NCBI RefSeq assembly: GCF_027941835.1
Contig: NZ_CP116005.1
Span: forward strand, 1,937,501 to 2,001,500
DNA from: Sphingosinicella microcystinivorans
GTDB lineage: Bacteria > Pseudomonadota > Alphaproteobacteria > Sphingomonadales > Sphingomonadaceae
Length of the DNA stretch: 64,000 nt
Direction: 5' to 3'
A program made the position numbers and the translations under genes. Below the pieces are notes generated by a model. The model was not told the DNA's origin. It made no database searches and saw nothing but the letters and a program-made list of their open reading frames with translations. Positions 1 to 64,000 of the stretch are shown here, piece after piece. The stretch's first letter is position 1; every line of letters starts with the position of its first letter.

Positions 1-977
1 CCATAGGTGATGCCGTGCCCGAACACGCCCTTGTCGCGGCTCTGGTCGACGAGCACCTCGTACATCCATTCGGGGATGAGCACAGCAGCAATCGGCAGGT
101 AGGCGGAGGACAGCTGCTTGGCGACGGTCATCGTGTCCGGCATCATGCCGACGCTTTCGCTGCCGAACATGGAGCCCGTCCGCCCGAAGCCGCATACCAC
201 CTCGTCGGCGATGCAGAGGATGTCGTGCTTCCTCAGGATCGCCTGGATCTTCTCGAAATAGGTGCGGGGCGGCGGAATGACGCCGCCGCCGGCCATCACC
301 GGCTCGGCGATGAAGGCCGCGATGGTGTCGGGGCCCTCCCGTTCGATCAATGCTTCCAGTTCCGCTGCCAGCCGGTCTGCGAACGCCTCCTCGCTCTCGC
401 CAGGTTCGGCGTCGCGGTAATAGTGTGGGCAGGAGACGTGGCGGATCATGTCGAGCGGCATATCAAAGCCGTTCCGGAAGGCGGGCAGGCCGGTGAGGCA
501 CGCGGTGGCTATGGTGACGCCATGGTAGCCGCCCCAGCGCGCGATGATCTTCTTCTTGCGCGGACGGCCGATGGCATTGTTGTAGTACCAGATCATCTTC
601 ATCTGGGTGTCGTTGGCTTCGGAGCCGGAGTTGGTGAAGAACACCTTGGAGGCATCGAACGGCGCCATCGCCTTCAGGCGCTCGGCAAGGTCGATGGTCG
701 GTAGCACCGCCTTGTTGCCGAACCCGTGATAGAAGGGCAGCTTCCTCATCTGCGCGACGGCCGCCTCGACGAGTTCCCCTTCGCTGAACCCGAAGCTCGT
801 GCACCACAGCCCGGCCATTCCCTCTATGTAGGACTTGCCGTTAACGTCGTAGACGTTGATGCCTTCGCCGCGTTCGATGACGAGCGCTCCCTTCTCCCTG
901 TGCTCGGCAAGGTTCGTGGTGGGGTGCAGGACATGCGCAATATCGCGCGCGATGATGGAGTCGGAAAAGTTGCTCAT
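1..977 (-). CDS. Class III (omega-type) aminotransferase, C-terminus outside the window
   Basis: PLP-dependent fold-type I aminotransferase of the omega-amino acid/amine:pyruvate group. The reading frame runs from an ATG at 977 through the window start, giving about 325 residues of a family usually near 450, so the C-terminal quarter is missing. Visible features are the N-terminal LHPTTN stretch, the FTNSGSEAND cofactor-phosphate loop, the ARWGGYHG segment, the IADEVVCGFGRTG motif containing the PLP-pyridine aspartate, and the probable Schiff-base lysine in TVAKQLSSAYLPIAA. It presumably moves an amino group from an amine or omega-amino acid to a keto acid in the cytoplasm. It lies downstream of the GntR gene in the same orientation with its own operator-like site at 1051-1064. 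The substrate cannot be inferred. Confidence 0.9.
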   Translation of the reverse strand, partial: MSNFSDSIIARDIAHVLHPTTNLAEHREKGALVIERGEGINVYDVNGKSYIEGMAGLWCTSFGFSEGELVEAAVAQMRKLPFYHGFGNKAVLPTIDLAERLKAMAPFDASKVFFTNSGSEANDTQMKMIWYYNNAIGRPRKKKIIARWGGYHGVTIATACLTGLPAFRNGFDMPLDMIRHVSCPHYYRDAEPGESEEAFADRLAAELEALIEREGPDTIAAFIAEPVMAGGGVIPPPRTYFEKIQAILRKHDILCIADEVVCGFGRTGSMFGSESVGMMPDTMTVAKQLSSAYLPIAAVLIPEWMYEVLVDQSRDKGVFGHGITY

Positions 978-1050
978 CGGGTTTCCACTGCAGCTTTGGA
1001 GGCAAAAACCCCTTGTTTTTCTAACAGGCAACATAAATTTAAATATAACA

Positions 1051-1064
1051 GTATACTAACATAC
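1051..1064. promoter_or_regulatory. Putative GntR operator upstream of the aminotransferase
   Basis: GTATACTAACATAC, of the form GTAT-N6-ATAC, sits in an AT-rich stretch about 75 bp upstream of the aminotransferase start. Thirteen of its 14 bases recur exactly at 3290-3302 upstream of the CoA-transferase. Binding by the neighbouring GntR protein is inferred. Confidence 0.55.
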
Positions 1065-1119
1065 GATTAAACCTTGCGCAATGAGCGTTGTGTGGCGCAT
1101 CCGCATGTTCACACCCATG

Positions 1120-1887
1120 TCAGGTCAGCGACGGAAGGTTCTTGTCACCGATGGATTCGAGGTCGATGGAGATGCTGTATCGATAGCGGTCGGCCCGCAT
1201 GAACAGGTGCGTGACGGCAACGATCTTCTCCAGCGCATCGATATAGAGATGCTCCATGAAGAAAATCGGGTCGCCGAACTGGATGTGCAGAATCTTCGCG
1301 ATATCCATATCGGCGATGGTGGCTTCGAGATGCTGTTCGATGCGGATGATCTTGCGGGGAAATCTCTTCTGCAGCATTTCGATGAGGCTGCCGGTGCCCT
1401 TGAAATCTTTCTTCTTCATCAGGCTTTTTGATTCCCGGGTGCCGTAGCTGACGTGATACGAGATCGGTTCCCCGTGGCGCGAGCGGAGCCGGCGCATTCT
1501 CCAGAGGTTCTCGTTCTCCGGCACGCTCAGCAGGTTGCGGACATGGATGGGCCCCCGATCGTCGTCGATGTCGAGCACCGCCTGGTCGACGTTCTGCGCC
1601 TTGCCGGACGCCCAGTTCAGCCAGTCGTTGAAGCGGCCCGACTGTTTGATGTTGATGACGTCGTCGTCGGCGGCGCGCACGACGATGGTGCCGACGCCCC
1701 TCTGCGTCTTCAGCCATCCCTCGTCTTTCAGCAGGGTGAGCGCCTTGCGCATTGTGATGTTGCTGACATCGAAGGCCTTTTCGAGCTTTATCGAAGCCGG
1801 GAGGCACTCACCGACCGGGTACTGCCCGTCGATGATCCGGGCTTTGATCGTATCTGCGACCTGGCGATAGAAAGGAACCGTTCGCAC
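1120..1887 (-). CDS. GntR-family regulator with UTRA domain (HutC type)
   Basis: A 255-residue transcriptional regulator. Residues about 1-70 form the GntR winged helix-turn-helix (PFYRQVADTIKARI, then SNITMRKALTLLKDEGWL and the RGVGTIV wing). Residues about 95-245 match the UTRA ligand-binding domain (PISYHVSYGTRE; GDPIFFMEHLYID), which places it in the HutC subfamily. The start is a GTG at 1887 with AGGA about 8 bases upstream. It lies between the aminotransferase and the CoA-transferase on the same strand. GTAT-N6-ATAC sites precede it and both neighbours, so it probably represses the module and its own gene and responds to a pathway metabolite. The effector is unknown. Confidence 0.92.
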   Translation of the reverse strand: MRTVPFYRQVADTIKARIIDGQYPVGECLPASIKLEKAFDVSNITMRKALTLLKDEGWLKTQRGVGTIVVRAADDDVINIKQSGRFNDWLNWASGKAQNVDQAVLDIDDDRGPIHVRNLLSVPENENLWRMRRLRSRHGEPISYHVSYGTRESKSLMKKKDFKGTGSLIEMLQKRFPRKIIRIEQHLEATIADMDIAKILHIQFGDPIFFMEHLYIDALEKIVAVTHLFMRADRYRYSISIDLESIGDKNLPSLT

Positions 1888-1938
1888 GTTTTCGTCCTGC
1901 TTGGCTAAATTCCTGGTATCCTAGCTGCTTCCGGTTTC

Positions 1939-1952
1939 GTATCAAGGTATAC
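1939..1952. promoter_or_regulatory. Putative GntR autoregulatory operator
   Basis: GTATCAAGGTATAC, again GTAT-N6-ATAC, lies about 50 bp upstream of the GntR start codon. Its reverse complement shares the GTATAC...ATAC frame with the site at 1051. Autoregulation is inferred from position and similarity. Confidence 0.5.
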
Positions 1953-2001
1953 ACCGCACGCTCGTGATCCGGCTGACCTGCGTAGCTGTCTTCGTGCGGT
2001 C

Positions 2002-3216
2002 CTAGATCACGCCTTCGCGCCGCATTTCGGCGATCTCGGTGCCCGAAAGTCCCAGAAGGTCGTGGAAGACCGTGCTGTTGGCATCGCCGAGCGCTGGGCC
2101 CAGGTGCCGTACGCTTCCGGGGGTCAGCGAAAGCCGAGGAATGACGTTGGGGACGACACAGCTTTGCTGGTCGGCGTCCATCATCTCGACGAGATTTTTG
2201 CGGGCGGCGAACTGTTCGCTTGCGAATATGTCCGCGATCGTCTGGATCTCGGCGCATGGCACGCCGGCGCGATCGCACGCGGCCACGGCCTCGCGGGCGC
2301 TAAGGCCCGACAGCCAAGCTTCGACGACGCCGTTGATGTACGCGGCATCGTCCAGGCGTTGCCGGGTTGCGGCATAGCGGTCTACAGCCGCCAGCCCGGG
2401 TTTGCCGATCATGCGCGCGAACCGCGCAAACATCTTGTCGCTGGAGCAGGCGAGGGCGATCCATATGCCGTCGCCGCAGATGAAGTGTCCATGCGGGCAG
2501 GCGTTGATCGTGCCGACGCCGAGCCGCCCACGAACGGCGCCGGTTCGCGCGTAGGTCGGGGCGATGTCGTCGAGCATGCGGAAGATGGACTCGTAGAGCG
2601 CCAGATCGATGTACTGGCCGCCGACCTTGTCGCGCGCCTGCAGCGCGATCAGCACGCCGATCGCGCCGTAGAGGCCCGATATATAGTCGGCCAGCGAGGT
2701 CGAGCCAGGGGTCAGCGGCGGCCCGTCCGGTATCCCGGTCAGATGCGTCAGGCCACCGAAGGCGTGGGCGATACGGGCGAACCCGGGCTTGTCGCGCAAC
2801 GGTCCATCCTGACCGTAGCCCGACACGCGCAACATGATGAGTCGGGGGTTCTCCTGCAGCAGCGCCTCGAAGCCCACACCCCAGCCCTCAAGTGTGCCGG
2901 GACGAAAATTCTCGCACACCACGTCGGCCGAGCGCACGAGCTGCCGCAGCAGCGCGGCCCCCTTTTTGTGCGCAAGGTTGAGTGTGATCGAATGTTTGTT
3001 CCGCGCCTCGCTCAGCCAGCAAAGCGTTGCTCCGGGCGCAGACGGAGTGCCGAACTGCCGCAGCGGATCGCCCGCACCGGGCTTCTCGATCTTGATGACC
3101 TCGGCGCCGAACTCGCCAAGGATTGTTGCGGCATAAGGGGCGGCGATGAAGGTGCCGAGATCGAGGACCCGAATTCCTGCGAGCGGCAGAGGTTCGGTTT
3201 TCGATTCGTTGTCCAT
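2002..3216 (-). CDS. Family III CoA-transferase (CaiB/BaiF type)
   Basis: A 404-residue protein, the normal length for family III CoA-transferases, which move CoA from an acyl-CoA donor to a carboxylic acid without using ATP. The N-terminus PLAGIRVLDLGTFIAAPYAATILGEFGAEVIKIEKP is the classic CoA-binding Rossmann start. The probable catalytic aspartate lies in GSTSLADYISGLYGA. YGQDGPLRDKPGFARIAHAFGG is also typical. It is preceded by overlapping GTAT-N6-ATAC sites at 3281-3302 and is probably co-regulated with the aminotransferase. Its product would be an acyl-CoA entering beta-oxidation-like steps. Substrate unknown. Confidence 0.92.
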   Translation of the reverse strand: MDNESKTEPLPLAGIRVLDLGTFIAAPYAATILGEFGAEVIKIEKPGAGDPLRQFGTPSAPGATLCWLSEARNKHSITLNLAHKKGAALLRQLVRSADVVCENFRPGTLEGWGVGFEALLQENPRLIMLRVSGYGQDGPLRDKPGFARIAHAFGGLTHLTGIPDGPPLTPGSTSLADYISGLYGAIGVLIALQARDKVGGQYIDLALYESIFRMLDDIAPTYARTGAVRGRLGVGTINACPHGHFICGDGIWIALACSSDKMFARFARMIGKPGLAAVDRYAATRQRLDDAAYINGVVEAWLSGLSAREAVAACDRAGVPCAEIQTIADIFASEQFAARKNLVEMMDADQQSCVVPNVIPRLSLTPGSVRHLGPALGDANSTVFHDLLGLSGTEIAEMRREGVI

Positions 3217-3280
3217 GTTCGGTTTCTCGCCAACTGCCGGACGCGGAGCGCCTTCACGACCTCCTTAGCGACTCTTAATA

Positions 3281-3302
3281 GTATATGTCTATACTAACAT
3301 AC
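3281..3302. promoter_or_regulatory. Overlapping GntR operator sites upstream of the CoA-transferase
   Basis: Two overlapping copies of the motif: GTATATGTCTATAC at 3281-3294 and CTATACTAACATAC at 3289-3302, about 65-85 bp upstream of the CoA-transferase start. The second is identical to the 1051 site except for its first base. The roughly 100 bp between this point and the insertion sequence contains no convincing gene. A minus-frame tail that stops near 3302 may be a remnant of a lost gene. Confidence 0.55.
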
Positions 3303-3410
3303 TATAATGACCCAAGCCTCTCTGGTCGTGCTGCTGCGTCGAGCAGCGCCGAGAAGATGGTAGCATTGTCCGCCGTCAGCACCAATGGCACAGATTTGAG
3401 GTTGTGAAGT

Positions 3411-3471
3411 AAGGAGGATTTGGGCTTCGTCGTAGTGACGAAGGAACGAAGATGAAGCCCAAATCCTCCTT
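3411..3471. repeat. 17-bp perfect inverted repeat over the IS left end and orfA start
   Basis: AAGGAGGATTTGGGCTT (3411-3427) is perfectly complementary to AAGCCCAAATCCTCCTT (3455-3471). A smaller nested hairpin, CTTCGTC/GACGAAG, lies at 3425-3443. The right arm covers the first codons after the ATG at 3452, the expected orfA start. RNA transcribed from outside the element would fold over that start region. Confidence 0.75.
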
Positions 3472-3501
3472 GAAAAAATCGGCCAAGCCCCTGCGGAACG
3501 G

Positions 3502-3834
3502 GTGGTGAAGGATATCCGGCGCGCGACACGCCGGCACTTCTCAGCAGAGGACAAGATCCGGATCGTACTGGAAGGGCTGCGCGGCGAGGACAGCATCGCC
3601 GAGCTGTGCCGCAAGGAAGGCATAGCGCAGAGCCTGTACTATACCTGGTCGAAGGAGTTCATGGAAGCGGGCAAGCGGCGCTTGGCGGGCGACACCGCCC
3701 GTGCCGCGACCACCGGCGAGGTGCATGACCTGCGCCGCGAAGCCCGTGCGCTGAAGGAATGCGTCGCCGATCTGACGCTGGAGAACCGTCTGCTCAAAAA
3801 AAGCATGATCGCGGATGGGGAAGGCGGCGAATGA
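3502..3834 (+). CDS. IS3-family transposase OrfA (N-terminus shifted by a one-base deletion)
   Basis: Helix-turn-helix DNA-binding subunit of the transposase: RHFSAEDKIRIVLEGLRGEDSIAELCRKEGI and then YYTWSKEFMEAGKRRL, followed by a leucine-zipper-like helix (DLTLENRLLKKSM). The in-frame start seen here is a GTG at 3502. A better start exists at ATG 3452, giving MKPKSSLKKSAKPL, but that frame hits a stop after 18 codons. The two frames join cleanly if one base is restored near 3491-3494 (LPERVVKDIRR), so the copy probably carries a single-base deletion. An A7 run at 3796-3802 is a possible -1 slippage site for an OrfAB fusion. The stop overlaps the orfB start (ATGA). Confidence 0.82.
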   Translation: MVKDIRRATRRHFSAEDKIRIVLEGLRGEDSIAELCRKEGIAQSLYYTWSKEFMEAGKRRLAGDTARAATTGEVHDLRREARALKECVADLTLENRLLKKSMIADGEGGE

Positions 3835-4811
3835 GGTATCCCGCATCCGAGAAGCTGGAGATCCTCAGGATCGTCGAGCAATCGCACCTGCCGGCTAAAC
3901 GCACGCTGGACCAGCTCGGTATCCCGCGCAGAACCTTCTACCGCTGGTACGACCGTTACCTCGAGGGCGGCCCGGAGGCACTGGAGGATCGGCCATCGGC
4001 TCCAAGCCGAGTGTGGAACCGCATCGGCGATGATATCCAGCAGCAAATCATCGACATGGCGTTGGATACAACCGATCTGTCACCCCGCGAGCTCGCGGTG
4101 CGCTTCACCGACGAGAAGCGCTACTTCGTGTCGGAAGCCACGGTCTACCGTCTGTTGAAGGCCCATGACCTGATCACCAGCCCGGCCTTCATCGTGATCA
4201 AGGCGGCCGATGCGTTCCACACGAAGACGACACGGCCGAACGAGATGTGGCAGACCGACTTCACCTACTTCAAGATCATCGGGTGGGGCTGGGTGTATCT
4301 GTCGACCGTGCTCGACGACTTCTCCCGTTACGTCATCGCTTGGAAGCTGTGCACCACCATGCGTGCCGAGGACGTCACCGACACGCTGGAGCTGGCGCTC
4401 GAAGCCTCGGGTTGTTCTTCGGCCAGGGTCGTGCAAAAACCGAAGCTGCTCAGCGATAATGGTCCCAGTTATATCGCTGAAGAGCTGGCCGAATGGATCG
4501 GCGCCAACGGCATGAGCCATGTCCGCGGTGCCCCGATGCATCCTCAGACCCAGGGCAAGATCGAACGCTGGCACCAGACCCTCAAGAACCGCATCCTGTT
4601 GGAAAATTACTTCCTGCCCGGCGATCTGGAGGCCCAGATCGAGGCCTTCATCGACCACTATAATCACCGCCGATACCATGAAAGCCTCGGCAACGTGACG
4701 CCAGCCGACGCCTACTTCGGCAGGGCACCTGCCATCATCAAACAGCGCGAAAGGATCAAACGACAGACCATCGAACATCGGCGCTTGCTGCACCGCAAGC
4801 TCGCCGCCTAA
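3831..4811 (+). CDS. IS3-family transposase OrfB (DDE integrase domain)
   Basis: Catalytic subunit of the transposase, about 326 residues. An N-terminal helix-turn-helix region (RTLDQLGIPRRTFYRWYDRYLEGG) is followed by an HTH_21-like segment and the rve integrase core. The DDE residues are visible in MWQTDFTYF, LSDNGPSY and QGKIERWHQTLKN. The start ATG at 3831 overlaps the orfA stop. The same frame stays open upstream to 3759, as expected if frameshifting makes an OrfAB fusion. The gene is full length with no internal stop, so the element may still be mobile if OrfA function is retained. Confidence 0.93.
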   Translation: MRYPASEKLEILRIVEQSHLPAKRTLDQLGIPRRTFYRWYDRYLEGGPEALEDRPSAPSRVWNRIGDDIQQQIIDMALDTTDLSPRELAVRFTDEKRYFVSEATVYRLLKAHDLITSPAFIVIKAADAFHTKTTRPNEMWQTDFTYFKIIGWGWVYLSTVLDDFSRYVIAWKLCTTMRAEDVTDTLELALEASGCSSARVVQKPKLLSDNGPSYIAEELAEWIGANGMSHVRGAPMHPQTQGKIERWHQTLKNRILLENYFLPGDLEAQIEAFIDHYNHRRYHESLGNVTPADAYFGRAPAIIKQRERIKRQTIEHRRLLHRKLAA

Positions 4812-4841
4812 TATCAGCCCCCAGACGAGGCCCGCGCTCCG

Positions 4842-5621
4842 CTAATTTACGCCGCGAGTTGCGCCAAATGTTCTGACGACGGACAAGACCGCGAGGTCGT
4901 CCTCGGTGAACCAGTGCGGCATCGCGGCGGGAGTCGCGAAACGGTCGCGCAGGCGGGCGCCGCGCGGCAGGCACAGCGCCCCGGCGCGGATCAGTTCAAC
5001 GGGGTCGGCGCCTTCGAGGGAGAAGCCGGCCTCGATCATGGCGTCGCCGGAAACGCTCCAGGTGAGGTCGCGGACCCAGCCGGACACATCGGCCTCGATC
5101 TCGTCTATGATGTCCGAAAGGCCGCTGAAATACACCTGATAGAAGTCGAGATCGGGGCCCGAGATGCGGCGGTGGATTTCGTGCGGCGGCAGCTCGCCGA
5201 ACGGGTTTCCCGGCAGCGCGATCTGGCCCCGGCCGGAAAACGGCACGCTCATGCCGAGCACGCCCGTGAAGATTTCCGGATGCTGCCACGCTGCCGTCCA
5301 GACGACCGGCGCGCCCCAGTCGTGGCCGATGAGAATCGCGGTCTTCTCACCGAGCGCGCGGACCAGCCCGACGAGATCCGCGACCAGATGGCGCAGGCGA
5401 TAGCAGTCCGTCTGCCAGAACTTGGAGGATTGCCCGTAGCCGCGCTGGTCGATCGCGACGACGCGGTAGCCCTGCTCGGCGATCACCGGGATCTGGTAGC
5501 GCCACGAATACCAGAGCTCCGGAAACCCGTGGACGAGGATGACGAGCGGACCCTCGCCCATTTCCACGGTGTGGAGGCGGACGCCCCCGGCATCGACAAA
5601 GCCGTGTTTCCACGTACCCAT
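4842..5621 (-). CDS. Alpha/beta hydrolase, epoxide-hydrolase-like, truncated by the IS
   Basis: A 259-residue alpha/beta hydrolase resembling soluble epoxide hydrolases and haloalkane dehalogenases, families of usually 290-330 residues. Seen are the oxyanion-hole motif HGFPELWYSWRYQ, the RGYGQSS strand and the nucleophile elbow GHDWGAPV with aspartate as nucleophile. The cap region follows. The protein then stops at FGATRGVN, where relatives continue into a lid and the core carrying the catalytic histidine. The stop codon falls inside the right end of the insertion sequence. The catalytic His and the last strands are missing, so this copy is probably inactive. It is the last gene of a minus-strand operon behind a monooxygenase fusion. 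Confidence 0.85.
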   Translation of the reverse strand: MGTWKHGFVDAGGVRLHTVEMGEGPLVILVHGFPELWYSWRYQIPVIAEQGYRVVAIDQRGYGQSSKFWQTDCYRLRHLVADLVGLVRALGEKTAILIGHDWGAPVVWTAAWQHPEIFTGVLGMSVPFSGRGQIALPGNPFGELPPHEIHRRISGPDLDFYQVYFSGLSDIIDEIEADVSGWVRDLTWSVSGDAMIEAGFSLEGADPVELIRAGALCLPRGARLRDRFATPAAMPHWFTEDDLAVLSVVRTFGATRGVN

Positions 5622-5658
5622 TCTTTTCCTCTCCCCTGCAATCGGACGGGCGGCCGCG

Positions 5659-8121
5659 TCAGGCGACGGGCGCCTTGCCGAAGTTCCTTTCGATAAGGCT
5701 TTTCCGGAACGTGAGTTTCGTGAAGAGCCACTTCCCGATCGCCCGCGCCACGACCGTCGGCCGCATCAGCACGCCCGGCGGCGAGACGAAATGGGTGACG
5801 GAGAGATAGAGACGGTAGACGTCCGGCGCGTCGTGCATCAGCTCCATGACGCGGTCGATGTACCAGTTCTGCAGCTTCGCGAACGGCGGGCGCTTCTTCT
5901 CCACGTCCTTGATCCACGGGAAGCGCAGGTTCTGCTCGCGGATCACCGCCCAGACGAGGTCTTCAAGGCCCGAGACGTCCTGATAATAGGCCCTGACCGC
6001 TTCGGGGGCGCGCAGATCGGATGTTCGCAGGGCCTCGCGGAGCCTGCCGATCTCGAGCAGCGCCTTGGTCATGCCGGCGCCGGAAATCGGATCGGCACTC
6101 GACAGCGAGTCGCCGACGGCGATCAGCCCGCCGGGCACGCGGCCGAGCCGCTCGTAATGGTAGCGCTGCATCGTCGGATAGCGGAAGTTGTAGACCGGCG
6201 AGCACGGCTCGTAGTGATCGAGCTCCTCGCCCATGACCGGCGTCGGCATACGGTCCGCGAAGGCCCGGAACTCCTGCGCGTTGCGGGGCGGGTCATAGCA
6301 GTCGTAGCCGACGAGCGTGGTCGCCATGACGGTCCTGCTGCTGTCGGTGTAGTATTGGCAGCCGTAGTATTTCTGGTGCGGGCGGTAGCAGTAGCTGAGA
6401 ACCATCACCTTGTCGTTCCAGACGCGGTCGGCGGGAACGCGGTGGTACATCGTGGAATAGAAGCAGCTGATATGGTCCTCTTCCAGTTCCGGAACGGGGA
6501 AGCCGTGCCTTGAAAGTATGTCCGGAACCGGCGTGTTCTTGCCTGCCGCGTCGACGACGAGCTCGGCCGCGACGACCTCGCCGGATTCCGTCACCGCGCC
6601 GAGCACGGAACCGGAATCGGGATCGAACACCAGATCGCGGACCGCCTGCTCGTAGCGGTAGTCGATGGCGGGCTCGTCATCGAGCCGCCGCCGCAGGCAC
6701 CATTCGAGAAGCGGCCGGCCGGCGCAGACGATGTCGATGCCGCTTCTGACGACCTTCTTCCAGGAGCCTGCAAGCAGGATGCGGTATTGCTCGCCCATGT
6801 CGACGCGGAACGCGCCCGCCGCGACCATGTCGTCGATGATGCCAGGGAACACCGCTTCGGCCTCCCGCTGGCCGGCGATCAGCAGGTGGTGCAGATGCCA
6901 GCCCTGCGCCGCGCCGGGGCGCCCCTCGGTTCGCCGGTGGGTCTGGTCCTTTTCGAGGACGATCACCTTCTCATAGTGCTCCGAAAGCGCCTTCGCGGTG
7001 ACGATGCCGGCAATCGAGCCGCCGATGACGAGGGCCGTTCCCCGGCCCGCCGTTCGCAGCTCTTCCGGGCGGGGGATGGCAAGCGGCGTTTTCGCGTCCT
7101 CGGCGTCTTGTCTGCGGGCGCTGGGCAGGAACTTCTCGAAATAGAGATTCGCCGCGGCGAGCTTGCGGGTCTCGATCCAGTCGCGAGCGGCTTCCACCAT
7201 CGGCGCCGGGCCGCACAGGTAGACGTCGGCGTTGCCGCCGTTGAAGTCGTCCGCGTCGAACAGGTCCGTCACGAGCCCGGTCGCCCCGGTCCAGCCGGAC
7301 GAGGGTGTCGAGACGATCGTCTTCCACCGGAAATTGCTGTTTGCCGTCGCCAGCCGCTCGAGCCGGTCGGTCAACACGAGATCGGGCGCTTCATTGACGC
7401 CGTAGTACAGCGTGACCGGCACGGAGACCTGCCCGGCGACGAGCTGCCCGGCCATCGCCAGCACGGCGGAGAGGCCGGTGCCGCCCGCCACCAGAACGAT
7501 CGGCCGCTTCACGTCGCGCAGCCAGAAACCGCCCTTGGGGCCGCGCATCTCCACAAGATCGCCGGGACGCGCGCGCTCCAGATAGGCGGACATCACGCCG
7601 CCGGGTTGCAGGCGGATCAGGAATTCGGCTTCGCCGCCCGCGAAATCCACATCGGTGAAGGAATAGCTGCGCCATTCCGAAGTCCCGGGGACCTTGAGCT
7701 GGGCGAATTGCCCCGGCTGTGCCGCGAACGGGCCGTCGAACGCGGAGATGTCGAGGGTGAGCAGGACGACGTTGTCGGAGAGCCTGCGGACCGCGGTCAC
7801 GGCGCATGTGCCGGAGAGGACGCGCGCGGCGTTATCGGCCAGAGGATAGTCGAATGCGATGACGCAATCGGACGCGGCGCGGGTCTGGCACGCGAGGATA
7901 CGGCCTATGTCCTTCTCAGGTTGGCTCAGCCCGATCGAATAGCCCTGCTCATATTGACCCGACAGGCACTTGCCCACACAGGTGCCGCACACGCCGGCCT
8001 CGCAGGCGTGCACGATCGGAACGCCTGCCTCCTCCGCTGCATCGAGAATCGTCTGCGCAGGCCCAACCGCCAGCGTGCGGCTCGCGCCGTCTGAATAGCG
8101 AACTTCAACCTTGTACGTCAT
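5659..8121 (-). CDS. Fused ferredoxin / FAD-NAD reductase / flavoprotein monooxygenase
   Basis: An 820-residue three-part fusion starting at ATG 8121. Residues 1-90 are a plant-type [2Fe-2S] domain with cysteines 40, 45, 48 and 78. Residues about 100-325 are a BenC-like ferredoxin reductase, with the RSYS flavin motif at 151-154, GGTG at 213-216 and YLCGPAPMVEAA at about 301-312. From about residue 362 a second FAD domain begins (GGSIAG at 367-372) and runs to the end, with a late GDSLSSADPISGAGMTKAL flavin motif. The last part resembles LasC- or squalene-epoxidase-like and geranylgeranyl-reductase-like oxidoreductases. The arrangement suggests a self-supplied NAD(P)H-driven monooxygenase or epoxidase. 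A hydrolase of epoxide-hydrolase type follows 37 bp downstream. Domain calls are firm; the epoxidation role is inferred. Confidence 0.85.
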   Translation of the reverse strand: MTYKVEVRYSDGASRTLAVGPAQTILDAAEEAGVPIVHACEAGVCGTCVGKCLSGQYEQGYSIGLSQPEKDIGRILACQTRAASDCVIAFDYPLADNAARVLSGTCAVTAVRRLSDNVVLLTLDISAFDGPFAAQPGQFAQLKVPGTSEWRSYSFTDVDFAGGEAEFLIRLQPGGVMSAYLERARPGDLVEMRGPKGGFWLRDVKRPIVLVAGGTGLSAVLAMAGQLVAGQVSVPVTLYYGVNEAPDLVLTDRLERLATANSNFRWKTIVSTPSSGWTGATGLVTDLFDADDFNGGNADVYLCGPAPMVEAARDWIETRKLAAANLYFEKFLPSARRQDAEDAKTPLAIPRPEELRTAGRGTALVIGGSIAGIVTAKALSEHYEKVIVLEKDQTHRRTEGRPGAAQGWHLHHLLIAGQREAEAVFPGIIDDMVAAGAFRVDMGEQYRILLAGSWKKVVRSGIDIVCAGRPLLEWCLRRRLDDEPAIDYRYEQAVRDLVFDPDSGSVLGAVTESGEVVAAELVVDAAGKNTPVPDILSRHGFPVPELEEDHISCFYSTMYHRVPADRVWNDKVMVLSYCYRPHQKYYGCQYYTDSSRTVMATTLVGYDCYDPPRNAQEFRAFADRMPTPVMGEELDHYEPCSPVYNFRYPTMQRYHYERLGRVPGGLIAVGDSLSSADPISGAGMTKALLEIGRLREALRTSDLRAPEAVRAYYQDVSGLEDLVWAVIREQNLRFPWIKDVEKKRPPFAKLQNWYIDRVMELMHDAPDVYRLYLSVTHFVSPPGVLMRPTVVARAIGKWLFTKLTFRKSLIERNFGKAPVA

Positions 8122-8204
8122 TACCGGGCTCCGGAGGGACCATGCCCATGCAATTGGAGCCAACCGGTGCCGGTTTCCATCACGCGAAATGGTGGCGAGG
8201 ACAG

Positions 8205-8576
8205 CTATTTGGAGCGATCGTCCCCGGATGCGCCGGAATCTTGCTGCGCGAGTATCCAGACCGCGATCTTGCGGGCCTGCTCATCGGACATGCGCGGGTA
8301 GGCAACCATCGGGACCTGCCCCCACGTCCCGGCGCCGCCGCGCTGGATCTTGAGCCTGAGGCGTTCGACCGCAACGGCGTCCGCGCCTTCATAGACAGCG
8401 GCGACATCGCGGAAGGCGGGACCGATGCGGGTCTCCTCGATGTCATGGCAGCCGTTGCAGCCGAAATCGTTGAACACGATCCTCGCCTCTTCCCGCGTCC
8501 AGAGCGCGCCCTCCGCGGCCGGGTTTCCGGCGGCGGCCGCACCGGCGAAGAGGATGGCCGGGAACAGGAAATGCAT
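8205..8576 (-). CDS. Small periplasmic class I cytochrome c
   Basis: A 123-residue single-heme cytochrome starting at ATG 8576. A short hydrophobic signal peptide (MHFLFPAILFAGAAAAG) precedes the heme attachment site C40-N-G-C43-H44. The likely axial methionine is M90 in GTWGQVPM, and the C-terminal helix is SDEQARKIAVWIL. This matches the c551/c552 group of soluble electron carriers. It lies 17 bp downstream of a beta-propeller protein that also carries a CxxCH motif, so the two probably work together in the periplasm, the small cytochrome taking electrons toward the terminal oxidase. Confidence 0.9.
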   Translation of the reverse strand: MHFLFPAILFAGAAAAGNPAAEGALWTREEARIVFNDFGCNGCHDIEETRIGPAFRDVAAVYEGADAVAVERLRLKIQRGGAGTWGQVPMVAYPRMSDEQARKIAVWILAQQDSGASGDDRSK

Positions 8577-8593
8577 CGGTGCTTCCTTTTCGA

Positions 8594-10390
8594 TCAGTCG
8601 CCGACGTCGATGAGAAGACCCATCGAGGGGCCGGACCCGGCCGGATAGTTGCCGTAGGTGGCGACGAGCTGCCCGGTGTGCGGATGCACGGCGATCTGGC
8701 GCAGGAACGCCATCTTGCGCGGCAGCGGATAGACGGTCACGTCGCCGCTGTCGGGATCGAGCCGGTAGATGGAGTCGCTGTTGGCCGTTGCGACCCAGAC
8801 CGTCTTGCGGCGTTCGTCCCATGTGACGGCATAGGGCGCGCTGGCGCGGTCGGGCAGATCGTAGGTGCGAAGCACGCGGCCCGCGCGCATGTCGATGCTC
8901 GCCACCTGACCGGTGCCGAACAGGGCGACCCACAGGCGCCCCGCGTTGTCCCGCATCATCCGGCGCGGACCGGTGCCTTCCGTGAACTCGACCAGCTTCG
9001 TGACCGTGTTCGTCTGCGTGTCGAAGCAGCCGACATGGCCGTTGACCTGCGAATACCATGCGTAGCGGCCATCCTCCGACAGGACGGTCGAATAGATCAG
9101 GTGGTTGATCGGGCTGAGGCCATTGATGGTGTTGGTATCATAAAACGAGACCTCGCCGGAATCCGGGTGCAGCGACCCCATCTGGTTCGTGCCGACAAGC
9201 GTGACCCAGATGCGCCCGGCCTGATCGCGCGCCAGATGCCCGCGCGAATCGATCGACATGTCGTGCACGATCGCCGCGCCCGCGAGCGACGGGTCCGTCG
9301 GCAGGTTCCCGGGCCGCAGGGTCCACAGCTTCCAGCTTTCGGTCTTCGGATCGAAGCGGCCGAACTGGTCGTTGTCCACCATCGAAATCCAGAGATGGCC
9401 GGTATCGTCCGGCACGATCGTGTGCGGTCCGGTCGATCCCTTGAAGTCGACGGGATACCATTTGGTCACGCCGGTCCTGGGATCCAGCCTCGCCAGCAGG
9501 TTGCGCCTGACGTCGGCGCCCCACAGGAACGGATCGGCGGGCGACGGCACGAGCTCGCGCACGAGCGCGTCGTCCGGAAACGGATATTCCCTGATGGTTG
9601 TTCTGGCCGTCACGCCGAGCGGCGCGCCGAGAGAATAGTCGTCGACCGAAAGCTGGTCCATCGCGCCGTGGAAATTCCCGGCAAGATACTGCGCTATGGT
9701 TTCGCCCTGATTCTCAGTGAAGAAATTCAGATTGGCGTCGATCGCGGTGGGCCAGTCGATGGCGTTGAGGTTCATAGCGCTTTCGATGGGGAGAACCGAG
9801 TAGTGCTGGGTCCGCATGTACTTGACGATGGTGCGCCATGCCTCGTGGCGGACGACCTTTCGCCACTCTTCGAGCGCGCGGCGGTCTCCGTCCGGGCCGC
9901 CGCGGACGGCGTCGATCTTCGCCGCGTAGTCGCGCATCTTCGGGCTGCCGGTCTGGTGGCAGCTCGAGCAACTGGCGATGGTGACGTTCCGGCCAGTGCC
10001 GGCCGGAGCGCGCGCAAACCACGCGGAAGCCGGGGCCTGAGAGGCAATATTGGCCGTGGGTTCGAGGAACAGCGTGGTTTCCCCGCCCGCTTGCGCGCCC
10101 GATGCGCCCTTCACCTGCCGGAAACCGAGCTTGTCGGCGGCCAATCCGGCGCCGGGAGCGGGCGCGGCCTTCGCATCCTCGAAGGTGAAGCGCCCTTCGT
10201 CGTCCGTGAACACGGTTATGGCGGCGGGTCCCGCCGTGCCGGAAGGCATGGAGAGCGTCACCATCGCCTGCAGCACCGGCTGCCCGTCGTGCAGGCCGAT
10301 CACGCGCCCGACGAACTTTGCCGAGGCCGGCGCGCTGAGGCCGATGAACGCTGCGCCGAGCAGCAGCCACGCTACAGAGTCTTTTCCCAT
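8594..10390 (-). CDS. Secreted heme-motif protein with Vgb/NHL-type beta-propeller
   Basis: A 598-residue exported protein. It has a signal peptide (residues about 1-24, ending APASA), a carboxypeptidase-regulatory-like or transthyretin-like domain (about 25-112), one CxxCH heme site (C141-SS-C144-H145) and, from about 255 to the end, a six-bladed-type propeller with repeated GHLWISMVDN, GRIWVTLVGTN, GRLWVALFGTG and KTVWVATANSD elements, as in virginiamycin B lyase-like proteins. The combination suggests a periplasmic redox or lyase enzyme that passes electrons to the adjacent small cytochrome. Antibiotic lyase activity should not be assumed from the fold. Neighbours indicate a role in the same catabolic operon. 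Confidence 0.85.
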   Translation of the reverse strand: MGKDSVAWLLLGAAFIGLSAPASAKFVGRVIGLHDGQPVLQAMVTLSMPSGTAGPAAITVFTDDEGRFTFEDAKAAPAPGAGLAADKLGFRQVKGASGAQAGGETTLFLEPTANIASQAPASAWFARAPAGTGRNVTIASCSSCHQTGSPKMRDYAAKIDAVRGGPDGDRRALEEWRKVVRHEAWRTIVKYMRTQHYSVLPIESAMNLNAIDWPTAIDANLNFFTENQGETIAQYLAGNFHGAMDQLSVDDYSLGAPLGVTARTTIREYPFPDDALVRELVPSPADPFLWGADVRRNLLARLDPRTGVTKWYPVDFKGSTGPHTIVPDDTGHLWISMVDNDQFGRFDPKTESWKLWTLRPGNLPTDPSLAGAAIVHDMSIDSRGHLARDQAGRIWVTLVGTNQMGSLHPDSGEVSFYDTNTINGLSPINHLIYSTVLSEDGRYAWYSQVNGHVGCFDTQTNTVTKLVEFTEGTGPRRMMRDNAGRLWVALFGTGQVASIDMRAGRVLRTYDLPDRASAPYAVTWDERRKTVWVATANSDSIYRLDPDSGDVTVYPLPRKMAFLRQIAVHPHTGQLVATYGNYPAGSGPSMGLLIDVGD

Positions 10391-10534
10391 AGTCTTTCAT
10401 CCACGACGTGAAGTGTTGACGGATAGGACGTGCCCGACGCCCGGGCTATCGCCTGTTCGGGGATGGCGATGCCTCCTTTTCGGGGATGGGCGCGGCAGCC
10501 TGCACGAACATGGCAGAGTGGTTTCATGTCCCGC

Positions 10535-12199
10535 TCACGCGCAGGACGGGAGGAACGCGAAATCGGCGAGGTCCGGCCCGCGCAGCATCCGTTCCCGGAA
10601 TTCCTGCGGCGTCCGCGTCCAGATCGTGACCGTGCCGTTCGCATCGAGATACCAGCTCTTGCAGCCCGAGAGCCAGATCGTGTCCCGCGCGTGGCTCTGC
10701 ATTTCGGCGACGAACCGCTGCTGGGCCTCGGCGCGCGGCACGACGGCATCGGCGCCGCTGTCTTCCAGCGCGTTGATCAGGCGCATGATGTAAGCAGTCT
10801 GCAATTCGGTGCAGCTCATCGTCGAGAGATTCCCGACCGTCGAATAGGGTCCGCCCAGCACGAACAGGTTGGGGAAGCCGCTGACGGCGACGGATTCGAA
10901 GCTTGCGGCGCCGTCTTTCCAGCTTTCCTCGAGGGACGGCCCGCCCGCCACCGAGATGTTCAGCGGCCGGCAGAACGCGTGGGTCTTGAAGCCGGTCGCC
11001 AGCACGAGCACGTCGAGTTCGTGCAGGGCGCCGTCCGCCGTTACGATGCCTTCGGGCACGACCTTGCCGACGGGTTCCGTCACCAGATGAACCGACGGAT
11101 CCTGCAGGTCGCGGTAGTAGGTGCTCGAAAAGACGAGACGCTTGCACATGATGGGATAATCCGGCGTCAGCTTGCGGCGCAATTCCTCGTCCCTGATCGT
11201 TTCGAGGTTGGCGACGCAGGCGGACCGGAAGACTTCCTGCGCGTCCTGATTTCCGACGACGGCCGTGCCGAATTCGCCATTGTACCACGCGGCGAAAAAC
11301 TCGAACAATCGGCCCATGAGTTCCGGGTAGCGCGACAGAACCTGCTTGCGCCGTTCGGAATAATGCTCGTTCGGATAGGGAAACACCCATTGCGGGGTGC
11401 GCTGGAACACCGACACGCTTTCGGCCTTGCCGGCAAGCGCGGAGACGATCTGCACGGCGCTGGAGCCGGTGCCGACGACGCCGATCTTCAATTCCTTCGG
11501 ATCGAGACTGGGGTCCCATTGCGTGCTGTGCACGGCCTGTCCGTGAAACGTGTCGAGGCCCGGTATGTCCGGCCGGTGCGGGACGTGCAGGAAGCCGACC
11601 GCGGAGATGAGGATGTCCGCGTCCAGCGCGCGGCCTCCGGTCAGGCGGATATGCCAGTGATCCTGCTCGTAGGTGCAGGACGTGACCTCGGAATCGAAGC
11701 GGATCAACGGCGTGATGCCGTAGGTGTCCGCGACGCCTTGCAGATAGGCGCGAATCTCGTCTCCCGGCGCGAACATCTGCGACCATCCCGGATTGAGATG
11801 GAAGCTGAAGCAGTAATAATAGGACGAGACGTCGCAGGCGACGCCGGGATACCGGTTGTGATGCCAGGTGCCGCCCGGCTCGCCCGCCTTTTCGAGGATG
11901 GTGATGTCGGTGAACCCGGCCTGCCGCAAACGCACGGCCATGCAGATGCCGCCGACGCCCGCGCCGACGATCACGATCGCGGGCTGCTTGCGCCGGGGAT
12001 CGTGGGCCTTGAATGCGGCCGGAATCATGGGAGGGAGGGGATCGCCGGTTTCCTCGGGAGGCAATTCGAGCAGCTGGCGCTCGATCCCGGCCTGGAGATC
12101 GGCGAGTTCCTGCGCCCGTTCTTCCGGGCCTCCGGACCGCAGCCGTTCCATCTCCGTGGAAATCCAGAGGTCAGCCAGACGTCTCGCTTCTGCAACCAT
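10535..12199 (-). CDS. Baeyer-Villiger-type flavin monooxygenase
   Basis: A 554-residue class B flavoprotein monooxygenase that would insert an oxygen next to a ketone, giving an ester or lactone. After a helical N-terminal extension of about 70 residues it has the FAD Rossmann motif VGAGVGGICMAVRL, the Baeyer-Villiger signature FHGQAVHSTQW and the second NADPH-binding motif VVGTGSSAVQ. Late elements VLATGFKTHAF and NLFVLGGPYS are typical. It is the first gene of a minus-strand operon. Its promoter region carries TTGACA and a 23-bp palindrome shared with two plus-strand operons, so it is probably repressed by the TetR encoded at 16566-17210. The substrate is probably cyclic, by inference from context. 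Confidence 0.92.
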   Translation of the reverse strand: MVAEARRLADLWISTEMERLRSGGPEERAQELADLQAGIERQLLELPPEETGDPLPPMIPAAFKAHDPRRKQPAIVIVGAGVGGICMAVRLRQAGFTDITILEKAGEPGGTWHHNRYPGVACDVSSYYYCFSFHLNPGWSQMFAPGDEIRAYLQGVADTYGITPLIRFDSEVTSCTYEQDHWHIRLTGGRALDADILISAVGFLHVPHRPDIPGLDTFHGQAVHSTQWDPSLDPKELKIGVVGTGSSAVQIVSALAGKAESVSVFQRTPQWVFPYPNEHYSERRKQVLSRYPELMGRLFEFFAAWYNGEFGTAVVGNQDAQEVFRSACVANLETIRDEELRRKLTPDYPIMCKRLVFSSTYYRDLQDPSVHLVTEPVGKVVPEGIVTADGALHELDVLVLATGFKTHAFCRPLNISVAGGPSLEESWKDGAASFESVAVSGFPNLFVLGGPYSTVGNLSTMSCTELQTAYIMRLINALEDSGADAVVPRAEAQQRFVAEMQSHARDTIWLSGCKSWYLDANGTVTIWTRTPQEFRERMLRGPDLADFAFLPSCA

Positions 12200-12260
12200 G
12201 CGCGATCCCCTTCGTCGAGGGTGCGGCCGTCACATGCGTGAAGGCCGGCCTCGCTTTTTT

Positions 12261-12283
12261 TTGATTATTGAATCATAAATCAT
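12261..12283. promoter_or_regulatory. TetR operator, copy 1 (upstream of the monooxygenase operon)
   Basis: A 23-bp element beginning TTGATTATTGA and ending TCATAAATCAT. It matches copy 3 at 17363 in all but four positions. It sits directly downstream of the minus-strand promoter at 12284-12312, where a bound repressor would block transcription. Confidence 0.65.
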
Positions 12284-12312
12284 TATCTGTGCCTCGGGGA
12301 AGAGGATGTCAA
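12284..12312 (-). promoter_or_regulatory. Promoter of the monooxygenase operon
   Basis: Read on the minus strand: a perfect TTGACA (12312-12307), 17 bp, then CAGATA (12289-12284). The palindromic operator follows immediately. This is the same order as in the divergent promoter at 12547. Confidence 0.5.
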
Positions 12313-12335
12313 GGCCATTTCTCGACGCGTGCGCG

Positions 12336-12500
12336 GCCGGTTCCGGCAGGGTCGCATAACGGGGCCGGCACCTTGCGGCGATACCGCGTTGTGGGGAGTG
12401 TCCGAAAGCAAATGGGGGGCATTGTCGTATGCCGCTCCGGGCTTGCGCGGATATTTTCCTTATAAGTCTTTCGGTTATCGGGCGCCGGTTCCGGCAGGGT
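12336..12500. repeat. Pair of 17-bp direct repeats in the divergent intergenic region
   Basis: GCCGGTTCCGGCAGGGT occurs exactly at 12336-12352 and again at 12484-12500. Each copy contains the small palindrome GCCGG-TT-CCGGC. The gene-free interval 12200-12613 otherwise holds two promoters and two TetR-type operators. No small gene was recognised in it. Confidence 0.7.
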
Positions 12501-12546
12501 GGGTTGAGCGCCGTTCGCGGCGAGGGTGTTTCCAGCGTGACATCTC

Positions 12547-12598
12547 TTGACATCACGTCGCCCCGGATGTGAATAGTGATCAATGAATCAATAATCAA
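12547..12598 (+). promoter_or_regulatory. Promoter and TetR operator copy 2 (upstream of the acyl-CoA dehydrogenase operon)
   Basis: TTGACA (12547-12552), 17 bp, a weak -10 TGAATA (12570-12575), then a 23-bp palindrome at 12576-12598 (GTGATCAATGA...TCAATAATCAA) differing from copy 3 in four positions. The layout would place the repressor on the transcription start. Confidence 0.6.
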
Positions 12599-12613
12599 AT
12601 TCAAGGCGAGCGT

Positions 12614-13804
12614 GTGCTGCTTTCATCCGAGTTGCAGGCCTTTCGGGACGAGGTGCGGCGGTTTTGCGCGGACGAGCTGCCCGTACATCTCCGTGCGAAA
12701 GTGCTACACAATCAGAAGCTGGAAAAAGCCGATTACATCGGGTGGCAGCGGACGCTCGACCGTAAGGGCTGGTTCGCCGGCCACTGGCCCGTCGAGCATG
12801 GCGGACTGGGCTGGAGCGCGCTGAAGCGCTGGATCTTCGAGGAAGAGCTTTACGCGGCCGGCGCACCCTGGCTGATTCCCTTCGGCATCTCCTACGTGGG
12901 GCCCGTCATCTACACCTTCGGCAACGAGACGCAGAAGCGGACGCATCTGGGGCCGATCCGGCGTTCGGAAATCTGGTGGGCGCAGGGGTATTCGGAACCG
13001 GGCGCGGGGTCCGATCTCGCCAGCCTTTCGACGCGGGCGGTGCGCGACGGCGATCATTATCGCGTGACGGGCCAGAAAATCTGGATCTCCTACGCGCACT
13101 GGGCCGACAAGATGTTCCTGCTCGCGCGGACCTCGACGGAAGGCAAGCCGCAGGACGGCATCTCCTTCCTGCTGCTCGACATGGAAACGCCCGGTATCGT
13201 CGTGCGCCCGATTCCGACCATCGACCGGTATCATCACGTGAACGAGATTTTCCTCGATGACGTGAAGGTGCCCGCCGCCAACCTCGTCGGCGCGGAAAAC
13301 CGCGGCTGGACGCAGGCCAAGTTCCTGCTGGACAGGGAGAGGCTGCTGACCGCCGAGGTTGGCAAGGCGAAGCGGCTGCTGCAGCGGCTGCTCGGCCTTG
13401 CCCGCATGACGCCTTCGGGAAGCGGATCGCTCGCCGGGGACCGGCACTGGCGCCTGAAGTTCGCGGAGATCTATTCGGAAACGCTGGCGCTCGAGGCGAC
13501 CTGCCTCGATCTGCTGACCGAGGCGCAGAACGGCCGCGACCCCGGCCCCGTCGCTTCCATGCTCAAGATCGTCGGCTCCGAGCTTCTGCAAAGGATAAAC
13601 GGAATGACGATCGACGTGCTCGGCCGTCACGGGCTGGCCTATGACACCTCCGGGCTCTCGGCGGACGATCCGATGACCGGGCCTGCGCAGTTCGCGGGCA
13701 GCGTCCGCGAATATCTCTATTCGCGCGTGCTCAGCATCTATGGCGGCAGCAACGAAATCCAGCGCAACATCATCGCGCGCGCCGTGCTCGGGCTCGGCCG
13801 GTAA
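12614..13804 (+). CDS. Acyl-CoA dehydrogenase, probable subunit of a heteromeric pair
   Basis: A 396-residue FAD acyl-CoA dehydrogenase with a GTG start at 12614. It has WWAQGYSEPGAGSDLASL (flavin and substrate loop), VTGQKIWISYAHWAD and the C-terminal IYGGSNEIQRNIIARAVLGLGR. At the usual catalytic position (YEGT in medium-chain enzymes) it has glycine, as in subunits of the alpha2beta2 dehydrogenases known from actinobacterial steroid side-chain degradation. The stop overlaps the start of a second, shorter dehydrogenase (TAATG), supporting an obligate partner. It is the first gene of the operon behind operator copy 2. Confidence 0.92.
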   Translation: MLLSSELQAFRDEVRRFCADELPVHLRAKVLHNQKLEKADYIGWQRTLDRKGWFAGHWPVEHGGLGWSALKRWIFEEELYAAGAPWLIPFGISYVGPVIYTFGNETQKRTHLGPIRRSEIWWAQGYSEPGAGSDLASLSTRAVRDGDHYRVTGQKIWISYAHWADKMFLLARTSTEGKPQDGISFLLLDMETPGIVVRPIPTIDRYHHVNEIFLDDVKVPAANLVGAENRGWTQAKFLLDRERLLTAEVGKAKRLLQRLLGLARMTPSGSGSLAGDRHWRLKFAEIYSETLALEATCLDLLTEAQNGRDPGPVASMLKIVGSELLQRINGMTIDVLGRHGLAYDTSGLSADDPMTGPAQFAGSVREYLYSRVLSIYGGSNEIQRNIIARAVLGLGR

Positions 13805-14937
13805 TGGCGATGCTTGAACCGGACATCGCCCGGCTGTTCGAGCGCGAGGTCGACCGCTTCCTGGCGGACCGGAGTCCGGCGGACCACACCGGCGCGGCGG
13901 CGGCGGGCGGCTGGCAGGCCTATGCCGATCTCGGCTGGCTCGGCATCATGGTGCCGGAAGCGTATGGCGGCATGGGCGGTGGGCTGTCCGACTATCTGAT
14001 CGTCGCGCGCGGCATCGGCGGTGCGCTCTTGAAGGCGCCGATCACCCTCGCGGCCGTCGTCGGCACGGAACTCGCGCTTCACGTGGACGACGAGGGCCAA
14101 CGGCAGACGCTGCTGAACGGACTTTGCGACGGTTCGCTGGTCCCCGGCCTCGTCCGGTCCGGGGCCGATACGCCGGGCGCCGGAAGCGAACCCGTGACGG
14201 CATCGCCGGACGCCGGCGGCGTGCGGCTGACGGGGCGCTGCTTTTGCGTTCCGCACGCCGGGGATGCGAACCTCCTGCTGGTCGTCGCGCGGTCGGTGGG
14301 AGGAGACGATGGCCTCTATCTCGTGAATCCGGCGTCGGACGGGCTGGAACTGCACAGCTATCCGATGATCGACGATCGCAACGCGGCGACGGTGACATTC
14401 GATCGCGTGTTCGTGCCGGGCGATCGCAGGCTCGCCATGTCTTCGGTGGCTGCGGCGATGGAAAAGGCGGGCCTGTCGGCAGCGGTGGCGACCGCGGCCG
14501 AGGCGGCCGGGGCGATGCGCGCGCTCAACGAGCTGACGCTTGAACATGTCCGGTCGCGGCGGCAGTTCGGCCGGGCGCTCGCGGACTTCCAGGTCCTCCA
14601 GCACCGGCTGGTCGACATGATGATCGCGGAGCGGCGGTCCGCGGCGATCGTCAGGACGGCGGCGGAAGCGATCGACACGGGTTCACCCTTCGCGGCCCGG
14701 CTGACCGCGGCCGCGAAGATCACGGCCGACCGGGCCGGGCGTTTCGTCGGAGAGGCCGCGATCCAGCTTCACGGCGGCATGGGGATGAGCGAGGAATGCG
14801 CGGCGGGCCGGTATCTCAAGCGCCTGCTGTATCTCGCCCAGAGCTGGGGCGTCGCCGACGATCATCTCGATCGCCTGGCCGACACGATCATGGATGAATT
14901 GGAGCAGGAAACCGCTGATGTCCGGCATGACGCGTAA
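13804..14937 (+). CDS. Acyl-CoA dehydrogenase, probable partner subunit
   Basis: A 377-residue, more divergent acyl-CoA dehydrogenase. Visible are MVPEAYGGMGGGLSDYLIVARGIGG, the EHVRSRRQFGRALADFQVLQHRLVDM helix and IQLHGGMGMSEECAAGRYLKRLLY near the C-terminus. The loop between about residues 105 and 150 is less conserved than in the first subunit. It starts one base inside the stop of the upstream dehydrogenase, so the two are translationally coupled and probably form a heterotetramer. It would introduce a double bond into a CoA-activated acid. A bulky cyclic substrate is suggested only by comparison with steroid-degrading pairs. Confidence 0.9.
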   Translation: MAMLEPDIARLFEREVDRFLADRSPADHTGAAAAGGWQAYADLGWLGIMVPEAYGGMGGGLSDYLIVARGIGGALLKAPITLAAVVGTELALHVDDEGQRQTLLNGLCDGSLVPGLVRSGADTPGAGSEPVTASPDAGGVRLTGRCFCVPHAGDANLLLVVARSVGGDDGLYLVNPASDGLELHSYPMIDDRNAATVTFDRVFVPGDRRLAMSSVAAAMEKAGLSAAVATAAEAAGAMRALNELTLEHVRSRRQFGRALADFQVLQHRLVDMMIAERRSAAIVRTAAEAIDTGSPFAARLTAAAKITADRAGRFVGEAAIQLHGGMGMSEECAAGRYLKRLLYLAQSWGVADDHLDRLADTIMDELEQETADVRHDA

Positions 14938-16537
14938 CCGCCCGGCCGTGGACCGCTACGCTGCGTCTGGCGTCTGGCGCGAGCGGACCGTTGCGATGGA
15001 CGCGCTCGACCGCGCGCTCGCCGATCCGGACGGCGCCGTGTTCGTCGGCGAGGACGCGCCGTGGACATATGCGTCGGTGATGTCCGATGCCGAGGCGCTG
15101 GCGGCGAGCCTCCACGATCTTGGCCTCAGGCCCGGCGACGTGCTGAGCTTTCAACTGCCCAACTGGCCGGAAACGGCGGTCATCAATCTCGCCGCCTGCC
15201 GGCTGGGCCTCGTGTGCTGCCCTCTGGTGCCGATCTACCGCGACAACGACCTGTCGTTCATGCTGCGGGATTCGCGAAGCCGGATCCTGTTCATCCCCGG
15301 CACGTTCCGCGGCTTTTCCTACACGGAGATGCTGGAGCGGTTGAGGGCGTCGCTGCCGGACCTGCACATCGTGACCGTGCGCAGCCGCGCGCCGGGGATG
15401 CCGGATTTCGGGGATCTGGTGGCGGCGGGCGCCGGGCGCCGCCTCGATTGGCCCGAGGTCTCGCCGCGAGCCACGAAACTGCTGCTCTATACATCGGGCA
15501 CCACCGGTCTGCCGAAAGCGGTTCTGCACGACCACAACACGCTCGCGCGCGCCATATCGGTGAGCGCGGACCACTGGGGCGTGCGGGGCGGAGACGTGGT
15601 GTTCATGCCGTCTCCGGTCACGCACGCCACCGGCTACAGCAACGCGCTCGAGCTTCCGTTCATGGCGGGAACCCGCTGCCTGCTGATGGAGCGGTGGGAA
15701 TCAGCCGCCGCGGTCACGCTGATCGACAAGCACCAGGCCACGATGACGGTCGGCGCCACGCCGTTTCTCAAGGAACTCACGGCGTCGGCGCTGGCGGTGG
15801 CGTCCGACCTTCCCAGTCTGCGGATCTTCGCCTGCGGAGGCGCATCGGTGCCGGAGACGGTCATCGACGCGGCAAACGCGGCGTTCAGACAGAAGCCTGC
15901 CTTCCGCGTCTACGGCAGCACGGAAGCACCCTATATCACGCTCGGCTTTGCGGGCTCCGACCCGGCACGCCGAGGCGCGACGACGGATGGCGCCGTCGTC
16001 GACTACGAGGTGCGGGTGCTAGATGACGCCGGCGCGGACCTTCCGCGTGGAAGCGAAGGCGAGATCGCCGTGCGCGGCCCCTCGCTGTTTCGCGGCTATC
16101 TGCGCGAGGAAGACAACCAGAGCAGCTTCACCCCGGACGGCTTCTTCCTGACCGGCGACATCGGCATCTATCGCGACGACGGGGCGATCCTGATCACCGA
16201 CCGCAAGAAGGACCTGATCATCCGCGGCGGCGAGAACATCAGCGCCAGGGAAATCGAGCACTATCTTCATCGCCACCCGGCCGTTTCCGAAGCCTCCGTC
16301 GTGGCCATGCCGCACGTCCGGCTGGGTGAGGGCGTATGCGCCTTTGTCATACCGGAGGACGGGCGGACGCTCACCTTGGGCGAACTCGCCGACTTCCTGC
16401 TGGCCGAGCGGCTCGCCCCGCAGAAGGTGCCCGAGCGGCTGGAAATTTTGCTGGACTTTCCGCGCACCCCATCTGGTAAGGTCAGAAAAAACGTACTGCG
16501 GCAGATGGCGCTTGAAAGCCCTGCCGACGGGGGGTGA
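14918..16537 (+). CDS. Acyl-CoA synthetase (AMP-dependent ligase)
   Basis: About 539 residues from ATG 14918, overlapping the previous gene by 20 bases; an in-frame ATG at 14894 is also possible. AMP-binding motifs are LLLYTSGTTGLPKAVLHDH, the adenine-binding YGSTEAP, the FLTGDIG aspartate, DRKKDLIIRGGENISAREIE and the C-terminal catalytic lysine in TPSGKVRKN. It activates a carboxylic acid to its CoA thioester using ATP. The closest type is the cyclohexanecarboxylate- or fatty-acid-CoA ligase group. The position after two acyl-CoA dehydrogenases implies it makes their substrate. Confidence 0.92.
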   Translation: MSGMTRNRPAVDRYAASGVWRERTVAMDALDRALADPDGAVFVGEDAPWTYASVMSDAEALAASLHDLGLRPGDVLSFQLPNWPETAVINLAACRLGLVCCPLVPIYRDNDLSFMLRDSRSRILFIPGTFRGFSYTEMLERLRASLPDLHIVTVRSRAPGMPDFGDLVAAGAGRRLDWPEVSPRATKLLLYTSGTTGLPKAVLHDHNTLARAISVSADHWGVRGGDVVFMPSPVTHATGYSNALELPFMAGTRCLLMERWESAAAVTLIDKHQATMTVGATPFLKELTASALAVASDLPSLRIFACGGASVPETVIDAANAAFRQKPAFRVYGSTEAPYITLGFAGSDPARRGATTDGAVVDYEVRVLDDAGADLPRGSEGEIAVRGPSLFRGYLREEDNQSSFTPDGFFLTGDIGIYRDDGAILITDRKKDLIIRGGENISAREIEHYLHRHPAVSEASVVAMPHVRLGEGVCAFVIPEDGRTLTLGELADFLLAERLAPQKVPERLEILLDFPRTPSGKVRKNVLRQMALESPADGG

Positions 16538-16565
16538 GGACAAGTCCGGAAAGGAGCGGAAGGAC

Positions 16566-17210
16566 GTGGCAAAGGCGGCGGCGCGGCGCGGAAAGAGCGA
16601 AGCGCGGATCAAGAAGGATCAGGCGACCCGGCTGCTTCTCATCGAGGCGGCCGGCAAGCTGATCGGCGAGCACGGCTACGCCGGTTGCTCGATTGCGCGC
16701 CTGACGCTCAGCGTCGGCATCGCACACGGCGCCTTCTACCTGCACTTTTCCTCGCAGCAGGATCTGTTCGATCAGATTCTGCCGACCCTCGGCACGGAAA
16801 TGGCCGATGAGATCGGCAACGCGGTTCGCGACTGCAAGAACGTCGTGGAAGCCGAGCGGCGCGGCTTCCTGGCGAACTTCGAATATCTGAACCGGCATCC
16901 CTACATGTACCGCGTGATGGCCGAGGCCGAACTCTTCGCGCCGCAAGCCTATATGCTCTACCAGCAATCCGCGGTCGAGAAATACGCGAAGTCGCTGAAA
17001 CGGAACATGGCCCCGGAACTGGCCGCCGGGTTTGAACTGGAAGAACTCAAGGTGATTGCGACCGCGTTGATCGGCGCGCGGATCAACCTGCTGCGGAACT
17101 ACGGGGTGAAGGACTGGATGATCCACCCGATCCCGCCCGGCGTCCTCGATGCCTATGAACGCTTTACCGCGCACAGTTTGCGCGCGCTTGTATCGGACCC
17201 GCGCGCCTGA
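16566..17210 (+). CDS. TetR-family regulator of the monooxygenase and acyl-CoA operons
   Basis: A 214-residue repressor with a GTG start at 16566 preceded by GGAAGGAC; the open frame upstream to 16326 lies within the ligase gene and is rejected. The N-terminal helix-turn-helix is RLLLIEAAGKLIGEHGYAGCSIARLTLSVGIAHGAFYLHFSSQQDLFDQIL. The rest is a helical ligand-binding domain. It lies 28 bp after the CoA ligase and 200 bp before a 27-bp palindrome. Three copies of that palindrome precede the operons at 12199, 12614 and 17426, so this is the best candidate for the repressor that binds them. The inducer is probably an acyl-CoA or the substrate. Confidence 0.9.
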   Translation: MAKAAARRGKSEARIKKDQATRLLLIEAAGKLIGEHGYAGCSIARLTLSVGIAHGAFYLHFSSQQDLFDQILPTLGTEMADEIGNAVRDCKNVVEAERRGFLANFEYLNRHPYMYRVMAEAELFAPQAYMLYQQSAVEKYAKSLKRNMAPELAAGFELEELKVIATALIGARINLLRNYGVKDWMIHPIPPGVLDAYERFTAHSLRALVSDPRA

Positions 17211-17332
17211 GATCCCCGGGCGGCGTTGAGACGGTTTTCGCGGCCGCTTCCAGCGATCCGGCGATCGTCGAACAGGCGGACGGTCCAGCGGTCGGCTGAG
17301 CCGCGGCAATAATATTCCGATGTGTGGAAGGC

Positions 17333-17387
17333 GTGAAAATTTCGGTAGCAACGGGCTTATTTTTGATCTATGAATCATAAATCAAAA
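17333..17387 (+). promoter_or_regulatory. Promoter and TetR operator copy 3 (upstream of enoyl-CoA hydratase)
   Basis: Probable -35 GTGAAA (17333-17338), 17 bp, -10 CTTATT (17356-17361), then a palindrome at 17361-17387 with half-sites TTTTGATCTATGA and TCATAAATCAAAA. It is the most symmetrical of the three copies, with only two mismatched symmetric pairs about the centre at 17374. Confidence 0.65.
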
Positions 17388-17425
17388 ATATCAAGATCAA
17401 GACAATCCGGGTGAGGGGAATATTG

Positions 17426-18313
17426 GTGCAAAGCGAGTCGTCTCCCGTTGTTTATGCCGTGGACAGCGCCGGTATCGCGCGCATCACGCTCAATCGGCCC
17501 GAAACCGGCAATGCCCAGAATGTCGCGATGACCTATGCGCTGAACGCTGCGTTCATGCGTGCCGCGCACGACAATGCGGTTCGGGTGATCATCCTCCGCG
17601 GCGCCGGAAAGCATTTCTCCACCGGGCACGATCTCAAGGACCAGACTTTCGATGCCGTGGGGCGCGACTATCCGCTGACATCGACGTGGGCCGACATTGA
17701 TCTCGACAGCATCGAGGGCTGGTACGGCTGGGAACGCGAGGCCTTCCTCGACATGTGCAGGCGCTGGCGGTCCATCCCCAAGCCGGTCATCGCCGAGGTG
17801 CGCGGCGCCTGCATCGGCGGCGGCCTGATGCTGGCGTGGGTCTGCGACCTGATCGTCGCGGCGGAGAACGCGTTTTTTCAGGACCCCGTGGTCGCGTTCG
17901 GCATCGGCGGTGTCGAGTACCTGTCCCACGCCTGGGAACTGGGCGCGCGGCAGGCCAAGGAAAAGCTCTTCACGACGGACCGGTGGACTGCCGAAGACGC
18001 GCTTGCGTGGGGCATGGTGAACCGCGTGGTGCCGCTGGACGCGCTAGAGCAGACGACGCTGGAACTGGCGCAGAAGATCGCAGCGAAACCCGCCTTTGCG
18101 CTGAAGATGGCCAAGGAGGCGATCAACGGCTCGCTGGACGCGCAAGGTATGCAGCAGGCGATCGATCGGGGCTTTGCCCTGCATCAGCTCGCCCACGCGC
18201 AGAATCGTCTGAAGTTCGGCGGATTGCTCGACCCCACCGGATTGCCCGAAGCGATCAAGGCGTCGGGCGAGGTGTGCGAGCTCGTCATCGGAAAGTCGAC
18301 CGGCGAGGCTTGA
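17426..18313 (+). CDS. Enoyl-CoA hydratase/isomerase
   Basis: A crotonase-fold protein of about 295 residues. GTG 17426 is chosen because GAGGGG lies 7-8 bases upstream; an in-frame GTG at 17411 lacks a ribosome site. Motifs are ITLNRPETGNAQN, the oxyanion-hole GKHFSTGHDLKD and RGACIGGGLMLAWVCDLIVAAENA. The C-terminal helices (FALKMAKEAINGSLDAQGMQQAI) are normal. It hydrates or isomerises an enoyl-CoA, probably the product of the acyl-CoA dehydrogenase pair. It heads the transcription unit downstream of operator copy 3. Confidence 0.92.
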   Translation: MQSESSPVVYAVDSAGIARITLNRPETGNAQNVAMTYALNAAFMRAAHDNAVRVIILRGAGKHFSTGHDLKDQTFDAVGRDYPLTSTWADIDLDSIEGWYGWEREAFLDMCRRWRSIPKPVIAEVRGACIGGGLMLAWVCDLIVAAENAFFQDPVVAFGIGGVEYLSHAWELGARQAKEKLFTTDRWTAEDALAWGMVNRVVPLDALEQTTLELAQKIAAKPAFALKMAKEAINGSLDAQGMQQAIDRGFALHQLAHAQNRLKFGGLLDPTGLPEAIKASGEVCELVIGKSTGEA

Positions 18314-18371
18314 GGGAAGCGTCGGCCGTGCGTCGGCCGGCCTGCCGAAGCGTGGAAATGGAGGCGTTGGC

Positions 18372-19877
18372 ATGTGGCTCAGTGAGAAGCAGAAAAAGGC
18401 GCTTGTGGGTGCGGATGAAGTCGCGTCCGGATACCCGATCCCCACGCGCATGATCACCAACGGCGAGTTCATGCCGATCGAGCAGACCGAGGACCAGAAG
18501 CGTGTCGAGCGGGAAATCGAATCGCTGAGCGAAACCTTCGCTTCGAAGAACCATATGCCGCGGCGCTCCTTCCTCGTCAGCGCGGCGGGCATGGCGGCCT
18601 CGTTTCTGGCGATGAACCGCGTGTTCGGCGATTTCTTCAATGTTTCGACGGCGGAAGCCGCCGATCTGGGCGAGGCGCTCCAGGTGCGCGACCGCTACCG
18701 CGACCAGATGATCGTCGATTCGCAGCTCCATTTCGTCCGCAGCGATTTCAGGCCTTCCGAATCCCTGATTGCGCTCGGCGAATACGCGAAGAGATGGAAT
18801 CCGATTCTCGAAAAGGAAGGGATCACGAACGATCGCTTCAAGCTCGACAACTTCGCCAAGGAAGTCTTCTTCGACAGCGATACCAAGATCGGCCTGATCA
18901 GCGCCGCGCCGGCCGAGCATGGCGACAACGTGTTTCTGGACAATGCGGCGCTGGCGGCGACGCGCCATGCCTTCAACCGCGTTTCGGAATCGCGCCGGAT
19001 GCTCTGCCATTCGGTGATCTGGCCGGGGCAGGACGGTTGGCTGGACGCGATCGACGAGGCCATCGAGATCCACAAGCCGGACGGCTGGAAGGGGTACACG
19101 CTCGGCGATCCGTTCGTGAATTCCAAGTACCCGTGGCGGATGGACGACGAGAAGATGATGTATCCGGCCTATGAAAAGATGGTCCGGTCCGGCATCCGCA
19201 CGGTCTGCGTCCACAAGGGGCTCCTGCCGGACAACTACAAGGACATTTTCGATCACTGGCACCACGCCAAGGTCGACGACGTCGGCAAGGCCGCGAAGGA
19301 CTGGCCGGAGCTGACGTTCGTCATCTTCCATTCGGGCTTCCGGCCGCTGCTGAGTTCGCCGGAGCCGGAGCTTCAACGCTTCGAAAAGGAACAGCGCATC
19401 GACTGGATCACCGATCTGGCGGAGATTCCCGAGACATACGGCGTCAACAATGTCTATGCCGAACTCGGGACCACGTTCGGCAGCTGCGCCATCACCCATC
19501 CGCGGCTCGCCGCCGCGATCCTCGGCCAGCTCATCCAGAAAATGGGCTCCGACCGCGTCATCTGGGGCACGGATTCGGTCTGGTACGGTTCGCCGCAATG
19601 GCAGATCGAGGCGCTGCGCCGCATCGAGATTCCGGACGACATGCAGAACGCCCACGGCTTCGCGCCGCTGGGCGCGGCGGACGGGCCGGTGAAGCAGGCG
19701 ATTTTCAGCGGCAATGCGGCGCGTGTCTTCAGGCTGGAGAACGATATTGCCGCGGACGGCGCGTGGCGGAAGGACAGGCTGAGCGCCGTCAAGGCCGACT
19801 ATCTCGCGAACGGCGGAACGCCGTCCAACACGTTCTACGGATTCGTTCAGAAGCTGAGGAGCGAAGGCGCCCGCTGA
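18372..19877 (+). CDS. Amidohydrolase-family protein with internal Tat-like signal
   Basis: A 501-residue TIM-barrel amidohydrolase of the ACMSD-like group 2. Probable metal or catalytic residues are in DSQLHF, CVHKG, IFHSGFRP and the late IWGTDSVWYG. Unusually, a twin-arginine signal (MPRRSFLVSAAGMAASFLAMNRVFG) lies at about residues 62-86 behind a hydrophilic leader. The start at ATG 18372 is supported by GGAGG 8 bases upstream. If the leader is real, export uses an extended Tat signal; otherwise translation may start at an internal ATG nearer the RR motif. It probably hydrolyses or decarboxylates a pathway intermediate in the periplasm. Confidence 0.85.
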   Translation: MWLSEKQKKALVGADEVASGYPIPTRMITNGEFMPIEQTEDQKRVEREIESLSETFASKNHMPRRSFLVSAAGMAASFLAMNRVFGDFFNVSTAEAADLGEALQVRDRYRDQMIVDSQLHFVRSDFRPSESLIALGEYAKRWNPILEKEGITNDRFKLDNFAKEVFFDSDTKIGLISAAPAEHGDNVFLDNAALAATRHAFNRVSESRRMLCHSVIWPGQDGWLDAIDEAIEIHKPDGWKGYTLGDPFVNSKYPWRMDDEKMMYPAYEKMVRSGIRTVCVHKGLLPDNYKDIFDHWHHAKVDDVGKAAKDWPELTFVIFHSGFRPLLSSPEPELQRFEKEQRIDWITDLAEIPETYGVNNVYAELGTTFGSCAITHPRLAAAILGQLIQKMGSDRVIWGTDSVWYGSPQWQIEALRRIEIPDDMQNAHGFAPLGAADGPVKQAIFSGNAARVFRLENDIAADGAWRKDRLSAVKADYLANGGTPSNTFYGFVQKLRSEGAR

Positions 19878-19977
19878 TCCGTATCGGGCGCTTTCGGGAA
19901 TTATGGAAACGGTCGACCGGCAAGGCCGGTGAATGAAGGGCCTGACCTGCCCGAAAACCAGAGTTGGGGGAGAGACC

Positions 19978-22233
19978 ATGAAGACTGGAACCATGCTCAA
20001 GTCCGTCGGGTATGCGGCGCTGCTCGCCGGCAGCGCCCTGTCTGCCGCCGGGCAAAGCCTCGCGCAGACGCCTGATGCCGCCGACACGGTGGGTATCGAG
20101 GATATCGTCATCACGGCGCAGCGCCGCGAGTCGAGCCTTCAGGAGACCGCCATGTCGGTGGCCTCGCTTTCCGGCGACGATCTTGCGCGGCGCTCGATTG
20201 CCGACATCGAGGCGCTCGGCCAGCTGTCGCCGAGCATGAACGTCGCCTTCTATCAGGGTGAAGCGCAGATCTTCATCCGGGGCATCGGCTATGCCGGCGT
20301 CATCGGCGGCACCGACAGTTCGACGGCGCTTCATGTGAACGGCGTGTATCTGTCCCGGTCCTCGGCCGCCGTGCCGGGCTTTTTCGATGTCGAGCGCGTG
20401 GAGACCGTGCGCGGGCCGCAGGGCACGCTCTACGGGCGGAACGCCACCGGCGGCTCGGTCAACGTGATCTCGAAGATGCCGACCGACGAATTCAGCATGG
20501 ACGCATCGCTGCTGGTGGGCAATTACGACCGCTATCAGGTCTTCGCCGCGGCGGGCGGGCCGATCGTCGAGGACAGGCTGCGGGTCAGGGCCGCGGTCCA
20601 GCTCGAAGACCGCGACGGCTACACCGTCGTCACCCGCCCCGGCGGCTCGAAGGACCGGATCGAGGACAAGAGCGACCTCACCGCGCGGCTGACGATCGAC
20701 TACAAGGCGTCGGACACGCTCGATTTCCTCCTGATCGGCGATTATTACAGGGCCGACGATTCCGCGATCGTGTGGTTCTACAACGGGCCGGGCGCCGCCA
20801 ACAATCCGTTCTACCGCGACTATCTCGCCGACAACGGCGGCGCGCTTCCGGCGCCGAGGTCACGCCATGTCTCATCCGACATAACGCCTTTCAACAAGCT
20901 GGAAATCTGGGGTGTCAGCCTCAAGGGAACGTTGCAGCTGGGCGACTACACGCTGACGTCGCTGACGGCCTACAAGAAGACCAACCCGTACAATTTCAAC
21001 GACACCGACCTGACCACGGTGAACGCCTTCACGCAGCTGAAGGAGGAAGACCACCGGCAATGGAGCCAGGAGTTCCAGCTGGTTTCTCCCGATACCGGAA
21101 ACTTCAGCTGGATACTCGGTCTCTACTATTTCCATGAGAAGAACGATATCCGGAACGAGTACTTCCTGAACCACGTCGACGCCCTGTTCGAGTTCCCCGA
21201 CGATCCGGAGTGCTGCCTGCTGCGCCTCAACGGCGCGACCAAGACCGATGCGTTCGCCGTGTTCGGAGAGGCCGAGTACGGCTTGACGGACCGGTTGAAG
21301 CTGGTGCTCGGCGGCCGGTACAGCACGGAGAAGCGCGACGGCAGCAACGACCTCGTCTTCGTGGACTTCCTGACGCCGGTCCTCGACAACGTGGCGCCGT
21401 TCGACGCGAAGACGTTCAATGCCTTCACGCCGAAAATCGGCCTCAACTTCCAGGCGACCGACGACGTGTTCCTCTATGCCTCGGCATCGCGCGGCTTCAA
21501 GAGCGGCGGTTTCAATGCGGGCAGCTATCAGAACACGCCGTTCGATCCCGAGAAGATCTGGGCCTACGAGGCCGGTATCAAGAGCGACCTGTTCGACCGG
21601 CGGCTGCGGATCAACGCCTCCGCCTTCTATTACGACTATACCGATCTCCAGGTGCTCGACGTCGAAGGTCAGAACACGGTGCTGCGCAATGCCGCGAAGT
21701 CGGTCATCAAGGGGGTCGAGGTGGAAGGCAAGGCGCTGCTCACGCCTGAATTCGAAATCGATTTCGGCGCGACCTATCTCGACAGCGCGTTCAAGGATAC
21801 CTGCCTTGCGGATCCCAAGTATCCGCTCCCCGCGCCGCAGCCGGGATGCACGGGTCCGAACCAGCGGAATCTCGACGACTTTCCGCTGCCGCGCGCGCCG
21901 AAGTTCAAGATGGTGCTCGGGGCGCAATACACGGCCGACCTCGGCGATGCGGGCCGTGTCATCCTGCGCGGCGACTACAGCCTGCAGTCGCGCCAGTACT
22001 TCAATGCCTTCAAGCTCGAGGAAATGTCGCAGAAGAAGTTCGGCTGGCTGAAGGCGAGAGTAACCTATGTCGCCCCGTCGGAGACATGGAAGATCGCAGC
22101 CTTCGTGGACAACATCACCGATGAGAAGGTGATGACCAGCATGACCTATTGGGCCGATCTCGCCGACGGCATCACGGCGGGCGTCATGGCGCCGCCGCGG
22201 ACCTACGGCGTGCAGGCGAGCCTTTCGTTCTGA
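19978..22233 (+). CDS. TonB-dependent outer-membrane receptor 1
   Basis: 751 residues from ATG 19978 (GGGGGAG upstream). Signal peptide about 1-31 (ending SLAQ), TonB-box-like IEDIVITAQRR, plug domain (QIFIRGIGYAG; VETVRGPQGTLYGRNATGGSVNVI) and a long beta-barrel with aromatic-rich strands ending GVQASLSF. This is the sphingomonad type used for hydrophobic catabolic substrates, not only siderophores. It lies in the enoyl-CoA hydratase/amidohydrolase unit and so probably imports the substrate of that pathway. Confidence 0.93.
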   Translation: MKTGTMLKSVGYAALLAGSALSAAGQSLAQTPDAADTVGIEDIVITAQRRESSLQETAMSVASLSGDDLARRSIADIEALGQLSPSMNVAFYQGEAQIFIRGIGYAGVIGGTDSSTALHVNGVYLSRSSAAVPGFFDVERVETVRGPQGTLYGRNATGGSVNVISKMPTDEFSMDASLLVGNYDRYQVFAAAGGPIVEDRLRVRAAVQLEDRDGYTVVTRPGGSKDRIEDKSDLTARLTIDYKASDTLDFLLIGDYYRADDSAIVWFYNGPGAANNPFYRDYLADNGGALPAPRSRHVSSDITPFNKLEIWGVSLKGTLQLGDYTLTSLTAYKKTNPYNFNDTDLTTVNAFTQLKEEDHRQWSQEFQLVSPDTGNFSWILGLYYFHEKNDIRNEYFLNHVDALFEFPDDPECCLLRLNGATKTDAFAVFGEAEYGLTDRLKLVLGGRYSTEKRDGSNDLVFVDFLTPVLDNVAPFDAKTFNAFTPKIGLNFQATDDVFLYASASRGFKSGGFNAGSYQNTPFDPEKIWAYEAGIKSDLFDRRLRINASAFYYDYTDLQVLDVEGQNTVLRNAAKSVIKGVEVEGKALLTPEFEIDFGATYLDSAFKDTCLADPKYPLPAPQPGCTGPNQRNLDDFPLPRAPKFKMVLGAQYTADLGDAGRVILRGDYSLQSRQYFNAFKLEEMSQKKFGWLKARVTYVAPSETWKIAAFVDNITDEKVMTSMTYWADLADGITAGVMAPPRTYGVQASLSF

Positions 22234-22275
22234 TCGGGCGAGCGGCGGGCAAGAGGCATCCGGAAGGGAGACTCC

Positions 22276-23159
22276 GTGCGGGCGGATGAAGCGATCGGCG
22301 ATGAATGCGAGGGGTCGCTTCGGAGTCTGGTCGGGAATCTGGTTTTCCCTGAAGGGCCGCGCTGGCATTCGGGGCGGCTGTGGTTTTCCGACATGGAGGA
22401 CATGCGCGTCAAGTCGGTCGGCCCCGGCGGCGATGTTCGCGACGAACTCGTGCTGGACGACTATCCGTCCGGCCTCGGCTGGCTGCCCGACGGCACATTG
22501 CTCATCGTGTCGGTGAAGCGCCGACAGGTGCTGGCACTGGCGAACGGTGAGGTCCGCGTCCATGCGGACCTCACCCGACATGCGCTGTCCCATGCGAACG
22601 ACATGGTCGTCGACAGCAAAGGCCGCGCCTATGTCGGCAGCATGGGCTTCGACATCTGGGCCGACCCGGAATTCAAGCCCGGCAATATCTGCCTCACCGA
22701 TCCGGACGGATCGGTAAGGGTCGTCGCCGACCGGTTGGCCTTTCCCAACGGAAGCGTCATCACGCCGGACGGCCGGACGCTGATCGTTGCGGAGAGTCTG
22801 GGCGGGAAGCTGACCGCCTTTCCGATCGCGGAAGACGGAACCCTCGGCGAGGCACGCGTCTGGGCCGGGATGGAAGGGGAAACGCCCGACGGCATCTGTC
22901 TGGATGCGGCCGGCGGAATCTGGGTGGCGAGCGCGATTCCCGGGCGTGTGCTGCGCTACGAGGCCAGCGGGCGGGTGACGCACCATGTCCGCTTGCCGGA
23001 AGGACGAAGCGCCTTCGCCCTCGCGCTCGGCGGGGCCGATGGGCGCGACCTGTTCCTCGCTGTATCGTCCGTCTACGGCGACACGCGCGAAGCGCGCCTG
23101 TCGAGCCGGCCGGGTGGTATCATGGTCGCTCGTGCGCCTTATCCGGGGGCGCGGCCGGA

Positions 23160-23163
<4 letters not shown>
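22276..23163 (+). CDS. SMP-30/gluconolactonase-family lactonase
   Basis: A 295-residue six-bladed propeller hydrolase (GTG start, GGAAGGGAGA upstream). Expected metal ligands are visible: Glu in [17 protein letters not shown], Asn in [17 protein letters not shown] and Asp in [14 protein letters not shown]. The family opens lactones with a divalent metal, and a Baeyer-Villiger enzyme in the co-regulated operon would make lactones, so this is a sensible partner. It overlaps the next ligase gene by 4 bp (ATGA). Confidence 0.9.
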
Positions 23164-24821
<1,658 letters not shown>

Positions 24822-24894
24822 GCTGACGGACCCGCCGCGTGTCCCTCGAATCCGCTCAGAATAGTGCTCCTGTCATCCCGAACGGCGGGTCAGC
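24822..24894. terminator. Hairpin between convergent genes
   Basis: GCTGACGGACCCGCCG (24822-24837) pairs with CGGCGGGTCAGC (24883-24894), giving a 12-bp stem with a 3-base bulge and a loop of about 45 bases, without a U-run. It lies between the ligase and the convergent TetR gene and may serve both strands. Confidence 0.35.
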
Positions 24895-25498
24895 GGTGGC
24901 TCCTGCCTTTCAGGAGCGCCTGCCGCGCGAGGTCTTCCGAGGTTCGTGTGATTTCCTCATCCGTTGCGCCAGCGAACTGCATGAGTGCGAGCGTGTGGCC
25001 GCCTCCGACATAGAGCTTGGCTCTTATCGAGATGTCCTGCGCCGAGAGCGTCTTGCCGAGGTCCTCGTGCAGAACGGCCTCGACGGAGCGATGCAGCTTG
25101 TCGAGGCGGAACAGATACCGGTCCCACACGGGCGAGCGCACGCCCGTGCTCCAGTCCAGCCAGACGAGTATCAGGTCGGCGCGGTCCCTGGCGTCCTGCC
25201 CGAAGCGCAGGGCCAGCCGAAACAGCCGTTCATACACGCTTGTCCCGGAGAGAAAACACGCATCGGTGATCGTGGTCAGATGCTCGTCGACCTCCTTGAG
25301 CACGATGTCGACGAGGTCCGACCGCGTCCGGAAATAGGCGTGCACCGTGGGTATGGAGACGCCCGATATGGCGGCGACATGGGAATGCGTGACCCGCGCT
25401 ATGCCGTTTTCTGCCGTTGCCTTTATCGCGCATTCAACAAGCTGGCTGCGTCTTTGATCGGGCTGTAGTCTCTTCCGCGATTTTTCCGCCTTCTTCAC
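24890..25498 (-). CDS. TetR-family regulator 2
   Basis: A 202-residue TetR repressor with a GTG start at 25498. Helix-turn-helix: RRSQLVECAIKATAENGIARVTHSHVAAISGVSIPTVHAYFRTRSDLVDIVL. The C-terminal domain resembles the BetI-like fold. It is divergent from TonB receptor 2. Palindromes at 25597-25625, of the form TGAG-N6-CTCA or ATACTCAT...ATGAGTAT, lie in between and a similar site occurs upstream of the 2-oxo-acid dehydrogenase operon, so these are its likely targets. Confidence 0.9.
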   Translation of the reverse strand: MKKAEKSRKRLQPDQRRSQLVECAIKATAENGIARVTHSHVAAISGVSIPTVHAYFRTRSDLVDIVLKEVDEHLTTITDACFLSGTSVYERLFRLALRFGQDARDRADLILVWLDWSTGVRSPVWDRYLFRLDKLHRSVEAVLHEDLGKTLSAQDISIRAKLYVGGGHTLALMQFAGATDEEITRTSEDLARQALLKGRSHR

Positions 25499-25588
25499 CG
25501 CAGTGGTGTTCCTTCTGTCGCGTTCAGCCGAGCAAGCCGACCGGTTCTCCTAGCCCAACACCGCCTCACCGTGCCAGCAAGAATACTA

Positions 25589-25625
25589 TTGACAAAATAC
25601 TCATTAACAGATGAGTATAAACTCA
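25589..25625 (+). promoter_or_regulatory. Promoter and TetR2 operator upstream of TonB receptor 2
   Basis: TTGACA at 25589-25594 is followed by the palindrome ATACTCAT-N6-ATGAGTAT (25597-25618) and an overlapping TGAGT-ATAA-ACTCA (25612-25625). A TATAAA at 25616 could serve as -10, though its spacing is long. The operator lies between and over the promoter elements. Confidence 0.6.
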
Positions 25626-25723
25626 ATAAGGTGGTTCGGTACAGGAAACGCCCCCGGCTCAATGGGCTTGGGAACAGAAAGCTTCCTGCCGTGCCGCCAC
25701 GGGTTTCAGCCTTGGGGGGAGTC

Positions 25724-27985
25724 ATGTCGTCAAAGCCCGTTCGCGGCAGCCGCTGCTGCTCTGTCGTTGTTTCGGTCCTGATCACCACGTCGGTTCTGGC
25801 CTGCAACGCCGCCTACGCTCAAAGTGCGGCGCCGTTTCCGGACAGCGCTGCAAAGCCCGCTGACGACAGCAGCCGCGATATTCCGGAGATCATCGTTACA
25901 GCGCAGCGGCGCGAGCAGGCGCTGAGCGACGTGGCGCTCTCCATTCAGGCGTTCAGCGGAGAGGCTTTGTCCAACGCGGGCATCTCGAACGCGGCCGACC
26001 TCGTCAAGCTGACGCCCGGCATCAATATCGCGGGCGCCTATGGCGGCAATGTCGTTTCCTATTCGATCCGCGGTGTCGTGCAGCAGGATTTCTCGGCGCA
26101 GGCCGAGGGGCCGATCGCGCTCTATGTTGACAACGGCTACCTCGCCCTCAACAACGTCGCGGTCGTCGGGCTGTTCGATCTCGATCGCGTGGAGGTGCTG
26201 CGGGGGCCGCAGGGCACGCTGTTCGGGCGCAACGCCACGGGCGGTCTCGTCCATGTCGTTACGCGCAAGCCGTCGCAGACGCCGAACGGCTACGTCGCAC
26301 TGGAATACGGTTCGCACAATACGGTGAGGGTCGAGGCGGCCGCCGGCGCGCCGCTGGCGCCGACGGCTGCGTTTCGTGTTGCGGGCATGGTGAAGCGCAA
26401 CGACGCCTACATCAAGAATCTGGCGCCCGAGGGCGACGATCTCGGCAATCTCGAATATTACGGCTTGCGGGCGCACCTGCTCGTCGAGCCTTCCGACACC
26501 TTCAACATGCTGATCTCGGGCTACCGCTCGGAAAGCCGCACATCGACATCGCCTTATTATTCCGCGTCGACGCGGGTGGTGACGAATGCGGACGGGGCTC
26601 AGGTCAACTCCGTCCGCGTCGCCGGGCCGACACTGCTCGGGACAGTCCCGACGAAGGGCGGCGGCCTCGTCGTCAATCAGGACGAGGGCTTCGACAATCT
26701 CGGCCGGAGCGCATTCTCGGGCGCGACATTGCAGCTCGAATGGGACATCGGCCCAGAGCTGACCGCGATTTCCGACTATCATGACGTGAACGTGCGCTAC
26801 GACGTCGACATCGACGGCACGGAATTCCCGTTTGCCAATTCGGTGGCATCCTCGGCCGTGCGCAACTATTCGCAAGAACTGAGGCTGTCGGATTCGGGAG
26901 AGCGGGTCCGCTGGACGGCGGGCCTGTTCTACCTGCACATAGATGCGAAGATCGACCCCAACAGGACGCCCTTTCCTGCGGTGGGGCCGATCCTGATCGA
27001 CGACCGCGCTTTCCTCGATACCGATTCCTATTCCGCATTCGGCCAGATCGAATTCGATCTGAGCGATCAATGGACGCTCGTCGGCGGTTTCCGTTATACG
27101 CGAGAAGAAAAGGATTATTTCTATTCAGCCGAAATCTTCGCTTCCGATGACGGCATACCGGGTCCGTTCATAGGAAAGGCGCGGCCCGACTACACGGGCG
27201 CTCGCAAGAACGACCTCGTCACGGCGCGCGCACAGGTGGAGTTCAGGCCGTCCGACGGCATGTTGTGGTATCTCGGATGGAACAGGGGCACCAAGGCGGG
27301 CAGCTTCAATGCACCCTACGCCGGGAGCACGATCATTCCCGACAGCGAGATCGCCTACAAGCCGGAAACGCTGGACGCATTCGAAACCGGGCTTCGCACG
27401 GAACTTCTCGGCGGCAGGGCGCAGATCAACGGGGCGCTGTTCTACTACGACTACAAGAACTATCAGGCTTTTCGCGTCACCGGGTTCAACACGCAGGTCT
27501 TCAACCGCGATGCGCGAACCTATGGCTTCGAGCTTGGCGGGAACGTGCGCCTTTCGGAGGCCCTGCACGTCTCGGCGGGCATAAGCTACCTCGACAACAC
27601 GGTTTACGACGTAGACGTGTCCGGCGTCATCGCCGATCGCAGGGCGCCCTCCACATCCAAGTGGTCCGGGAATGCGTCCGTAACCCATCATACGTCCTTG
27701 CTGGACGGGGATCTCGCGGTGCAGGGCGATCTCCGCTACTCCGGTGCCTCATTCTATTCGATCAGCAATTTCGACAGCACGCGGATCGGATCCTTCGTCG
27801 TTGTGGATTTCAACGTGTCGTGGACCGACGGCAGCGGCGACTGGACGCTCTCGGCGATTGCCGAGAATATCCTCGACCGGAAGTACAAGACCGTCGGGTT
27901 CGATTTCAGCACGCTGTGCGGCTGTTCGGTGGAGGCCTACGGCAGGCCGCAATGGTTCGGTGCTTCGGTGAAGCGTCGTTTCTAG
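25724..27985 (+). CDS. TonB-dependent outer-membrane receptor 2
   Basis: 753 residues from ATG 25724 (GGGGGGAG upstream). Signal peptide to about residue 34 (ACNAAYAQ), TonB box [11 protein letters not shown], plug with [10 protein letters not shown] and [25 protein letters not shown], then a beta-barrel ending in GASVKRRF. An in-frame extension upstream to 25571 lies over the operator and is not used. It probably imports the substrate handled by the acyl-CoA dehydrogenase, SDR and 2-oxo-acid dehydrogenase genes that follow. Confidence 0.93.
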
Positions 27986-28040
27986 ATCAGGCTCGCGGCA
28001 CGAAACGAAAATCACGAGCTGGATAGCCGGGGACGCGGGC

Positions 28041-29363
28041 ATGGATTTCGAACTGAACGACCGTCAGCTGCACTATCGCGACCGGGTGCGGGATTTCATG
28101 AACCGTGAAATCCGCCCCCGATACGCCGAGTATCTGGCGCAGGCCTCGTCCGAACCGCGCTGGAAGATATTGCCGGTTGTCGAAGAGCTGAAGGCATCGG
28201 CCAGGGCGGCGGGGCTTTGGAACCTGTTCATGCCGCCGTCGGATCGCAGCGATCATGCGGAAGACACGTTCGTTTTCGAAGGCGAGCAGCTCACGAACCT
28301 CGAATATGCGCTGTGCGCCGAGGAGATGGGCCGCGTCCACTGGGCATCGGAAGTTTTCAATTGCTCGGCGCCGGATACGGGCAACATGGAGGTTCTGCAC
28401 CGGTACGGCACGATCGGGCAGAAGGAGCAATGGCTGCGGCCGCTGATGGACGGCCGGGTTCGTTCCGCCTTCCTGATGACCGAGCCGGACGTCGCCTCGT
28501 CGGACGCCACGAACATCGGGACGACGATCGAGCGGGACGGTGACACCTATGTCATCAACGGCAGGAAATGGTGGTCCTCCGGTGCGGGCGATCCGCGGTG
28601 CTCGCTTGCGATCCTGCTCGGCCGGACGGCCGCGGACACGGGAGTGCATCGCCGGCACAGCATGGTGATCGTGCCGATGGACGCGCAGGGCCTGACCGTC
28701 CGGCGGATGCTGTCCGTGTACGGCTACGACCATGCGCCGCACGGCCACGCGGAGATCACGCTCGACAACGTGCGCGTGCCGGTGTCGAACATGCTGCTCG
28801 GCGAGGGGCGCGGCTTCGAGATCGCGCAGGGGCGGCTCGGACCCGGCCGCATCCATCACTGTATGCGGACGATCGGGGTCGCGGAGGAGGCGCTCGACGC
28901 CATGACACGGCGCCTGCTTTCGCGGAGCGCTTTCGGCAAGCGGCTTTCCGAGCAGGGCGTGTGGGAGGAGCGTATCGCCCGCGCGCGCATTGATATCGAG
29001 ATGACCCGCCTGCTTTGCCTGAAAGCGGCCGACATGATGGATCGGGCGGGCAACAAGGCGGCCCGCAACGAAATCGCGATGATCAAGGTGCAGGCGCCGT
29101 CGATGGCGCTGAGGATCATCGACGATGCCATACAGGCGCATGGCGGTGCCGGTGTGTGCGAGGATTTCAGCCTCGCCGGAGATTGGGCGAACACGCGCGC
29201 GCTGCGGCTGGCCGACGGTCCGGATGAAGTGCATCGCCGTGCGATCGCGCGCGCGGAGTTCCGCCGTCATGCCGAACTGAACCAGGGCATGGTCGCCTGC
29301 GCCAGTACGCCAGCGTCCATATTCCGGCGTGGCGGCAATCTGCCCGCAGGGGAGAGAAGATAA
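28041..29363 (+). CDS. Acyl-CoA dehydrogenase, ACAD10/11-like
   Basis: A 440-residue acyl-CoA dehydrogenase. Motifs are [62 protein letters not shown] and [20 protein letters not shown], which match the longer ACAD10/11-type family acting on branched or hydroxylated acyl-CoAs. The stop overlaps the next SDR start (TAATG). It is 55 bp from TonB receptor 2 and probably in its operon. Confidence 0.92.
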
Positions 29364-30139
29364 TGGGTTTCTTTGATCTTACGGGCAAGGTCGCTGTGAT
29401 CACCGGGTCATCCAGGGGGATCGGGCGTGCGATTGCCGAAAGCATGGCGACGGCAGGCGCCCGTGTCGTCATCTCGAGCCGCAGGCAGGAGGCGTGCGAC
29501 GAGGCCGCGGCGGGCATCAATGCGGTTCACGGCGCCGGGACGGCGACCGGAATCGCGGCAAGCATCTCGTCCAGGACGGCTTTGCAGGAACTGGTCGAGC
29601 GGGCCCGCGCGGCCTGCGGTCATATTGATATTCTGGTCTGCAACGCGGCGTCCAATCCCTATTACGGTCCGCTTGCCGGCATCAGCGATGATCAGTTTCG
29701 CAAGACGCTGGAGAACAACATCCTCTCCAATCACTGGCTGATCCAGATGGTTGCGCCGGAAATGATCGCGCGCAGGGATGGCGCGATCATTATCGTGTCT
29801 TCGGTCGGCGGGTTCCTCGGCTCGGCCAACATCGGCGCCTACTGCATCTCGAAAGCCGCCGATTTCCAGCTTGTCCGCAATCTGGCAACGGAGCTGGGCC
29901 CGCACAACATTCGCGTGAACGCGATCGCGCCCGGCACCATTCGAACCGATTTCGCCAAGGCGCTCTGGGAGGACCCTGCGGCGGAAACGGCGCTGTGCGA
30001 AGCCACGCCCCTCGGCCGCATAGGAGAGCCCGAGGACGTTGCCGGCACGGCGGTGTTCCTCGCATCGCGTGCGGGTGCCTACATCACCGGCCAGGCGATC
30101 GTCGTCGACGGCGGCTGGACGATCGTGAAGGGAATCTGA
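29363..30139 (+). CDS. Short-chain dehydrogenase/reductase
   Basis: A 258-residue classical SDR. Cofactor motif VITGSSRGIGRAIAE, NAASNP, catalytic serine in IIVSSVGG and YCISKAA (Tyr-x3-Lys), then VNAIAPGTIRTDF and a C-terminal AYITGQAIVVDGGW. It oxidises or reduces a hydroxy/keto-acyl intermediate with NAD(P). It is coupled to the preceding acyl-CoA dehydrogenase and lies 13 bp ahead of the E2 gene. Confidence 0.93.
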   Translation: MGFFDLTGKVAVITGSSRGIGRAIAESMATAGARVVISSRRQEACDEAAAGINAVHGAGTATGIAASISSRTALQELVERARAACGHIDILVCNAASNPYYGPLAGISDDQFRKTLENNILSNHWLIQMVAPEMIARRDGAIIIVSSVGGFLGSANIGAYCISKAADFQLVRNLATELGPHNIRVNAIAPGTIRTDFAKALWEDPAAETALCEATPLGRIGEPEDVAGTAVFLASRAGAYITGQAIVVDGGWTIVKGI

Positions 30140-30152
30140 AGGAAGCGCAACA

Positions 30153-30893
30153 ATGCCGCTTGATCTGACGGGGCTTCCTCCGTGGCCGGAGGATGACTTC
30201 TCACAATACGGAGACGTGGAGCAGGCCACGATCGGGAAGTATCAGGCCGTCGCCGCCAGCCAGTTGCATCGCAACTGGCTGGCGATCCCGCACGTGACGC
30301 ATCATGATGATCTGGATGTCACCGAGGCCGAGCAAAGACGCAGCGCGTGGAATACGCAAAACGCGCTCCGGGTCAGCCCGCTCGTACCGCTCGTCCGGGC
30401 CGTGGCGGCTGCAATTGATCGCTTCCCGATCTTCGGCAGTTCGTTGGGCACTGACGGGAAGACCCTGATCTACAAGAAATACCGTCACATCGGCATAGCG
30501 GTCGAAACGCCGAGGGGACTGCTGGTACCGGTGCTGCGGAATGTCGATGTCCGATCCCTTTCCGGGCTGGCGACGGAGATCGCATCGCTTGCAGAGAAGG
30601 CGCGAAGCCGGGGCCTGTCGATGTCCGAAATGGCCGGGGGCGTGATCACGCTCTCCTCGCTCGGCCATATCGGAGGAACCGGGTTCACGCCCATCATCAA
30701 TGCCCCGCAGGTCGCGATCGTGGGTGTGACGAAACTCGTCGAGCGGCCCGTCTTCGGGAACGGGAATTCAGTGCTTCGCCGCAGTTTCCTTCCCGTTTCG
30801 CTGTCCTACGACCACCGCGTGATCAACGGCGCGGACGCGGCCCGTTTCGTGCGGGCCATCGGTGAGGAACTGAACGGGGTCACCTACGCGTGA
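30153..30893 (+). CDS. Stand-alone E2 acyltransferase catalytic domain
   Basis: A 246-residue 2-oxo-acid dehydrogenase acyltransferase catalytic domain with no lipoyl domain and no obvious E3-binding domain, unlike the usual 400-550-residue E2. Visible are NWLAIPHVTHHDDLDVTE near the N-terminus, the middle GIAVETPRGLLVPVLRNVD, and the active-site region SYDHRVINGADAARF. The usual HxxxDG aspartate is asparagine (H221, N225), a change also known in some bacterial E2p proteins. The lipoyl carrier appears as a separate gene at 33063. It would transfer an acyl group from the lipoyl arm to CoA. A strong hairpin lies in the coding sequence at 30255-30285. Confidence 0.88.
   Translation: MPLDLTGLPPWPEDDFSQYGDVEQATIGKYQAVAASQLHRNWLAIPHVTHHDDLDVTEAEQRRSAWNTQNALRVSPLVPLVRAVAAAIDRFPIFGSSLGTDGKTLIYKKYRHIGIAVETPRGLLVPVLRNVDVRSLSGLATEIASLAEKARSRGLSMSEMAGGVITLSSLGHIGGTGFTPIINAPQVAIVGVTKLVERPVFGNGNSVLRRSFLPVSLSYDHRVINGADAARFVRAIGEELNGVTYA
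30255..30285. repeat. Perfect 14-bp hairpin inside the E2 coding region
   Basis: CGCCAGCCAGTTGC (30255-30268), loop ATC, GCAACTGGCTGGCG (30272-30285). The stem is perfect and lies about 35 codons into the gene. There is no U-run, so it is not a standard terminator. Confidence 0.7.
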
Positions 30894-30920
30894 TGGGCAT
30901 TTCGGTGCAAAGCACATTGA

Positions 30921-30946
30921 TGAGCAAACACTCAATAGTGTTGACA
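30921..30946 (+). promoter_or_regulatory. Putative TetR2 operator and -35 upstream of the E1 genes
   Basis: TGAGCAAACACTCA (30921-30934) resembles TGAGTATAAACTCA at 25612, and the flanking GATGAG...ACTCAATA is shared. TTGACA follows at 30941-30946; the -10 is unclear. It suggests a second start for the E1-lipoyl-Rieske genes under the same regulator. Confidence 0.45.
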
Positions 30947-31052
30947 GTCACGACGGATGCAGCCATCATTCTCGGGCAGACAACAAAAATGATTCGGGCG
31001 CGAACGGCTCGAAATATGCCTTTCCCCTTGTGGGAGAGCGGGAGGGTTTATT

Positions 31053-32048
31053 GTGCAAAACGCATTGCGCAAAATTGACGGCTGCGTGCTCTCGTCAATT
31101 CTGGAAAGCGCGCTCAGGATCAGATGCAATGATGAGCTCATACGGGAATCGGCGCGTTCCGGCCGCCTGAACATCATCTATTATTCGCCGCGTGGTCAGG
31201 AAATCATTCCTTCGGCGATCTCCGAGCTTTTGACCGACGACGACTACATCTGCACCATTTATCGCGGAATACATGACCAGATCGCGAAGGGCGTGCCGCC
31301 GAAGCTGATCTGGGCGGAGTATGCGGGAAGGCTGACCGGCAGCTGCAAGGGCAAGGGCGGGCCGATGCATATCACCTATCCCGAAAAAGGCGTGATGGTG
31401 ACGACGGGGATCGTCGGTTCCAGCCTGCCTATTGCCAACGGCCTCGCACTGGCCTCGCAGCTGCGCGGCGATGGCCGCGTGACCGTGGCCTATTTCGGCG
31501 ACGGCGCCTCCAACATCGGTGCCTTCCACGAATCCCTGAACATGGCGTCCGTGTGGAAGCTGCCGGTGATATTCGTCTGCCAGAACAATCGCTATGCCGA
31601 GCATTCCAGATTCGACGAATTCACCGCGGGCGAAAGCGTGGCGCGGCGCGGGGATGCCTATGGAATGCACGCCGTCGCGGTCGACGGCAACGATGCCGAG
31701 GCAACCTGGCACACCGCCAGAGCTGCGATCGACCGGGCAAGGAGCGGCGACGGACCGACGCTGATCGAGGCCAACACCTTTCGGTTCGAAGGGCATCTGC
31801 TCGGGGACGACAGCGCCTACATCCCGCGTCAGGAAATGGAAGCGGCGAAAGCGGCCGACCCGGTGCCGAGGCTCCGGGCGGACGTGATCGGCCGGGGCAT
31901 CCTGACCGAAGCGCAGGTCGTCGAACTCGAGCGGAAGATAAGGCGCGAGGCGGAGGAAGCGCGGGAGTTCGCCCTGACGAGCGACTGGCCGTCTCTCGAT
32001 GAACTTTCGTGCGACGTTCTGGCGAACAGCAGTGAGGTCGTACAATGA
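31053..32048 (+). CDS. 2-oxo-acid dehydrogenase E1 alpha subunit
   Basis: A 331-residue thiamine-diphosphate subunit of the PdhA/AcoA type (GTG start, GGGAGGG upstream). The ThDP motif is YFGDGASNIGAFHESLNMASVWKLPVIFVCQNN, with GHLLGDDSAYIPRQEM later. IIYYSPRGQEIIPSAI near the N-terminus fits the family. With E1 beta it decarboxylates a 2-oxo acid or cleaves an acetoin-like ketone, passing the acyl group to the separate lipoyl protein. It overlaps E1 beta by 4 bp. Confidence 0.92.
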   Translation: MQNALRKIDGCVLSSILESALRIRCNDELIRESARSGRLNIIYYSPRGQEIIPSAISELLTDDDYICTIYRGIHDQIAKGVPPKLIWAEYAGRLTGSCKGKGGPMHITYPEKGVMVTTGIVGSSLPIANGLALASQLRGDGRVTVAYFGDGASNIGAFHESLNMASVWKLPVIFVCQNNRYAEHSRFDEFTAGESVARRGDAYGMHAVAVDGNDAEATWHTARAAIDRARSGDGPTLIEANTFRFEGHLLGDDSAYIPRQEMEAAKAADPVPRLRADVIGRGILTEAQVVELERKIRREAEEAREFALTSDWPSLDELSCDVLANSSEVVQ

Positions 32049-33073
32049 GCGGCGGAAGCGAAACCTCCGGGATGCCGGCGGAAATCACCGTGGGGGAGGC
32101 GCTCAATCTGGCGCTTCATGATGCGCTCGCGGCCGATCCGAACGTCTTCCTGCTGGGAGAGGACATCGGCGACGAGCAGGGGGGCGGCATTCTCGGTGTC
32201 ACGCGGGGCCTGTCTACGACCTTCGGAAAGGCGCGGGTCCGCGCCACGCCGATTTCGGAGCAGGCGATCATCGGCGCGGGCATAGGCGCCGCGCTCGCCG
32301 GGTTCCGCCCCGTTGCGGAAATCATGCTGATGAACTTCGTGACCGTCGCCATGGACATGCTGGTCAACCATGCGGCGAAGCTGCGCTTCATGTCGGGCGG
32401 GCAGACCGGTGTTCCGCTCGTGGTCCGCACGATGACCGGCTCCGGCTTCGGCAATGGTGGACAGCATTCGGATTACCTGGAGGCGTGGTTCGCCCATGTT
32501 CCGGGAATGAAGGTCGTGAGCTATTCGAACCCTGCGGACGCCTATGGGCTGCTGCTTGCGTCGATCCGGGATGACGATCCCACGCTCTTCATCGAGAACC
32601 TCGGAAGCTACGCGCTGAAGGGGCCGGCGCCGCAGCGCGGTGTGCCGACGCCGCTCGGCAAGGCCGCGATCGTGAGGCCGGGCGACGATGTCACCATCAT
32701 CAGCTACAGCACGATGGTTCTGCGTGCGCTCGCTGCCGCCGACTCGCTGGCCCGGCAGAATATCTCCTGCGAGGTCATCGACCTCAGGACCATCGCGCCC
32801 TACGACCTGCCGACGCTTGTCGCATCTGTCGGCCGCACAAGGCGCGCCGTGATCGTGCACGAGGCCGTCAGGAAATTCGGCGTGGGCGCCGAAATCGCCG
32901 CCGATCTCGCCGGCCGGTTTCACGGCGAACTCAAGGCGCCGATCGTGCGGCTGGGCGGAAACTACAGTGCGGTGCCGTTCTCGAAGCCGCTGGAAAGCGC
33001 CTATGCGCCCGGTCCCAAGCAGATCGAGGAGGCAGTCCTTGCAATGATCGCGGAGCATTCCGATGGCCTTTGA
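32045..33073 (+). CDS. 2-oxo-acid dehydrogenase E1 beta subunit
   Basis: A 342-residue PdhB/AcoB-type subunit: TVGEALNLALHDALAADPNVFLLGEDIGDEQGGGILGVTRGL, RATPISEQAIIGAGIGAALAGFRPVAEI, the transketolase pyrimidine-binding region and a C-terminal domain ending in VRLGGNYSAVPFSKPLESAYAPG. It forms the alpha2beta2 E1 with the preceding gene. It overlaps the following lipoyl gene by 11 bp, so E1 alpha, E1 beta and the lipoyl protein are tightly coupled. Confidence 0.92.
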   Translation: MSGGSETSGMPAEITVGEALNLALHDALAADPNVFLLGEDIGDEQGGGILGVTRGLSTTFGKARVRATPISEQAIIGAGIGAALAGFRPVAEIMLMNFVTVAMDMLVNHAAKLRFMSGGQTGVPLVVRTMTGSGFGNGGQHSDYLEAWFAHVPGMKVVSYSNPADAYGLLLASIRDDDPTLFIENLGSYALKGPAPQRGVPTPLGKAAIVRPGDDVTIISYSTMVLRALAAADSLARQNISCEVIDLRTIAPYDLPTLVASVGRTRRAVIVHEAVRKFGVGAEIAADLAGRFHGELKAPIVRLGGNYSAVPFSKPLESAYAPGPKQIEEAVLAMIAEHSDGL

Positions 33074-33305
33074 TGTCCTGTTGCCGAAGCTCGGGTTTTC
33101 CATGGAATCCGCCGAGCTGGCGGAATGGCTCGCGCCGGACGGCGCGCTCGTCGAGGCGGGCCAGCCCCTGTTCGCGATCGAGAGCGACAAGTCCGTGAAC
33201 GAGATCGAAGCGCCGGTTTCTGGGCGCCTCGCTGTCCTGGCCCAGCCGGGCGAGACCTATCCCGTTGGAACCGTGCTTGCCACGATAACCGAAGAGAACG
33301 CATGA
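33063..33305 (+). CDS. Free-standing lipoyl-domain protein
   Basis: An 80-residue protein that is a lipoyl domain and nothing else: VLLPKLGFSMESAELAEWL, lipoyl lysine K43 in IESDKSVNEIEAP, and the second beta-hairpin GRLAVLAQPGETYPVGTVLATI. In most 2-oxo-acid dehydrogenases this domain is fused to E2. Here the E2 catalytic domain is a separate gene 2.2 kb upstream. It would shuttle acyl groups between E1 and E2 as a diffusible carrier. Its stop overlaps the Rieske oxygenase start (ATGA). Confidence 0.9.
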   Translation: MAFDVLLPKLGFSMESAELAEWLAPDGALVEAGQPLFAIESDKSVNEIEAPVSGRLAVLAQPGETYPVGTVLATITEENA

Positions 33306-34696
33306 TGACGATCCATATCAAACGCCCAGCCGTCGACTATCGCTCGGGAATTCGGTCCTACAAGGATGCCGTGCCGGGTTCGCTCGCGGACAAGGCGCCC
33401 TATGTCGATCATGGCACGGGCCTGATCGACCCCGCACGCTACCGGGATCCGGCAGTCGCGGTGGTCGAATGGGAAAAGCTCTGGACGAAGGTGTGGACAT
33501 TTGCAGGGTTCGCGGCGGATATCCCGAATGCCGGCGACTGGTTCAAATACGACCTTGGCGCCGAGAGCTTCGTCGTCGTCCGCGGGGATGATCTGAAGAT
33601 CCGGGCCTTCTACAATGTCTGCCCGCACAGGGGAAACCAGCTGGTCCGGACGGACTTCGGAACTGCGCTCGATTGCTTCCGCTGCGCGTTTCACAGCTGG
33701 GAATTCGATACGCAAGGGCAGCTGAGAACGGTCAAGGAAGCGGAAACCTTCCGAAAGGAAGCGCTGTCGTTCGCGACCGGCCTCACCGAAGTGCGCTGCG
33801 ATGTATGGGCCGGCTTCGTGTTCATAAACATGGATTCTCATTGCGAGGACCTTCAGGAATTCCTCGGGATTCTTCCCGAGCATCTGGATCGCTTCCGCCT
33901 CGACAGGATGCGGGTGCTGGAGGATTTCATTGTTCCGGTCGACTGCAACTGGAAAACGCTCGAGGAAGCCTTCCTCGAATTCTACCACGGCGATACCGTG
34001 CATCCGGAACTCGCGGCGTGCATGGAAACCTATCATTGCCAATACGACCTGTATCCGTGCGGCGTCAGCCGCATGATCCTGCCCTACGGCTATGCACCCG
34101 ACAAGCTGGACGATCCGGCGGTCGTGAACGACATGCTGAAGAGCGCGCTGCGTCAGTACAAAGGGAACCCGGACGATTGGGCCGGTCTCAAGGGCTATGA
34201 ATACAAGAAAGCGCTTGTCGATGCCAAGCGCAAGCTCGGCAGGACTTCCGGGTGGGATCATTTCGAGCAGCTGACCGACGACCAGCTGGTGGATGACTGG
34301 AACTATTCCTTCTTCCCGAACGTGACCCTCAACATCATGGGCGAGAACTGCCTCGTGCAGGTGTTCACGCCGCACGAAACGGACCCGATGAAGTCCTACT
34401 GGCGGAGCGTCATGATCAATCTGCCGTCGGAAGACCCGACGTTCGCGCCCATTGCGATCTCCTCGATGGGGCAGAACAAGTTCGGCGACAAGGGCTGGGA
34501 CGGGACGCCGCGTCCGCCGATCGTCAGGACCTCGAACTACGAGGAAACCGGCTTCATTCTGGCGCAGGACGGGGTGCTCGTTCCGGCGGTTCAGAGGGGG
34601 ATCAATTCGCGTGCGTTCAAGGGCGCGATCCTGTCCGAGCAGGAGCTGCGGATTCGGCACTATCTGGCCGAGATCGACCGATACCTCGACGCGTAA
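33302..34696 (+). CDS. Rieske non-heme iron oxygenase, alpha subunit
   Basis: 464 residues from ATG 33302 (overlapping the lipoyl stop); the frame open upstream to 33125 lies in the lipoyl gene and is rejected. The Rieske site is C107-x-H109 ... C128-x2-H131 (NVCPHRGNQ; DCFRCAFH). The catalytic iron site is suggested by EEAFLEFYHGDTVHPEL and DDWNYSFFPN. The length and layout fit the alpha-only oxygenases such as carnitine/choline-type and aryl or steroid-type monooxygenases. A Rieske ferredoxin follows; no dedicated reductase is nearby. It would hydroxylate an aliphatic or ring substrate. Confidence 0.92.
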   Translation: MMTIHIKRPAVDYRSGIRSYKDAVPGSLADKAPYVDHGTGLIDPARYRDPAVAVVEWEKLWTKVWTFAGFAADIPNAGDWFKYDLGAESFVVVRGDDLKIRAFYNVCPHRGNQLVRTDFGTALDCFRCAFHSWEFDTQGQLRTVKEAETFRKEALSFATGLTEVRCDVWAGFVFINMDSHCEDLQEFLGILPEHLDRFRLDRMRVLEDFIVPVDCNWKTLEEAFLEFYHGDTVHPELAACMETYHCQYDLYPCGVSRMILPYGYAPDKLDDPAVVNDMLKSALRQYKGNPDDWAGLKGYEYKKALVDAKRKLGRTSGWDHFEQLTDDQLVDDWNYSFFPNVTLNIMGENCLVQVFTPHETDPMKSYWRSVMINLPSEDPTFAPIAISSMGQNKFGDKGWDGTPRPPIVRTSNYEETGFILAQDGVLVPAVQRGINSRAFKGAILSEQELRIRHYLAEIDRYLDA

Positions 34697-34707
34697 GCAA
34701 CGAGGCC

Positions 34708-35067
34708 GTGTCTGCCTATCAGGTAGCGGCGAGGTGTGAGGAGATACGGCCGGGCACCTACCGGGCCTGTCGGCTGGATTTCACGGAGGTCCTGATCTTC
34801 AATATCGCGGGCGCGTATTTCGCTGTCGAGAATCTCTGCTCGCATCTCGGCAAACCGCTCGCCGGTGGGCGCTTCATCGGGACGCAGATCACGTGCCCGT
34901 TCCATTCGGGTGCGTTTGACGTGAGAACGGGCGCACATATGTGCTTCCCTGCGACAAAGCCGATCAGGACCTTTCCTGTGCGGACTGTCGACGGTGTGGT
35001 GGAGGTCTGTATCGACGGCGTAATTCCCGCGTCGTGTTCTGGTGCGGGCGGCGACGTTCTGGAATAG
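34708..35067 (+). CDS. Rieske [2Fe-2S] ferredoxin
   Basis: A 119-residue small Rieske ferredoxin (GTG start). Ligands are C44 and H46 (NLCSHLGKPL) and C63 and H66 (ITCPFHSGAF), with the usual PATKPIRTFPV segment after the cluster. It is the probable electron donor to the oxygenase 11 bp upstream. The last 15 residues are an unstructured Gly/Ser/Cys tail. Confidence 0.92.
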   Translation: MSAYQVAARCEEIRPGTYRACRLDFTEVLIFNIAGAYFAVENLCSHLGKPLAGGRFIGTQITCPFHSGAFDVRTGAHMCFPATKPIRTFPVRTVDGVVEVCIDGVIPASCSGAGGDVLE

Positions 35068-35088
35068 GATGGACGGATACAGCGCGAA

Positions 35089-36684
35089 ATGGCTGAGGAT
35101 ATCAGGCAAACTTTCAGCATGTCCCGGCGGCTTCAGTATGGAGACCGCGTTGTAAAGGTCTTCACGGATCGTCCGCAGACGGTTTACCGGCTTCTGGCGG
35201 ACAGCGCGGCACGAACGCCCGATGCGCCGGCCGTGTTCGATGCCGCGATCATCACGACATACGGTGAACTCGATCGACTGGCCGGGGCATTCGCCGGTGT
35301 TCTCGACAAGCATGGCATCCGGGCCGGGGACCGGTGTGCGATCTATCTGGGGAACTCGCTGGAATTCGTGATTGCGGTCCTCGGATGCGCTTTCGCCGGC
35401 GTGGTGTCCGTGCCGGTCGGCGCGCGGCTGCGCGCACCGGAGATCGCCTACGTCATGGAGAACTCCGGGGCGTCCGCCCTGATCCACGATGCCGCGCTGT
35501 CCGATCAGCTTCCCGATTCGTCCGCCACGCCTTCGCTGCTCGTCCTCGACGTGGGCGCCGGGCGGACAGGGCGCTTCTGGGCCGAACTGAACGCGGCCGG
35601 GTGCGATGTCTCTCCGGCTGCGGTATCCGAGGAGGATACGGCGGTTCTGATCTATACGTCGGGTACGACCGGGCGGCCCAAGGGCGTGATGCTTTCGCAC
35701 GCGGGGCTTGTCCATTCGGCCCTGCACTTTGCGGAGCACCTCGGCTTCCGGTTCGGAGAACGGTTCCTCCTTGCCGTGCCCGGATCGCACATCACAGGTC
35801 TGGCGGCCGTTGTTCTCGAGGCGCTCTACCTCGGCGGTGCGATCGTGATCCAGCGCCACTTCAAGGTCGACAGGCTGCTGGACCTGATCGCCGGGTACAA
35901 GGTCAACAGCACGGTTCTGGTTCCGGCGATGTACAACCTTCTGCTCCTTCAGCCGGATTTCGGGGAGAGGGACTTGAGTTCGTGGCATACCGGCATTTTC
36001 GGTGGCGCGCCGATGCCGCCGGCGACGATTTCGGAACTCGCCCGCCGGCTTCCCCGGCTGCAGCTCGTCAATGGTTATGGCGCGACGGAGGCCAGTTCCG
36101 CGATTTCGCTCACGACGCATGAGCAGATCCGGGACAAGCCCGAGTGCGTCGGCTTTCCTGTCGCGTGTGCCGATGTGGTGATCCTCGATGACGCCGGCTG
36201 TGAGGTCCTGCCCGGCGAGGTCGGGCAACTCCACGTGGGCGGTCCGATGGTCGCGAAGGGGTACTGGAACGATGCCGCCGCAACGACGCGCGAGTTCGCG
36301 GGTGGGTACTGGCGGTCGGGCGACCTCGCGAGTGTCGATGACGAGGGCGCCATCTTCCTGCGCGGCCGTGTCAAGGACATGATCAACAGAGGCGGATACA
36401 AGATCTATCCGGTCGAGGTCGAGAACGTGATCTCGGCAATTCCGGGCGTGATCGAGTGCGCTGTCTTCGGTTATGCGGATTCGGTCCTCGGGGAGAAATC
36501 CGCGGCCGTCGTGGTGGTCGGCGACGAGGAAGAGTCGTGGAGCGAAATCGTGCGCGATCACTGCCTGAAAGTGCTTGCCGATTACAAGTGCCCGGACAAC
36601 TTCCGGTTCACGGCCGAGCCGCTGCCGAAGAATGCAAACGGGAAGACCGACAAGGGAGCACTGAAGGGCCTGCACACCGCCTGA
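35089..36684 (+). CDS. Acyl-CoA synthetase (AMP-dependent ligase) 3
   Basis: A 531-residue AMP-forming ligase with LIYTSGTTGRPKGVMLSHAG, NGYGATEASSAIS, YWRSGDLASVDDEG, GRVKDMINRGGYKIYPVEVENVI and the catalytic lysine in NANGKTDKG. It is the third acyl-CoA ligase in the window. It ends the run of dehydrogenase and oxygenase genes and probably activates an acid made by, or fed to, the Rieske oxygenase. Confidence 0.92.
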   Translation: MAEDIRQTFSMSRRLQYGDRVVKVFTDRPQTVYRLLADSAARTPDAPAVFDAAIITTYGELDRLAGAFAGVLDKHGIRAGDRCAIYLGNSLEFVIAVLGCAFAGVVSVPVGARLRAPEIAYVMENSGASALIHDAALSDQLPDSSATPSLLVLDVGAGRTGRFWAELNAAGCDVSPAAVSEEDTAVLIYTSGTTGRPKGVMLSHAGLVHSALHFAEHLGFRFGERFLLAVPGSHITGLAAVVLEALYLGGAIVIQRHFKVDRLLDLIAGYKVNSTVLVPAMYNLLLLQPDFGERDLSSWHTGIFGGAPMPPATISELARRLPRLQLVNGYGATEASSAISLTTHEQIRDKPECVGFPVACADVVILDDAGCEVLPGEVGQLHVGGPMVAKGYWNDAAATTREFAGGYWRSGDLASVDDEGAIFLRGRVKDMINRGGYKIYPVEVENVISAIPGVIECAVFGYADSVLGEKSAAVVVVGDEEESWSEIVRDHCLKVLADYKCPDNFRFTAEPLPKNANGKTDKGALKGLHTA

Positions 36685-36709
36685 TTTCCCGGCCGGCTCC
36701 GCGAACATG

Positions 36710-36790
36710 AAGAATGCTCCGGGGAAGGACGCACGGACATTAAAAGTGTACGCTCGCGCATTGTGATCTTTGGGTTCTCCGAGCATTCTT
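36710..36790. repeat. Widely spaced inverted repeat upstream of TonB receptor 3
   Basis: AAGAATGCTC (36710-36719) is repeated in reverse at 36781-36790 (GAGCATTCTT), 61 bases apart. Allowing three mismatches the arms extend to 16 bases. It frames the likely promoter region of the receptor at 36888 and could be a pair of regulator sites or a large stem-loop. Confidence 0.5.
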
Positions 36791-36887
36791 AGCCCACATG
36801 AAAGCCTTCAGTATGGCGGATGCCGTATTGCAAGAACACGCTTCTGTCGTGGAAGCGAAAGACATGGCTTGCTTGTGGGGAGGGACA

Positions 36888-39089
36888 ATGATTGATCGTA
36901 CGCGGGCACTGCTCCTTGGAACATTATCTTTAGCGGCACTGGTCGGCCCTGTCGCCGGTGGCTATGCCGCCGCCAACGCGCAGGAAGCGAGCGGGGAGAG
37001 GGAGACGGCAGGCACTCTCGCTGCCGTCGACAAGATCGTCGTCACTGCGACCAAGCGTGCCGAGGCATCGACCATCTACGAGACACCAATCGCCGTTTCC
37101 GCATTCGGGGCGCGTCAGCTGGAGGATGCGCATGTCGGCTCGCTGTCCGATCTTACGACGATGATACCCAATGTCGTGCTGAACGGAACGGCGGTCGTCC
37201 CCGGATTGAACAACTTCTCGATCCGGGGCATGGGCGTTTACAGCAGCATCCCTTCGACGACGCCGACGGTCGGCGTGTTCATCGACGGCGTGTATGTCGG
37301 CGCGAACGCCGGCACGGTTCTCGACAACGTATTCGATCTCGAAGGGATCGAGGTCCTGCGCGGTCCGCAGGGGCTATTGTTCGGCCGCAACGTTACGGCC
37401 GGCGCGGTTCTCGTGCGCACGACGGAACCGAAGGACGACCTCTATATCCGTGCACAGGCCGGGATCGAATCCGGGCCGAACTATACGTTCTCGACGGTGA
37501 TCTCCGGGCCACTCACCGAGAACGGAGCGCTTTCGGCCAAGATCGCTGGGTACTACAACCACGATCGCGGCTATTTCCACAATCTCGGCGACGGGAACAA
37601 GAACTTCGGAAGGTCCACGACCGGCATCGTCCGTGCGGCGGTATCCTGGCGAGCCAGCGAGAATTTCCGTCATGTGCTGCGGTTCGAGGACGGGTCGCTG
37701 CGCAGCGACGGTCCGGCCGGGCAGGATCATGCTGTCTACAGTACGAAATCGTTGAAATTCGCGATCGACGAAACGGGTTTCAACAATATCGACTGGCAGA
37801 ATGCCACGCTCGAAAGCCGCCTCGATGTCGGCTTCGGCGATGGACAGGTCGTCAACATCTTCGGATGGCGTGACGTCAATGCCCGCAGCCTGACGGACGT
37901 CGACGCCAGCGTCCTCACGAACTTCCATGTCGGTGAGTTCGTGAAGCAGCATCAGTTTTCCAACGAGCTCCGATACTCGGGAACATTCGGTATCATTGAT
38001 GCCACGGTCGGCGCGTTCTACTATTGGGACAAGCTCAAGTACGTCGAGACGCGCGACCTCGCGCTCGGTACGGTGTTCCGGATCGGCGGCGGTGAGCAAA
38101 CGTCCTCTACATGGGCGATATTCTCGAACTTCGACATTCACCTGATGGATGCGCTGACCCTGAATCTCGGTGCCCGCTATTCCGCTGAAGACAAGGAGGC
38201 ATCCGTAAGAGCGCTGGCAGCGGCGAGCCCGTGCTCCGTGGTGAGCAACAGTTGCAGCAGCTTCAACTTCAACGATTCCGCGGACTGGTCCGCATTCACG
38301 CCGAAGATCGGCGTGCAGTGGAATCCTTCGGACAGCAGCCATCTCTATGCCTACTGGACGAAGGGCTTTCGCAGCGGTGGCTTCAACCTGCGCCAGACCA
38401 ATCCGCTGGCGCCGCCGGGGCCATACGACCAGGAAGTCGAAAATACCTACGAGGTCGGCTGGAAGCAGAAGGCGTTCGGGAACCGGCTCCAATTCGGTGT
38501 CGCCGCGTTCCGGAACATCTACAAGAAGCTCCAGCGCGACGTTCTGTTCACGGACCCGCTGCTCGGCGCCGTGCAGACGACGCTCAACACGGCCGACGTC
38601 ACGATCAATGGCGTGGAGCTGGAGGCCACGGTGCGGCCGACCGAGTCGCTGACCCTGCAGGCGAACGCCGGCTACCTCGATTCGAAGATCGACAAGCTGC
38701 GCCGGGCCTTGTCGCCCACCGGTATCATCACGCCGGACCAGTACAGGCTCGAGCTGCCGTTCCTCGCGGAATGGTCCTATGGCGGGTCCATCCGGTATGA
38801 GCGCAGCGTCGGCACCGGCCTGCTTTCTGCAAGTGTTTCTTATCAGCATGTCGATTCATCGTTCAGCGAGGATCTCAACAACCGGCCGCTGAACCCGATC
38901 AACAACGTCGACGCGGATCTCACCTACACGTTCGGAGGGACGGGTGTGACGGCATCACTTTACGGGAAGAACCTTCTCGACAAGACGACGTTCGGCCTGA
39001 ACACGCTTCTCCCGTTCGCGCCGGACCAGACCTTCTCTCCGCTCAACAAGGGCCGCATTCTGGGAATCGAATTGAGGTACAGACATTGA
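36888..39089 (+). CDS. TonB-dependent outer-membrane receptor 3
   Basis: 733 residues from ATG 36888, chosen because GTGGGGAGGGACA lies just upstream and the signal peptide then starts correctly (MIDRTRALLLGTLSLAALVGPVAGG). TonB box DKIVVTATKR, plug with FSIRGMGVYS and [25 protein letters not shown], then a barrel ending in GIELRYRH. Its stop overlaps the TTG start of a P450, an unusual coupling of an outer-membrane receptor with a cytoplasmic oxygenase. Confidence 0.93.
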   Translation: MIDRTRALLLGTLSLAALVGPVAGGYAAANAQEASGERETAGTLAAVDKIVVTATKRAEASTIYETPIAVSAFGARQLEDAHVGSLSDLTTMIPNVVLNGTAVVPGLNNFSIRGMGVYSSIPSTTPTVGVFIDGVYVGANAGTVLDNVFDLEGIEVLRGPQGLLFGRNVTAGAVLVRTTEPKDDLYIRAQAGIESGPNYTFSTVISGPLTENGALSAKIAGYYNHDRGYFHNLGDGNKNFGRSTTGIVRAAVSWRASENFRHVLRFEDGSLRSDGPAGQDHAVYSTKSLKFAIDETGFNNIDWQNATLESRLDVGFGDGQVVNIFGWRDVNARSLTDVDASVLTNFHVGEFVKQHQFSNELRYSGTFGIIDATVGAFYYWDKLKYVETRDLALGTVFRIGGGEQTSSTWAIFSNFDIHLMDALTLNLGARYSAEDKEASVRALAAASPCSVVSNSCSSFNFNDSADWSAFTPKIGVQWNPSDSSHLYAYWTKGFRSGGFNLRQTNPLAPPGPYDQEVENTYEVGWKQKAFGNRLQFGVAAFRNIYKKLQRDVLFTDPLLGAVQTTLNTADVTINGVELEATVRPTESLTLQANAGYLDSKIDKLRRALSPTGIITPDQYRLELPFLAEWSYGGSIRYERSVGTGLLSASVSYQHVDSSFSEDLNNRPLNPINNVDADLTYTFGGTGVTASLYGKNLLDKTTFGLNTLLPFAPDQTFSPLNKGRILGIELRYRH

Positions 39090-40384
39090 CGAACCCAGAT
39101 CATGAGCATGGCGGAACGGTTCCGCCGACGATCGACATCGACCTGACCTCGATGGAGGTCATGACCTGCCCGTATGCGACATACGAAAAGCTGCGCGAGG
39201 ATGCGCCTATCCATCGCACGGAGGCGGGGAAATATGTCGTGACGCGCTATGCCGAGGTGGTGGAGGTATTCACCGATCACGAGCATTTTTCGCGCGATAT
39301 GGTGGGATTCTTCGATCCGGAGAGGCCCACGCGGACGGAGATTATCTGGCATTCCGCCGAGGCGCGCCGGATTTTCAGGGAAGAGGGCTGGGAATCCTGG
39401 CCGCAGGGAGCGGTTCTGTTCAGCGACCCGCCGCTTCACACCCGTTATCGCAAGTTCGTCGAACCGATGTTTTCGGTGAAGCGCATCAATGCGATGAAGC
39501 CGGAGATACAGTCCCTGATCGACACGCTGATCGACAGCTTCATTGCGCGCGGTGAAGCGGAGTTCGTGTCGGAATTCGCCGTGCCGCTTCCGATGAAAGT
39601 GATTTGCCGGATTCTGGGCTTTCCGGATGAGGACCTCGAAAAGCTCAAGTCGCTGTCGAACGCGATGGGCGATGCCATGAGTTACCTCCAGACGGAGGAA
39701 GAGCAAATCAATTGCGCGCGCAAGCTCGTCGAAGGTCAGCACTACTTTGTCGAGCAGCTTCATCGAAAGCGCAGGGAACCGGCGGATGACGTTCTTTCCG
39801 AGCTGGCGAAAGTCGCTTTCGGCGAAGAGGATGGTTTCGAGCTCCCGGAGATCCTGTCGCTGATTTCATCCATGCTGATCGGAGGAAACGAGTCGACAAC
39901 CAATGCCTTGTCGTCCGGACTATGGCTGATGCTGGAGAAGCCGGATGTTCTGAACGCGCTGCGGTCGGACCCGTCGCTAATCCGGACCTTCGTTGAGGAA
40001 ACGCTGCGGCTGGAATCGCCGTTCCAGTTCTTCACGCGCGCAACGCGGCACGTGTGCACCTTCGCCGGGGTCCGGTTGGAGCCCGGCGACCTCGTGGACG
40101 TCTGCCTGGGTTCGGCGAACCGCGATCCCAGGCAGTTTCCGGACCCGGATCGCCTGGACCTGAACCGGAAAGGGAGTGCAACGCATGTCGCCTTCGGCGC
40201 GGGGATTCACCGCTGCCTCGGCAACGTGCTGGCCCGTTTCGAGCTGGCGCTTGCCTTCGAGACGCTGCTCCGCAGGCTGGACAATCCCCGGCTCGCAGAA
40301 CGCAATACGTTCGAGCGTATGCGGCACCCGATCTTCCGCGGGCTGAAGGAACTGCACATCACGTTCGATCCGCGGACGATGTGA
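39086..40384 (+). CDS. Cytochrome P450
   Basis: A 432-residue soluble bacterial P450 with a TTG start overlapping the receptor stop (TTGA). Motifs are the I-helix LIGGNESTTNA (acid-alcohol pair), ExxR in FVEETLRLES and the heme loop FGAGIHRCLGN with C377. The N-terminus has no membrane anchor. The length matches CYP families that hydroxylate terpenes, steroids and other hydrophobic compounds. No P450-specific ferredoxin or reductase is adjacent; the Rieske ferredoxin or the distant fused reductase might serve, but this is not shown. Confidence 0.94.
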   Translation: MTNPDHEHGGTVPPTIDIDLTSMEVMTCPYATYEKLREDAPIHRTEAGKYVVTRYAEVVEVFTDHEHFSRDMVGFFDPERPTRTEIIWHSAEARRIFREEGWESWPQGAVLFSDPPLHTRYRKFVEPMFSVKRINAMKPEIQSLIDTLIDSFIARGEAEFVSEFAVPLPMKVICRILGFPDEDLEKLKSLSNAMGDAMSYLQTEEEQINCARKLVEGQHYFVEQLHRKRREPADDVLSELAKVAFGEEDGFELPEILSLISSMLIGGNESTTNALSSGLWLMLEKPDVLNALRSDPSLIRTFVEETLRLESPFQFFTRATRHVCTFAGVRLEPGDLVDVCLGSANRDPRQFPDPDRLDLNRKGSATHVAFGAGIHRCLGNVLARFELALAFETLLRRLDNPRLAERNTFERMRHPIFRGLKELHITFDPRTM

Positions 40385-40399
40385 TCGGATAACGGTATC

Positions 40400-41158
40400 A
40401 TGCAACGCTTCATCGGGAAAACGGTCTGGATTTCCGGGGCAGGTTCGGGGATCGGGGAGGCGACGGCGCAGCGGTTCGCCAGCGAGGGGGCGGCTGTCGT
40501 TGCCGCCGATATCGACGGTGGGCAGGCGAGGCGCGTTGCAGACGCGTTCCCGAATGCGCTTGCGCTTGCGCTGGACGTCGGCGACGGACGGCAGGTCGAG
40601 GCGGCATTTGCCGCGGCGGAGGAGCGGTTCAGACACGTCGATATTGTTTTCAACAACGCGGGCATCACGGGCGCGTTGCGGCCCGTTCATGAGCTCTCTC
40701 TCGACGAATGGGATGAAGTGGCGCGCGTGAACGGCGCCGGCATGTTTCTCGTATTGAAGCACGGCGTTGCCGCGCTGCTCCGCGCTGGCGGAGGGTCGAT
40801 CATCAACACCGCATCCATTTCGGGCCTCGTCGCTTCCGCGAACAACGCCGTGCCCTACATCTACAGCAAGACCGGGATCGTCGGGATGACGCGCGCCGCT
40901 GCGTGCGACTATGCGTCCCGCAACATTCGTGTGAACGCGGTCGCGCCCGGTCAGGTGCTCACGCCTCTGGTCGAACGGCTGATCAGGGAAGCCCCGGACC
41001 CCGAAGCGGAAAGGGCGTATCGCTCCGCCCGGCACGCCATGCCCGGTTTCATCGCGCCCGAAGACATCGCGGCGGCGGTCGCCTTTCTGGCTTCGGACGA
41101 CGCGCGCTGGATCACCGGCGTCACCTTGCCGGTCGACGGCGGCTATACGGCGCGCTAG
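40400..41158 (+). CDS. Short-chain dehydrogenase/reductase 2
   Basis: A 252-residue SDR: ISGAGSGIGEATAQR, NNAGITG, the serine in INTASISG and YIYSKTGIVG (Tyr-x3-Lys), then VNAVAPGQVLTPL and WITGVTLPVDGG. It lies 15 bp after the P450 and would oxidise its alcohol product to a ketone, a natural step before Baeyer-Villiger oxidation. Convergent with a LysR gene 8 bp away. Confidence 0.93.
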   Translation: MQRFIGKTVWISGAGSGIGEATAQRFASEGAAVVAADIDGGQARRVADAFPNALALALDVGDGRQVEAAFAAAEERFRHVDIVFNNAGITGALRPVHELSLDEWDEVARVNGAGMFLVLKHGVAALLRAGGGSIINTASISGLVASANNAVPYIYSKTGIVGMTRAAACDYASRNIRVNAVAPGQVLTPLVERLIREAPDPEAERAYRSARHAMPGFIAPEDIAAAVAFLASDDARWITGVTLPVDGGYTAR

Positions 41159-41166
41159 CCGGGCGC

Positions 41167-42063
41167 TCAATCCGGCATGAAGATCTGGCGGTTTTCCGAA
41201 ACGAGCTTGCGCAGCCAGCGATAGACGGCGCGGACGCGTGCTGTCTGGCTGACATCCTTGTGTGCCGCGATCCACAGCGTGCGGCGGATGCGGATGCGTT
41301 CGGGCAGCACCCGCACCAGATCGGTGCCGGCCGTCATCGCGAGGAAACAGGGCAACACGCCGATGGCGCCGCCCGCGCGTATGATTTCGAGCTGGGCGCG
41401 GACCGAGGAACTCGTGACGGCGGGCTCGAGTTCGGGATGAATATCCGGCAGGTAGCGAAGCTCCGGCGGATACAGAAGATCGTCGATATAGCCGACGAAA
41501 GGCACGTCGAGCAGTTGGGGCAGCTGCTCTATCGGGTCGTGCCGTGCGAGAAGCGCGGGTGATGCGTAAATTCCGAGCTCGCACTCGCTCAGCATTTCTC
41601 CCACGACCCGGAGCGTCTCCGGCGGGCTCAGGCTGATCCCGATATCCACCTCGCGAATGGACGGCGACAGGAAACCGGCATTCGCGATGAGTTCGACGCG
41701 AAGGCCGGGGTGGATAGCCATCAGCGCCGGGATCGCCGGCGCCACCACGCCCGAGCCCAGCCCTTCGAATGCGCTTATGCGCACGGTGCCGCGCACGGCG
41801 CTGGGCTCGTTCACGGCTTCCGTCGATTCCATCGCGGATTCGACCTTCGTGCTCGCGTCGAACAGGCGTGCGCCCGCAGCCGTCAGTTTCAGGCCTTGCG
41901 GTGAGCGGGTCATCAGCGTGGCGCGGAGCGAGGTTTCCAGCCTTGCGATGCGCCTTGCGACGGTGCTGGCATCCATGGTGAGCCGCGATGCGGCCTGTGC
42001 GAACGACCCTGCGCGTGCCGCCGCCATGAAGATGCGCAAGTCGTCCCAGTTGGCGATGCTCAT
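41167..42063 (-). CDS. LysR-family regulator 1
   Basis: 298 residues from ATG 42063 (AGGA upstream); an in-frame start at 42126 lies farther out and is less likely. Helix-turn-helix: WDDLRIFMAAARAGSFAQAASRLTMDASTVARRIARLE. The C-terminal substrate-binding domain is complete. It is divergent from the AraC gene at 42238, sharing a 174-bp AT-rich gap with TCTGTAA repeats, and probably controls that gene or the P450 unit. Confidence 0.92.
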   Translation of the reverse strand: MSIANWDDLRIFMAAARAGSFAQAASRLTMDASTVARRIARLETSLRATLMTRSPQGLKLTAAGARLFDASTKVESAMESTEAVNEPSAVRGTVRISAFEGLGSGVVAPAIPALMAIHPGLRVELIANAGFLSPSIREVDIGISLSPPETLRVVGEMLSECELGIYASPALLARHDPIEQLPQLLDVPFVGYIDDLLYPPELRYLPDIHPELEPAVTSSSVRAQLEIIRAGGAIGVLPCFLAMTAGTDLVRVLPERIRIRRTLWIAAHKDVSQTARVRAVYRWLRKLVSENRQIFMPD

Positions 42064-42168
42064 CGCTCGTCCTGCAATAATGCTGTTCTGATCTTGCATT
42101 TTTGCATCACAATTTACCCCGCTCAAGTGGTAACTGTGGCGAAGTGGTAGGGCGAAATTCCAAATAAA

Positions 42169-42221
42169 TTACAGAATCTTTTTGAGGTCTGTAAAATAAA
42201 AACAAATAAAAATCTCTGTAA
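42169..42221. promoter_or_regulatory. TCTGTAA repeats in the LysR-AraC gap
   Basis: TTACAGA (42169-42175) and TCTGTAA (42188-42194) form a 7-bp inverted repeat with a 12-base spacer, and CTCTGTAAG follows at about 42214. The spacing suits a LysR or AraC dimer. AT-rich -10-like sequences surround it. Confidence 0.45.
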
Positions 42222-42237
42222 GTCCAGGAGGGGGTTT

Positions 42238-43212
42238 ATGGTAAAAGCGCCATCCTTGCATTATGACGACATAAGTTTCGAGATTTTTCAGTCTGCTCAA
42301 GGCTGGTCTGGAAAGGTCCTTGCGGGAGATGAATTCAAGTTTGCAGTGGTCCGATCCGGTAACTATTGGCTGGAATGTGCGGAGTACTTGTCAGGGCCGC
42401 TGTTTCTTACCGCCGGCGCGATCATTGGCGTCGCGGGGCGCGGGGAGATGCTTTGGCGCGACGCCGGCTCTTCGGGGCAGGAGCCGGTCGCGATGCTGGA
42501 GGCCTGTCCCCTGTCCGCCGCGGCGCCAGCCTGCGGGCTCTCCACGCGGTTGCTGTTCGGGACAGCGAGGCTTCGTGCCAATCCGCTGCTGCTGGCGTTT
42601 CCCCGTTTCTTCTATGTGTCCCCAAGCGACGCCGACACCAGCGCCTGCATAGGTTCGCTCGTCGATGTCATCGAGCGCGAGGCAGGCCATGACGCGAGCG
42701 ATCAGCATGACGTCGTCCGGCGCGCGGCGGAGATCCTCCTCATCGTGCTCGCCCGGCAGGTGGCCGGGCAGCCTCATGCAGGCGCCTTGTTCCGCAACGC
42801 GGCCGCAGACCCGAAGGTGCTGCGCGCGATACGCCTCATAGAGGCGGAGGCGGCGCGCAGCTGGACCGTGGAATCGCTGGCGGCGGAGGTCGGAATGGGC
42901 CGCTCCGCGTTTGCCCTGCGCTTTCGCGAGCTGGTGGGCGACACGCCTGTGAGCTGGCTGTTCAAGACCAGGATGCGGGTCGCTTCCGATCTGATCTGTT
43001 CGCGGAAAACCTCCCTTGCGGCGGTGGCCGAGGCGATCGGCTATCAATCGGAGTCTGCATTCAGCAAGGCGTTCGTTCGCCATTTCGGCGTTACGCCCGG
43101 GCAATATCGTGCCGCGGCGAACGACAGCGGGCAGACGCGGGACCGGCCATATCGGCATTCTGCCCACCCGCTGCGCGGACGGCGCGATTTCGTGAACGCC
43201 GAAGCCAGATAG
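42238..43212 (+). CDS. AraC-family regulator
   Basis: A 324-residue regulator with a strong ribosome site (AGGAGGGGG). The N-terminal ~180 residues resemble the AraC-type cupin-like sensor (SFEIFQSAQGWSG; PRFFYVSPSDAD). The C-terminal pair of helix-turn-helices is AARSWTVESLAAEVGMGRSAFALRFRELVGDTPVSWLFKTRM and TSLAAVAEAIGYQSESAFSKAFVRHFGVTPGQYR. The tail of about 30 residues is basic. It precedes the SnoaL/SDR/MFS genes and likely activates them. Confidence 0.92.
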   Translation: MVKAPSLHYDDISFEIFQSAQGWSGKVLAGDEFKFAVVRSGNYWLECAEYLSGPLFLTAGAIIGVAGRGEMLWRDAGSSGQEPVAMLEACPLSAAAPACGLSTRLLFGTARLRANPLLLAFPRFFYVSPSDADTSACIGSLVDVIEREAGHDASDQHDVVRRAAEILLIVLARQVAGQPHAGALFRNAAADPKVLRAIRLIEAEAARSWTVESLAAEVGMGRSAFALRFRELVGDTPVSWLFKTRMRVASDLICSRKTSLAAVAEAIGYQSESAFSKAFVRHFGVTPGQYRAAANDSGQTRDRPYRHSAHPLRGRRDFVNAEAR

Positions 43213-43295
43213 CCGGGTGGGAGCCCATCGCTTCGCAGGCCCGTCCGCTGCGGTGCCGGGTGAAACCGCCGCCCCGGAAACAAAGGAGAGAGATA

Positions 43296-43838
43296 TTGGA
43301 CAATGAACTTCGATCTTTGGCCAGCCGCGTGCAGCGGCTGGAGGACATAGAGGGCATCCGCACGCTCAAGAATGTCTACCATCTCTACATAAACGATTGT
43401 CGGTTCGAAGAGATCGGCGACCTCTTCACGGACGATGCGATCGTGGACATGGGATACATGCATCCATCGGCCGAGCCGTGCCGGGGGCAGGCCGCGATCG
43501 CGGAGTGGTATTCCACGCTCACGGGCGCGGTCGGGCTCAGCCAGCTGAAGCAGTTCACCCACAATCACACGATCGAAACCGATGGAGACGAGGCCTCCGG
43601 CTGGTCCTTTCTCGAGGCCCGATACGGCCAGGGAACGGCCAGCTACAACGTGGCGGCGAAGTATGAGGAGACCTACCGGAAGGTCGATGGACGCTGGCTC
43701 TTCAGCGCGATACGCCTGAAAATCTATTTCACGGTTCCGATGGAACTCGGCTGGGCCGCGGAGCAACGCCACCATCTCGTGCTTCGGCCGGGCGCGGAGC
43801 CGCCGGAGCCGACCGGGACGGCGAACGGACCGGTCTGA
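43296..43838 (+). CDS. SnoaL/NTF2-like protein, possible dehydratase or isomerase
   Basis: 180 residues from a TTG at 43296, chosen because AGGAGAG stands 7 bases upstream; an upstream GTG at 43260 lacks one. The fold is SnoaL_4-like: LEDIEGIRTLKNVYHLYINDCRFEEIGDLF, then FTHNHTIETDGDEASG and YEETYRKVDGRWLFSAIRLKIYF. The aspartate in YINDCRF and the histidine in FTHNHTI occupy the places of the Asp-His pair of relatives such as LinA, BaiE and scytalone dehydratase, so water or HX elimination, or isomerisation, is plausible. Function not proven. It lies 4 bp before an SDR. Confidence 0.8.
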   Translation: MDNELRSLASRVQRLEDIEGIRTLKNVYHLYINDCRFEEIGDLFTDDAIVDMGYMHPSAEPCRGQAAIAEWYSTLTGAVGLSQLKQFTHNHTIETDGDEASGWSFLEARYGQGTASYNVAAKYEETYRKVDGRWLFSAIRLKIYFTVPMELGWAAEQRHHLVLRPGAEPPEPTGTANGPV

Positions 43839-43842
43839 GATC

Positions 43843-44649
43843 ATGCAGGAGACTGTTTCCGCAGGCGAAGCCGCGGCGCCGCAATCGGATTTCCGCGGTC
43901 GAACCGTTCTGATAACAGGTGCCGGCAGCGGGATCGGTCGTGCGATGGCGTTTCGCTTCGCCGGGCTGGGCGCGTCCGTCGCGGTGGTCGATGTGAATGC
44001 CGAGGCGGCGCAGCAGGTCAGCGACGAAATTGGCCATGGGGGCGGCACGACGGCGCCGTGGCAGGCCGATGTCCGCGATGCCGATACGACCGACGGTGTC
44101 TTCCGAGGCATCGAGAGTCGTTTCGGCCCGGTGGACGTTCTGGTCAACAACGCGGCAATTCGCGATCTGTCGCCTTGCCTCGATCTGCCGCTTGCCGAAT
44201 GGAGCGCCGTTCTCGATATCAACCTGACCGGCGCATTTCTCTATGCGCAGGCGGCGGCGAAAAGTATGCGGCGAGGCGGGCGTGGCGGCGTTCTGTTGTC
44301 CATTGCGTCCGTCGCGGGATTGACCGCGCTGCCGAACCGCATCGCATACGTGTCGTCGAAACACGCGCTGATCGGGCTCACCAGGGCCCTCGCCTGGGAA
44401 CTCGGCGCATACGGCATCCGCGCCAATGCGATCGCGCCGGGAGGCGTCGAAACGCCGATGGCTGCCGAGGTTTTCCGGCGCTTCCCGGAAAAGGCGGAAG
44501 CCATACGCAAGAGCTGCCCGGCCGGTCGGCTCGCGCAGGCAGAGGAGATCGCGGACCTGGCCGTGTTCCTCGCGTCGGACCGGGCCCGCTTCATCAACGG
44601 TGCGATCCTTCCCATCGACGGCGGCTTCACCGCGGGCAAGGACCTGTGA
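43843..44649 (+). CDS. Short-chain dehydrogenase/reductase 3
   Basis: A 268-residue SDR with LITGAGSGIGRAMAFR, NNAAIRD, LLSIASVAG and YVSSKHALIGL (Tyr-x3-Lys), VNAxAPG-like NAIAPGGVETPM and FINGAILPIDGGF. A 17-residue N-terminal leader is present. The stop overlaps the GTG start of the MFS transporter (GTGA). Confidence 0.93.
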   Translation: MQETVSAGEAAAPQSDFRGRTVLITGAGSGIGRAMAFRFAGLGASVAVVDVNAEAAQQVSDEIGHGGGTTAPWQADVRDADTTDGVFRGIESRFGPVDVLVNNAAIRDLSPCLDLPLAEWSAVLDINLTGAFLYAQAAAKSMRRGGRGGVLLSIASVAGLTALPNRIAYVSSKHALIGLTRALAWELGAYGIRANAIAPGGVETPMAAEVFRRFPEKAEAIRKSCPAGRLAQAEEIADLAVFLASDRARFINGAILPIDGGFTAGKDL

Positions 44650-45908
44650 CGACGGAGCACGCGGCGGATAGATCGGCGCTCCGACACGGCCGCCGCTTGG
44701 CGCGCCGTCACAAGATGGTCGTGCTGTGCTTCGTGGCTGTCCTCGTCTGCTATCTGGACCGGGTCAGCATATCGGTCGCGGTGGTGCCGCTACAGGCCGA
44801 GTTCGGATGGTCGGCGACGCGCACCGGCGCGGTGCTTTCCGTCTTCTTCCTCGGCTATCTGCTGTGCCAGATTCCGGCGGGCTGGGCGGCGCGGCGATAC
44901 GGGGCGCGCCTCCTTCTCGGGATTTCGCTCCTGCTCTGGTCGCTGTTCACGCTCGCGACGCCCTTGGCCGCGGGCTTTTCCTTTGCCGCACTGATCGGAG
45001 TCCGCCTGCTGATGGGCATGGGCGAGGCGACGATGTTTCCGGGAGCCTACGCCCTGTTCGCCTCGTGGCTTCCGGCGACAGAAAGGTCGCGCGCCGTGGG
45101 ATTGCTGTTCAGTGCAATTCCGCTCGGGACGCTGCTGGCTCTCGTCAGCTCGGGCTGGATCGCCGCGCGTTTCGGGTGGCCGTGGATTTTCTACGCTTTC
45201 GGTCTACTGGGCCTGCTCTTTGCCGCCGTCTGGTCCCGCGAAGTTGAAGACGGGCCGGGGATCAATCGCGATGACGGCGCAGCCGGCGGGTCTCCGCTTC
45301 CTATTCCGTGGCGAAGGCTGCTCGTTCAGCCTCCCGTGTGGGCCCTGATCATCAATTCCTTCTGCACGAGCTGGACGATCTATGTTCTGCTCTCGTGGAC
45401 GCCGCTGTACCTGCGCGAGCAGCACGGCGTGAGCCTCGCAAACGCTGGCTTCCTTTCGGCCGCGCCCTGGCTCGTCATGTTCGTGATGATGAACGTCGCG
45501 GCATGGAGCGCGGATTCCCTGATCAACCGGGGCGTGAATGTCACGCGTGTACGCAAGCTGATGCAGGCCGGCGGTTTGTCGGGTGCCGCCATTTTCCTGC
45601 TCATGATACCAGGTGCCGACTCAATGGTGGAGGCCACGCTGCTGCTCTGCGGCGCTCTGGGCGCCAATGCCTTCACCACGGCCGGCTTCGCGCCGAATCA
45701 CCTCGACCTCGCGCCGGATCATGCGCCGGTGCTGATCGGTATCACGAACACCGCGGGCACCCTGCCGGGCGTGGTCGGCGTTTTCATAACCGGCTGGTTC
45801 GTGGATACGACGGGCGGGTACGATGCCGCCTTCATTATCGCGGCACTGATCAGCATTCTGGGGAGCGTGGTATGGCTCAGGTATGCGACGGCAGAACGGA
45901 TTCTCTGA
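44646..45908 (+). CDS. MFS transporter
   Basis: 420 residues from GTG 44646; the same frame open to 44058 lies inside the SDR gene and is rejected. About 12 membrane segments; MFS features include CYLDRVSISVAVVPLQAEFGWS in TM1-2, GYLLCQIPAGWAARRYGARLLL (motif A region) and GVRLLMGMGEATMFPGAYALFASWLP. This pattern belongs to the anion:cation symporter group, often importers of carboxylates such as hexuronates or phthalate. It is coupled to the SDR and probably imports or exports a pathway acid across the inner membrane. Confidence 0.92.
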   Translation: MTTEHAADRSALRHGRRLARRHKMVVLCFVAVLVCYLDRVSISVAVVPLQAEFGWSATRTGAVLSVFFLGYLLCQIPAGWAARRYGARLLLGISLLLWSLFTLATPLAAGFSFAALIGVRLLMGMGEATMFPGAYALFASWLPATERSRAVGLLFSAIPLGTLLALVSSGWIAARFGWPWIFYAFGLLGLLFAAVWSREVEDGPGINRDDGAAGGSPLPIPWRRLLVQPPVWALIINSFCTSWTIYVLLSWTPLYLREQHGVSLANAGFLSAAPWLVMFVMMNVAAWSADSLINRGVNVTRVRKLMQAGGLSGAAIFLLMIPGADSMVEATLLLCGALGANAFTTAGFAPNHLDLAPDHAPVLIGITNTAGTLPGVVGVFITGWFVDTTGGYDAAFIIAALISILGSVVWLRYATAERIL

Positions 45909-45943
45909 GGTGCCGCCCATCGCACGTGCCCATTCGAAACCGA

Positions 45944-46603
45944 TCAGGCGGCGATTGACTGCAATGCGAGGCGGGACAGAATCGTATCGGCTTCCGTCCT
46001 TTGCAGCCAGTCGGGGCTGACATCGACGAAAAGCACGTTTGCGTGCCGGTCGAGCAGCAGCACCGCAGGCTGCGGCAATTCCCACGTGCCCGTGCCGGTC
46101 GCGGCGCCGATCCAGTTGTCGCCCGGTTTTACGGCAGGCTTGTCCTCCGGTTCGAAGGTGATGCCGAGGCGTCGGCCGAGCGCGTTGTCGCGATCGGATG
46201 CGACGGTGAAGCCGAGATCGTGGCGCTTTCCGATGTCGAGGCGTTCCGGGACCTGCGGGCTGATGGCGACGAGGCGCACACCGTTCGCCTTCAGCGCGGG
46301 CCAGAGTTGCCGGTCGTAGTACGGAAGCGCCAGGTTGCAGGCCGGGCAGCCGGAGTAGCGGAAGAAGACGAGAACGGCGGGGCCATTTTCGAGCAAGGCG
46401 TCGCGCGTCAGGATCGTGCCGTCGGGTTCGACGAGTTCGAAGGGTGCGACGGTGTCGCCGGGCCGGACGTGGCGTGCCGGATCGTACTTGCGGACGAGCG
46501 TCTCGCGCTGGGCGATGTTGCGCTGCAATTGTTCAGGCGGCCACTCCCTTTCGCGCTGGGCGTGGAGGGCGGCAAACTGTGCGTTCAAACTTTCCGTTGT
46601 CAC
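45944..46603 (-). CDS. Peroxiredoxin-like (AhpC/TSA) redoxin
   Basis: A 219-residue thioredoxin-fold protein (GTG start). The active-site strand is VLVFFRYSGCPACNLALPYYD, with a CxxC in place of the single peroxidatic cysteine, then VRLVAISPQVPERLDIGKRHDLGFTVASD. This matches the AhpC/TSA-like redoxin subgroup. It lies downstream of LysR2 on the same strand across a 133-bp gap in which nothing convincing was seen. It probably protects from peroxide or reduces thiols, fitting the sulfur genes nearby. Confidence 0.88.
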   Translation of the reverse strand: MTTESLNAQFAALHAQREREWPPEQLQRNIAQRETLVRKYDPARHVRPGDTVAPFELVEPDGTILTRDALLENGPAVLVFFRYSGCPACNLALPYYDRQLWPALKANGVRLVAISPQVPERLDIGKRHDLGFTVASDRDNALGRRLGITFEPEDKPAVKPGDNWIGAATGTGTWELPQPAVLLLDRHANVLFVDVSPDWLQRTEADTILSRLALQSIAA

Positions 46604-46736
46604 TTCCCGTTCCGATCGGCTCGTTGTGTCCTGGCCTGCCGGGGCCGGAGGCTGACGGGAACGCTATCGGCGAACGGCGCGCACGAGAAACGAGTAGCGG
46701 TCGCGGACCCATGATGATTTTCAATAGAAGCCGCTT

Positions 46737-47573
46737 TCAAAGCTGGCTGATGGTTTCCCTTGCAAGGTCCGCCAGCCGCTGCGTGACGGCATCGAGGCCG
46801 TCGGATGTCTGGAGTATGCAGGCGACCTTGGGGAGCGCGGGCATCGCGGCGTCAAGCGTCGGCAGGCTGTCGTTGATGAACAGGTGCGTGCGGCACGTGA
46901 CGCCCAGCCCCGCCTTCACCGCTGCGCGGAGGGACGACAGATTGGGCGTCTCCACGGTGATGCGATACGGCCGGCCTTCGTCCTCGAGGCTCCGGATCGC
47001 GGCTTCGCGAAAGCGGCAGGGCTTTTCCAGAACGGCCAGCGGGACGACATTGCGGCGGGCGAGATCGGCGTCGCCGTACCACTGCATGGGTGCGACGGCG
47101 ATGGCGTTGGGATCGTTTCCGGCGGAGAAGCCGAGCAGGATGTCGAGCTGGCGGCGCTCCATCAGCGTCTGCAATTCAGCGGTGCCTGCAACGCGCGCGA
47201 AGATCTGCGCGTCCGGGTGCAGCTCGGCAAAGCGGGCGAGGAGGCCGGTCAGCAACGTGTCGGCGAAATCCTGGACCATGCCGACGCGCGCGGGGCCCGC
47301 GAACCGCCCGGCGCTGACCGCCGCGACGGCTTCGTCGTGCAGGACCAGCACGCGGCGCGCATAGTCGAGGAGCAGTTCGCCCGCCGCCGTCAGGCTCAGC
47401 CGCCGGCCTTCGCGCAGGAACAGCGTCTGCTGCACGAGTTCCTCGAGCCGCTTGATCTGGAGGCTGAGCGCGGACTGCGTGACGAAGACCTGCTCGGAGG
47501 CATTCAGCATGGAGCCGGTGTCCACGATCGCCACGAAGCTGCGGAGCAGGTTGGTAGGCAGGTTGACCGGCAT
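46737..47573 (-). CDS. LysR-family regulator 2, probable sulfur regulator
   Basis: 278 residues from ATG 47573. A frame open to a TTG at 47639 exists, but a good promoter (TTGACA, 17 bp, GATATA) covers that stretch, so the shorter start is chosen. Helix-turn-helix: NLLRSFVAIVDTGSMLNASEQVFVTQSALSLQIKRLEELV. The substrate-binding domain is complete. It is divergent from a sulfonate-type ABC operon with a T-N11-A palindrome in between, so it probably controls that operon. Confidence 0.9.
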   Translation of the reverse strand: MPVNLPTNLLRSFVAIVDTGSMLNASEQVFVTQSALSLQIKRLEELVQQTLFLREGRRLSLTAAGELLLDYARRVLVLHDEAVAAVSAGRFAGPARVGMVQDFADTLLTGLLARFAELHPDAQIFARVAGTAELQTLMERRQLDILLGFSAGNDPNAIAVAPMQWYGDADLARRNVVPLAVLEKPCRFREAAIRSLEDEGRPYRITVETPNLSSLRAAVKAGLGVTCRTHLFINDSLPTLDAAMPALPKVACILQTSDGLDAVTQRLADLARETISQL

Positions 47574-47617
47574 CTGGCTGGCGATTTCCGTGGCAGGGGG
47601 CGCATTTTGCGGGGGCG

Positions 47618-47646
47618 TATATCCCGGCCTGATCGGCAAATGTCAA
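47618..47646 (-). promoter_or_regulatory. Promoter of LysR regulator 2
   Basis: On the minus strand: TTGACA (47646-47641), exactly 17 bp, GATATA (47623-47618). Transcription would start near 47610, which fits translation from 47573 rather than 47639. Confidence 0.6.
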
Positions 47647-47682
47647 GTTTTTTAGTAGAGATTTTGTCGGCCATGACAAGAG

Positions 47683-47696
47683 TGAATCGGGATTCA
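47683..47696. promoter_or_regulatory. LysR-type binding box
   Basis: TGAATCGGGATTCA, a 6-2-6 palindrome of the T-N11-A form, lies between the divergent LysR2 gene and the sulfur ABC operon. Confidence 0.55.
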
Positions 47697-47790
47697 TGGT
47701 AACAAGCTGTAAGACAAGGAAGAATTCTTGGATTGAGGATATCTTCCATCCCTTATGAGTTCTTCCAATAGATGGTTTTCCTGAATTCAA

Positions 47791-47810
47791 TTGAATCAGT
47801 AGACAATATC
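47791..47810 (+). promoter_or_regulatory. Sulfur-operon promoter element, copy 1
   Basis: ATTGAATCAGTAGACAATAT lies 49 bp before the ABC permease start. Its first 15 bases recur with one change at 58096-58110 upstream of TonB receptor 4. A shared regulator of both sulfur units is inferred. Confidence 0.5.
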
Positions 47811-47858
47811 TGGCTCCCTTCGGCTCGAATACGGAATCGTTGAGGAAGAGGTCGAAGA

Positions 47859-48641
47859 ATGTCCCTTTTGCCGCAGGTCGGGCGGCTGATCAGCCGGGCG
47901 CGATGGCTGTCGCCTTTGCTCCTCCTCCTCCTTTGGGAAGCGGGGTCGCAGACCGGCCTGATTCCGGAGCGCACGCTGGCGGCGCCGTCAGCGGTGATCG
48001 GTACGATGTTCGATCTCGTGCGGTCCGGCGAGCTGCCTGCGAACCTGTTGGTGTCGTTCGGGCGCGCGGCGCTCGGGCTGCTGATCGGCGTCGCGCTCGG
48101 CATCGTGCTGGGCCTCGTCGCAGGGCTTTCCCGTTCCGGGGAGGTGGCGATTGATCCGCTGATGCAGATCAAGCGCACGATCCCCGCGCTGGCGCTGACG
48201 CCCCTGTTCATCGTCTGGTTCGGCATCGGGGAGACGCCGAAGATCGCGCTCATCGCGTTCGCGACGGTGTTCCCGGTCTATCTCAATCTCTACAGCGGGA
48301 TTCGCAGCGTCGATGTCAGGCTGCTCGACGCGGCGCGCAGCTTCGGGCTCAGCCGCCTCGAGCAGGTCTGGCATGTCGTCCTGCCCGGCGCCTTGCCGTC
48401 GCTGCTCGTCGGGCTGCGCTACGCCCTGTCGGTTTCCATCCTGGTGCTCGTGGTGGCGGAGCAGATCAATGCCTCCGCCGGTCTCGGGTTCCTCATCAAC
48501 AATGCGCGCGATTTCCTGCGCACCGACATCATCGTCGTGTGCCTGATGGTCTACGCGCTGCTCGGACTCGGAGCCGATTGGCTCGTGCGGACCCTTGAAA
48601 GCCGGGCGCTGGTCTGGCGGCCCAGTATCGTGGAGCGATGA
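47859..48641 (+). CDS. ssuC: Sulfonate-type ABC transporter permease
   Basis: A 260-residue inner-membrane permease with about six membrane segments and the EAA loop LLDAARSFGLSRLEQVWHVVLPGALPSLLVGLRY typical of SsuC/TauC. GAGGAAGAGG precedes the ATG. With the ATPase and binding protein in the same operon it forms an importer for sulfonates or similar organosulfur anions. Overlaps the ATPase gene by 4 bp. The substrate could also be another oxyanion, but the neighbouring sulfur genes support sulfonate. Confidence 0.88.
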   Translation: MSLLPQVGRLISRARWLSPLLLLLLWEAGSQTGLIPERTLAAPSAVIGTMFDLVRSGELPANLLVSFGRAALGLLIGVALGIVLGLVAGLSRSGEVAIDPLMQIKRTIPALALTPLFIVWFGIGETPKIALIAFATVFPVYLNLYSGIRSVDVRLLDAARSFGLSRLEQVWHVVLPGALPSLLVGLRYALSVSILVLVVAEQINASAGLGFLINNARDFLRTDIIVVCLMVYALLGLGADWLVRTLESRALVWRPSIVER

Positions 48642-49447
48642 TCATGGATGCACGTCTCGGACTCGTTGCAGGCAGTTCGCTTCCCGCCGCCGATGCGGCC
48701 GCGCCGGTCGTCCGGCTCCGGAATTTCGAACGCCGTTTCGGCGAGAACACGATCATCAGCGGGCTCGATCTCGATATTGCGCCCGGTGAGTTCGTGGCGC
48801 TGCTCGGCCGCTCGGGCAGCGGGAAGACCACGCTGCTGAGGACGCTGGCGGGGCTTGACGATGTGCGGTTGCAGGACGTGAACGTACCCGCATCGCGCGC
48901 CGTCGTCTTTCAGGATGCCCGTCTGCTGCCGTGGAAACGGGTCTGGCAGAACGTCGCGCTCGGGCTGGGCGGGAAGGATGTCCGCAGTCGGGCGGAGACG
49001 GCGCTGAAGGAGGTCGACCTCGGGCACCGGCTGGATGCGTGGCCGCTCACGCTTTCGGGCGGCGAGGCGCAGCGCACGGCGCTTGCGCGCGCGCTGGTCC
49101 GGGAGCCGAAGCTGCTCCTCCTCGACGAACCGTTCGCCGCGCTCGACGCGCTCACGCGGCACAGGATGCACGACCTCGTCCTGTCGCTCTGGCGCGCGCA
49201 CCAGCCCGCCGTGCTGCTCGTCACGCACGATGTCGACGAGGCGATCGCGCTCGCCGACCGTATTCTCGTCCTCGACGGCGGGCGCATCGTGGCGGCGGAG
49301 CGCATCGCCACGCCGCGCGGCGAGCGTGCGGGGCTGACGCGGGGCCTGCGCGAGCAACTGCTCGGCAAGCTCGGCAATGGAAGCCATGAAGACGGAGTGG
49401 TCCCGTTCGGCAAGGCGGCCGCGCGCGCGGCGGAGGCGCGTCGGTGA
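48638..49447 (+). CDS. ssuB: Sulfonate-type ABC transporter ATPase
   Basis: A 269-residue ATPase: Walker A LLGRSGSGKTTLL, signature LSGGEAQRTALARALV, Walker B LLLLDEPFAALD and the switch histidine in LLVTHDVDEAIALADR. SsuB/TauB type. It drives the permease at 47859. The start overlaps the permease stop and its own stop overlaps the cysteine-dioxygenase-like gene. Confidence 0.9.
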   Translation: MIMDARLGLVAGSSLPAADAAAPVVRLRNFERRFGENTIISGLDLDIAPGEFVALLGRSGSGKTTLLRTLAGLDDVRLQDVNVPASRAVVFQDARLLPWKRVWQNVALGLGGKDVRSRAETALKEVDLGHRLDAWPLTLSGGEAQRTALARALVREPKLLLLDEPFAALDALTRHRMHDLVLSLWRAHQPAVLLVTHDVDEAIALADRILVLDGGRIVAAERIATPRGERAGLTRGLREQLLGKLGNGSHEDGVVPFGKAAARAAEARR

Positions 49448-50058
49448 ACGCCGTCACGACCATAGCGCCGGCCGTCGACATCACGCCGCTCAGGGGGTTC
49501 GTCACGAGCTTCGCCGAGCTCCTCTCCGGAACGCGCGACGAGCGGGCCATTCTCGATTCCGGGCACGCGCTCCTGCAGCGGCTCGTCTCGCGCGACGACT
49601 GGCTGCCGCCCGCCTACGCCCGGCCGAGCGCGGAACGCTATCAGCAGTATCTCCTGCACTGCGACAGCCGCGAGCGGTTCTCCGTGGTGAGCTTCGTGTG
49701 GGGGCCGGGGCAATCGACGCCGGTCCACGACCATCGCGTATGGGGCCTCGTCGGCGTGCTGCGCGGCAGCGAACGCGTGGAGCCGTTCGAACGGGACGGT
49801 ACAGGGCGGCTGCGGCATCGGGGAGAAGCGGAAATCCTGAAGGCCGGATCGGTGGACAGCTTCAGCCCGAGGACCGGGGATATCCACCGCGTTTCCAACG
49901 CGCTCGCCGATCAGGTTTCCATCAGCATCCACGTGTACGGCGCCAATATCGGCGCGGTCGAGCGCGCGACCTATGCCGAGGACGGCACGGAGAAGCCGTT
50001 CATTTCCGGATACGCGAACACGACGCTTCCAAACCTCTGGGACCGTTCGCGCGGATGA
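49444..50058 (+). CDS. Cysteine-dioxygenase-type thiol dioxygenase
   Basis: A 204-residue cupin of the cysteine dioxygenase family (CDO/3-mercaptopropionate dioxygenase). Iron ligands are in PVHDHRVWGLVGVLRG (two His) and GDIHRVSN (third His), followed by SISIHVYGANIG. It oxidises a thiol to a sulfinate with O2. Finding it inside a sulfonate uptake operon suggests handling of thiol intermediates such as cysteine or mercaptopropionate. Overlaps both neighbours by 4 bp. Confidence 0.88.
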   Translation: MNAVTTIAPAVDITPLRGFVTSFAELLSGTRDERAILDSGHALLQRLVSRDDWLPPAYARPSAERYQQYLLHCDSRERFSVVSFVWGPGQSTPVHDHRVWGLVGVLRGSERVEPFERDGTGRLRHRGEAEILKAGSVDSFSPRTGDIHRVSNALADQVSISIHVYGANIGAVERATYAEDGTEKPFISGYANTTLPNLWDRSRG

Positions 50059-51287
50059 GCGTGGAGCCTGTTTCGGTTCGCCGCGCGCTGCTTGCGCGGC
50101 AGGAGATCGCGATCCTCGACGTGCGCGAGGAAGCGGCCTTCGCGCGCGGGCATCCCCTGTTCGCCGCGCAGATTCCGCTCGCGCGCATCGAGGCGGAGGC
50201 GCGCTGGCGGATCCCGAAGCCCGATACGCGGATCGTCGTCTACGATGACGGCGAAGGTCTCGCGGACGAAGCGGCGGAGCGCCTGCGCGCGTTCGGCTTC
50301 GGCAATGTCGCGCGGCTTGCGGGCGGGCTCGGCGGCTGGCGCCGCGCGGGCTACGAGCTGTTCGAGGACGTCAACAGCTATTCCAAGGCGTTCGGCGAAC
50401 TCGTCGAGCACCGGCGGCATACCCCGTCGCTGATCGCCGAGGAGGTGCAGGCGCTGATCCGCGAGAAGGCGGACATCGCCATCCTCGACGCGCGCCGCTT
50501 CGATGAATACCGCACGATGAGCATCCCGACCGGAGTCAGCGTGCCCGGCGCGGAGCTGGTGCTCGCCGCGGCGGCCGTGGCGCCCGATCCCGACACGACG
50601 ATCATCGTCAATTGCGCCGGGCGCACGCGCAGCATCATCGGCACGCAGTCGCTGATCAACGCCGGCGTGCCGAACCCGGTCTATGCGCTCCGGAACGGCA
50701 CCATCGGCTGGACGCTCGCCGGGCAGGGCCTCGAGGCCGGGCAGGAGAGGCGCGCGCCCGAAATCGACATCGCCGGCGCGGAGCAGGCGCGGATCAAGGC
50801 GCGCAACGTCGCCTACCGGGCGGGCGTGAAACGGCTGACGCCGGACGATCTCGATGCGCTGAAGGCGGATACGTCGCGAACGCTTTATCTCTACGACGTG
50901 CGCCAGCCTGCCGCCTATGAAGCCGGGCACCTGCCGGGATTCCGCAATGCGCAGGGCGGCCAGCTCGTGCAGGAGACCGATCACTACGCGCCCGTGCGCG
51001 GCGCGCGCATCGTGCTGTCCGACGATCGCGGCGCGCGCGCCGACATGACCGCCTCGTGGCTCGCGCAAATGGGGTGGGAAGTCTACGTCCTCGACGCCGA
51101 CTTCGCGAATGCGACCCAGACCGGCCCGGACGGTGCGCCGCCGCCGCGCGGCCCGGAGGGGCGCTACAAGCGGCCCTACGAAGGCACGGACAACAAGGCC
51201 GCCGCGATGCAGGCCTATCTCGATTGGGAATTCGGCCTCGTCGATCAGCTCGCGCGCGACGGCACGCACGGTTTCTTCGTCATCTAG
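50055..51287 (+). CDS. Triple rhodanese-domain protein
   Basis: 410 residues from ATG 50055; the open frame upstream to 49377 lies in the dioxygenase region and is rejected. Three rhodanese domains are seen: about 5-100 (IAILDVREEAAFARGH ... RIVVYDDGEG), 115-235 (IAILDARRFDEYRTM ... IIVNCAGRTRSIIG) and 265-365 (LYLYDVRQPAAYEAGH ... RIVLSDDRGA). Only the middle one keeps the catalytic cysteine; the outer two have aspartate in its place. It probably moves or senses sulfane sulfur released by the dioxygenase and monooxygenases around it. Confidence 0.88.
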   Translation: MSVEPVSVRRALLARQEIAILDVREEAAFARGHPLFAAQIPLARIEAEARWRIPKPDTRIVVYDDGEGLADEAAERLRAFGFGNVARLAGGLGGWRRAGYELFEDVNSYSKAFGELVEHRRHTPSLIAEEVQALIREKADIAILDARRFDEYRTMSIPTGVSVPGAELVLAAAAVAPDPDTTIIVNCAGRTRSIIGTQSLINAGVPNPVYALRNGTIGWTLAGQGLEAGQERRAPEIDIAGAEQARIKARNVAYRAGVKRLTPDDLDALKADTSRTLYLYDVRQPAAYEAGHLPGFRNAQGGQLVQETDHYAPVRGARIVLSDDRGARADMTASWLAQMGWEVYVLDADFANATQTGPDGAPPPRGPEGRYKRPYEGTDNKAAAMQAYLDWEFGLVDQLARDGTHGFFVI

Positions 51288-51309
51288 CGGACTGAAAAGG
51301 ACACAGGAC

Positions 51310-52398
51310 ATGAGCGTGAAATTCATCGGCTACATCGGTTTCAACGACAGCTCGGAGCTGCACGCGGGCGTGCGCAGCCGCGTGCTCGACCGCAGCTACG
51401 TGGAAGCTGCGGCAAAGGCGCAGGAAGAGGGCGGCTTCGACCGCGTGCTGATCCCGTTCGGCTCCAACACGCCGGAAAGCCAGATCGTCGCGGCCTACGC
51501 CTCGGCGATCACGACGAAGCTCGGATTCCTCGTCGCGCACCGCCCCGGCTTCACGCAGCCGACCGTGGCGGCGCGGCAGCTCGCGACGCTCGACCAGTTG
51601 AGCGGCGGGCGCGTCGCCGTCCACATCATCACCGGCGGCGCCGACGAGGAGATGGCGCGGGACGGCGATACCGGCACCACCAAGGCGGAGCGCTACGCGC
51701 GCACGGACGAATATATCGACATCCTGCGGCAGGAATGGACGGCGGCGAAGCCGTTCGATCACAAGGGCCGCTTCTACGACGTGAAGGGCGCGTTCAGTTC
51801 GGTGAAGCCGGACAATCTGCCCGTGTTCTTCGGCGGGTCCTCGGACGAGGCGATCGACGTCGCCGGCCGCCATGCGGACGTCTATGCGCTGTGGGGCGAA
51901 ACGCTGGAGCAGGTCGGCGAGATCGTCCGCCGCGTGCGGACCTCGGCGGCGCGGCACGGGCGTCATCCGGGCTTCTCGCTGTCGCTGCGGCCGGTGATCG
52001 CCGACACCGAGGAAGCGGCGTGGAAGAAGGCGCGCGAGATCGAGGACCGGGTGCGCGCCAACCGGGAGGCCGCCAGCCTGCCGACGAGCGGACACCGCCC
52101 GCCCAATGCCGGGTCGCTCAGGCTTCTGGAAACCGCGACGGGCAATCGCCGCGACGCGCGGCTCTGGACCGGCGTCGCGGCGCTGACCGGCGCGGCCGGG
52201 AACAGCACGGGCCTCGTCGGCACGCCGGAGCAGGTCGCCGATGCGCTACTCGATTATTACGACATCGGCATCGACCATTTCCTCATCCGCGGTTTCGAGC
52301 CGCTCAAGGATTCGATCCAGTACGGCCGGGACCTGATCCCGCTGGTGCGCGAGCGCGTTGCGGCGCGGGCCGCGTCGCAGACGGCCATCGCGAGCTGA
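51310..52398 (+). CDS. Flavin-dependent alkanesulfonate-type monooxygenase
   Basis: 362 residues from ATG 51310; the frame upstream to 51109 is the rhodanese gene. A luciferase-like (LLM) enzyme similar to SsuD and SfnG: FDRVLIPFGSNTPESQIVAAYASAITTKLGFLVAHRPGFTQPTVAARQLATLDQLSGGRVAVHIITGG, and a C-terminal GIDHFLIRGFEPLKDSIQ. It would use reduced FMN and O2 to release sulfite from an alkanesulfonate. No flavin reductase gene of the SsuE type is nearby, so that partner must be elsewhere. Confidence 0.9.
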   Translation: MSVKFIGYIGFNDSSELHAGVRSRVLDRSYVEAAAKAQEEGGFDRVLIPFGSNTPESQIVAAYASAITTKLGFLVAHRPGFTQPTVAARQLATLDQLSGGRVAVHIITGGADEEMARDGDTGTTKAERYARTDEYIDILRQEWTAAKPFDHKGRFYDVKGAFSSVKPDNLPVFFGGSSDEAIDVAGRHADVYALWGETLEQVGEIVRRVRTSAARHGRHPGFSLSLRPVIADTEEAAWKKAREIEDRVRANREAASLPTSGHRPPNAGSLRLLETATGNRRDARLWTGVAALTGAAGNSTGLVGTPEQVADALLDYYDIGIDHFLIRGFEPLKDSIQYGRDLIPLVRERVAARAASQTAIAS

Positions 52399-52399
52399 G

Positions 52400-53404
52400 A
52401 TGGCGGACGCAAGGAGCGTGAAGGGCTGGATTGTCGCTGCTGTCGCCGCGGCGCTCGTCGTCGCGGCGGGCGCGGCATTCCTGCTGCGCGGCGACGCCTC
52501 CGGCGACGTGCTGCGCGTCGCCAACCAGCGCGGCTCGACGAAATCCATGATGATCGCCGCGGGCGTGCTCCGGGATGCGCCCTACCGTGTCGAATGGTCG
52601 GAGTTCCCCGCGGCCCAGCATCTTCTGGAAGCGCTCGGAAGCGGGGCGGTCGATCTCGGTCTCGCGGGCGATGCGCCGTTCATCTTCGCCTATCAGAGCG
52701 GCAGCCCGATCAAGGCCGTCGGCGCCCAGGTCACGCAGGCGCGTCTGCCGGGCGGGCTGGCGATCGTGGTACGGAAGGAGTCGCCCGTAAACAGCTTCCG
52801 CGACCTTGCCGGCAAGCGGATCGCGACGACGCGCGGTTCCGTGGGGCATCATCTGGTGCTGGAGGCGCTCGAGCGGGAAGGGCTGGAGGCGGACGATGTG
52901 GTCACGGTCTTCCTGCCGCCCGGCGACGCCAAGGCGGCTTTCGATCGGGGCTCCATCGACGCGTGGGCGACGTGGGCGCCCTACACGACGCTCGCGATCG
53001 CCGAAGGCGCGCGCATTGTCGCGGACGGCAGCGCGTTCGGCCTCTCCGCGAGCTTCGAGATCGCCCATGTTTCGGCGATCGAACCGAAGCAGACCCTGAT
53101 CGAAGATTTCCTGCGGCGCGAGGGGCAAGCGCTCGCCTGGGTGCAGGCCAATCCGGAAACCTATGCCAAGGTGCTTTCCCGGGAAACGGGCCTGCCGATC
53201 GAGATCGCCCGCGAGGTCGTGGTGCGCAACAGGCGCGCCGCGGCGCCGATCGACGCGGCGATCATACGCCATGAACAGGCCATCGCCGACCGCTTCGCGC
53301 GAAACGGTATCCTGAAGGTCGGCCGTCCCGTATCGGAGGCTTTCGACACCCGGTTCTCCGACCGGATTTTCGCGGCCGGCGAAGAGGACGCCGCACGCGA
53401 CTGA
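52400..53404 (+). CDS. ssuA: Sulfonate-type ABC transporter substrate-binding protein
   Basis: 334 residues from ATG 52400. An N-terminal hydrophobic signal or anchor (WIVAAVAAALVVAAGAAFLL) precedes a periplasmic binding fold of the SsuA/NrtA/TauA type: LRVANQRGSTKSMMIAAGVL, EWSEFPAAQHLLEALGSGAVDLGLAGDAP and GKRIATTRGSVGHHLVLEALEREGL. No lipobox cysteine is seen, so it is probably tethered by the uncleaved helix or cleaved by signal peptidase I. It starts 1 bp after the monooxygenase stop. Confidence 0.88.
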   Translation: MADARSVKGWIVAAVAAALVVAAGAAFLLRGDASGDVLRVANQRGSTKSMMIAAGVLRDAPYRVEWSEFPAAQHLLEALGSGAVDLGLAGDAPFIFAYQSGSPIKAVGAQVTQARLPGGLAIVVRKESPVNSFRDLAGKRIATTRGSVGHHLVLEALEREGLEADDVVTVFLPPGDAKAAFDRGSIDAWATWAPYTTLAIAEGARIVADGSAFGLSASFEIAHVSAIEPKQTLIEDFLRREGQALAWVQANPETYAKVLSRETGLPIEIAREVVVRNRRAAAPIDAAIIRHEQAIADRFARNGILKVGRPVSEAFDTRFSDRIFAAGEEDAARD

Positions 53405-53411
53405 GGCGTTG

Positions 53412-53439
53412 CGGCGGCGCGGCCGATACCGCGCCGCCG
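53412..53439. terminator. GC-rich hairpin between convergent genes
   Basis: CGGCGGCGCGG (53412-53422), loop CCGATA, CCGCGCCGCCG (53429-53439): a perfect 11-bp stem between the ABC binding protein and the convergent TauD-type gene. It has no long T-run but its position suits a two-way terminator. Confidence 0.5.
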
Positions 53440-53449
53440 GATGCCGGCC

Positions 53450-54310
53450 TCAAAGGTCCGCGTAGAGCGGTTCGTCGGCGATCAGCACGCGTTCGAGAAG
53501 GCGCGGGAAGTCGCCGTAGTTGCGGACCGCGTAGTGCACGGCGGCGCGGTTGTCCCAGAACGCGACCGAATCGGGCTTCCACGAGAAGCGCACCTGGAAT
53601 TCCGGGCGCTTGTACTGGCGCAGGACCTCATCCAGAAGCTCGCGGCTCTCCGAAAGTTCGAGGCCGAGGATCTGCGGCTTCTGCGTGTAATTCACCCAGA
53701 GGACCTTCTGCCCGGTTTCGCGGTGCGTGCGCACGACGGGATGCGCGACGACCGGATAGTCGTGCCCCTTCGCGTTGAGCGCGGCGCGGAAATCGTGCGT
53801 GACGTGGAGCCCTTCGAGACGGGCCTTCAGATCGTCCGGCAACGCCTCGTAAGCGAGATTGGCATCCACCCAGATCGTGTCGCCGCCCGTTTCCGGCAAC
53901 GTGACGGCACGCAGCACCGCGCCCCATGTCGGGACGAGGCGCCAGCTCGTATCGGTGTGATACGCGTCTCCGGGCTTCACGTCGCGGGCGCGTTCCTTTT
54001 CGTATTTCGCGGCCTCGATCGCCGAGATCTGGTGAAGCGGCGCGATCTTCGGATCGCGCTTCGTGCTCGGGTGCGTGTAGAGTGGGCCGAATCGCGCCGC
54101 GAACGCGGCCTGGCTGGCGTTGTCGAGGCTCTGGTCGCGGAAGAAAACGACCTTGTGTTTCAGAACGGCGGCGCGAATCGCATCGCGCACCGCGTCGCTG
54201 ATCGGGCGGCTGAGGTCGATGCCGCCGATCTCCGCGCCGATGGTCGGCTGGAGCGGGCGAATATCGAGTTCGACATGGGATGACGGGGGAATGGCGAGTG
54301 CTTCAGTCAT
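53450..54310 (-). CDS. TauD/TfdA-family 2-oxoglutarate dioxygenase
   Basis: 286 residues from ATG 54310 (AAGGTG upstream); an in-frame start at 54358 is less likely. Iron ligands are in AYHTDTSW (HxD) and the late AAVHYAVRN; the 2-oxoglutarate arginine is in FPRLLERV. IGAEIGGIDLSRPI and FFRDQSL are typical of TauD and AtsK. It would cleave taurine or alkyl sulfate/sulfonate to sulfite or sulfate and an aldehyde. It is divergent from the aldo/keto reductase. Confidence 0.92.
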   Translation of the reverse strand: MTEALAIPPSSHVELDIRPLQPTIGAEIGGIDLSRPISDAVRDAIRAAVLKHKVVFFRDQSLDNASQAAFAARFGPLYTHPSTKRDPKIAPLHQISAIEAAKYEKERARDVKPGDAYHTDTSWRLVPTWGAVLRAVTLPETGGDTIWVDANLAYEALPDDLKARLEGLHVTHDFRAALNAKGHDYPVVAHPVVRTHRETGQKVLWVNYTQKPQILGLELSESRELLDEVLRQYKRPEFQVRFSWKPDSVAFWDNRAAVHYAVRNYGDFPRLLERVLIADEPLYADL

Positions 54311-54537
54311 GGGTTTCACCTTGCTGTGGATAGGGACGATTTCGAAGTCCATCGGCAAGGCTACGGAAGGAATTCACGGCCGTGTTATGAATAGTGGGTG
54401 GCGATCTATCAGTTTATCTGAAAGGCGCGCCATATTGGCTTTCGCGATAGGTTCATTTGCAGAATTGATACCGGCCGGTTTGCCTTTTCCGCCGCGACCT
54501 GCTTTTTCGGGGCGAACGACAGGAGCGCAGGAACCGG

Positions 54538-55590
54538 ATGCAATATCGCCGCCTTGGAAATACCGACATCGACGTGAGTGCCATTTGTCTCGGCACGATG
54601 ACATGGGGCTCCCAGAACACCGAGGCCGAGGCGCACGCGCAGATTGATCTGGCGCTCGATCGCGGCGTCAATTTCATCGACACGGCGGAGGCCTATCCGG
54701 TGACGCCGGTGAGCCGGGAAACGCAGGGGCGCACCGAGGAATTCATCGGCAGCTGGATCGCGGGCCGGAAGCGCCGCGATTCGATCGTCCTCGCGACGAA
54801 GGTTGCGGGTCCCGGACGCCCCGGCGATCCCCGCCGGTTCCGCGACGGCAACAACCGGCTCGACCGCCGCAATATCGAAGAGGCCGTGGACGCGAGCCTG
54901 CGGCGGCTGCAGACCGACTATATCGACCTCTACCAGCTGCACTGGCCGGATCGCGCGGTTCCGAGTTTCGGCCGCCGGGGCCTTGCGACGCTCGCGGATC
55001 ATCCGGATACCGTCCCGATCGCGGAAACGCTCGCCGTGCTGGGCGACCTGATCAAGGCAGGCAAGATCCGCCATGTCGGCGTTTCGAACGAAACCGCGTG
55101 GGGCGTCGGCGAATACCTTCGTATCGCGCGCGAGACGGGATTGCCGCGGATCGTCTCGATCCAGAACCCGTACAATCTGCTGAACCGCCTTTTCGAAATC
55201 GGGCTTTCGGAGTTCGCGCTGCGCGAGCAGGTCGGCCTGCTCGCCTACTCCCCGCTCGCAGGCGGCCATCTCACCGGGAAATATCTCGGCGGCACGATTC
55301 CGGAAGGCTCGCGCCGCGCGGTTGCCGGGCAGTTCGTTCGCTATGAGAACGCCGCGCAGCCGGTCGCCAGCGCGCGCTACGTGGCGACGGCGCACGCGCA
55401 CGGAATCGATCCGGCGCAGTTCGCGCTTGCGTTCGTGAACAGCAGGCCGTTCGTCACCTCCACGATCGTCGGCGCCACGTCGCTCGCGCAACTGGAAACC
55501 GACATCGGCAGCATCGACGTCACGCTCGATGAAAGCGCCTTCGCCGCGATCGACGCCGTGCAGCGGGATATTCCGGACCCGTGCCCCTGA
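54538..55590 (+). CDS. Aldo/keto reductase
   Basis: A 350-residue aldo/keto reductase of the Tas/NADP-dependent type: MQYRRLGNTDIDVSAICLGTMTWGSQN, GVNFIDTAEAYP (catalytic Asp and Tyr), SIVLATKV (Lys), DYIDLYQLHWPDR (His) and SNETAWG. It probably reduces the aldehyde released by the TauD-type enzyme, or sulfur-removed carbonyl products. The 227-bp gap upstream holds an AT-rich stretch but no gene. Confidence 0.92.
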   Translation: MQYRRLGNTDIDVSAICLGTMTWGSQNTEAEAHAQIDLALDRGVNFIDTAEAYPVTPVSRETQGRTEEFIGSWIAGRKRRDSIVLATKVAGPGRPGDPRRFRDGNNRLDRRNIEEAVDASLRRLQTDYIDLYQLHWPDRAVPSFGRRGLATLADHPDTVPIAETLAVLGDLIKAGKIRHVGVSNETAWGVGEYLRIARETGLPRIVSIQNPYNLLNRLFEIGLSEFALREQVGLLAYSPLAGGHLTGKYLGGTIPEGSRRAVAGQFVRYENAAQPVASARYVATAHAHGIDPAQFALAFVNSRPFVTSTIVGATSLAQLETDIGSIDVTLDESAFAAIDAVQRDIPDPCP

Positions 55591-55708
55591 GCGCTGGATG
55601 AGCGCCATATAAGGCGGCTTCATAAGCGTATCAGACATACGCGTTCGCCTTGCTCCGTGCGTGGGCATAGGCTCCGGGCAATCTTCCTCAATCCACGGAA
55701 ATCGCCCC

Positions 55709-57046
55709 ATGAGCACGTCCCGCAAGATCAAACTCGGCTTCATCCTTCACGGCGTCGGACGCACGTGGAACGACTGGCGCCACCCCGACCGCGACGTCAA
55801 TGCCAGCACGAGCTTCCGCTTCTACAAGCAGCAGGCGCAGCTCGCCGAGAAAGGCAGGTTCGATTTCCTGTTCGTGGCGGACAGCCTGTCGATCAACGAG
55901 AAATCGAGCCCGCACTATCTGAACCGGATCGAACCGATCACGATCCTGTCCGCGCTCGCCGCCGTCACCGATCACATCGGCCTCGTCGGCACGCTCACGG
56001 TCAGCTATTCCGAGCCTTTCAACGTCGCGCGCCAGTTCGCCTCGCTCGATCACATCTCGGGCGGGCGCGCGGCGTGGAACGTCGTGACCTCGTGGCTCGG
56101 CGACACGGCGGCGAACTTCAGCAAGGCGGAGCACCCTGCGCACAATGTCCGCTACCGGATCGCCGCCGAATATCTCGATGTCGTGCAGGGGTTGTGGGAC
56201 AGTTGGGAGGATGACGCCCACGTCGGCGACAAGGAAAGCGGCGTCTTCGTCGATCCGGACAAGCTGCACAGGCTGGACCACAAGGGCGAATTCTTCCAGG
56301 TGCGGGGACCGCTCAACATCAAGCGCTCGCCGCAGGGGCAGCCGGTGATCTTCCAGGCGGGCGCGTCCGACGACGGCCGCAACTTCGCGGCGAAGCGCGC
56401 CGAGGCGATCTTCACCCATGCGCCGACCTTCGAGGACGGCGTCGCCTACTACGGCGACGTGAAGGCGCGCGCGAAGGGCTTCGGCCGCGATCCGGAGGCG
56501 CTCTACGTCCTGCCCGGCATTTCCCCGATCATCGGCGAGACCGACGCGGATGCGGAAGCGAAATATCGGGAGCTTGCCGCGCTCGAATCGCTCGATACCG
56601 GCTTCGGGTTCCTGTCCCGCACCTTCAACGATCACGATTTCCGCCAGTACGATCTCGACGCGCCGTTCCCGGACGTGGAGCATATCGGGCTCAACAGCCA
56701 GCAGAGCGGCACCAGGCGCATTCTCGCCGAGGTCCGCGCCGGGAACCTGACGCTGCGGCAGGTGGTGGAGCGTCTTGCGACGCCGCGCGGTGCATTCGTC
56801 GGATCGCCGGAAACGGTCGCGGATACGCTCCAGCACTGGTTCGAGAACGGCGCGGCGGACGGTTTCGTCGTCTTCGAGCCGCTGCCGGGACAGCTCGACC
56901 TGTTCGTGGAGAAGGTCATCCCGATCCTTCAGCAGCGCGGGCTGTTCAGGACCGAGTACGAGGGCGCGACATTCCGGGAAAACCTCGGCCTGCCGTTTCC
57001 CGGGAACCGCTACACGCTCGCGCGCGCCGAACGCTCGGTCGCCTGA
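55709..57046 (+). CDS. Flavin-dependent monooxygenase of the NtaA/SnaA/DszA family
   Basis: 445 residues from ATG 55709. LLM-class monooxygenase: [73 protein letters not shown] and the distal [27 protein letters not shown]. The family uses reduced flavin to oxidise compounds such as nitrilotriacetate, sulfones or dimethyl sulfide. Here it likely attacks an organosulfur substrate. A perfect terminator follows at 57094. Confidence 0.92.
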
Positions 57047-57093
57047 TTCAAACGGCCGTACCCTGGGGCGCGCATCGCCTGCGCCCGACTTCA

Positions 57094-57129
57094 GGCGGGT
57101 CTTCCGGTACAGGAAGACCCGCCTTTTTT
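57094..57129 (+). terminator. Intrinsic terminator
   Basis: GGCGGGTCTTCC (57094-57105), loop GGTACA, GGAAGACCCGCC (57112-57123), then six Ts (57124-57129). A perfect 12-bp stem with a U-run, ending the monooxygenase unit. Confidence 0.92.
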
Positions 57130-57249
57130 CGTGGGCTTGACCCTCTTCCGCTTGAGAAAGGCTGATGGGTTCGGATTTGTAAAATCAAATTGTCAACTAT
57201 ATTGATAGAGTATAGCTTTCCCGTATCAACGCAGCACGGGAGAAAGCCG

Positions 57250-57921
57250 ATGAGCAGCAACGAACCCCATATCCTGAACGTGCCGGGGCTGAACAACTCG
57301 GGCGAGCGGCATTGGCAGACCCTTTGGGAGCGGACGCGCACGGATACGTCGCGCGCCGAGCTCGGCCTCTGGGACCAGCCGCACCGCAACAGCTGGGTGA
57401 CGCGGCTCAACGCCGCGATCGAGGCTTCGCCCAAGCCGGTGATTCTCGTCGCGCACAGTCTCGGCTGCCATGCGGTCGCGTGGTGGGTGGCGTTGCAGGG
57501 GCAGAGCTACGGCTGGCCCGTGGCCGGCGCATTGCTCGTCGCGCCGCCGGATATCGAGCGCGGAAAGGAGGGGCGCTTCGCCACCTTCCGCAACCTTCCC
57601 GATGTGTTCCTGCCGTTTCCCTCGATCGTCGTGGCGAGCCGCAACGATCATTATGCGGATTTCGCCCATGCGGCCGGCCTTGCGCGCGGCTGGGGCAGCT
57701 TCCTCGTCGATGCCGGAAACTGCGGGCACATCAACGCCGATTCCGACATCGGCGAATGGCAATTCGGGCAGCGCCTTCTGGACCGGCTGATCGTGGCCGC
57801 GAAAGGCCGCGATCGGCCGGACGCACCCGTGGAGCGCCGCGCCGCCGAACGCTTCCTCGCCGCCCGGCCCCTTCGCGGGTCCGATCCGGCAGGACAGGAG
57901 ACCGCGACGGTTTCCCATTAG
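57250..57921 (+). CDS. Small alpha/beta hydrolase, RBBP9/YdeN type
   Basis: 223 residues from ATG 57250; an in-frame ATG at 57190 lies over AT-rich promoter-like sequence. RBBP9/YdeN serine hydrolase: ILNVPGLNNSGERHWQTLW, nucleophile VAHSLGCHAV, aspartate in VVASRNDHYADF and histidine in NCGHINADSDIGEW. The substrate is unknown. The C-terminal 35 residues are an unstructured tail. A similar motif to the sulfur promoter element is seen weakly near 57201. Confidence 0.88.
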   Translation: MSSNEPHILNVPGLNNSGERHWQTLWERTRTDTSRAELGLWDQPHRNSWVTRLNAAIEASPKPVILVAHSLGCHAVAWWVALQGQSYGWPVAGALLVAPPDIERGKEGRFATFRNLPDVFLPFPSIVVASRNDHYADFAHAAGLARGWGSFLVDAGNCGHINADSDIGEWQFGQRLLDRLIVAAKGRDRPDAPVERRAAERFLAARPLRGSDPAGQETATVSH

Positions 57922-57981
57922 AGCATTTTCAGGTCGGATGGAGACATCCGACGGCTCGGCAAAACGCGTCGAGGCAAAGCG

Positions 57982-58022
57982 ACGGAGCGCCGGTTTCGAG
58001 TCCATCGGAACCGGCGCTCCGT
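57982..58022. terminator. Strong hairpin without U-run
   Basis: ACGGAGCGCCGGTT (57982-57995) and AACCGGCGCTCCGT (58009-58022) form a perfect 14-bp stem with a 13-base loop after the hydrolase gene. No T-run follows. Confidence 0.5.
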
Positions 58023-58095
58023 CGTTCCCGGTGCGGGCCGCGCGGCGGTCACGGGAACCTATCAGCAACAGTCATAAAGGTTGCAGATAAACTCT

Positions 58096-58167
58096 ATTGA
58101 ATAAGTAGACTTTAAGTCTCTAGATCGGCCCGTCCTTGCGGGGCTTCGGCGGCGTGCCGCCTTTTTT
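58096..58167 (+). promoter_or_regulatory. TonB receptor 4 leader: sulfur motif copy 2 and attenuator-like hairpin
   Basis: ATTGAATAAGTAGACTTTAA (58096-58115) matches the motif at 47791. The palindrome AGACTT-T-AAGTCT overlaps it at 58107-58119. Downstream, CCCG...CGGG and GGCGG-CGTG-CCGCC followed by six Ts (58162-58167) form a terminator-like hairpin 30 bp before the receptor start, so expression may be controlled by attenuation. Confidence 0.5.
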
Positions 58168-58197
58168 CTCGACATCAATCAGGAACGTGATCCGACC

Positions 58198-60741
58198 ATG
58201 AGACTTGTAGCTGGACTTTTGATTTCCACGGCCGTTGCCGCTGCGACGGCCGCGCAGGCGGAAGCGGCCGACAGCGGAAGCGAAGCCGAAGCGGCCGCGG
58301 CATTCGATGCGGCGGACGCCGCCGATGCCGCCGCCGAGACGATCATCGTCACGGGCACGCGCGGCTCGCGTCCGCGCACCGTGGCGGACAGCCCCGTGCC
58401 GATCGACGTCATCACCAGCGAACAGCTCATCAACACGGGCCGGACAGGCCTCAAGGACATCCTCGGGAACATCATCCCGTCGCTCACCATGCCCGCGCTC
58501 GGCGGCGGCGGCACATCGTCGAGCGCGAAGCCGATCTCGATCCGGGGCCTCAGCGGCGATTACGTGCTGGTCCTCGTCAACGGCAAGCGGCGTCACACGA
58601 CCTCGCTGATCAACAACCTGTCGCGTATTTCCGGCGGCAGCACGCCGGTCGACATCGACCTCATTCCGGCGAACGCCATCGGCCGCCTCGAGGTTCTGCG
58701 CGACGGCGCGGCGGCACAATACGGCTCGGATGCGATTTCGGGCGTCATCAACTTCATCCTCGATTCGAATCCCGAAGGCGGTGAATTCACCACCACGGCC
58801 GGCAGCCACTACGAGAAGGGCGGCGAGCTGTTCCAGCAGGCGCTCAGCTACGGCACGCGCCTTGGCGGCGACGGCGGCTTCGTCCGCTTCGCGGTGGAGG
58901 CCAAGTATCACGACCGCGCCGATTCCTCGGCCGCCTACGTGCCGCACACGGTCAACCTCTATCCGCTGCTCGCCGACGGCTCCCGCGATCCGCGCGAATA
59001 CACGATCGACCGTGTCCGCGCCGGGAACTACGGCCGCACCAACCGCGACTACATCGTCAACTCTTCGTACAACGCGGAATTGCCGCTGAGCGATGTCACG
59101 ACGCTCTACAGCTTCTCGACGCTCAGCTACCGCGACGTGAAGGACGGGCGCGGCCAGTTCAACGCCAACAACGTCAATTCGCTGCCGGAGCTTTATCCCA
59201 ACGGCTTCCTCGCCAAGCGCCGCATCTGGGAGACCGATTTCCAGGCGACGGCGGGCGTGCGCTCCGTGCTGTGGGGGCTCGATGTCGATTTCAGCTCGAG
59301 CTTCGGCAAGGATCACGTGAAGCTCGGCGCCATTGACACGCTCAATCCGTCGCTCGGGCCGAGCAGCAAGACCAGCTTCTTCATGGGCAAGCAGAAATCG
59401 AGCCTGTGGGTGAACAATCTCGATTTCAGCCGGCCGGTCGAGATCGGCCTTGCAGAACCGATCACGCTTTCGTTCGGCCTCGAGCATCGCTGGGAGCGCT
59501 TCCAGAATGTCGCCGGCGAGCCCGACAGCTACCGCGACGGCGGCTATATCATCCCGACCGGAACCACGCCGTTCGAGCTGGCCTTCGGCGGACAGCGGCC
59601 GCAGGCGAGCCTCGTCTCCTTCACGGGAACGACGCCGGCGGACGCTTTCGTGCTCACCCGCAACAATTTCGCTGGCTATGTCGACATCGAGGCGAACCTG
59701 ACGAAGGACTGGTTCGTCGGCCTCGCCGGGCGTGCCGAGCATTACACGGACAGCGCGGGCGACACCGTCAGCGGCAAGGTCTCGACGCGCTACGAGATCG
59801 TGCCGGGCCTTGCGATCCGCGGCGGCGTGAACACGGGCTTCCGTGCGCCGTCGCTTGCGCAGCAGGGCTTCTCGACCTCCCAGAACACCAGCATCATCAT
59901 CGACGGCGACCGCGTTCCGCAGCTCGTCAAGTTCCTGGCGCCGAACGATCCGATCGCGGGCTTCCTCGGCGCGAAACCGCTGAAGCCTGAAAAGTCGCTG
60001 AACTTCACGGCGGGCCTGACGTTCGAATCCGGTCCGTTCCGGTTCACCGTGGACGGCTACCAGATCGACATCGACGACCGTATCGTGAAGACGGAAGTGC
60101 TGAACAGCGCCGAGGCGCGCGCGATCCTGACCAGCCCCGAAGTGGTCGCGATCCTTGCTGCGCGCGGCGTGCCCGGCATCAGCAGCGGCCAGTTCTTCAT
60201 CAACGGCGTCGACACGCGCACGCGCGGCGTGGATCTCGTCGGCGAATACACGTTGCAGACAGGGGCGCTCGGCACGTTCCGCTTCAACGCGGCCTACAGC
60301 TACAACAAGACGAAGATCCTGAGCGTTGCCGAGAACCCGGCGAACCTCTCCAACACGATCCTGTTCGGACGGCAGGCGCGGGCCGACCTCGTGAAGGCGA
60401 CGCCGCGCGACAAGCTGGTGCTGAATACGGACTGGACCATCGGCGCCTTCCGGAGCGCGCTGCGCATAACCCGCTTCGGGAAATATACCGAGACGAGCGC
60501 CAGCCAGACATCGACGGTCGACGACCGCACCTTCGGCGCGAAGTGGATCGCCGACATCGACGTTGCCGCAGATGTCGGCAAGAACCTGACCGTGGCTGTC
60601 GGCGCCAACAACCTGTTCGACGTGTATCCGGACGCGATCGGCGTCGTGCAGGCGAATACCGGCGCCGGCCAGTACGGAAACTTCGCGCCGTTCGGTCTCA
60701 GCGGCGGCTTCTACTATGGCCGCGTCTCGGTGCGCTTCTGA
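58198..60741 (+). CDS. TonB-dependent outer-membrane receptor 4
   Basis: An 847-residue receptor. Signal peptide (MRLVAGLLISTAVAAATAAQAEA), an Ala/Glu/Asp-rich linker, TonB box ETIIVTGTRGSRPRT, plug PISIRGLSGDYVLVLVNGKR and RLEVLRDGAAAQYGSDAISGVINFIL, and a barrel ending FYYGRVSVRF. The plug type (ADAISGVINF) differs from receptors 1-3 ([11 protein letters not shown]). Its position between sulfur genes and the shared leader motif suggests uptake of a sulfur-containing substrate. Confidence 0.93.
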   Translation: MRLVAGLLISTAVAAATAAQAEAADSGSEAEAAAAFDAADAADAAAETIIVTGTRGSRPRTVADSPVPIDVITSEQLINTGRTGLKDILGNIIPSLTMPALGGGGTSSSAKPISIRGLSGDYVLVLVNGKRRHTTSLINNLSRISGGSTPVDIDLIPANAIGRLEVLRDGAAAQYGSDAISGVINFILDSNPEGGEFTTTAGSHYEKGGELFQQALSYGTRLGGDGGFVRFAVEAKYHDRADSSAAYVPHTVNLYPLLADGSRDPREYTIDRVRAGNYGRTNRDYIVNSSYNAELPLSDVTTLYSFSTLSYRDVKDGRGQFNANNVNSLPELYPNGFLAKRRIWETDFQATAGVRSVLWGLDVDFSSSFGKDHVKLGAIDTLNPSLGPSSKTSFFMGKQKSSLWVNNLDFSRPVEIGLAEPITLSFGLEHRWERFQNVAGEPDSYRDGGYIIPTGTTPFELAFGGQRPQASLVSFTGTTPADAFVLTRNNFAGYVDIEANLTKDWFVGLAGRAEHYTDSAGDTVSGKVSTRYEIVPGLAIRGGVNTGFRAPSLAQQGFSTSQNTSIIIDGDRVPQLVKFLAPNDPIAGFLGAKPLKPEKSLNFTAGLTFESGPFRFTVDGYQIDIDDRIVKTEVLNSAEARAILTSPEVVAILAARGVPGISSGQFFINGVDTRTRGVDLVGEYTLQTGALGTFRFNAAYSYNKTKILSVAENPANLSNTILFGRQARADLVKATPRDKLVLNTDWTIGAFRSALRITRFGKYTETSASQTSTVDDRTFGAKWIADIDVAADVGKNLTVAVGANNLFDVYPDAIGVVQANTGAGQYGNFAPFGLSGGFYYGRVSVRF

Positions 60742-60763
60742 GCAGGGCGCGACGCGCGTTGCC

Positions 60764-61549
60764 TTACAGAGGGGGAAACGCGGGCACCGGTTCGAACATC
60801 AGGGCAATGAGGCCATAGAGGCTGATCGCGATCAGGATCGCGCCGACGAGCATCAGAAGCCGTCTCGGCGCGATCCGTCCGGTGAGCCACGCCCCGATCG
60901 GGGCGGCGATGACGCCGCCGATGAGGAGGCCGGATGCGGCGGTCGTGAAGGCTGCAAGGCCGAGCGCGCCGACGAACGCCGACAGGACGGTGACGGTGAC
61001 GAAGAACTCCGCGGCATTGACGGTTCCGATCGCCATGCGCGGCGTCATGCCCTGCGCGAGGAGATTGCCGGTCACAACGGGTCCCCAGCCGCCGCCCGCC
61101 GATGCGTCGAGGAAGCCGCCGACGGCGCCCAGCGGGCCGACGAAGCGCATACGGCGGAAGGTCTGCGGCCGCCGCGGCGCGCGCCAGATCAGGTACACGC
61201 CGATCGCCGCCATGTAGACGAGCATGACCGGGCGAGTGAGATGGCCGTCGACCGCGGAGAGAAACCAGACTCCGGCGAGTCCGCCGAGGATGCCGGGGAT
61301 GACGAGCCGCGCGAACAGCGGCCAATCGACGTTTCGCTGGACGGCGTGGCTGAGGCCGGACACGCCGCTGACGAAACTTTCGACCGTGCGCGTGGTTGCC
61401 GATGCCGCGGCAGGCGGGAACCCCAGAAGCGTCAGGAGGGCATTCGACACCAGCCCGAACGCCATGCCGAGCGCGCTGTCCACGAGCTGCGCGACGAAAC
61501 CGATGAACAGGAACGGCGCGAGGTCCGCCCAGGGAATGGCAAGACTCAT
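60764..61549 (-). CDS. TauE/SafE-family sulfite/sulfonate exporter
   Basis: 261 residues from ATG 61549; the frame open upstream to 62446 is the opposite frame of the ATP-grasp gene. About eight membrane segments in two repeats: FIGFVAQLVDSALGMAFGLVSNALLTLLGFPPAAASATT and FVGPLGAVGGFLDASAGGGWGPVVTGNLLAQGMTPRMAIGTVNAAEF. The TauE family exports sulfite or organosulfonates. It overlaps the ATP-grasp gene by 4 bp and so is translationally coupled to it. Confidence 0.9.
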   Translation of the reverse strand: MSLAIPWADLAPFLFIGFVAQLVDSALGMAFGLVSNALLTLLGFPPAAASATTRTVESFVSGVSGLSHAVQRNVDWPLFARLVIPGILGGLAGVWFLSAVDGHLTRPVMLVYMAAIGVYLIWRAPRRPQTFRRMRFVGPLGAVGGFLDASAGGGWGPVVTGNLLAQGMTPRMAIGTVNAAEFFVTVTVLSAFVGALGLAAFTTAASGLLIGGVIAAPIGAWLTGRIAPRRLLMLVGAILIAISLYGLIALMFEPVPAFPPL

Positions 61550-62922
61550 CGCTCGCTCCGGCCTTTCAGCAGTTCCGAGGCGGACCTGCGGATACGGCCC
61601 GACGGCGAGGTGAGCAGGAACAGGACCGGGAAGGCGAGGGCAAGCACCGACAGGCCGCCGCTCAGCATTGCCTGCGTGCCCGCGAGCCAGGGAAGCATGG
61701 CCGCCCAGATGGAGACCGCGAGCACGACGACGAGCGTCCGTTCCTGTTCCCATTCGTCGACCGCGGCGAGATTGGTGCGGACGCGGCCTTCGAACAGGGT
61801 CCTGAGGCCGCGGTGCGTGCGGCCTTTCGCATCGACGAGCGCGGAGGGCATGGCGGCCTGCGCAAGCGACACGACGCCGGCGCCGATCAGCCGGATGCCG
61901 ACCGCGCTTGCGAAGCGCCGGTAGCCCTTGCTGCGATCGCTGATGGCGCGCAGGCCGCTTCGCCCGCCGAACGCCAGCTCGGCAAGCGCCGTGCTTTCCG
62001 CGACGGGGGGCGCGGGCGAGGGCGCGCTTTGCGTGGACAGGATCCAGTCGAGCATCGCGGACGGCACATCGAGCCCGGACGCGCGTTCCAGCCCCTGGAA
62101 ACCGGGGGCCGAGTTCGCCTCGCAGATGCGATAGCCGTCTTCGTCGAACAGGATGTCGATGCCCGCGATGTCGAGTTCGAGAATGTCGGCGGCCTGCACG
62201 GCGAGGTCCGCCATTTCGGGGGGCGGATTGTACGCGACGCCGACGCCGCCCAGAGAGACGTTGGACTTGAAATTGCCCGTGAGGGACCGCCGTTCCATCG
62301 CGGCGATCACGCGGCCGCCGACGACCAGAACGCGGACATCGCGGCCGTGGCTGGCGCGCACGTAATGCTGCAGGATGAAGTCGGCCTTCGCGTCCGCACT
62401 TTCGAGAAGCCCCGCCAGATCCTCGAACTGGCTGCGGTCCTCGCATTTGAGGACGCCCGCGCCGCGCGTGCCCTTCAACGTCTTCACGATGACGGGAAAG
62501 CCGAGTTCCCGTTCGACGAGGCCGATGTCCATCGGAAACGTGCCGAGGATGGTGCGCGGGATCGGGAGGCCCGCCCGGATCAGGAGCTGGAGCGAGTGGA
62601 GCTTGTCGGCAACGCGCTCGATGGCGGCGGGGCCGTTGACGAGGCGGACACTGCGCCGCTCGAAATGCCGGAGCAGGGCAAGCGTGAAATAGTCGGTCTC
62701 CGCGCCTGTGCGGCAGATGATGAAATCGGGCCGCGCCAACGGACGGTCCTGATACTTCGCCGCCCAGTCGTCGTCGGCGCCGACGACAAGCTCGAACTTG
62801 TGGGGATGCAGGATCTCGAGGCCCACATCCATCGCGTTGGCGGCTTCCTGGAAGCGGAAGATCTCCGGCACTTCCGGCAGCGCGGGATCGAGTTCACGAT
62901 GGAAGAGAATCCAGCCTCGCAT
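61546..62922 (-). CDS. RimK-type ATP-grasp protein with membrane-anchored C-terminus
   Basis: 458 residues from ATG 62922 (AGGGAAAG upstream). Residues about 1-295 form a RimK/glutathione-synthetase-like ATP-grasp: GPAAIERVADKLHSLQLLIRAGLPIPRTI, FPVIVKTLKGTRGAGVLKCED, HYVRASHGRDVRVLVVGGRVIAAM and DIAGIDILFDEDGYRICEANSAPGF. A further ~160 residues hold a linker and two hydrophobic helices (LVVVLAVSIWAAMLPWLAG; GGLSVLALAFPVLFLL), not part of the usual family. It would ligate an amino acid or peptide to a carboxylate near the membrane. Coupling with the TauE exporter suggests a joint role. Substrate unknown. Confidence 0.85.
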   Translation of the reverse strand: MRGWILFHRELDPALPEVPEIFRFQEAANAMDVGLEILHPHKFELVVGADDDWAAKYQDRPLARPDFIICRTGAETDYFTLALLRHFERRSVRLVNGPAAIERVADKLHSLQLLIRAGLPIPRTILGTFPMDIGLVERELGFPVIVKTLKGTRGAGVLKCEDRSQFEDLAGLLESADAKADFILQHYVRASHGRDVRVLVVGGRVIAAMERRSLTGNFKSNVSLGGVGVAYNPPPEMADLAVQAADILELDIAGIDILFDEDGYRICEANSAPGFQGLERASGLDVPSAMLDWILSTQSAPSPAPPVAESTALAELAFGGRSGLRAISDRSKGYRRFASAVGIRLIGAGVVSLAQAAMPSALVDAKGRTHRGLRTLFEGRVRTNLAAVDEWEQERTLVVVLAVSIWAAMLPWLAGTQAMLSGGLSVLALAFPVLFLLTSPSGRIRRSASELLKGRSER

Positions 62923-63015
62923 GTCTTTCCCTAACACGTGGCGGATCGCGCGGCCACCTGTGCCGAATGACACAACCGGCCATCGGTTCCATCACGTGGC
63001 GACGGCGCCGGAAAT

Positions 63016-63046
63016 GCGCCTGTCCGACATGGTGCCGGACAGGCGC
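63016..63046 (-). terminator. Hairpin downstream of the partial TonB receptor
   Basis: GCGCCTGTCCG (63016-63026) and CGGACAGGCGC (63036-63046) form a perfect 11-bp stem with a 9-base loop just after the receptor stop on the minus strand. The following T-run is short. Confidence 0.5.
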
Positions 63047-63054
63047 GGTCTTCC

Positions 63055-64000
63055 TCAGAATGAGACCTTGATCGTCCCGCCCCAGGTACGCGGATCGCCG
63101 GGCAGGCCGGTGATCAGGCCGGTGCTGCCGGGGCCGACGAACAACTGGTCGATATAGTCCTTGTCGAACAGGTTGCGGACCCAGACATAGGCCTCGAACC
63201 CTTCGTCGGCGCGGAAACCGGCGCGCACGTTCGACAGCAAATAGCCCTTCACCCAAGTGTAGGCCGAAGGCGTCGCGTTCGACGAGAAGTTCGAACGATA
63301 GCTGCCGTCATAGCCGAGATAAAATTCGCCATCCCGGCCGAACAGCGATGAGGGTGCGTTGACCTCCGCGCCGAAGGAGAACGCCCATTTCGACACGCCC
63401 GGCAGGCGCTGGCCAGAAATGTCGCAGTTGGCGGGGCTGAGGCCACTCGGCGTTCCCGGCGGGCTCGGTGTCTGGCCCTCACCCACGGTCGTGCCGCCCG
63501 ACAACTCCGGCGCGCAGGGCGCATCGACGAACTTCACATATTTGGCGTCGGTATAGGCGCTGTTGAGATAGGCGTTGAACCGCTCGCTCGGACGGATCGA
63601 GAAATCGGCTTCGACGCCTTGGGTGCGGACCTTGCCGGCATTGGCGAGATAGCCGCGCAGCACGCCGAACTGACCGTTGTTCACATTGGCTTGATAGTCC
63701 TTGATGTCGGTGCGGAAGATCGACAGGTTGAACGTCGCCCTCCGGTCCCAGAACTCCGTCTTCAGGCCCGCTTCATAATGGTTGACCGATTCGGGCCTGA
63801 TCGTCTGTGCTCCGAGTGCGGGTTGGCCGGTCGAGTCGTTGGGCACGCCATTCTGGTTGATGCCGCCCGATTTGAAGGTCTTGGCATAGGTGGCATAGAC
63901 GAGGATGTCCGGCGTCACCTTGTAATTGGCGGTCAGGTCGTAGCTGAAATTCCAGTCGCTGAAGCTCGGCGCATATTCCTGCGGCCCGAAGACGTCGAGC
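63055..64000 (-). CDS. TonB-dependent outer-membrane receptor 5, N-terminus outside the window
   Basis: The C-terminal ~315 residues of a receptor whose frame runs off the window end. Beta-barrel repeats are clear: DWNFSYDLTANYKVTPDILVYATYAKTFKSGGINQNG, HYEAGLKTEFWDRRATFNLSIFRTDIKDYQ, KVRTQGVEADFSIRPSERFNAYLNSAYTDAKY and the last strand GDPRTWGGTIKVSF. The plug and signal peptide lie beyond 64000. Confidence 0.9.
   Translation of the reverse strand, partial: LDVFGPQEYAPSFSDWNFSYDLTANYKVTPDILVYATYAKTFKSGGINQNGVPNDSTGQPALGAQTIRPESVNHYEAGLKTEFWDRRATFNLSIFRTDIKDYQANVNNGQFGVLRGYLANAGKVRTQGVEADFSIRPSERFNAYLNSAYTDAKYVKFVDAPCAPELSGGTTVGEGQTPSPPGTPSGLSPANCDISGQRLPGVSKWAFSFGAEVNAPSSLFGRDGEFYLGYDGSYRSNFSSNATPSAYTWVKGYLLSNVRAGFRADEGFEAYVWVRNLFDKDYIDQLFVGPGSTGLITGLPGDPRTWGGTIKVSF

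What the first reader, a model, noticed from the sequence alone, without database searches (positions are those of the whole stretch)
5659..8121. Self-contained monooxygenase: ferredoxin, reductase and epoxidase-like flavodomain in one chain
A BenC-like electron-transfer module (2Fe-2S, FAD, NAD) is fused to a full second FAD oxygenase domain of the squalene-epoxidase/LasC sort. Such partners are normally separate proteins. An epoxide-hydrolase-like gene follows 37 bp downstream, suggesting epoxidation then ring opening.
Basis: partly seen in the sequence, partly recalled or inferred. Interest (0 to 1): 0.6.

Follow-up and report, generated by a model that had tools for sequence, protein, structure and literature searches.

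The report
Fused reductase–epoxidase enzyme, MelG relative
One bacterial protein joins an NADH-driven electron-supply module to a flavin enzyme of an epoxide-making type; it is the relative of a mycobacterial infection-locus protein (MelG) that has been compared with a bioluminescence reductase, and its neighbours suggest that it makes epoxides for the hydrolase encoded next door.

Summary
Residues 1-335 are a BenC/AntC-type reductase (2Fe-2S, FAD, NAD). Residues 358-798 match the polyether epoxidases Lsd18/LasC and MonCI (Z 39 and 38; aromatic hydroxylases about 29). It is no assembly error: 28 other loci in Mycobacterium and Proteobacteria encode the same chain at 51-61% identity, cofactor residues invariant.

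The family is not new. The gene next door is a relative of M. tuberculosis EphB (MelH), and the mycobacterial gene order matches the published mel2 locus, so the protein is a MelG (Rv1937) relative. MelG has been compared with the reductase LuxG; in the passages I read nobody calls it an epoxidase.

New here: 27 of 28 loci hold an epoxide hydrolase near the fusion. EphB lies directly downstream in 25; two of the three without it have an unrelated limonene-epoxide-hydrolase-type gene. This supports MelG making the epoxide that MelH opens.

In this genome the hydrolase is cut by an IS3-type element, lacks the part with its catalytic acid and His, and has no intact close relative elsewhere, so 'epoxidation then ring opening' is doubtful here. 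Epoxidation, internal electron transfer and substrate are inferred, not shown.

The parts
5659..8121 (-). Fusion gene (MelG relative), 820 aa: BenC-type reductase + Lsd18/MonCI-type FAD monooxygenase
7876..8091 (-). 2Fe-2S ferredoxin domain (residues 11-82); C40, C45, C48, C78 invariant in 29 rows
7525..7806 (-). FAD-binding domain of the reductase (residues 106-199); R151, Y153, S154 invariant
7183..7494 (-). NAD-binding domain of the reductase (residues 210-313); G213-G216 and C303-G304-P305 invariant
7042..7116 (-). Linker (residues 336-360): 0 of 25 residues invariant; model pLDDT under 50 at 329-345
5728..7041 (-). Lsd18/LasC/MonCI-type FAD monooxygenase domain (residues 361-798); GGSIAG 367-372, H411 (= Lsd18 His71), GD 670-671
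4842..5621 (-). Truncated EphB/MelH-type epoxide hydrolase ORF, 259 aa; EphB similarity ends at window 4884, the rest of the ORF runs into the IS end
3366..4886 (.). IS3-type element (transposase ORFs 3502-3834 and 3759-4811, plus; imperfect terminal inverted repeat 15 of 17) that cuts the hydrolase gene
8205..8708 (-). Cytochrome c-type ORF upstream of the fusion (also near the fusion in L001 and L002)
8594..10390 (-). Vgb-type beta-propeller ORF with a CxxCH motif (also near the fusion in L001 and L002)
10535..12199 (-). Baeyer-Villiger-type flavin monooxygenase (best PDB hit cyclohexanone monooxygenase, E 2.3e-69)
12614..13804 (+). Acyl-CoA dehydrogenase; a relative lies near the fusion in 23 of 28 other loci
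13804..14937 (+). Second acyl-CoA dehydrogenase
14894..16537 (+). AMP-binding acyl-CoA ligase
17411..18313 (+). Enoyl-CoA hydratase family gene
2002..3216 (-). CoA-transferase family III gene beyond the IS element

Best explanation
The gene encodes an NADH-driven, single-chain flavin epoxidase of the MelG family. Most likely course: NADH reduces the FAD of the BenC-type module; electrons pass one at a time through the 2Fe-2S cluster to a second FAD in the Lsd18/MonCI-type domain; reduced FAD and O2 form C4a-hydroperoxyflavin, which puts oxygen onto a C=C bond of a hydrophobic, probably terpenoid- or steroid-like substrate; an EphB/MelH- or LEH-type hydrolase then opens the epoxide, and dehydrogenase, CoA-ligase and acyl-CoA-dehydrogenase genes of the same clusters degrade the product. 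Shown: domain order, folds, invariant cofactor residues, wide conservation, gene company. Inferred: electron transfer to the second flavin, epoxidation, substrate class, order of steps. In this genome the hydrolase step is broken by an IS element.
For: C-domain: best sequence hits LasC and MonCI; Z 39.1/37.8 against about 29 for the next families. The Lsd18 His71 that stacks on the flavin (PMC12144862, passages) aligns with H411, invariant in 29 of 29 rows, and GGGMAG with GGSIAG. All four Fe-S cysteines and the FAD and NAD motifs are invariant in the 29. Conserved in 28 other loci and whole in 32 of 198 genomes of the mycobacterial genus sampled (the chosen centre G487 included). EphB relative directly downstream in 25 of 28 loci; LEH-type gene in 8 of 28, among them 2 of the 3 that lack EphB; LEH is uncommon (1 of 14 control genomes) and this one keeps the residues that I recall as catalytic. 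A standalone Lsd18/MonCI-type gene (MonCI E 5.7e-58) with its own EphB and SDR paralogs lies beside the fusion in L011, L013 and L020. MonCI acts on farnesyl esters and takes NADH, with about 20% more product when a flavin reductase is added (PMC10560226, passages). The recombinant neighbour MelH hydrolyses epoxides (PMC11036813, passages).
Against: No activity is shown for this protein or, in what I read, for any relative. The fold also serves aromatic hydroxylation and halogenation. MonCI is described as reduced by NAD(P)H without a fused partner, so the reductase could serve another acceptor. [quoted passage not shown] L016 has neither EphB nor LEH in the 18.4 kb held. In the window the hydrolase is truncated and the LLM, flavin-reductase, RibBA-like, SDR and LEH genes of other loci were not found in its first 24 kb at the cut-offs used. 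MelH was reported to turn over styrene oxide and vitamin K1 epoxide, and its natural substrate is unknown.
Confidence: 0.6

Rival explanations
1. The C-terminal domain is a hydroxylase or another oxygenase (fold of PHBH/KMO/Bmp2), fed by the same fused reductase; the hydrolase next door acts on a lactone or another ester, for instance the product of the Baeyer-Villiger enzyme.
For: PHBH, KMO and halogenase Bmp2 structures align at Z about 29; a Baeyer-Villiger-type gene lies in the window.
Against: Lsd18/MonCI stand about 9 Z units above these, and only LasC and MonCI chains pass E 1e-5 by sequence. The neighbour is an EphB relative (E 3.4e-133 for the L001 copy), EphB/MelH is a measured epoxide hydrolase, and LEH-type genes of an unrelated fold co-occur.
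Confidence: 0.2
2. The protein is mainly a reductase (LuxG-like): the N-module makes reduced flavin for a partner such as the luciferase-like monooxygenase (MelF), or consumes oxidants, and the C-domain is regulatory or a side activity.
For: Published lux analogy for melF-melK (PMC1793995, passages). The LLM gene directly precedes the fusion in 17 of 17 mycobacterial loci.
Against: The LLM gene was found in 0 of 11 proteobacterial loci. The C-domain is the more conserved half: 130 of 380 residues invariant at 361-740 against 82 of 335 at 1-335. In M. tuberculosis a melH mutant, not the melG mutant, was the oxidant-sensitive one (PMC11036813, passages), which fits a toxic-intermediate model (inference).
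Confidence: 0.1
3. In this genome the cluster is a recently acquired and decaying catabolic island: the fusion still encodes a whole enzyme, but the pathway is interrupted.
For: Fusion absent as a full-length match from 198 other genomes of the family and 5 of the genus; hydrolase cut by an IS3-type element, its 3' part not found in the genome.
Against: The 820-codon frame is intact, all invariant residues are kept, and neighbouring catabolic genes are open. GC of the fusion gene (0.661) is near the window's 0.644. This may hold together with the best explanation.
Confidence: 0.1

Closest known systems
MelG (Rv1937) of the mycobacterial mel2 locus (melF-melK)
   Same: Published domain list with fer2, NAD-binding and FAD-dependent oxidoreductase domains (PMC1793995, Figure 2 legend); directly followed by EphB/MelH; mycobacterial loci have LLM - fusion - EphB - flavin reductase - RibBA-like - SDR in that order where all are present (e.g. 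L004, L020, L023, L026, G596).
   Different: The window host is not a mycobacterium; LLM, flavin-reductase, RibBA-like and SDR genes were not found beside it; a Baeyer-Villiger gene and cytochrome c genes are; the MelH homolog is truncated.
Lsd18/LasC and MonCI, polyether epoxidases (described as class A flavin monooxygenases)
   Same: Fold (Z 39.1/37.8), FAD motif, flavin-stacking His, length of the domain.
   Different: They are standalone proteins of polyketide biosynthesis, 23-25% identical; here a reductase is fused in front and the gene company is catabolic.
BenC/AntC, reductases of benzoate and anthranilate dioxygenase
   Same: 2Fe-2S, FAD and NAD domains in the same order; AntC model match over 1-335 (315 bits).
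   Different: Below the curated cut-offs (402 and 430 bits); fused to a flavin monooxygenase instead of serving a Rieske oxygenase.
StyA2B styrene monooxygenase (epoxidase fused to a flavin reductase)
   Same: Epoxidase and reductase in one chain (PMC6017014 and PMC4460183, search listing with abstract start).
   Different: There the epoxidase is N-terminal and the reductase is a StyB-type FAD reductase; here the reductase is N-terminal, of BenC type, with an Fe-S cluster.
Human squalene epoxidase
   Same: Fold (Foldseek E 3.9e-17, TM 0.68 by target).
   Different: 15% identity in that alignment; no Pfam match in this half of the protein; takes electrons from a separate reductase (recalled).

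Membership tests
MelG (mel2) family | Fer2 + FAD/NAD reductase + FAD-dependent oxidoreductase in one chain | tested here: met
   published domain list read in passages
MelG (mel2) family | Directly followed by an EphB/MelH gene | tested here: met
   37 bp downstream; EphB match E 1.2e-83 over residues 6-244, but the gene is truncated
MelG (mel2) family | MelF-, MelI-, MelJ- and MelK-type neighbours | tested here: not met
   Not found in the first 24 kb of the window at E <= 1e-10 and the identity cut-offs used. So: a relative of MelG, not a mel2 locus
MelG (mel2) family | Direct sequence comparison with Rv1937 or M. marinum MelG | not tested
   Neither named sequence was obtained. Orthology rests on gene order and on EphB: the EphB beside the fusion in the unnamed G596 matches M. 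tuberculosis EphB at E 4.9e-227
Lsd18/MonCI-type epoxidases | Fold and domain extent | tested here: met
   Z 39.1, rmsd 2.4, 429 residues
Lsd18/MonCI-type epoxidases | FAD motif GGGMAG and flavin-stacking His71 | tested here: met
   GGSIAG 367-372; H411 aligned and invariant in 29 rows; the 398-411 loop of the model is under pLDDT 50
Lsd18/MonCI-type epoxidases | Epoxidation of alkenes | not testable with these tools
   needs an assay
BenC/AntC equivalogs | NCBIfam curated score | tested here: not met
   AntC 315.1 of 402, BenC 285.6 of 430 bits
BenC/AntC-type reductase module (wider) | 2Fe-2S cysteines, RxYS, GGTG and CGP motifs | tested here: met
   C40, C45, C48, C78; R151-Y153-S154; G213-G216; C303-P305 invariant in 29 rows
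Pfam families of flavin monooxygenases for the C-domain (squalene epoxidase among them) | Pfam match | tested here: not met
   No Pfam family matched residues 314-820 at E <= 0.001
StyA2B-type self-sufficient monooxygenases | Flavin_Reduct-type (StyB-like) reductase domain | tested here: not met
   The reductase is Fer2 + FAD_binding_6 + NAD_binding_1. That StyB is of the Flavin_Reduct type is recalled
EphB/MelH epoxide hydrolase (downstream ORF) | Complete catalytic set (Asp nucleophile; acid and His near the C-terminus) | tested here: not met
   GHDWG with the nucleophile is present; the match ends at EphB residue 254, so positions 302 and 333 are missing. Which residues are catalytic is recalled

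The most novel reading that the evidence does not exclude
MelG is not a lux-like reductase but a self-contained epoxidase, and MelG plus MelH (EphB) form a make-and-open epoxide pair inside a lipid-like catabolic route. The mycobacterial mel2 locus would then be a catabolic module shared with Nevskiales-type proteobacteria, and its oxidant phenotype a side effect of unquenched epoxide or aldehyde when MelH is lost.
Probability: 0.5. Interest if true: 0.75.

Novelty: new member of a known kind. Interest (0 to 1): 0.55.

Why it matters
The natural substrate of MelH and the biochemistry of the mel2 locus are stated to be open (PMC11036813, passages). Reading MelG as the epoxide source gives a direct test, and harmless environmental relatives, including a proteobacterial set with a different hydrolase, can be used for it. 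As an enzyme, an epoxidase that carries its own NADH-to-2Fe-2S chain would also be useful: Lsd18/MonCI-type enzymes are at present assayed with added flavin reductase.

Tried and rejected
Assembly error: rejected (28 other loci, no stops inside the match). Three of the mycobacterial copies seen are frame-broken: both copies in G616 (one exactly in the linker) and the copy in G567 near residue 650. Whether these are read errors or real splits is open; they are described only.

A second mycobacterial fusion suggested by long open frames around BenC-like hits turned out to be another architecture: BenC-type reductase + FCD + short-chain dehydrogenase, next to a Rieske oxygenase (L076, L077). It is not evidence for the MelG architecture.

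Squalene epoxidase proper and aromatic hydroxylase as first choice: ranked below Lsd18/MonCI. Geranylgeranyl-reductase-type function was considered: no such family appears among the 25 NCBIfam rows shown of 30 for the protein or the 50 structures shown; this does not exclude it.

Plasmid origin: 0 of 1085 plasmid records with a match hold 80% of the protein in one place. DNA-level search of plasmids with 6 kb gave at most 6% query cover in the rows shown.

Paper searches on fused ferredoxin/flavin-reductase epoxidases, StyA2B-type fusions, zeaxanthin epoxidase with ferredoxin and limonene epoxide hydrolase clusters gave no paper whose listing described this architecture; I opened none of those hits. 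'mel2' + 'epoxid' + 'Mycobacterium' + 'oxygenase' gave 0 papers; 'Rv1937' or 'melG' gave 69, of which 40 were listed, most of them unrelated. Subscription papers, such as the 2009 and 2013 mel2 and Mce3R papers, were not seen.

Rows dropped: for the tree 8 of 25 standalone rows (L060-L067) were left out as too distant; L068 was never extracted. The tree is the 'quick' kind and warns of long branches.

Full report
What is there. The finding's coordinates hold one intact minus-strand gene of 820 codons. Its first 335 residues are a plant-type 2Fe-2S ferredoxin domain, a FAD-binding and a NAD-binding domain, most like anthranilate and benzoate dioxygenase reductases but below their curated cut-offs. 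The remaining 460 residues have no Pfam match. By sequence their only PDB relatives at E 1e-5 are the epoxidases LasC/Lsd18 and MonCI (9 distinct chains). An AlphaFold model from 29 aligned relatives (pLDDT 82, pTM 0.73) places residues 358-798 on Lsd18 (Z 39.1) and MonCI (Z 37.8), clearly above p-hydroxybenzoate hydroxylase, kynurenine monooxygenase and Bmp2 (about 29), and residues 1-334 on BenC (Z 30.0, with a large rmsd of 10.3). No structure search tested the relative placement of the two halves.

Conservation. A scan of one genome per species found 28 loci with the same full-length architecture: 17 mycobacterial and 11 proteobacterial (Nevskiaceae such as Solimonas, Nevskia, Panacagrimonas and Sinimarinibacterium; Lysobacteraceae; Parvibaculum; unnamed Gammaproteobacteria). 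The scan works from six short peptides of the query, so 28 is a lower bound. Identity to the window protein is 51-61% and every cofactor motif is invariant, while the linker 336-360 has no invariant residue. In a sample of 198 genomes of the mycobacterial genus, 32 hold a whole copy (the chosen centre included), one more a copy broken near residue 650, and one two frame-broken copies. No full-length match appears in 198 other genomes of the window's family or in 5 others of its genus, one of these of the same species but only 78% complete. Among 289 genomes of its class (G000 included), 20 hold a match to the C-domain; the 18 other loci extracted lie in frames of 440-568 aa with at most 76 residues in frame before the match, so they are standalone. 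On a tree of 48 C-domains the 29 fused ones fall on one side of a fully supported branch, consistent with one fusion event; the window groups with L001 and Parvibaculum (99), and the 17 mycobacterial rows are one clade joined to Nevskia/Panacagrimonas rows.

What it is called. The hydrolase next door is a relative of M. tuberculosis EphB (E 3.4e-133 for the intact L001 copy; 1.2e-83 for the truncated window copy). EphB is MelH, Rv1938 (PMC11036813, passages). The mycobacterial loci have the order acyl-CoA dehydrogenases, enoyl-CoA hydratase (divergent), then LLM - fusion - EphB - (flavin reductase) - RibBA-like - SDR, then mostly a double-TetR regulator. This matches mel2, whose legend lists luciferase, fer2, NAD, FAD-dependent oxidoreductase, hydrolase, FMN reductase, DHBP synthase/GTP cyclohydrolase II and dehydrogenase (PMC1793995, passages). 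In the unnamed mycobacterium G596, whose EphB matches the M. tuberculosis chain at E 4.9e-227, the same order holds. So the fusion is a relative of MelG (Rv1937 by position: mel2 is given as Rv1936-1941 and MelH as Rv1938). I did not compare it with a named MelG sequence. One abstract calls mel2 specific to M. marinum and M. tuberculosis (PMC5584760); the gene set is in fact found in many environmental mycobacteria.

Why epoxidation. (1) The fold and sequence relatives above. (2) The flavin-stacking His of Lsd18 is kept as H411. (3) Gene company: an EphB relative starts within about 60 bp of the fusion's end in 25 of 28 loci; an LEH-type gene (PDB limonene-1,2-epoxide hydrolases, E 3e-18) lies in 8 of 28; two of the three loci without EphB (L009, L027) have LEH about 1 kb downstream; only L016 has neither in the stretch held. 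Several loci end at contig ends, so counts of neighbours are lower bounds. EphB and LEH are unrelated folds (recalled), so one seems to stand in for the other. (4) In L011, L013 and L020 a standalone gene closer still to MonCI (E 5.7e-58) sits with its own EphB and SDR paralogs. (5) Reported mutants: loss of melH, not of melG, raised oxidant sensitivity, which is what one expects if MelG makes and MelH removes a reactive product (my inference). The authors themselves stress redox defence and found the natural substrate unknown.

Pathway. Acyl-CoA dehydrogenase relatives lie in 23 of 28 loci; those of the window match PDB chains of heteromeric acyl-CoA dehydrogenases, which I recall as steroid side-chain enzymes. 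A Baeyer-Villiger gene, CoA ligase, enoyl-CoA hydratase, CoA-transferase and TonB receptors are near in the window. In mycobacteria the gene before the fusion is most like 3,6-diketocamphane monooxygenase (E 6.3e-71). This suggests an alicyclic, terpenoid- or steroid-like substrate, but no substrate is shown.

In this genome. EphB similarity stops at window 4884, the end of an IS3-type element (3366-4886, terminal repeat 15 of 17). The lost part would hold the acid and His. The genome has no other close EphB relative (next best 36% over about 100 residues) and no LEH.

Verdict. Real, conserved and already on record as an architecture (MelG), but with a new and testable functional reading. New member of a known kind; interest 0.55, because it turns an open question about mel2 into a simple enzyme assay.

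Noticed in passing
window 3366-4886: IS3-type element with 15-of-17 terminal inverted repeats cuts the EphB-type gene; the hydrolase's 3' part was not found in the window or genome.
   Followed up: yes
L076:416-3019 and L077:1612-4626: Mycobacterial single frames with BenC-type reductase + FCD (regulator-type) domain + short-chain dehydrogenase, next to a Rieske oxygenase alpha subunit (Pfam-tested for L076): an odd fusion with a regulator domain inside. Similar long frames appear around BenC-like hits in a number of other genomes.
   Followed up: partly
L011, L013, L020 (about 13.5-18.4 kb); L008 14654-16004: Second cassette of a standalone MonCI-like monooxygenase with EphB and SDR paralogs beside the fusion locus; in L008 the monooxygenase matches in several frames.
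   Followed up: partly
window 8205-10390; L001 and L002: Cytochrome c plus Vgb-type beta-propeller genes with a CxxCH motif accompany the fusion only in the window, L001 and L002 among the 29 loci, the same three that group on the tree. Function unknown.
   Followed up: no
L078 (G616) 1264-3791: Reductase and monooxygenase lie in two overlapping frames split exactly at the linker; a second copy in the same genome (L079) is broken in several places. Read error or natural split is open.
   Followed up: partly
L012:11598-12698 and relatives: RibBA-like proteins in the mycobacterial loci match only about 100 of 165 positions of the GTP cyclohydrolase II model and fall below the RibBA cut-offs, so they may not make riboflavin precursors.
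   Followed up: no
L025:12652-13653 (and L007 in the same cluster): PaaA-type phenylacetyl-CoA epoxidase subunit near the fusion locus.
   Followed up: no
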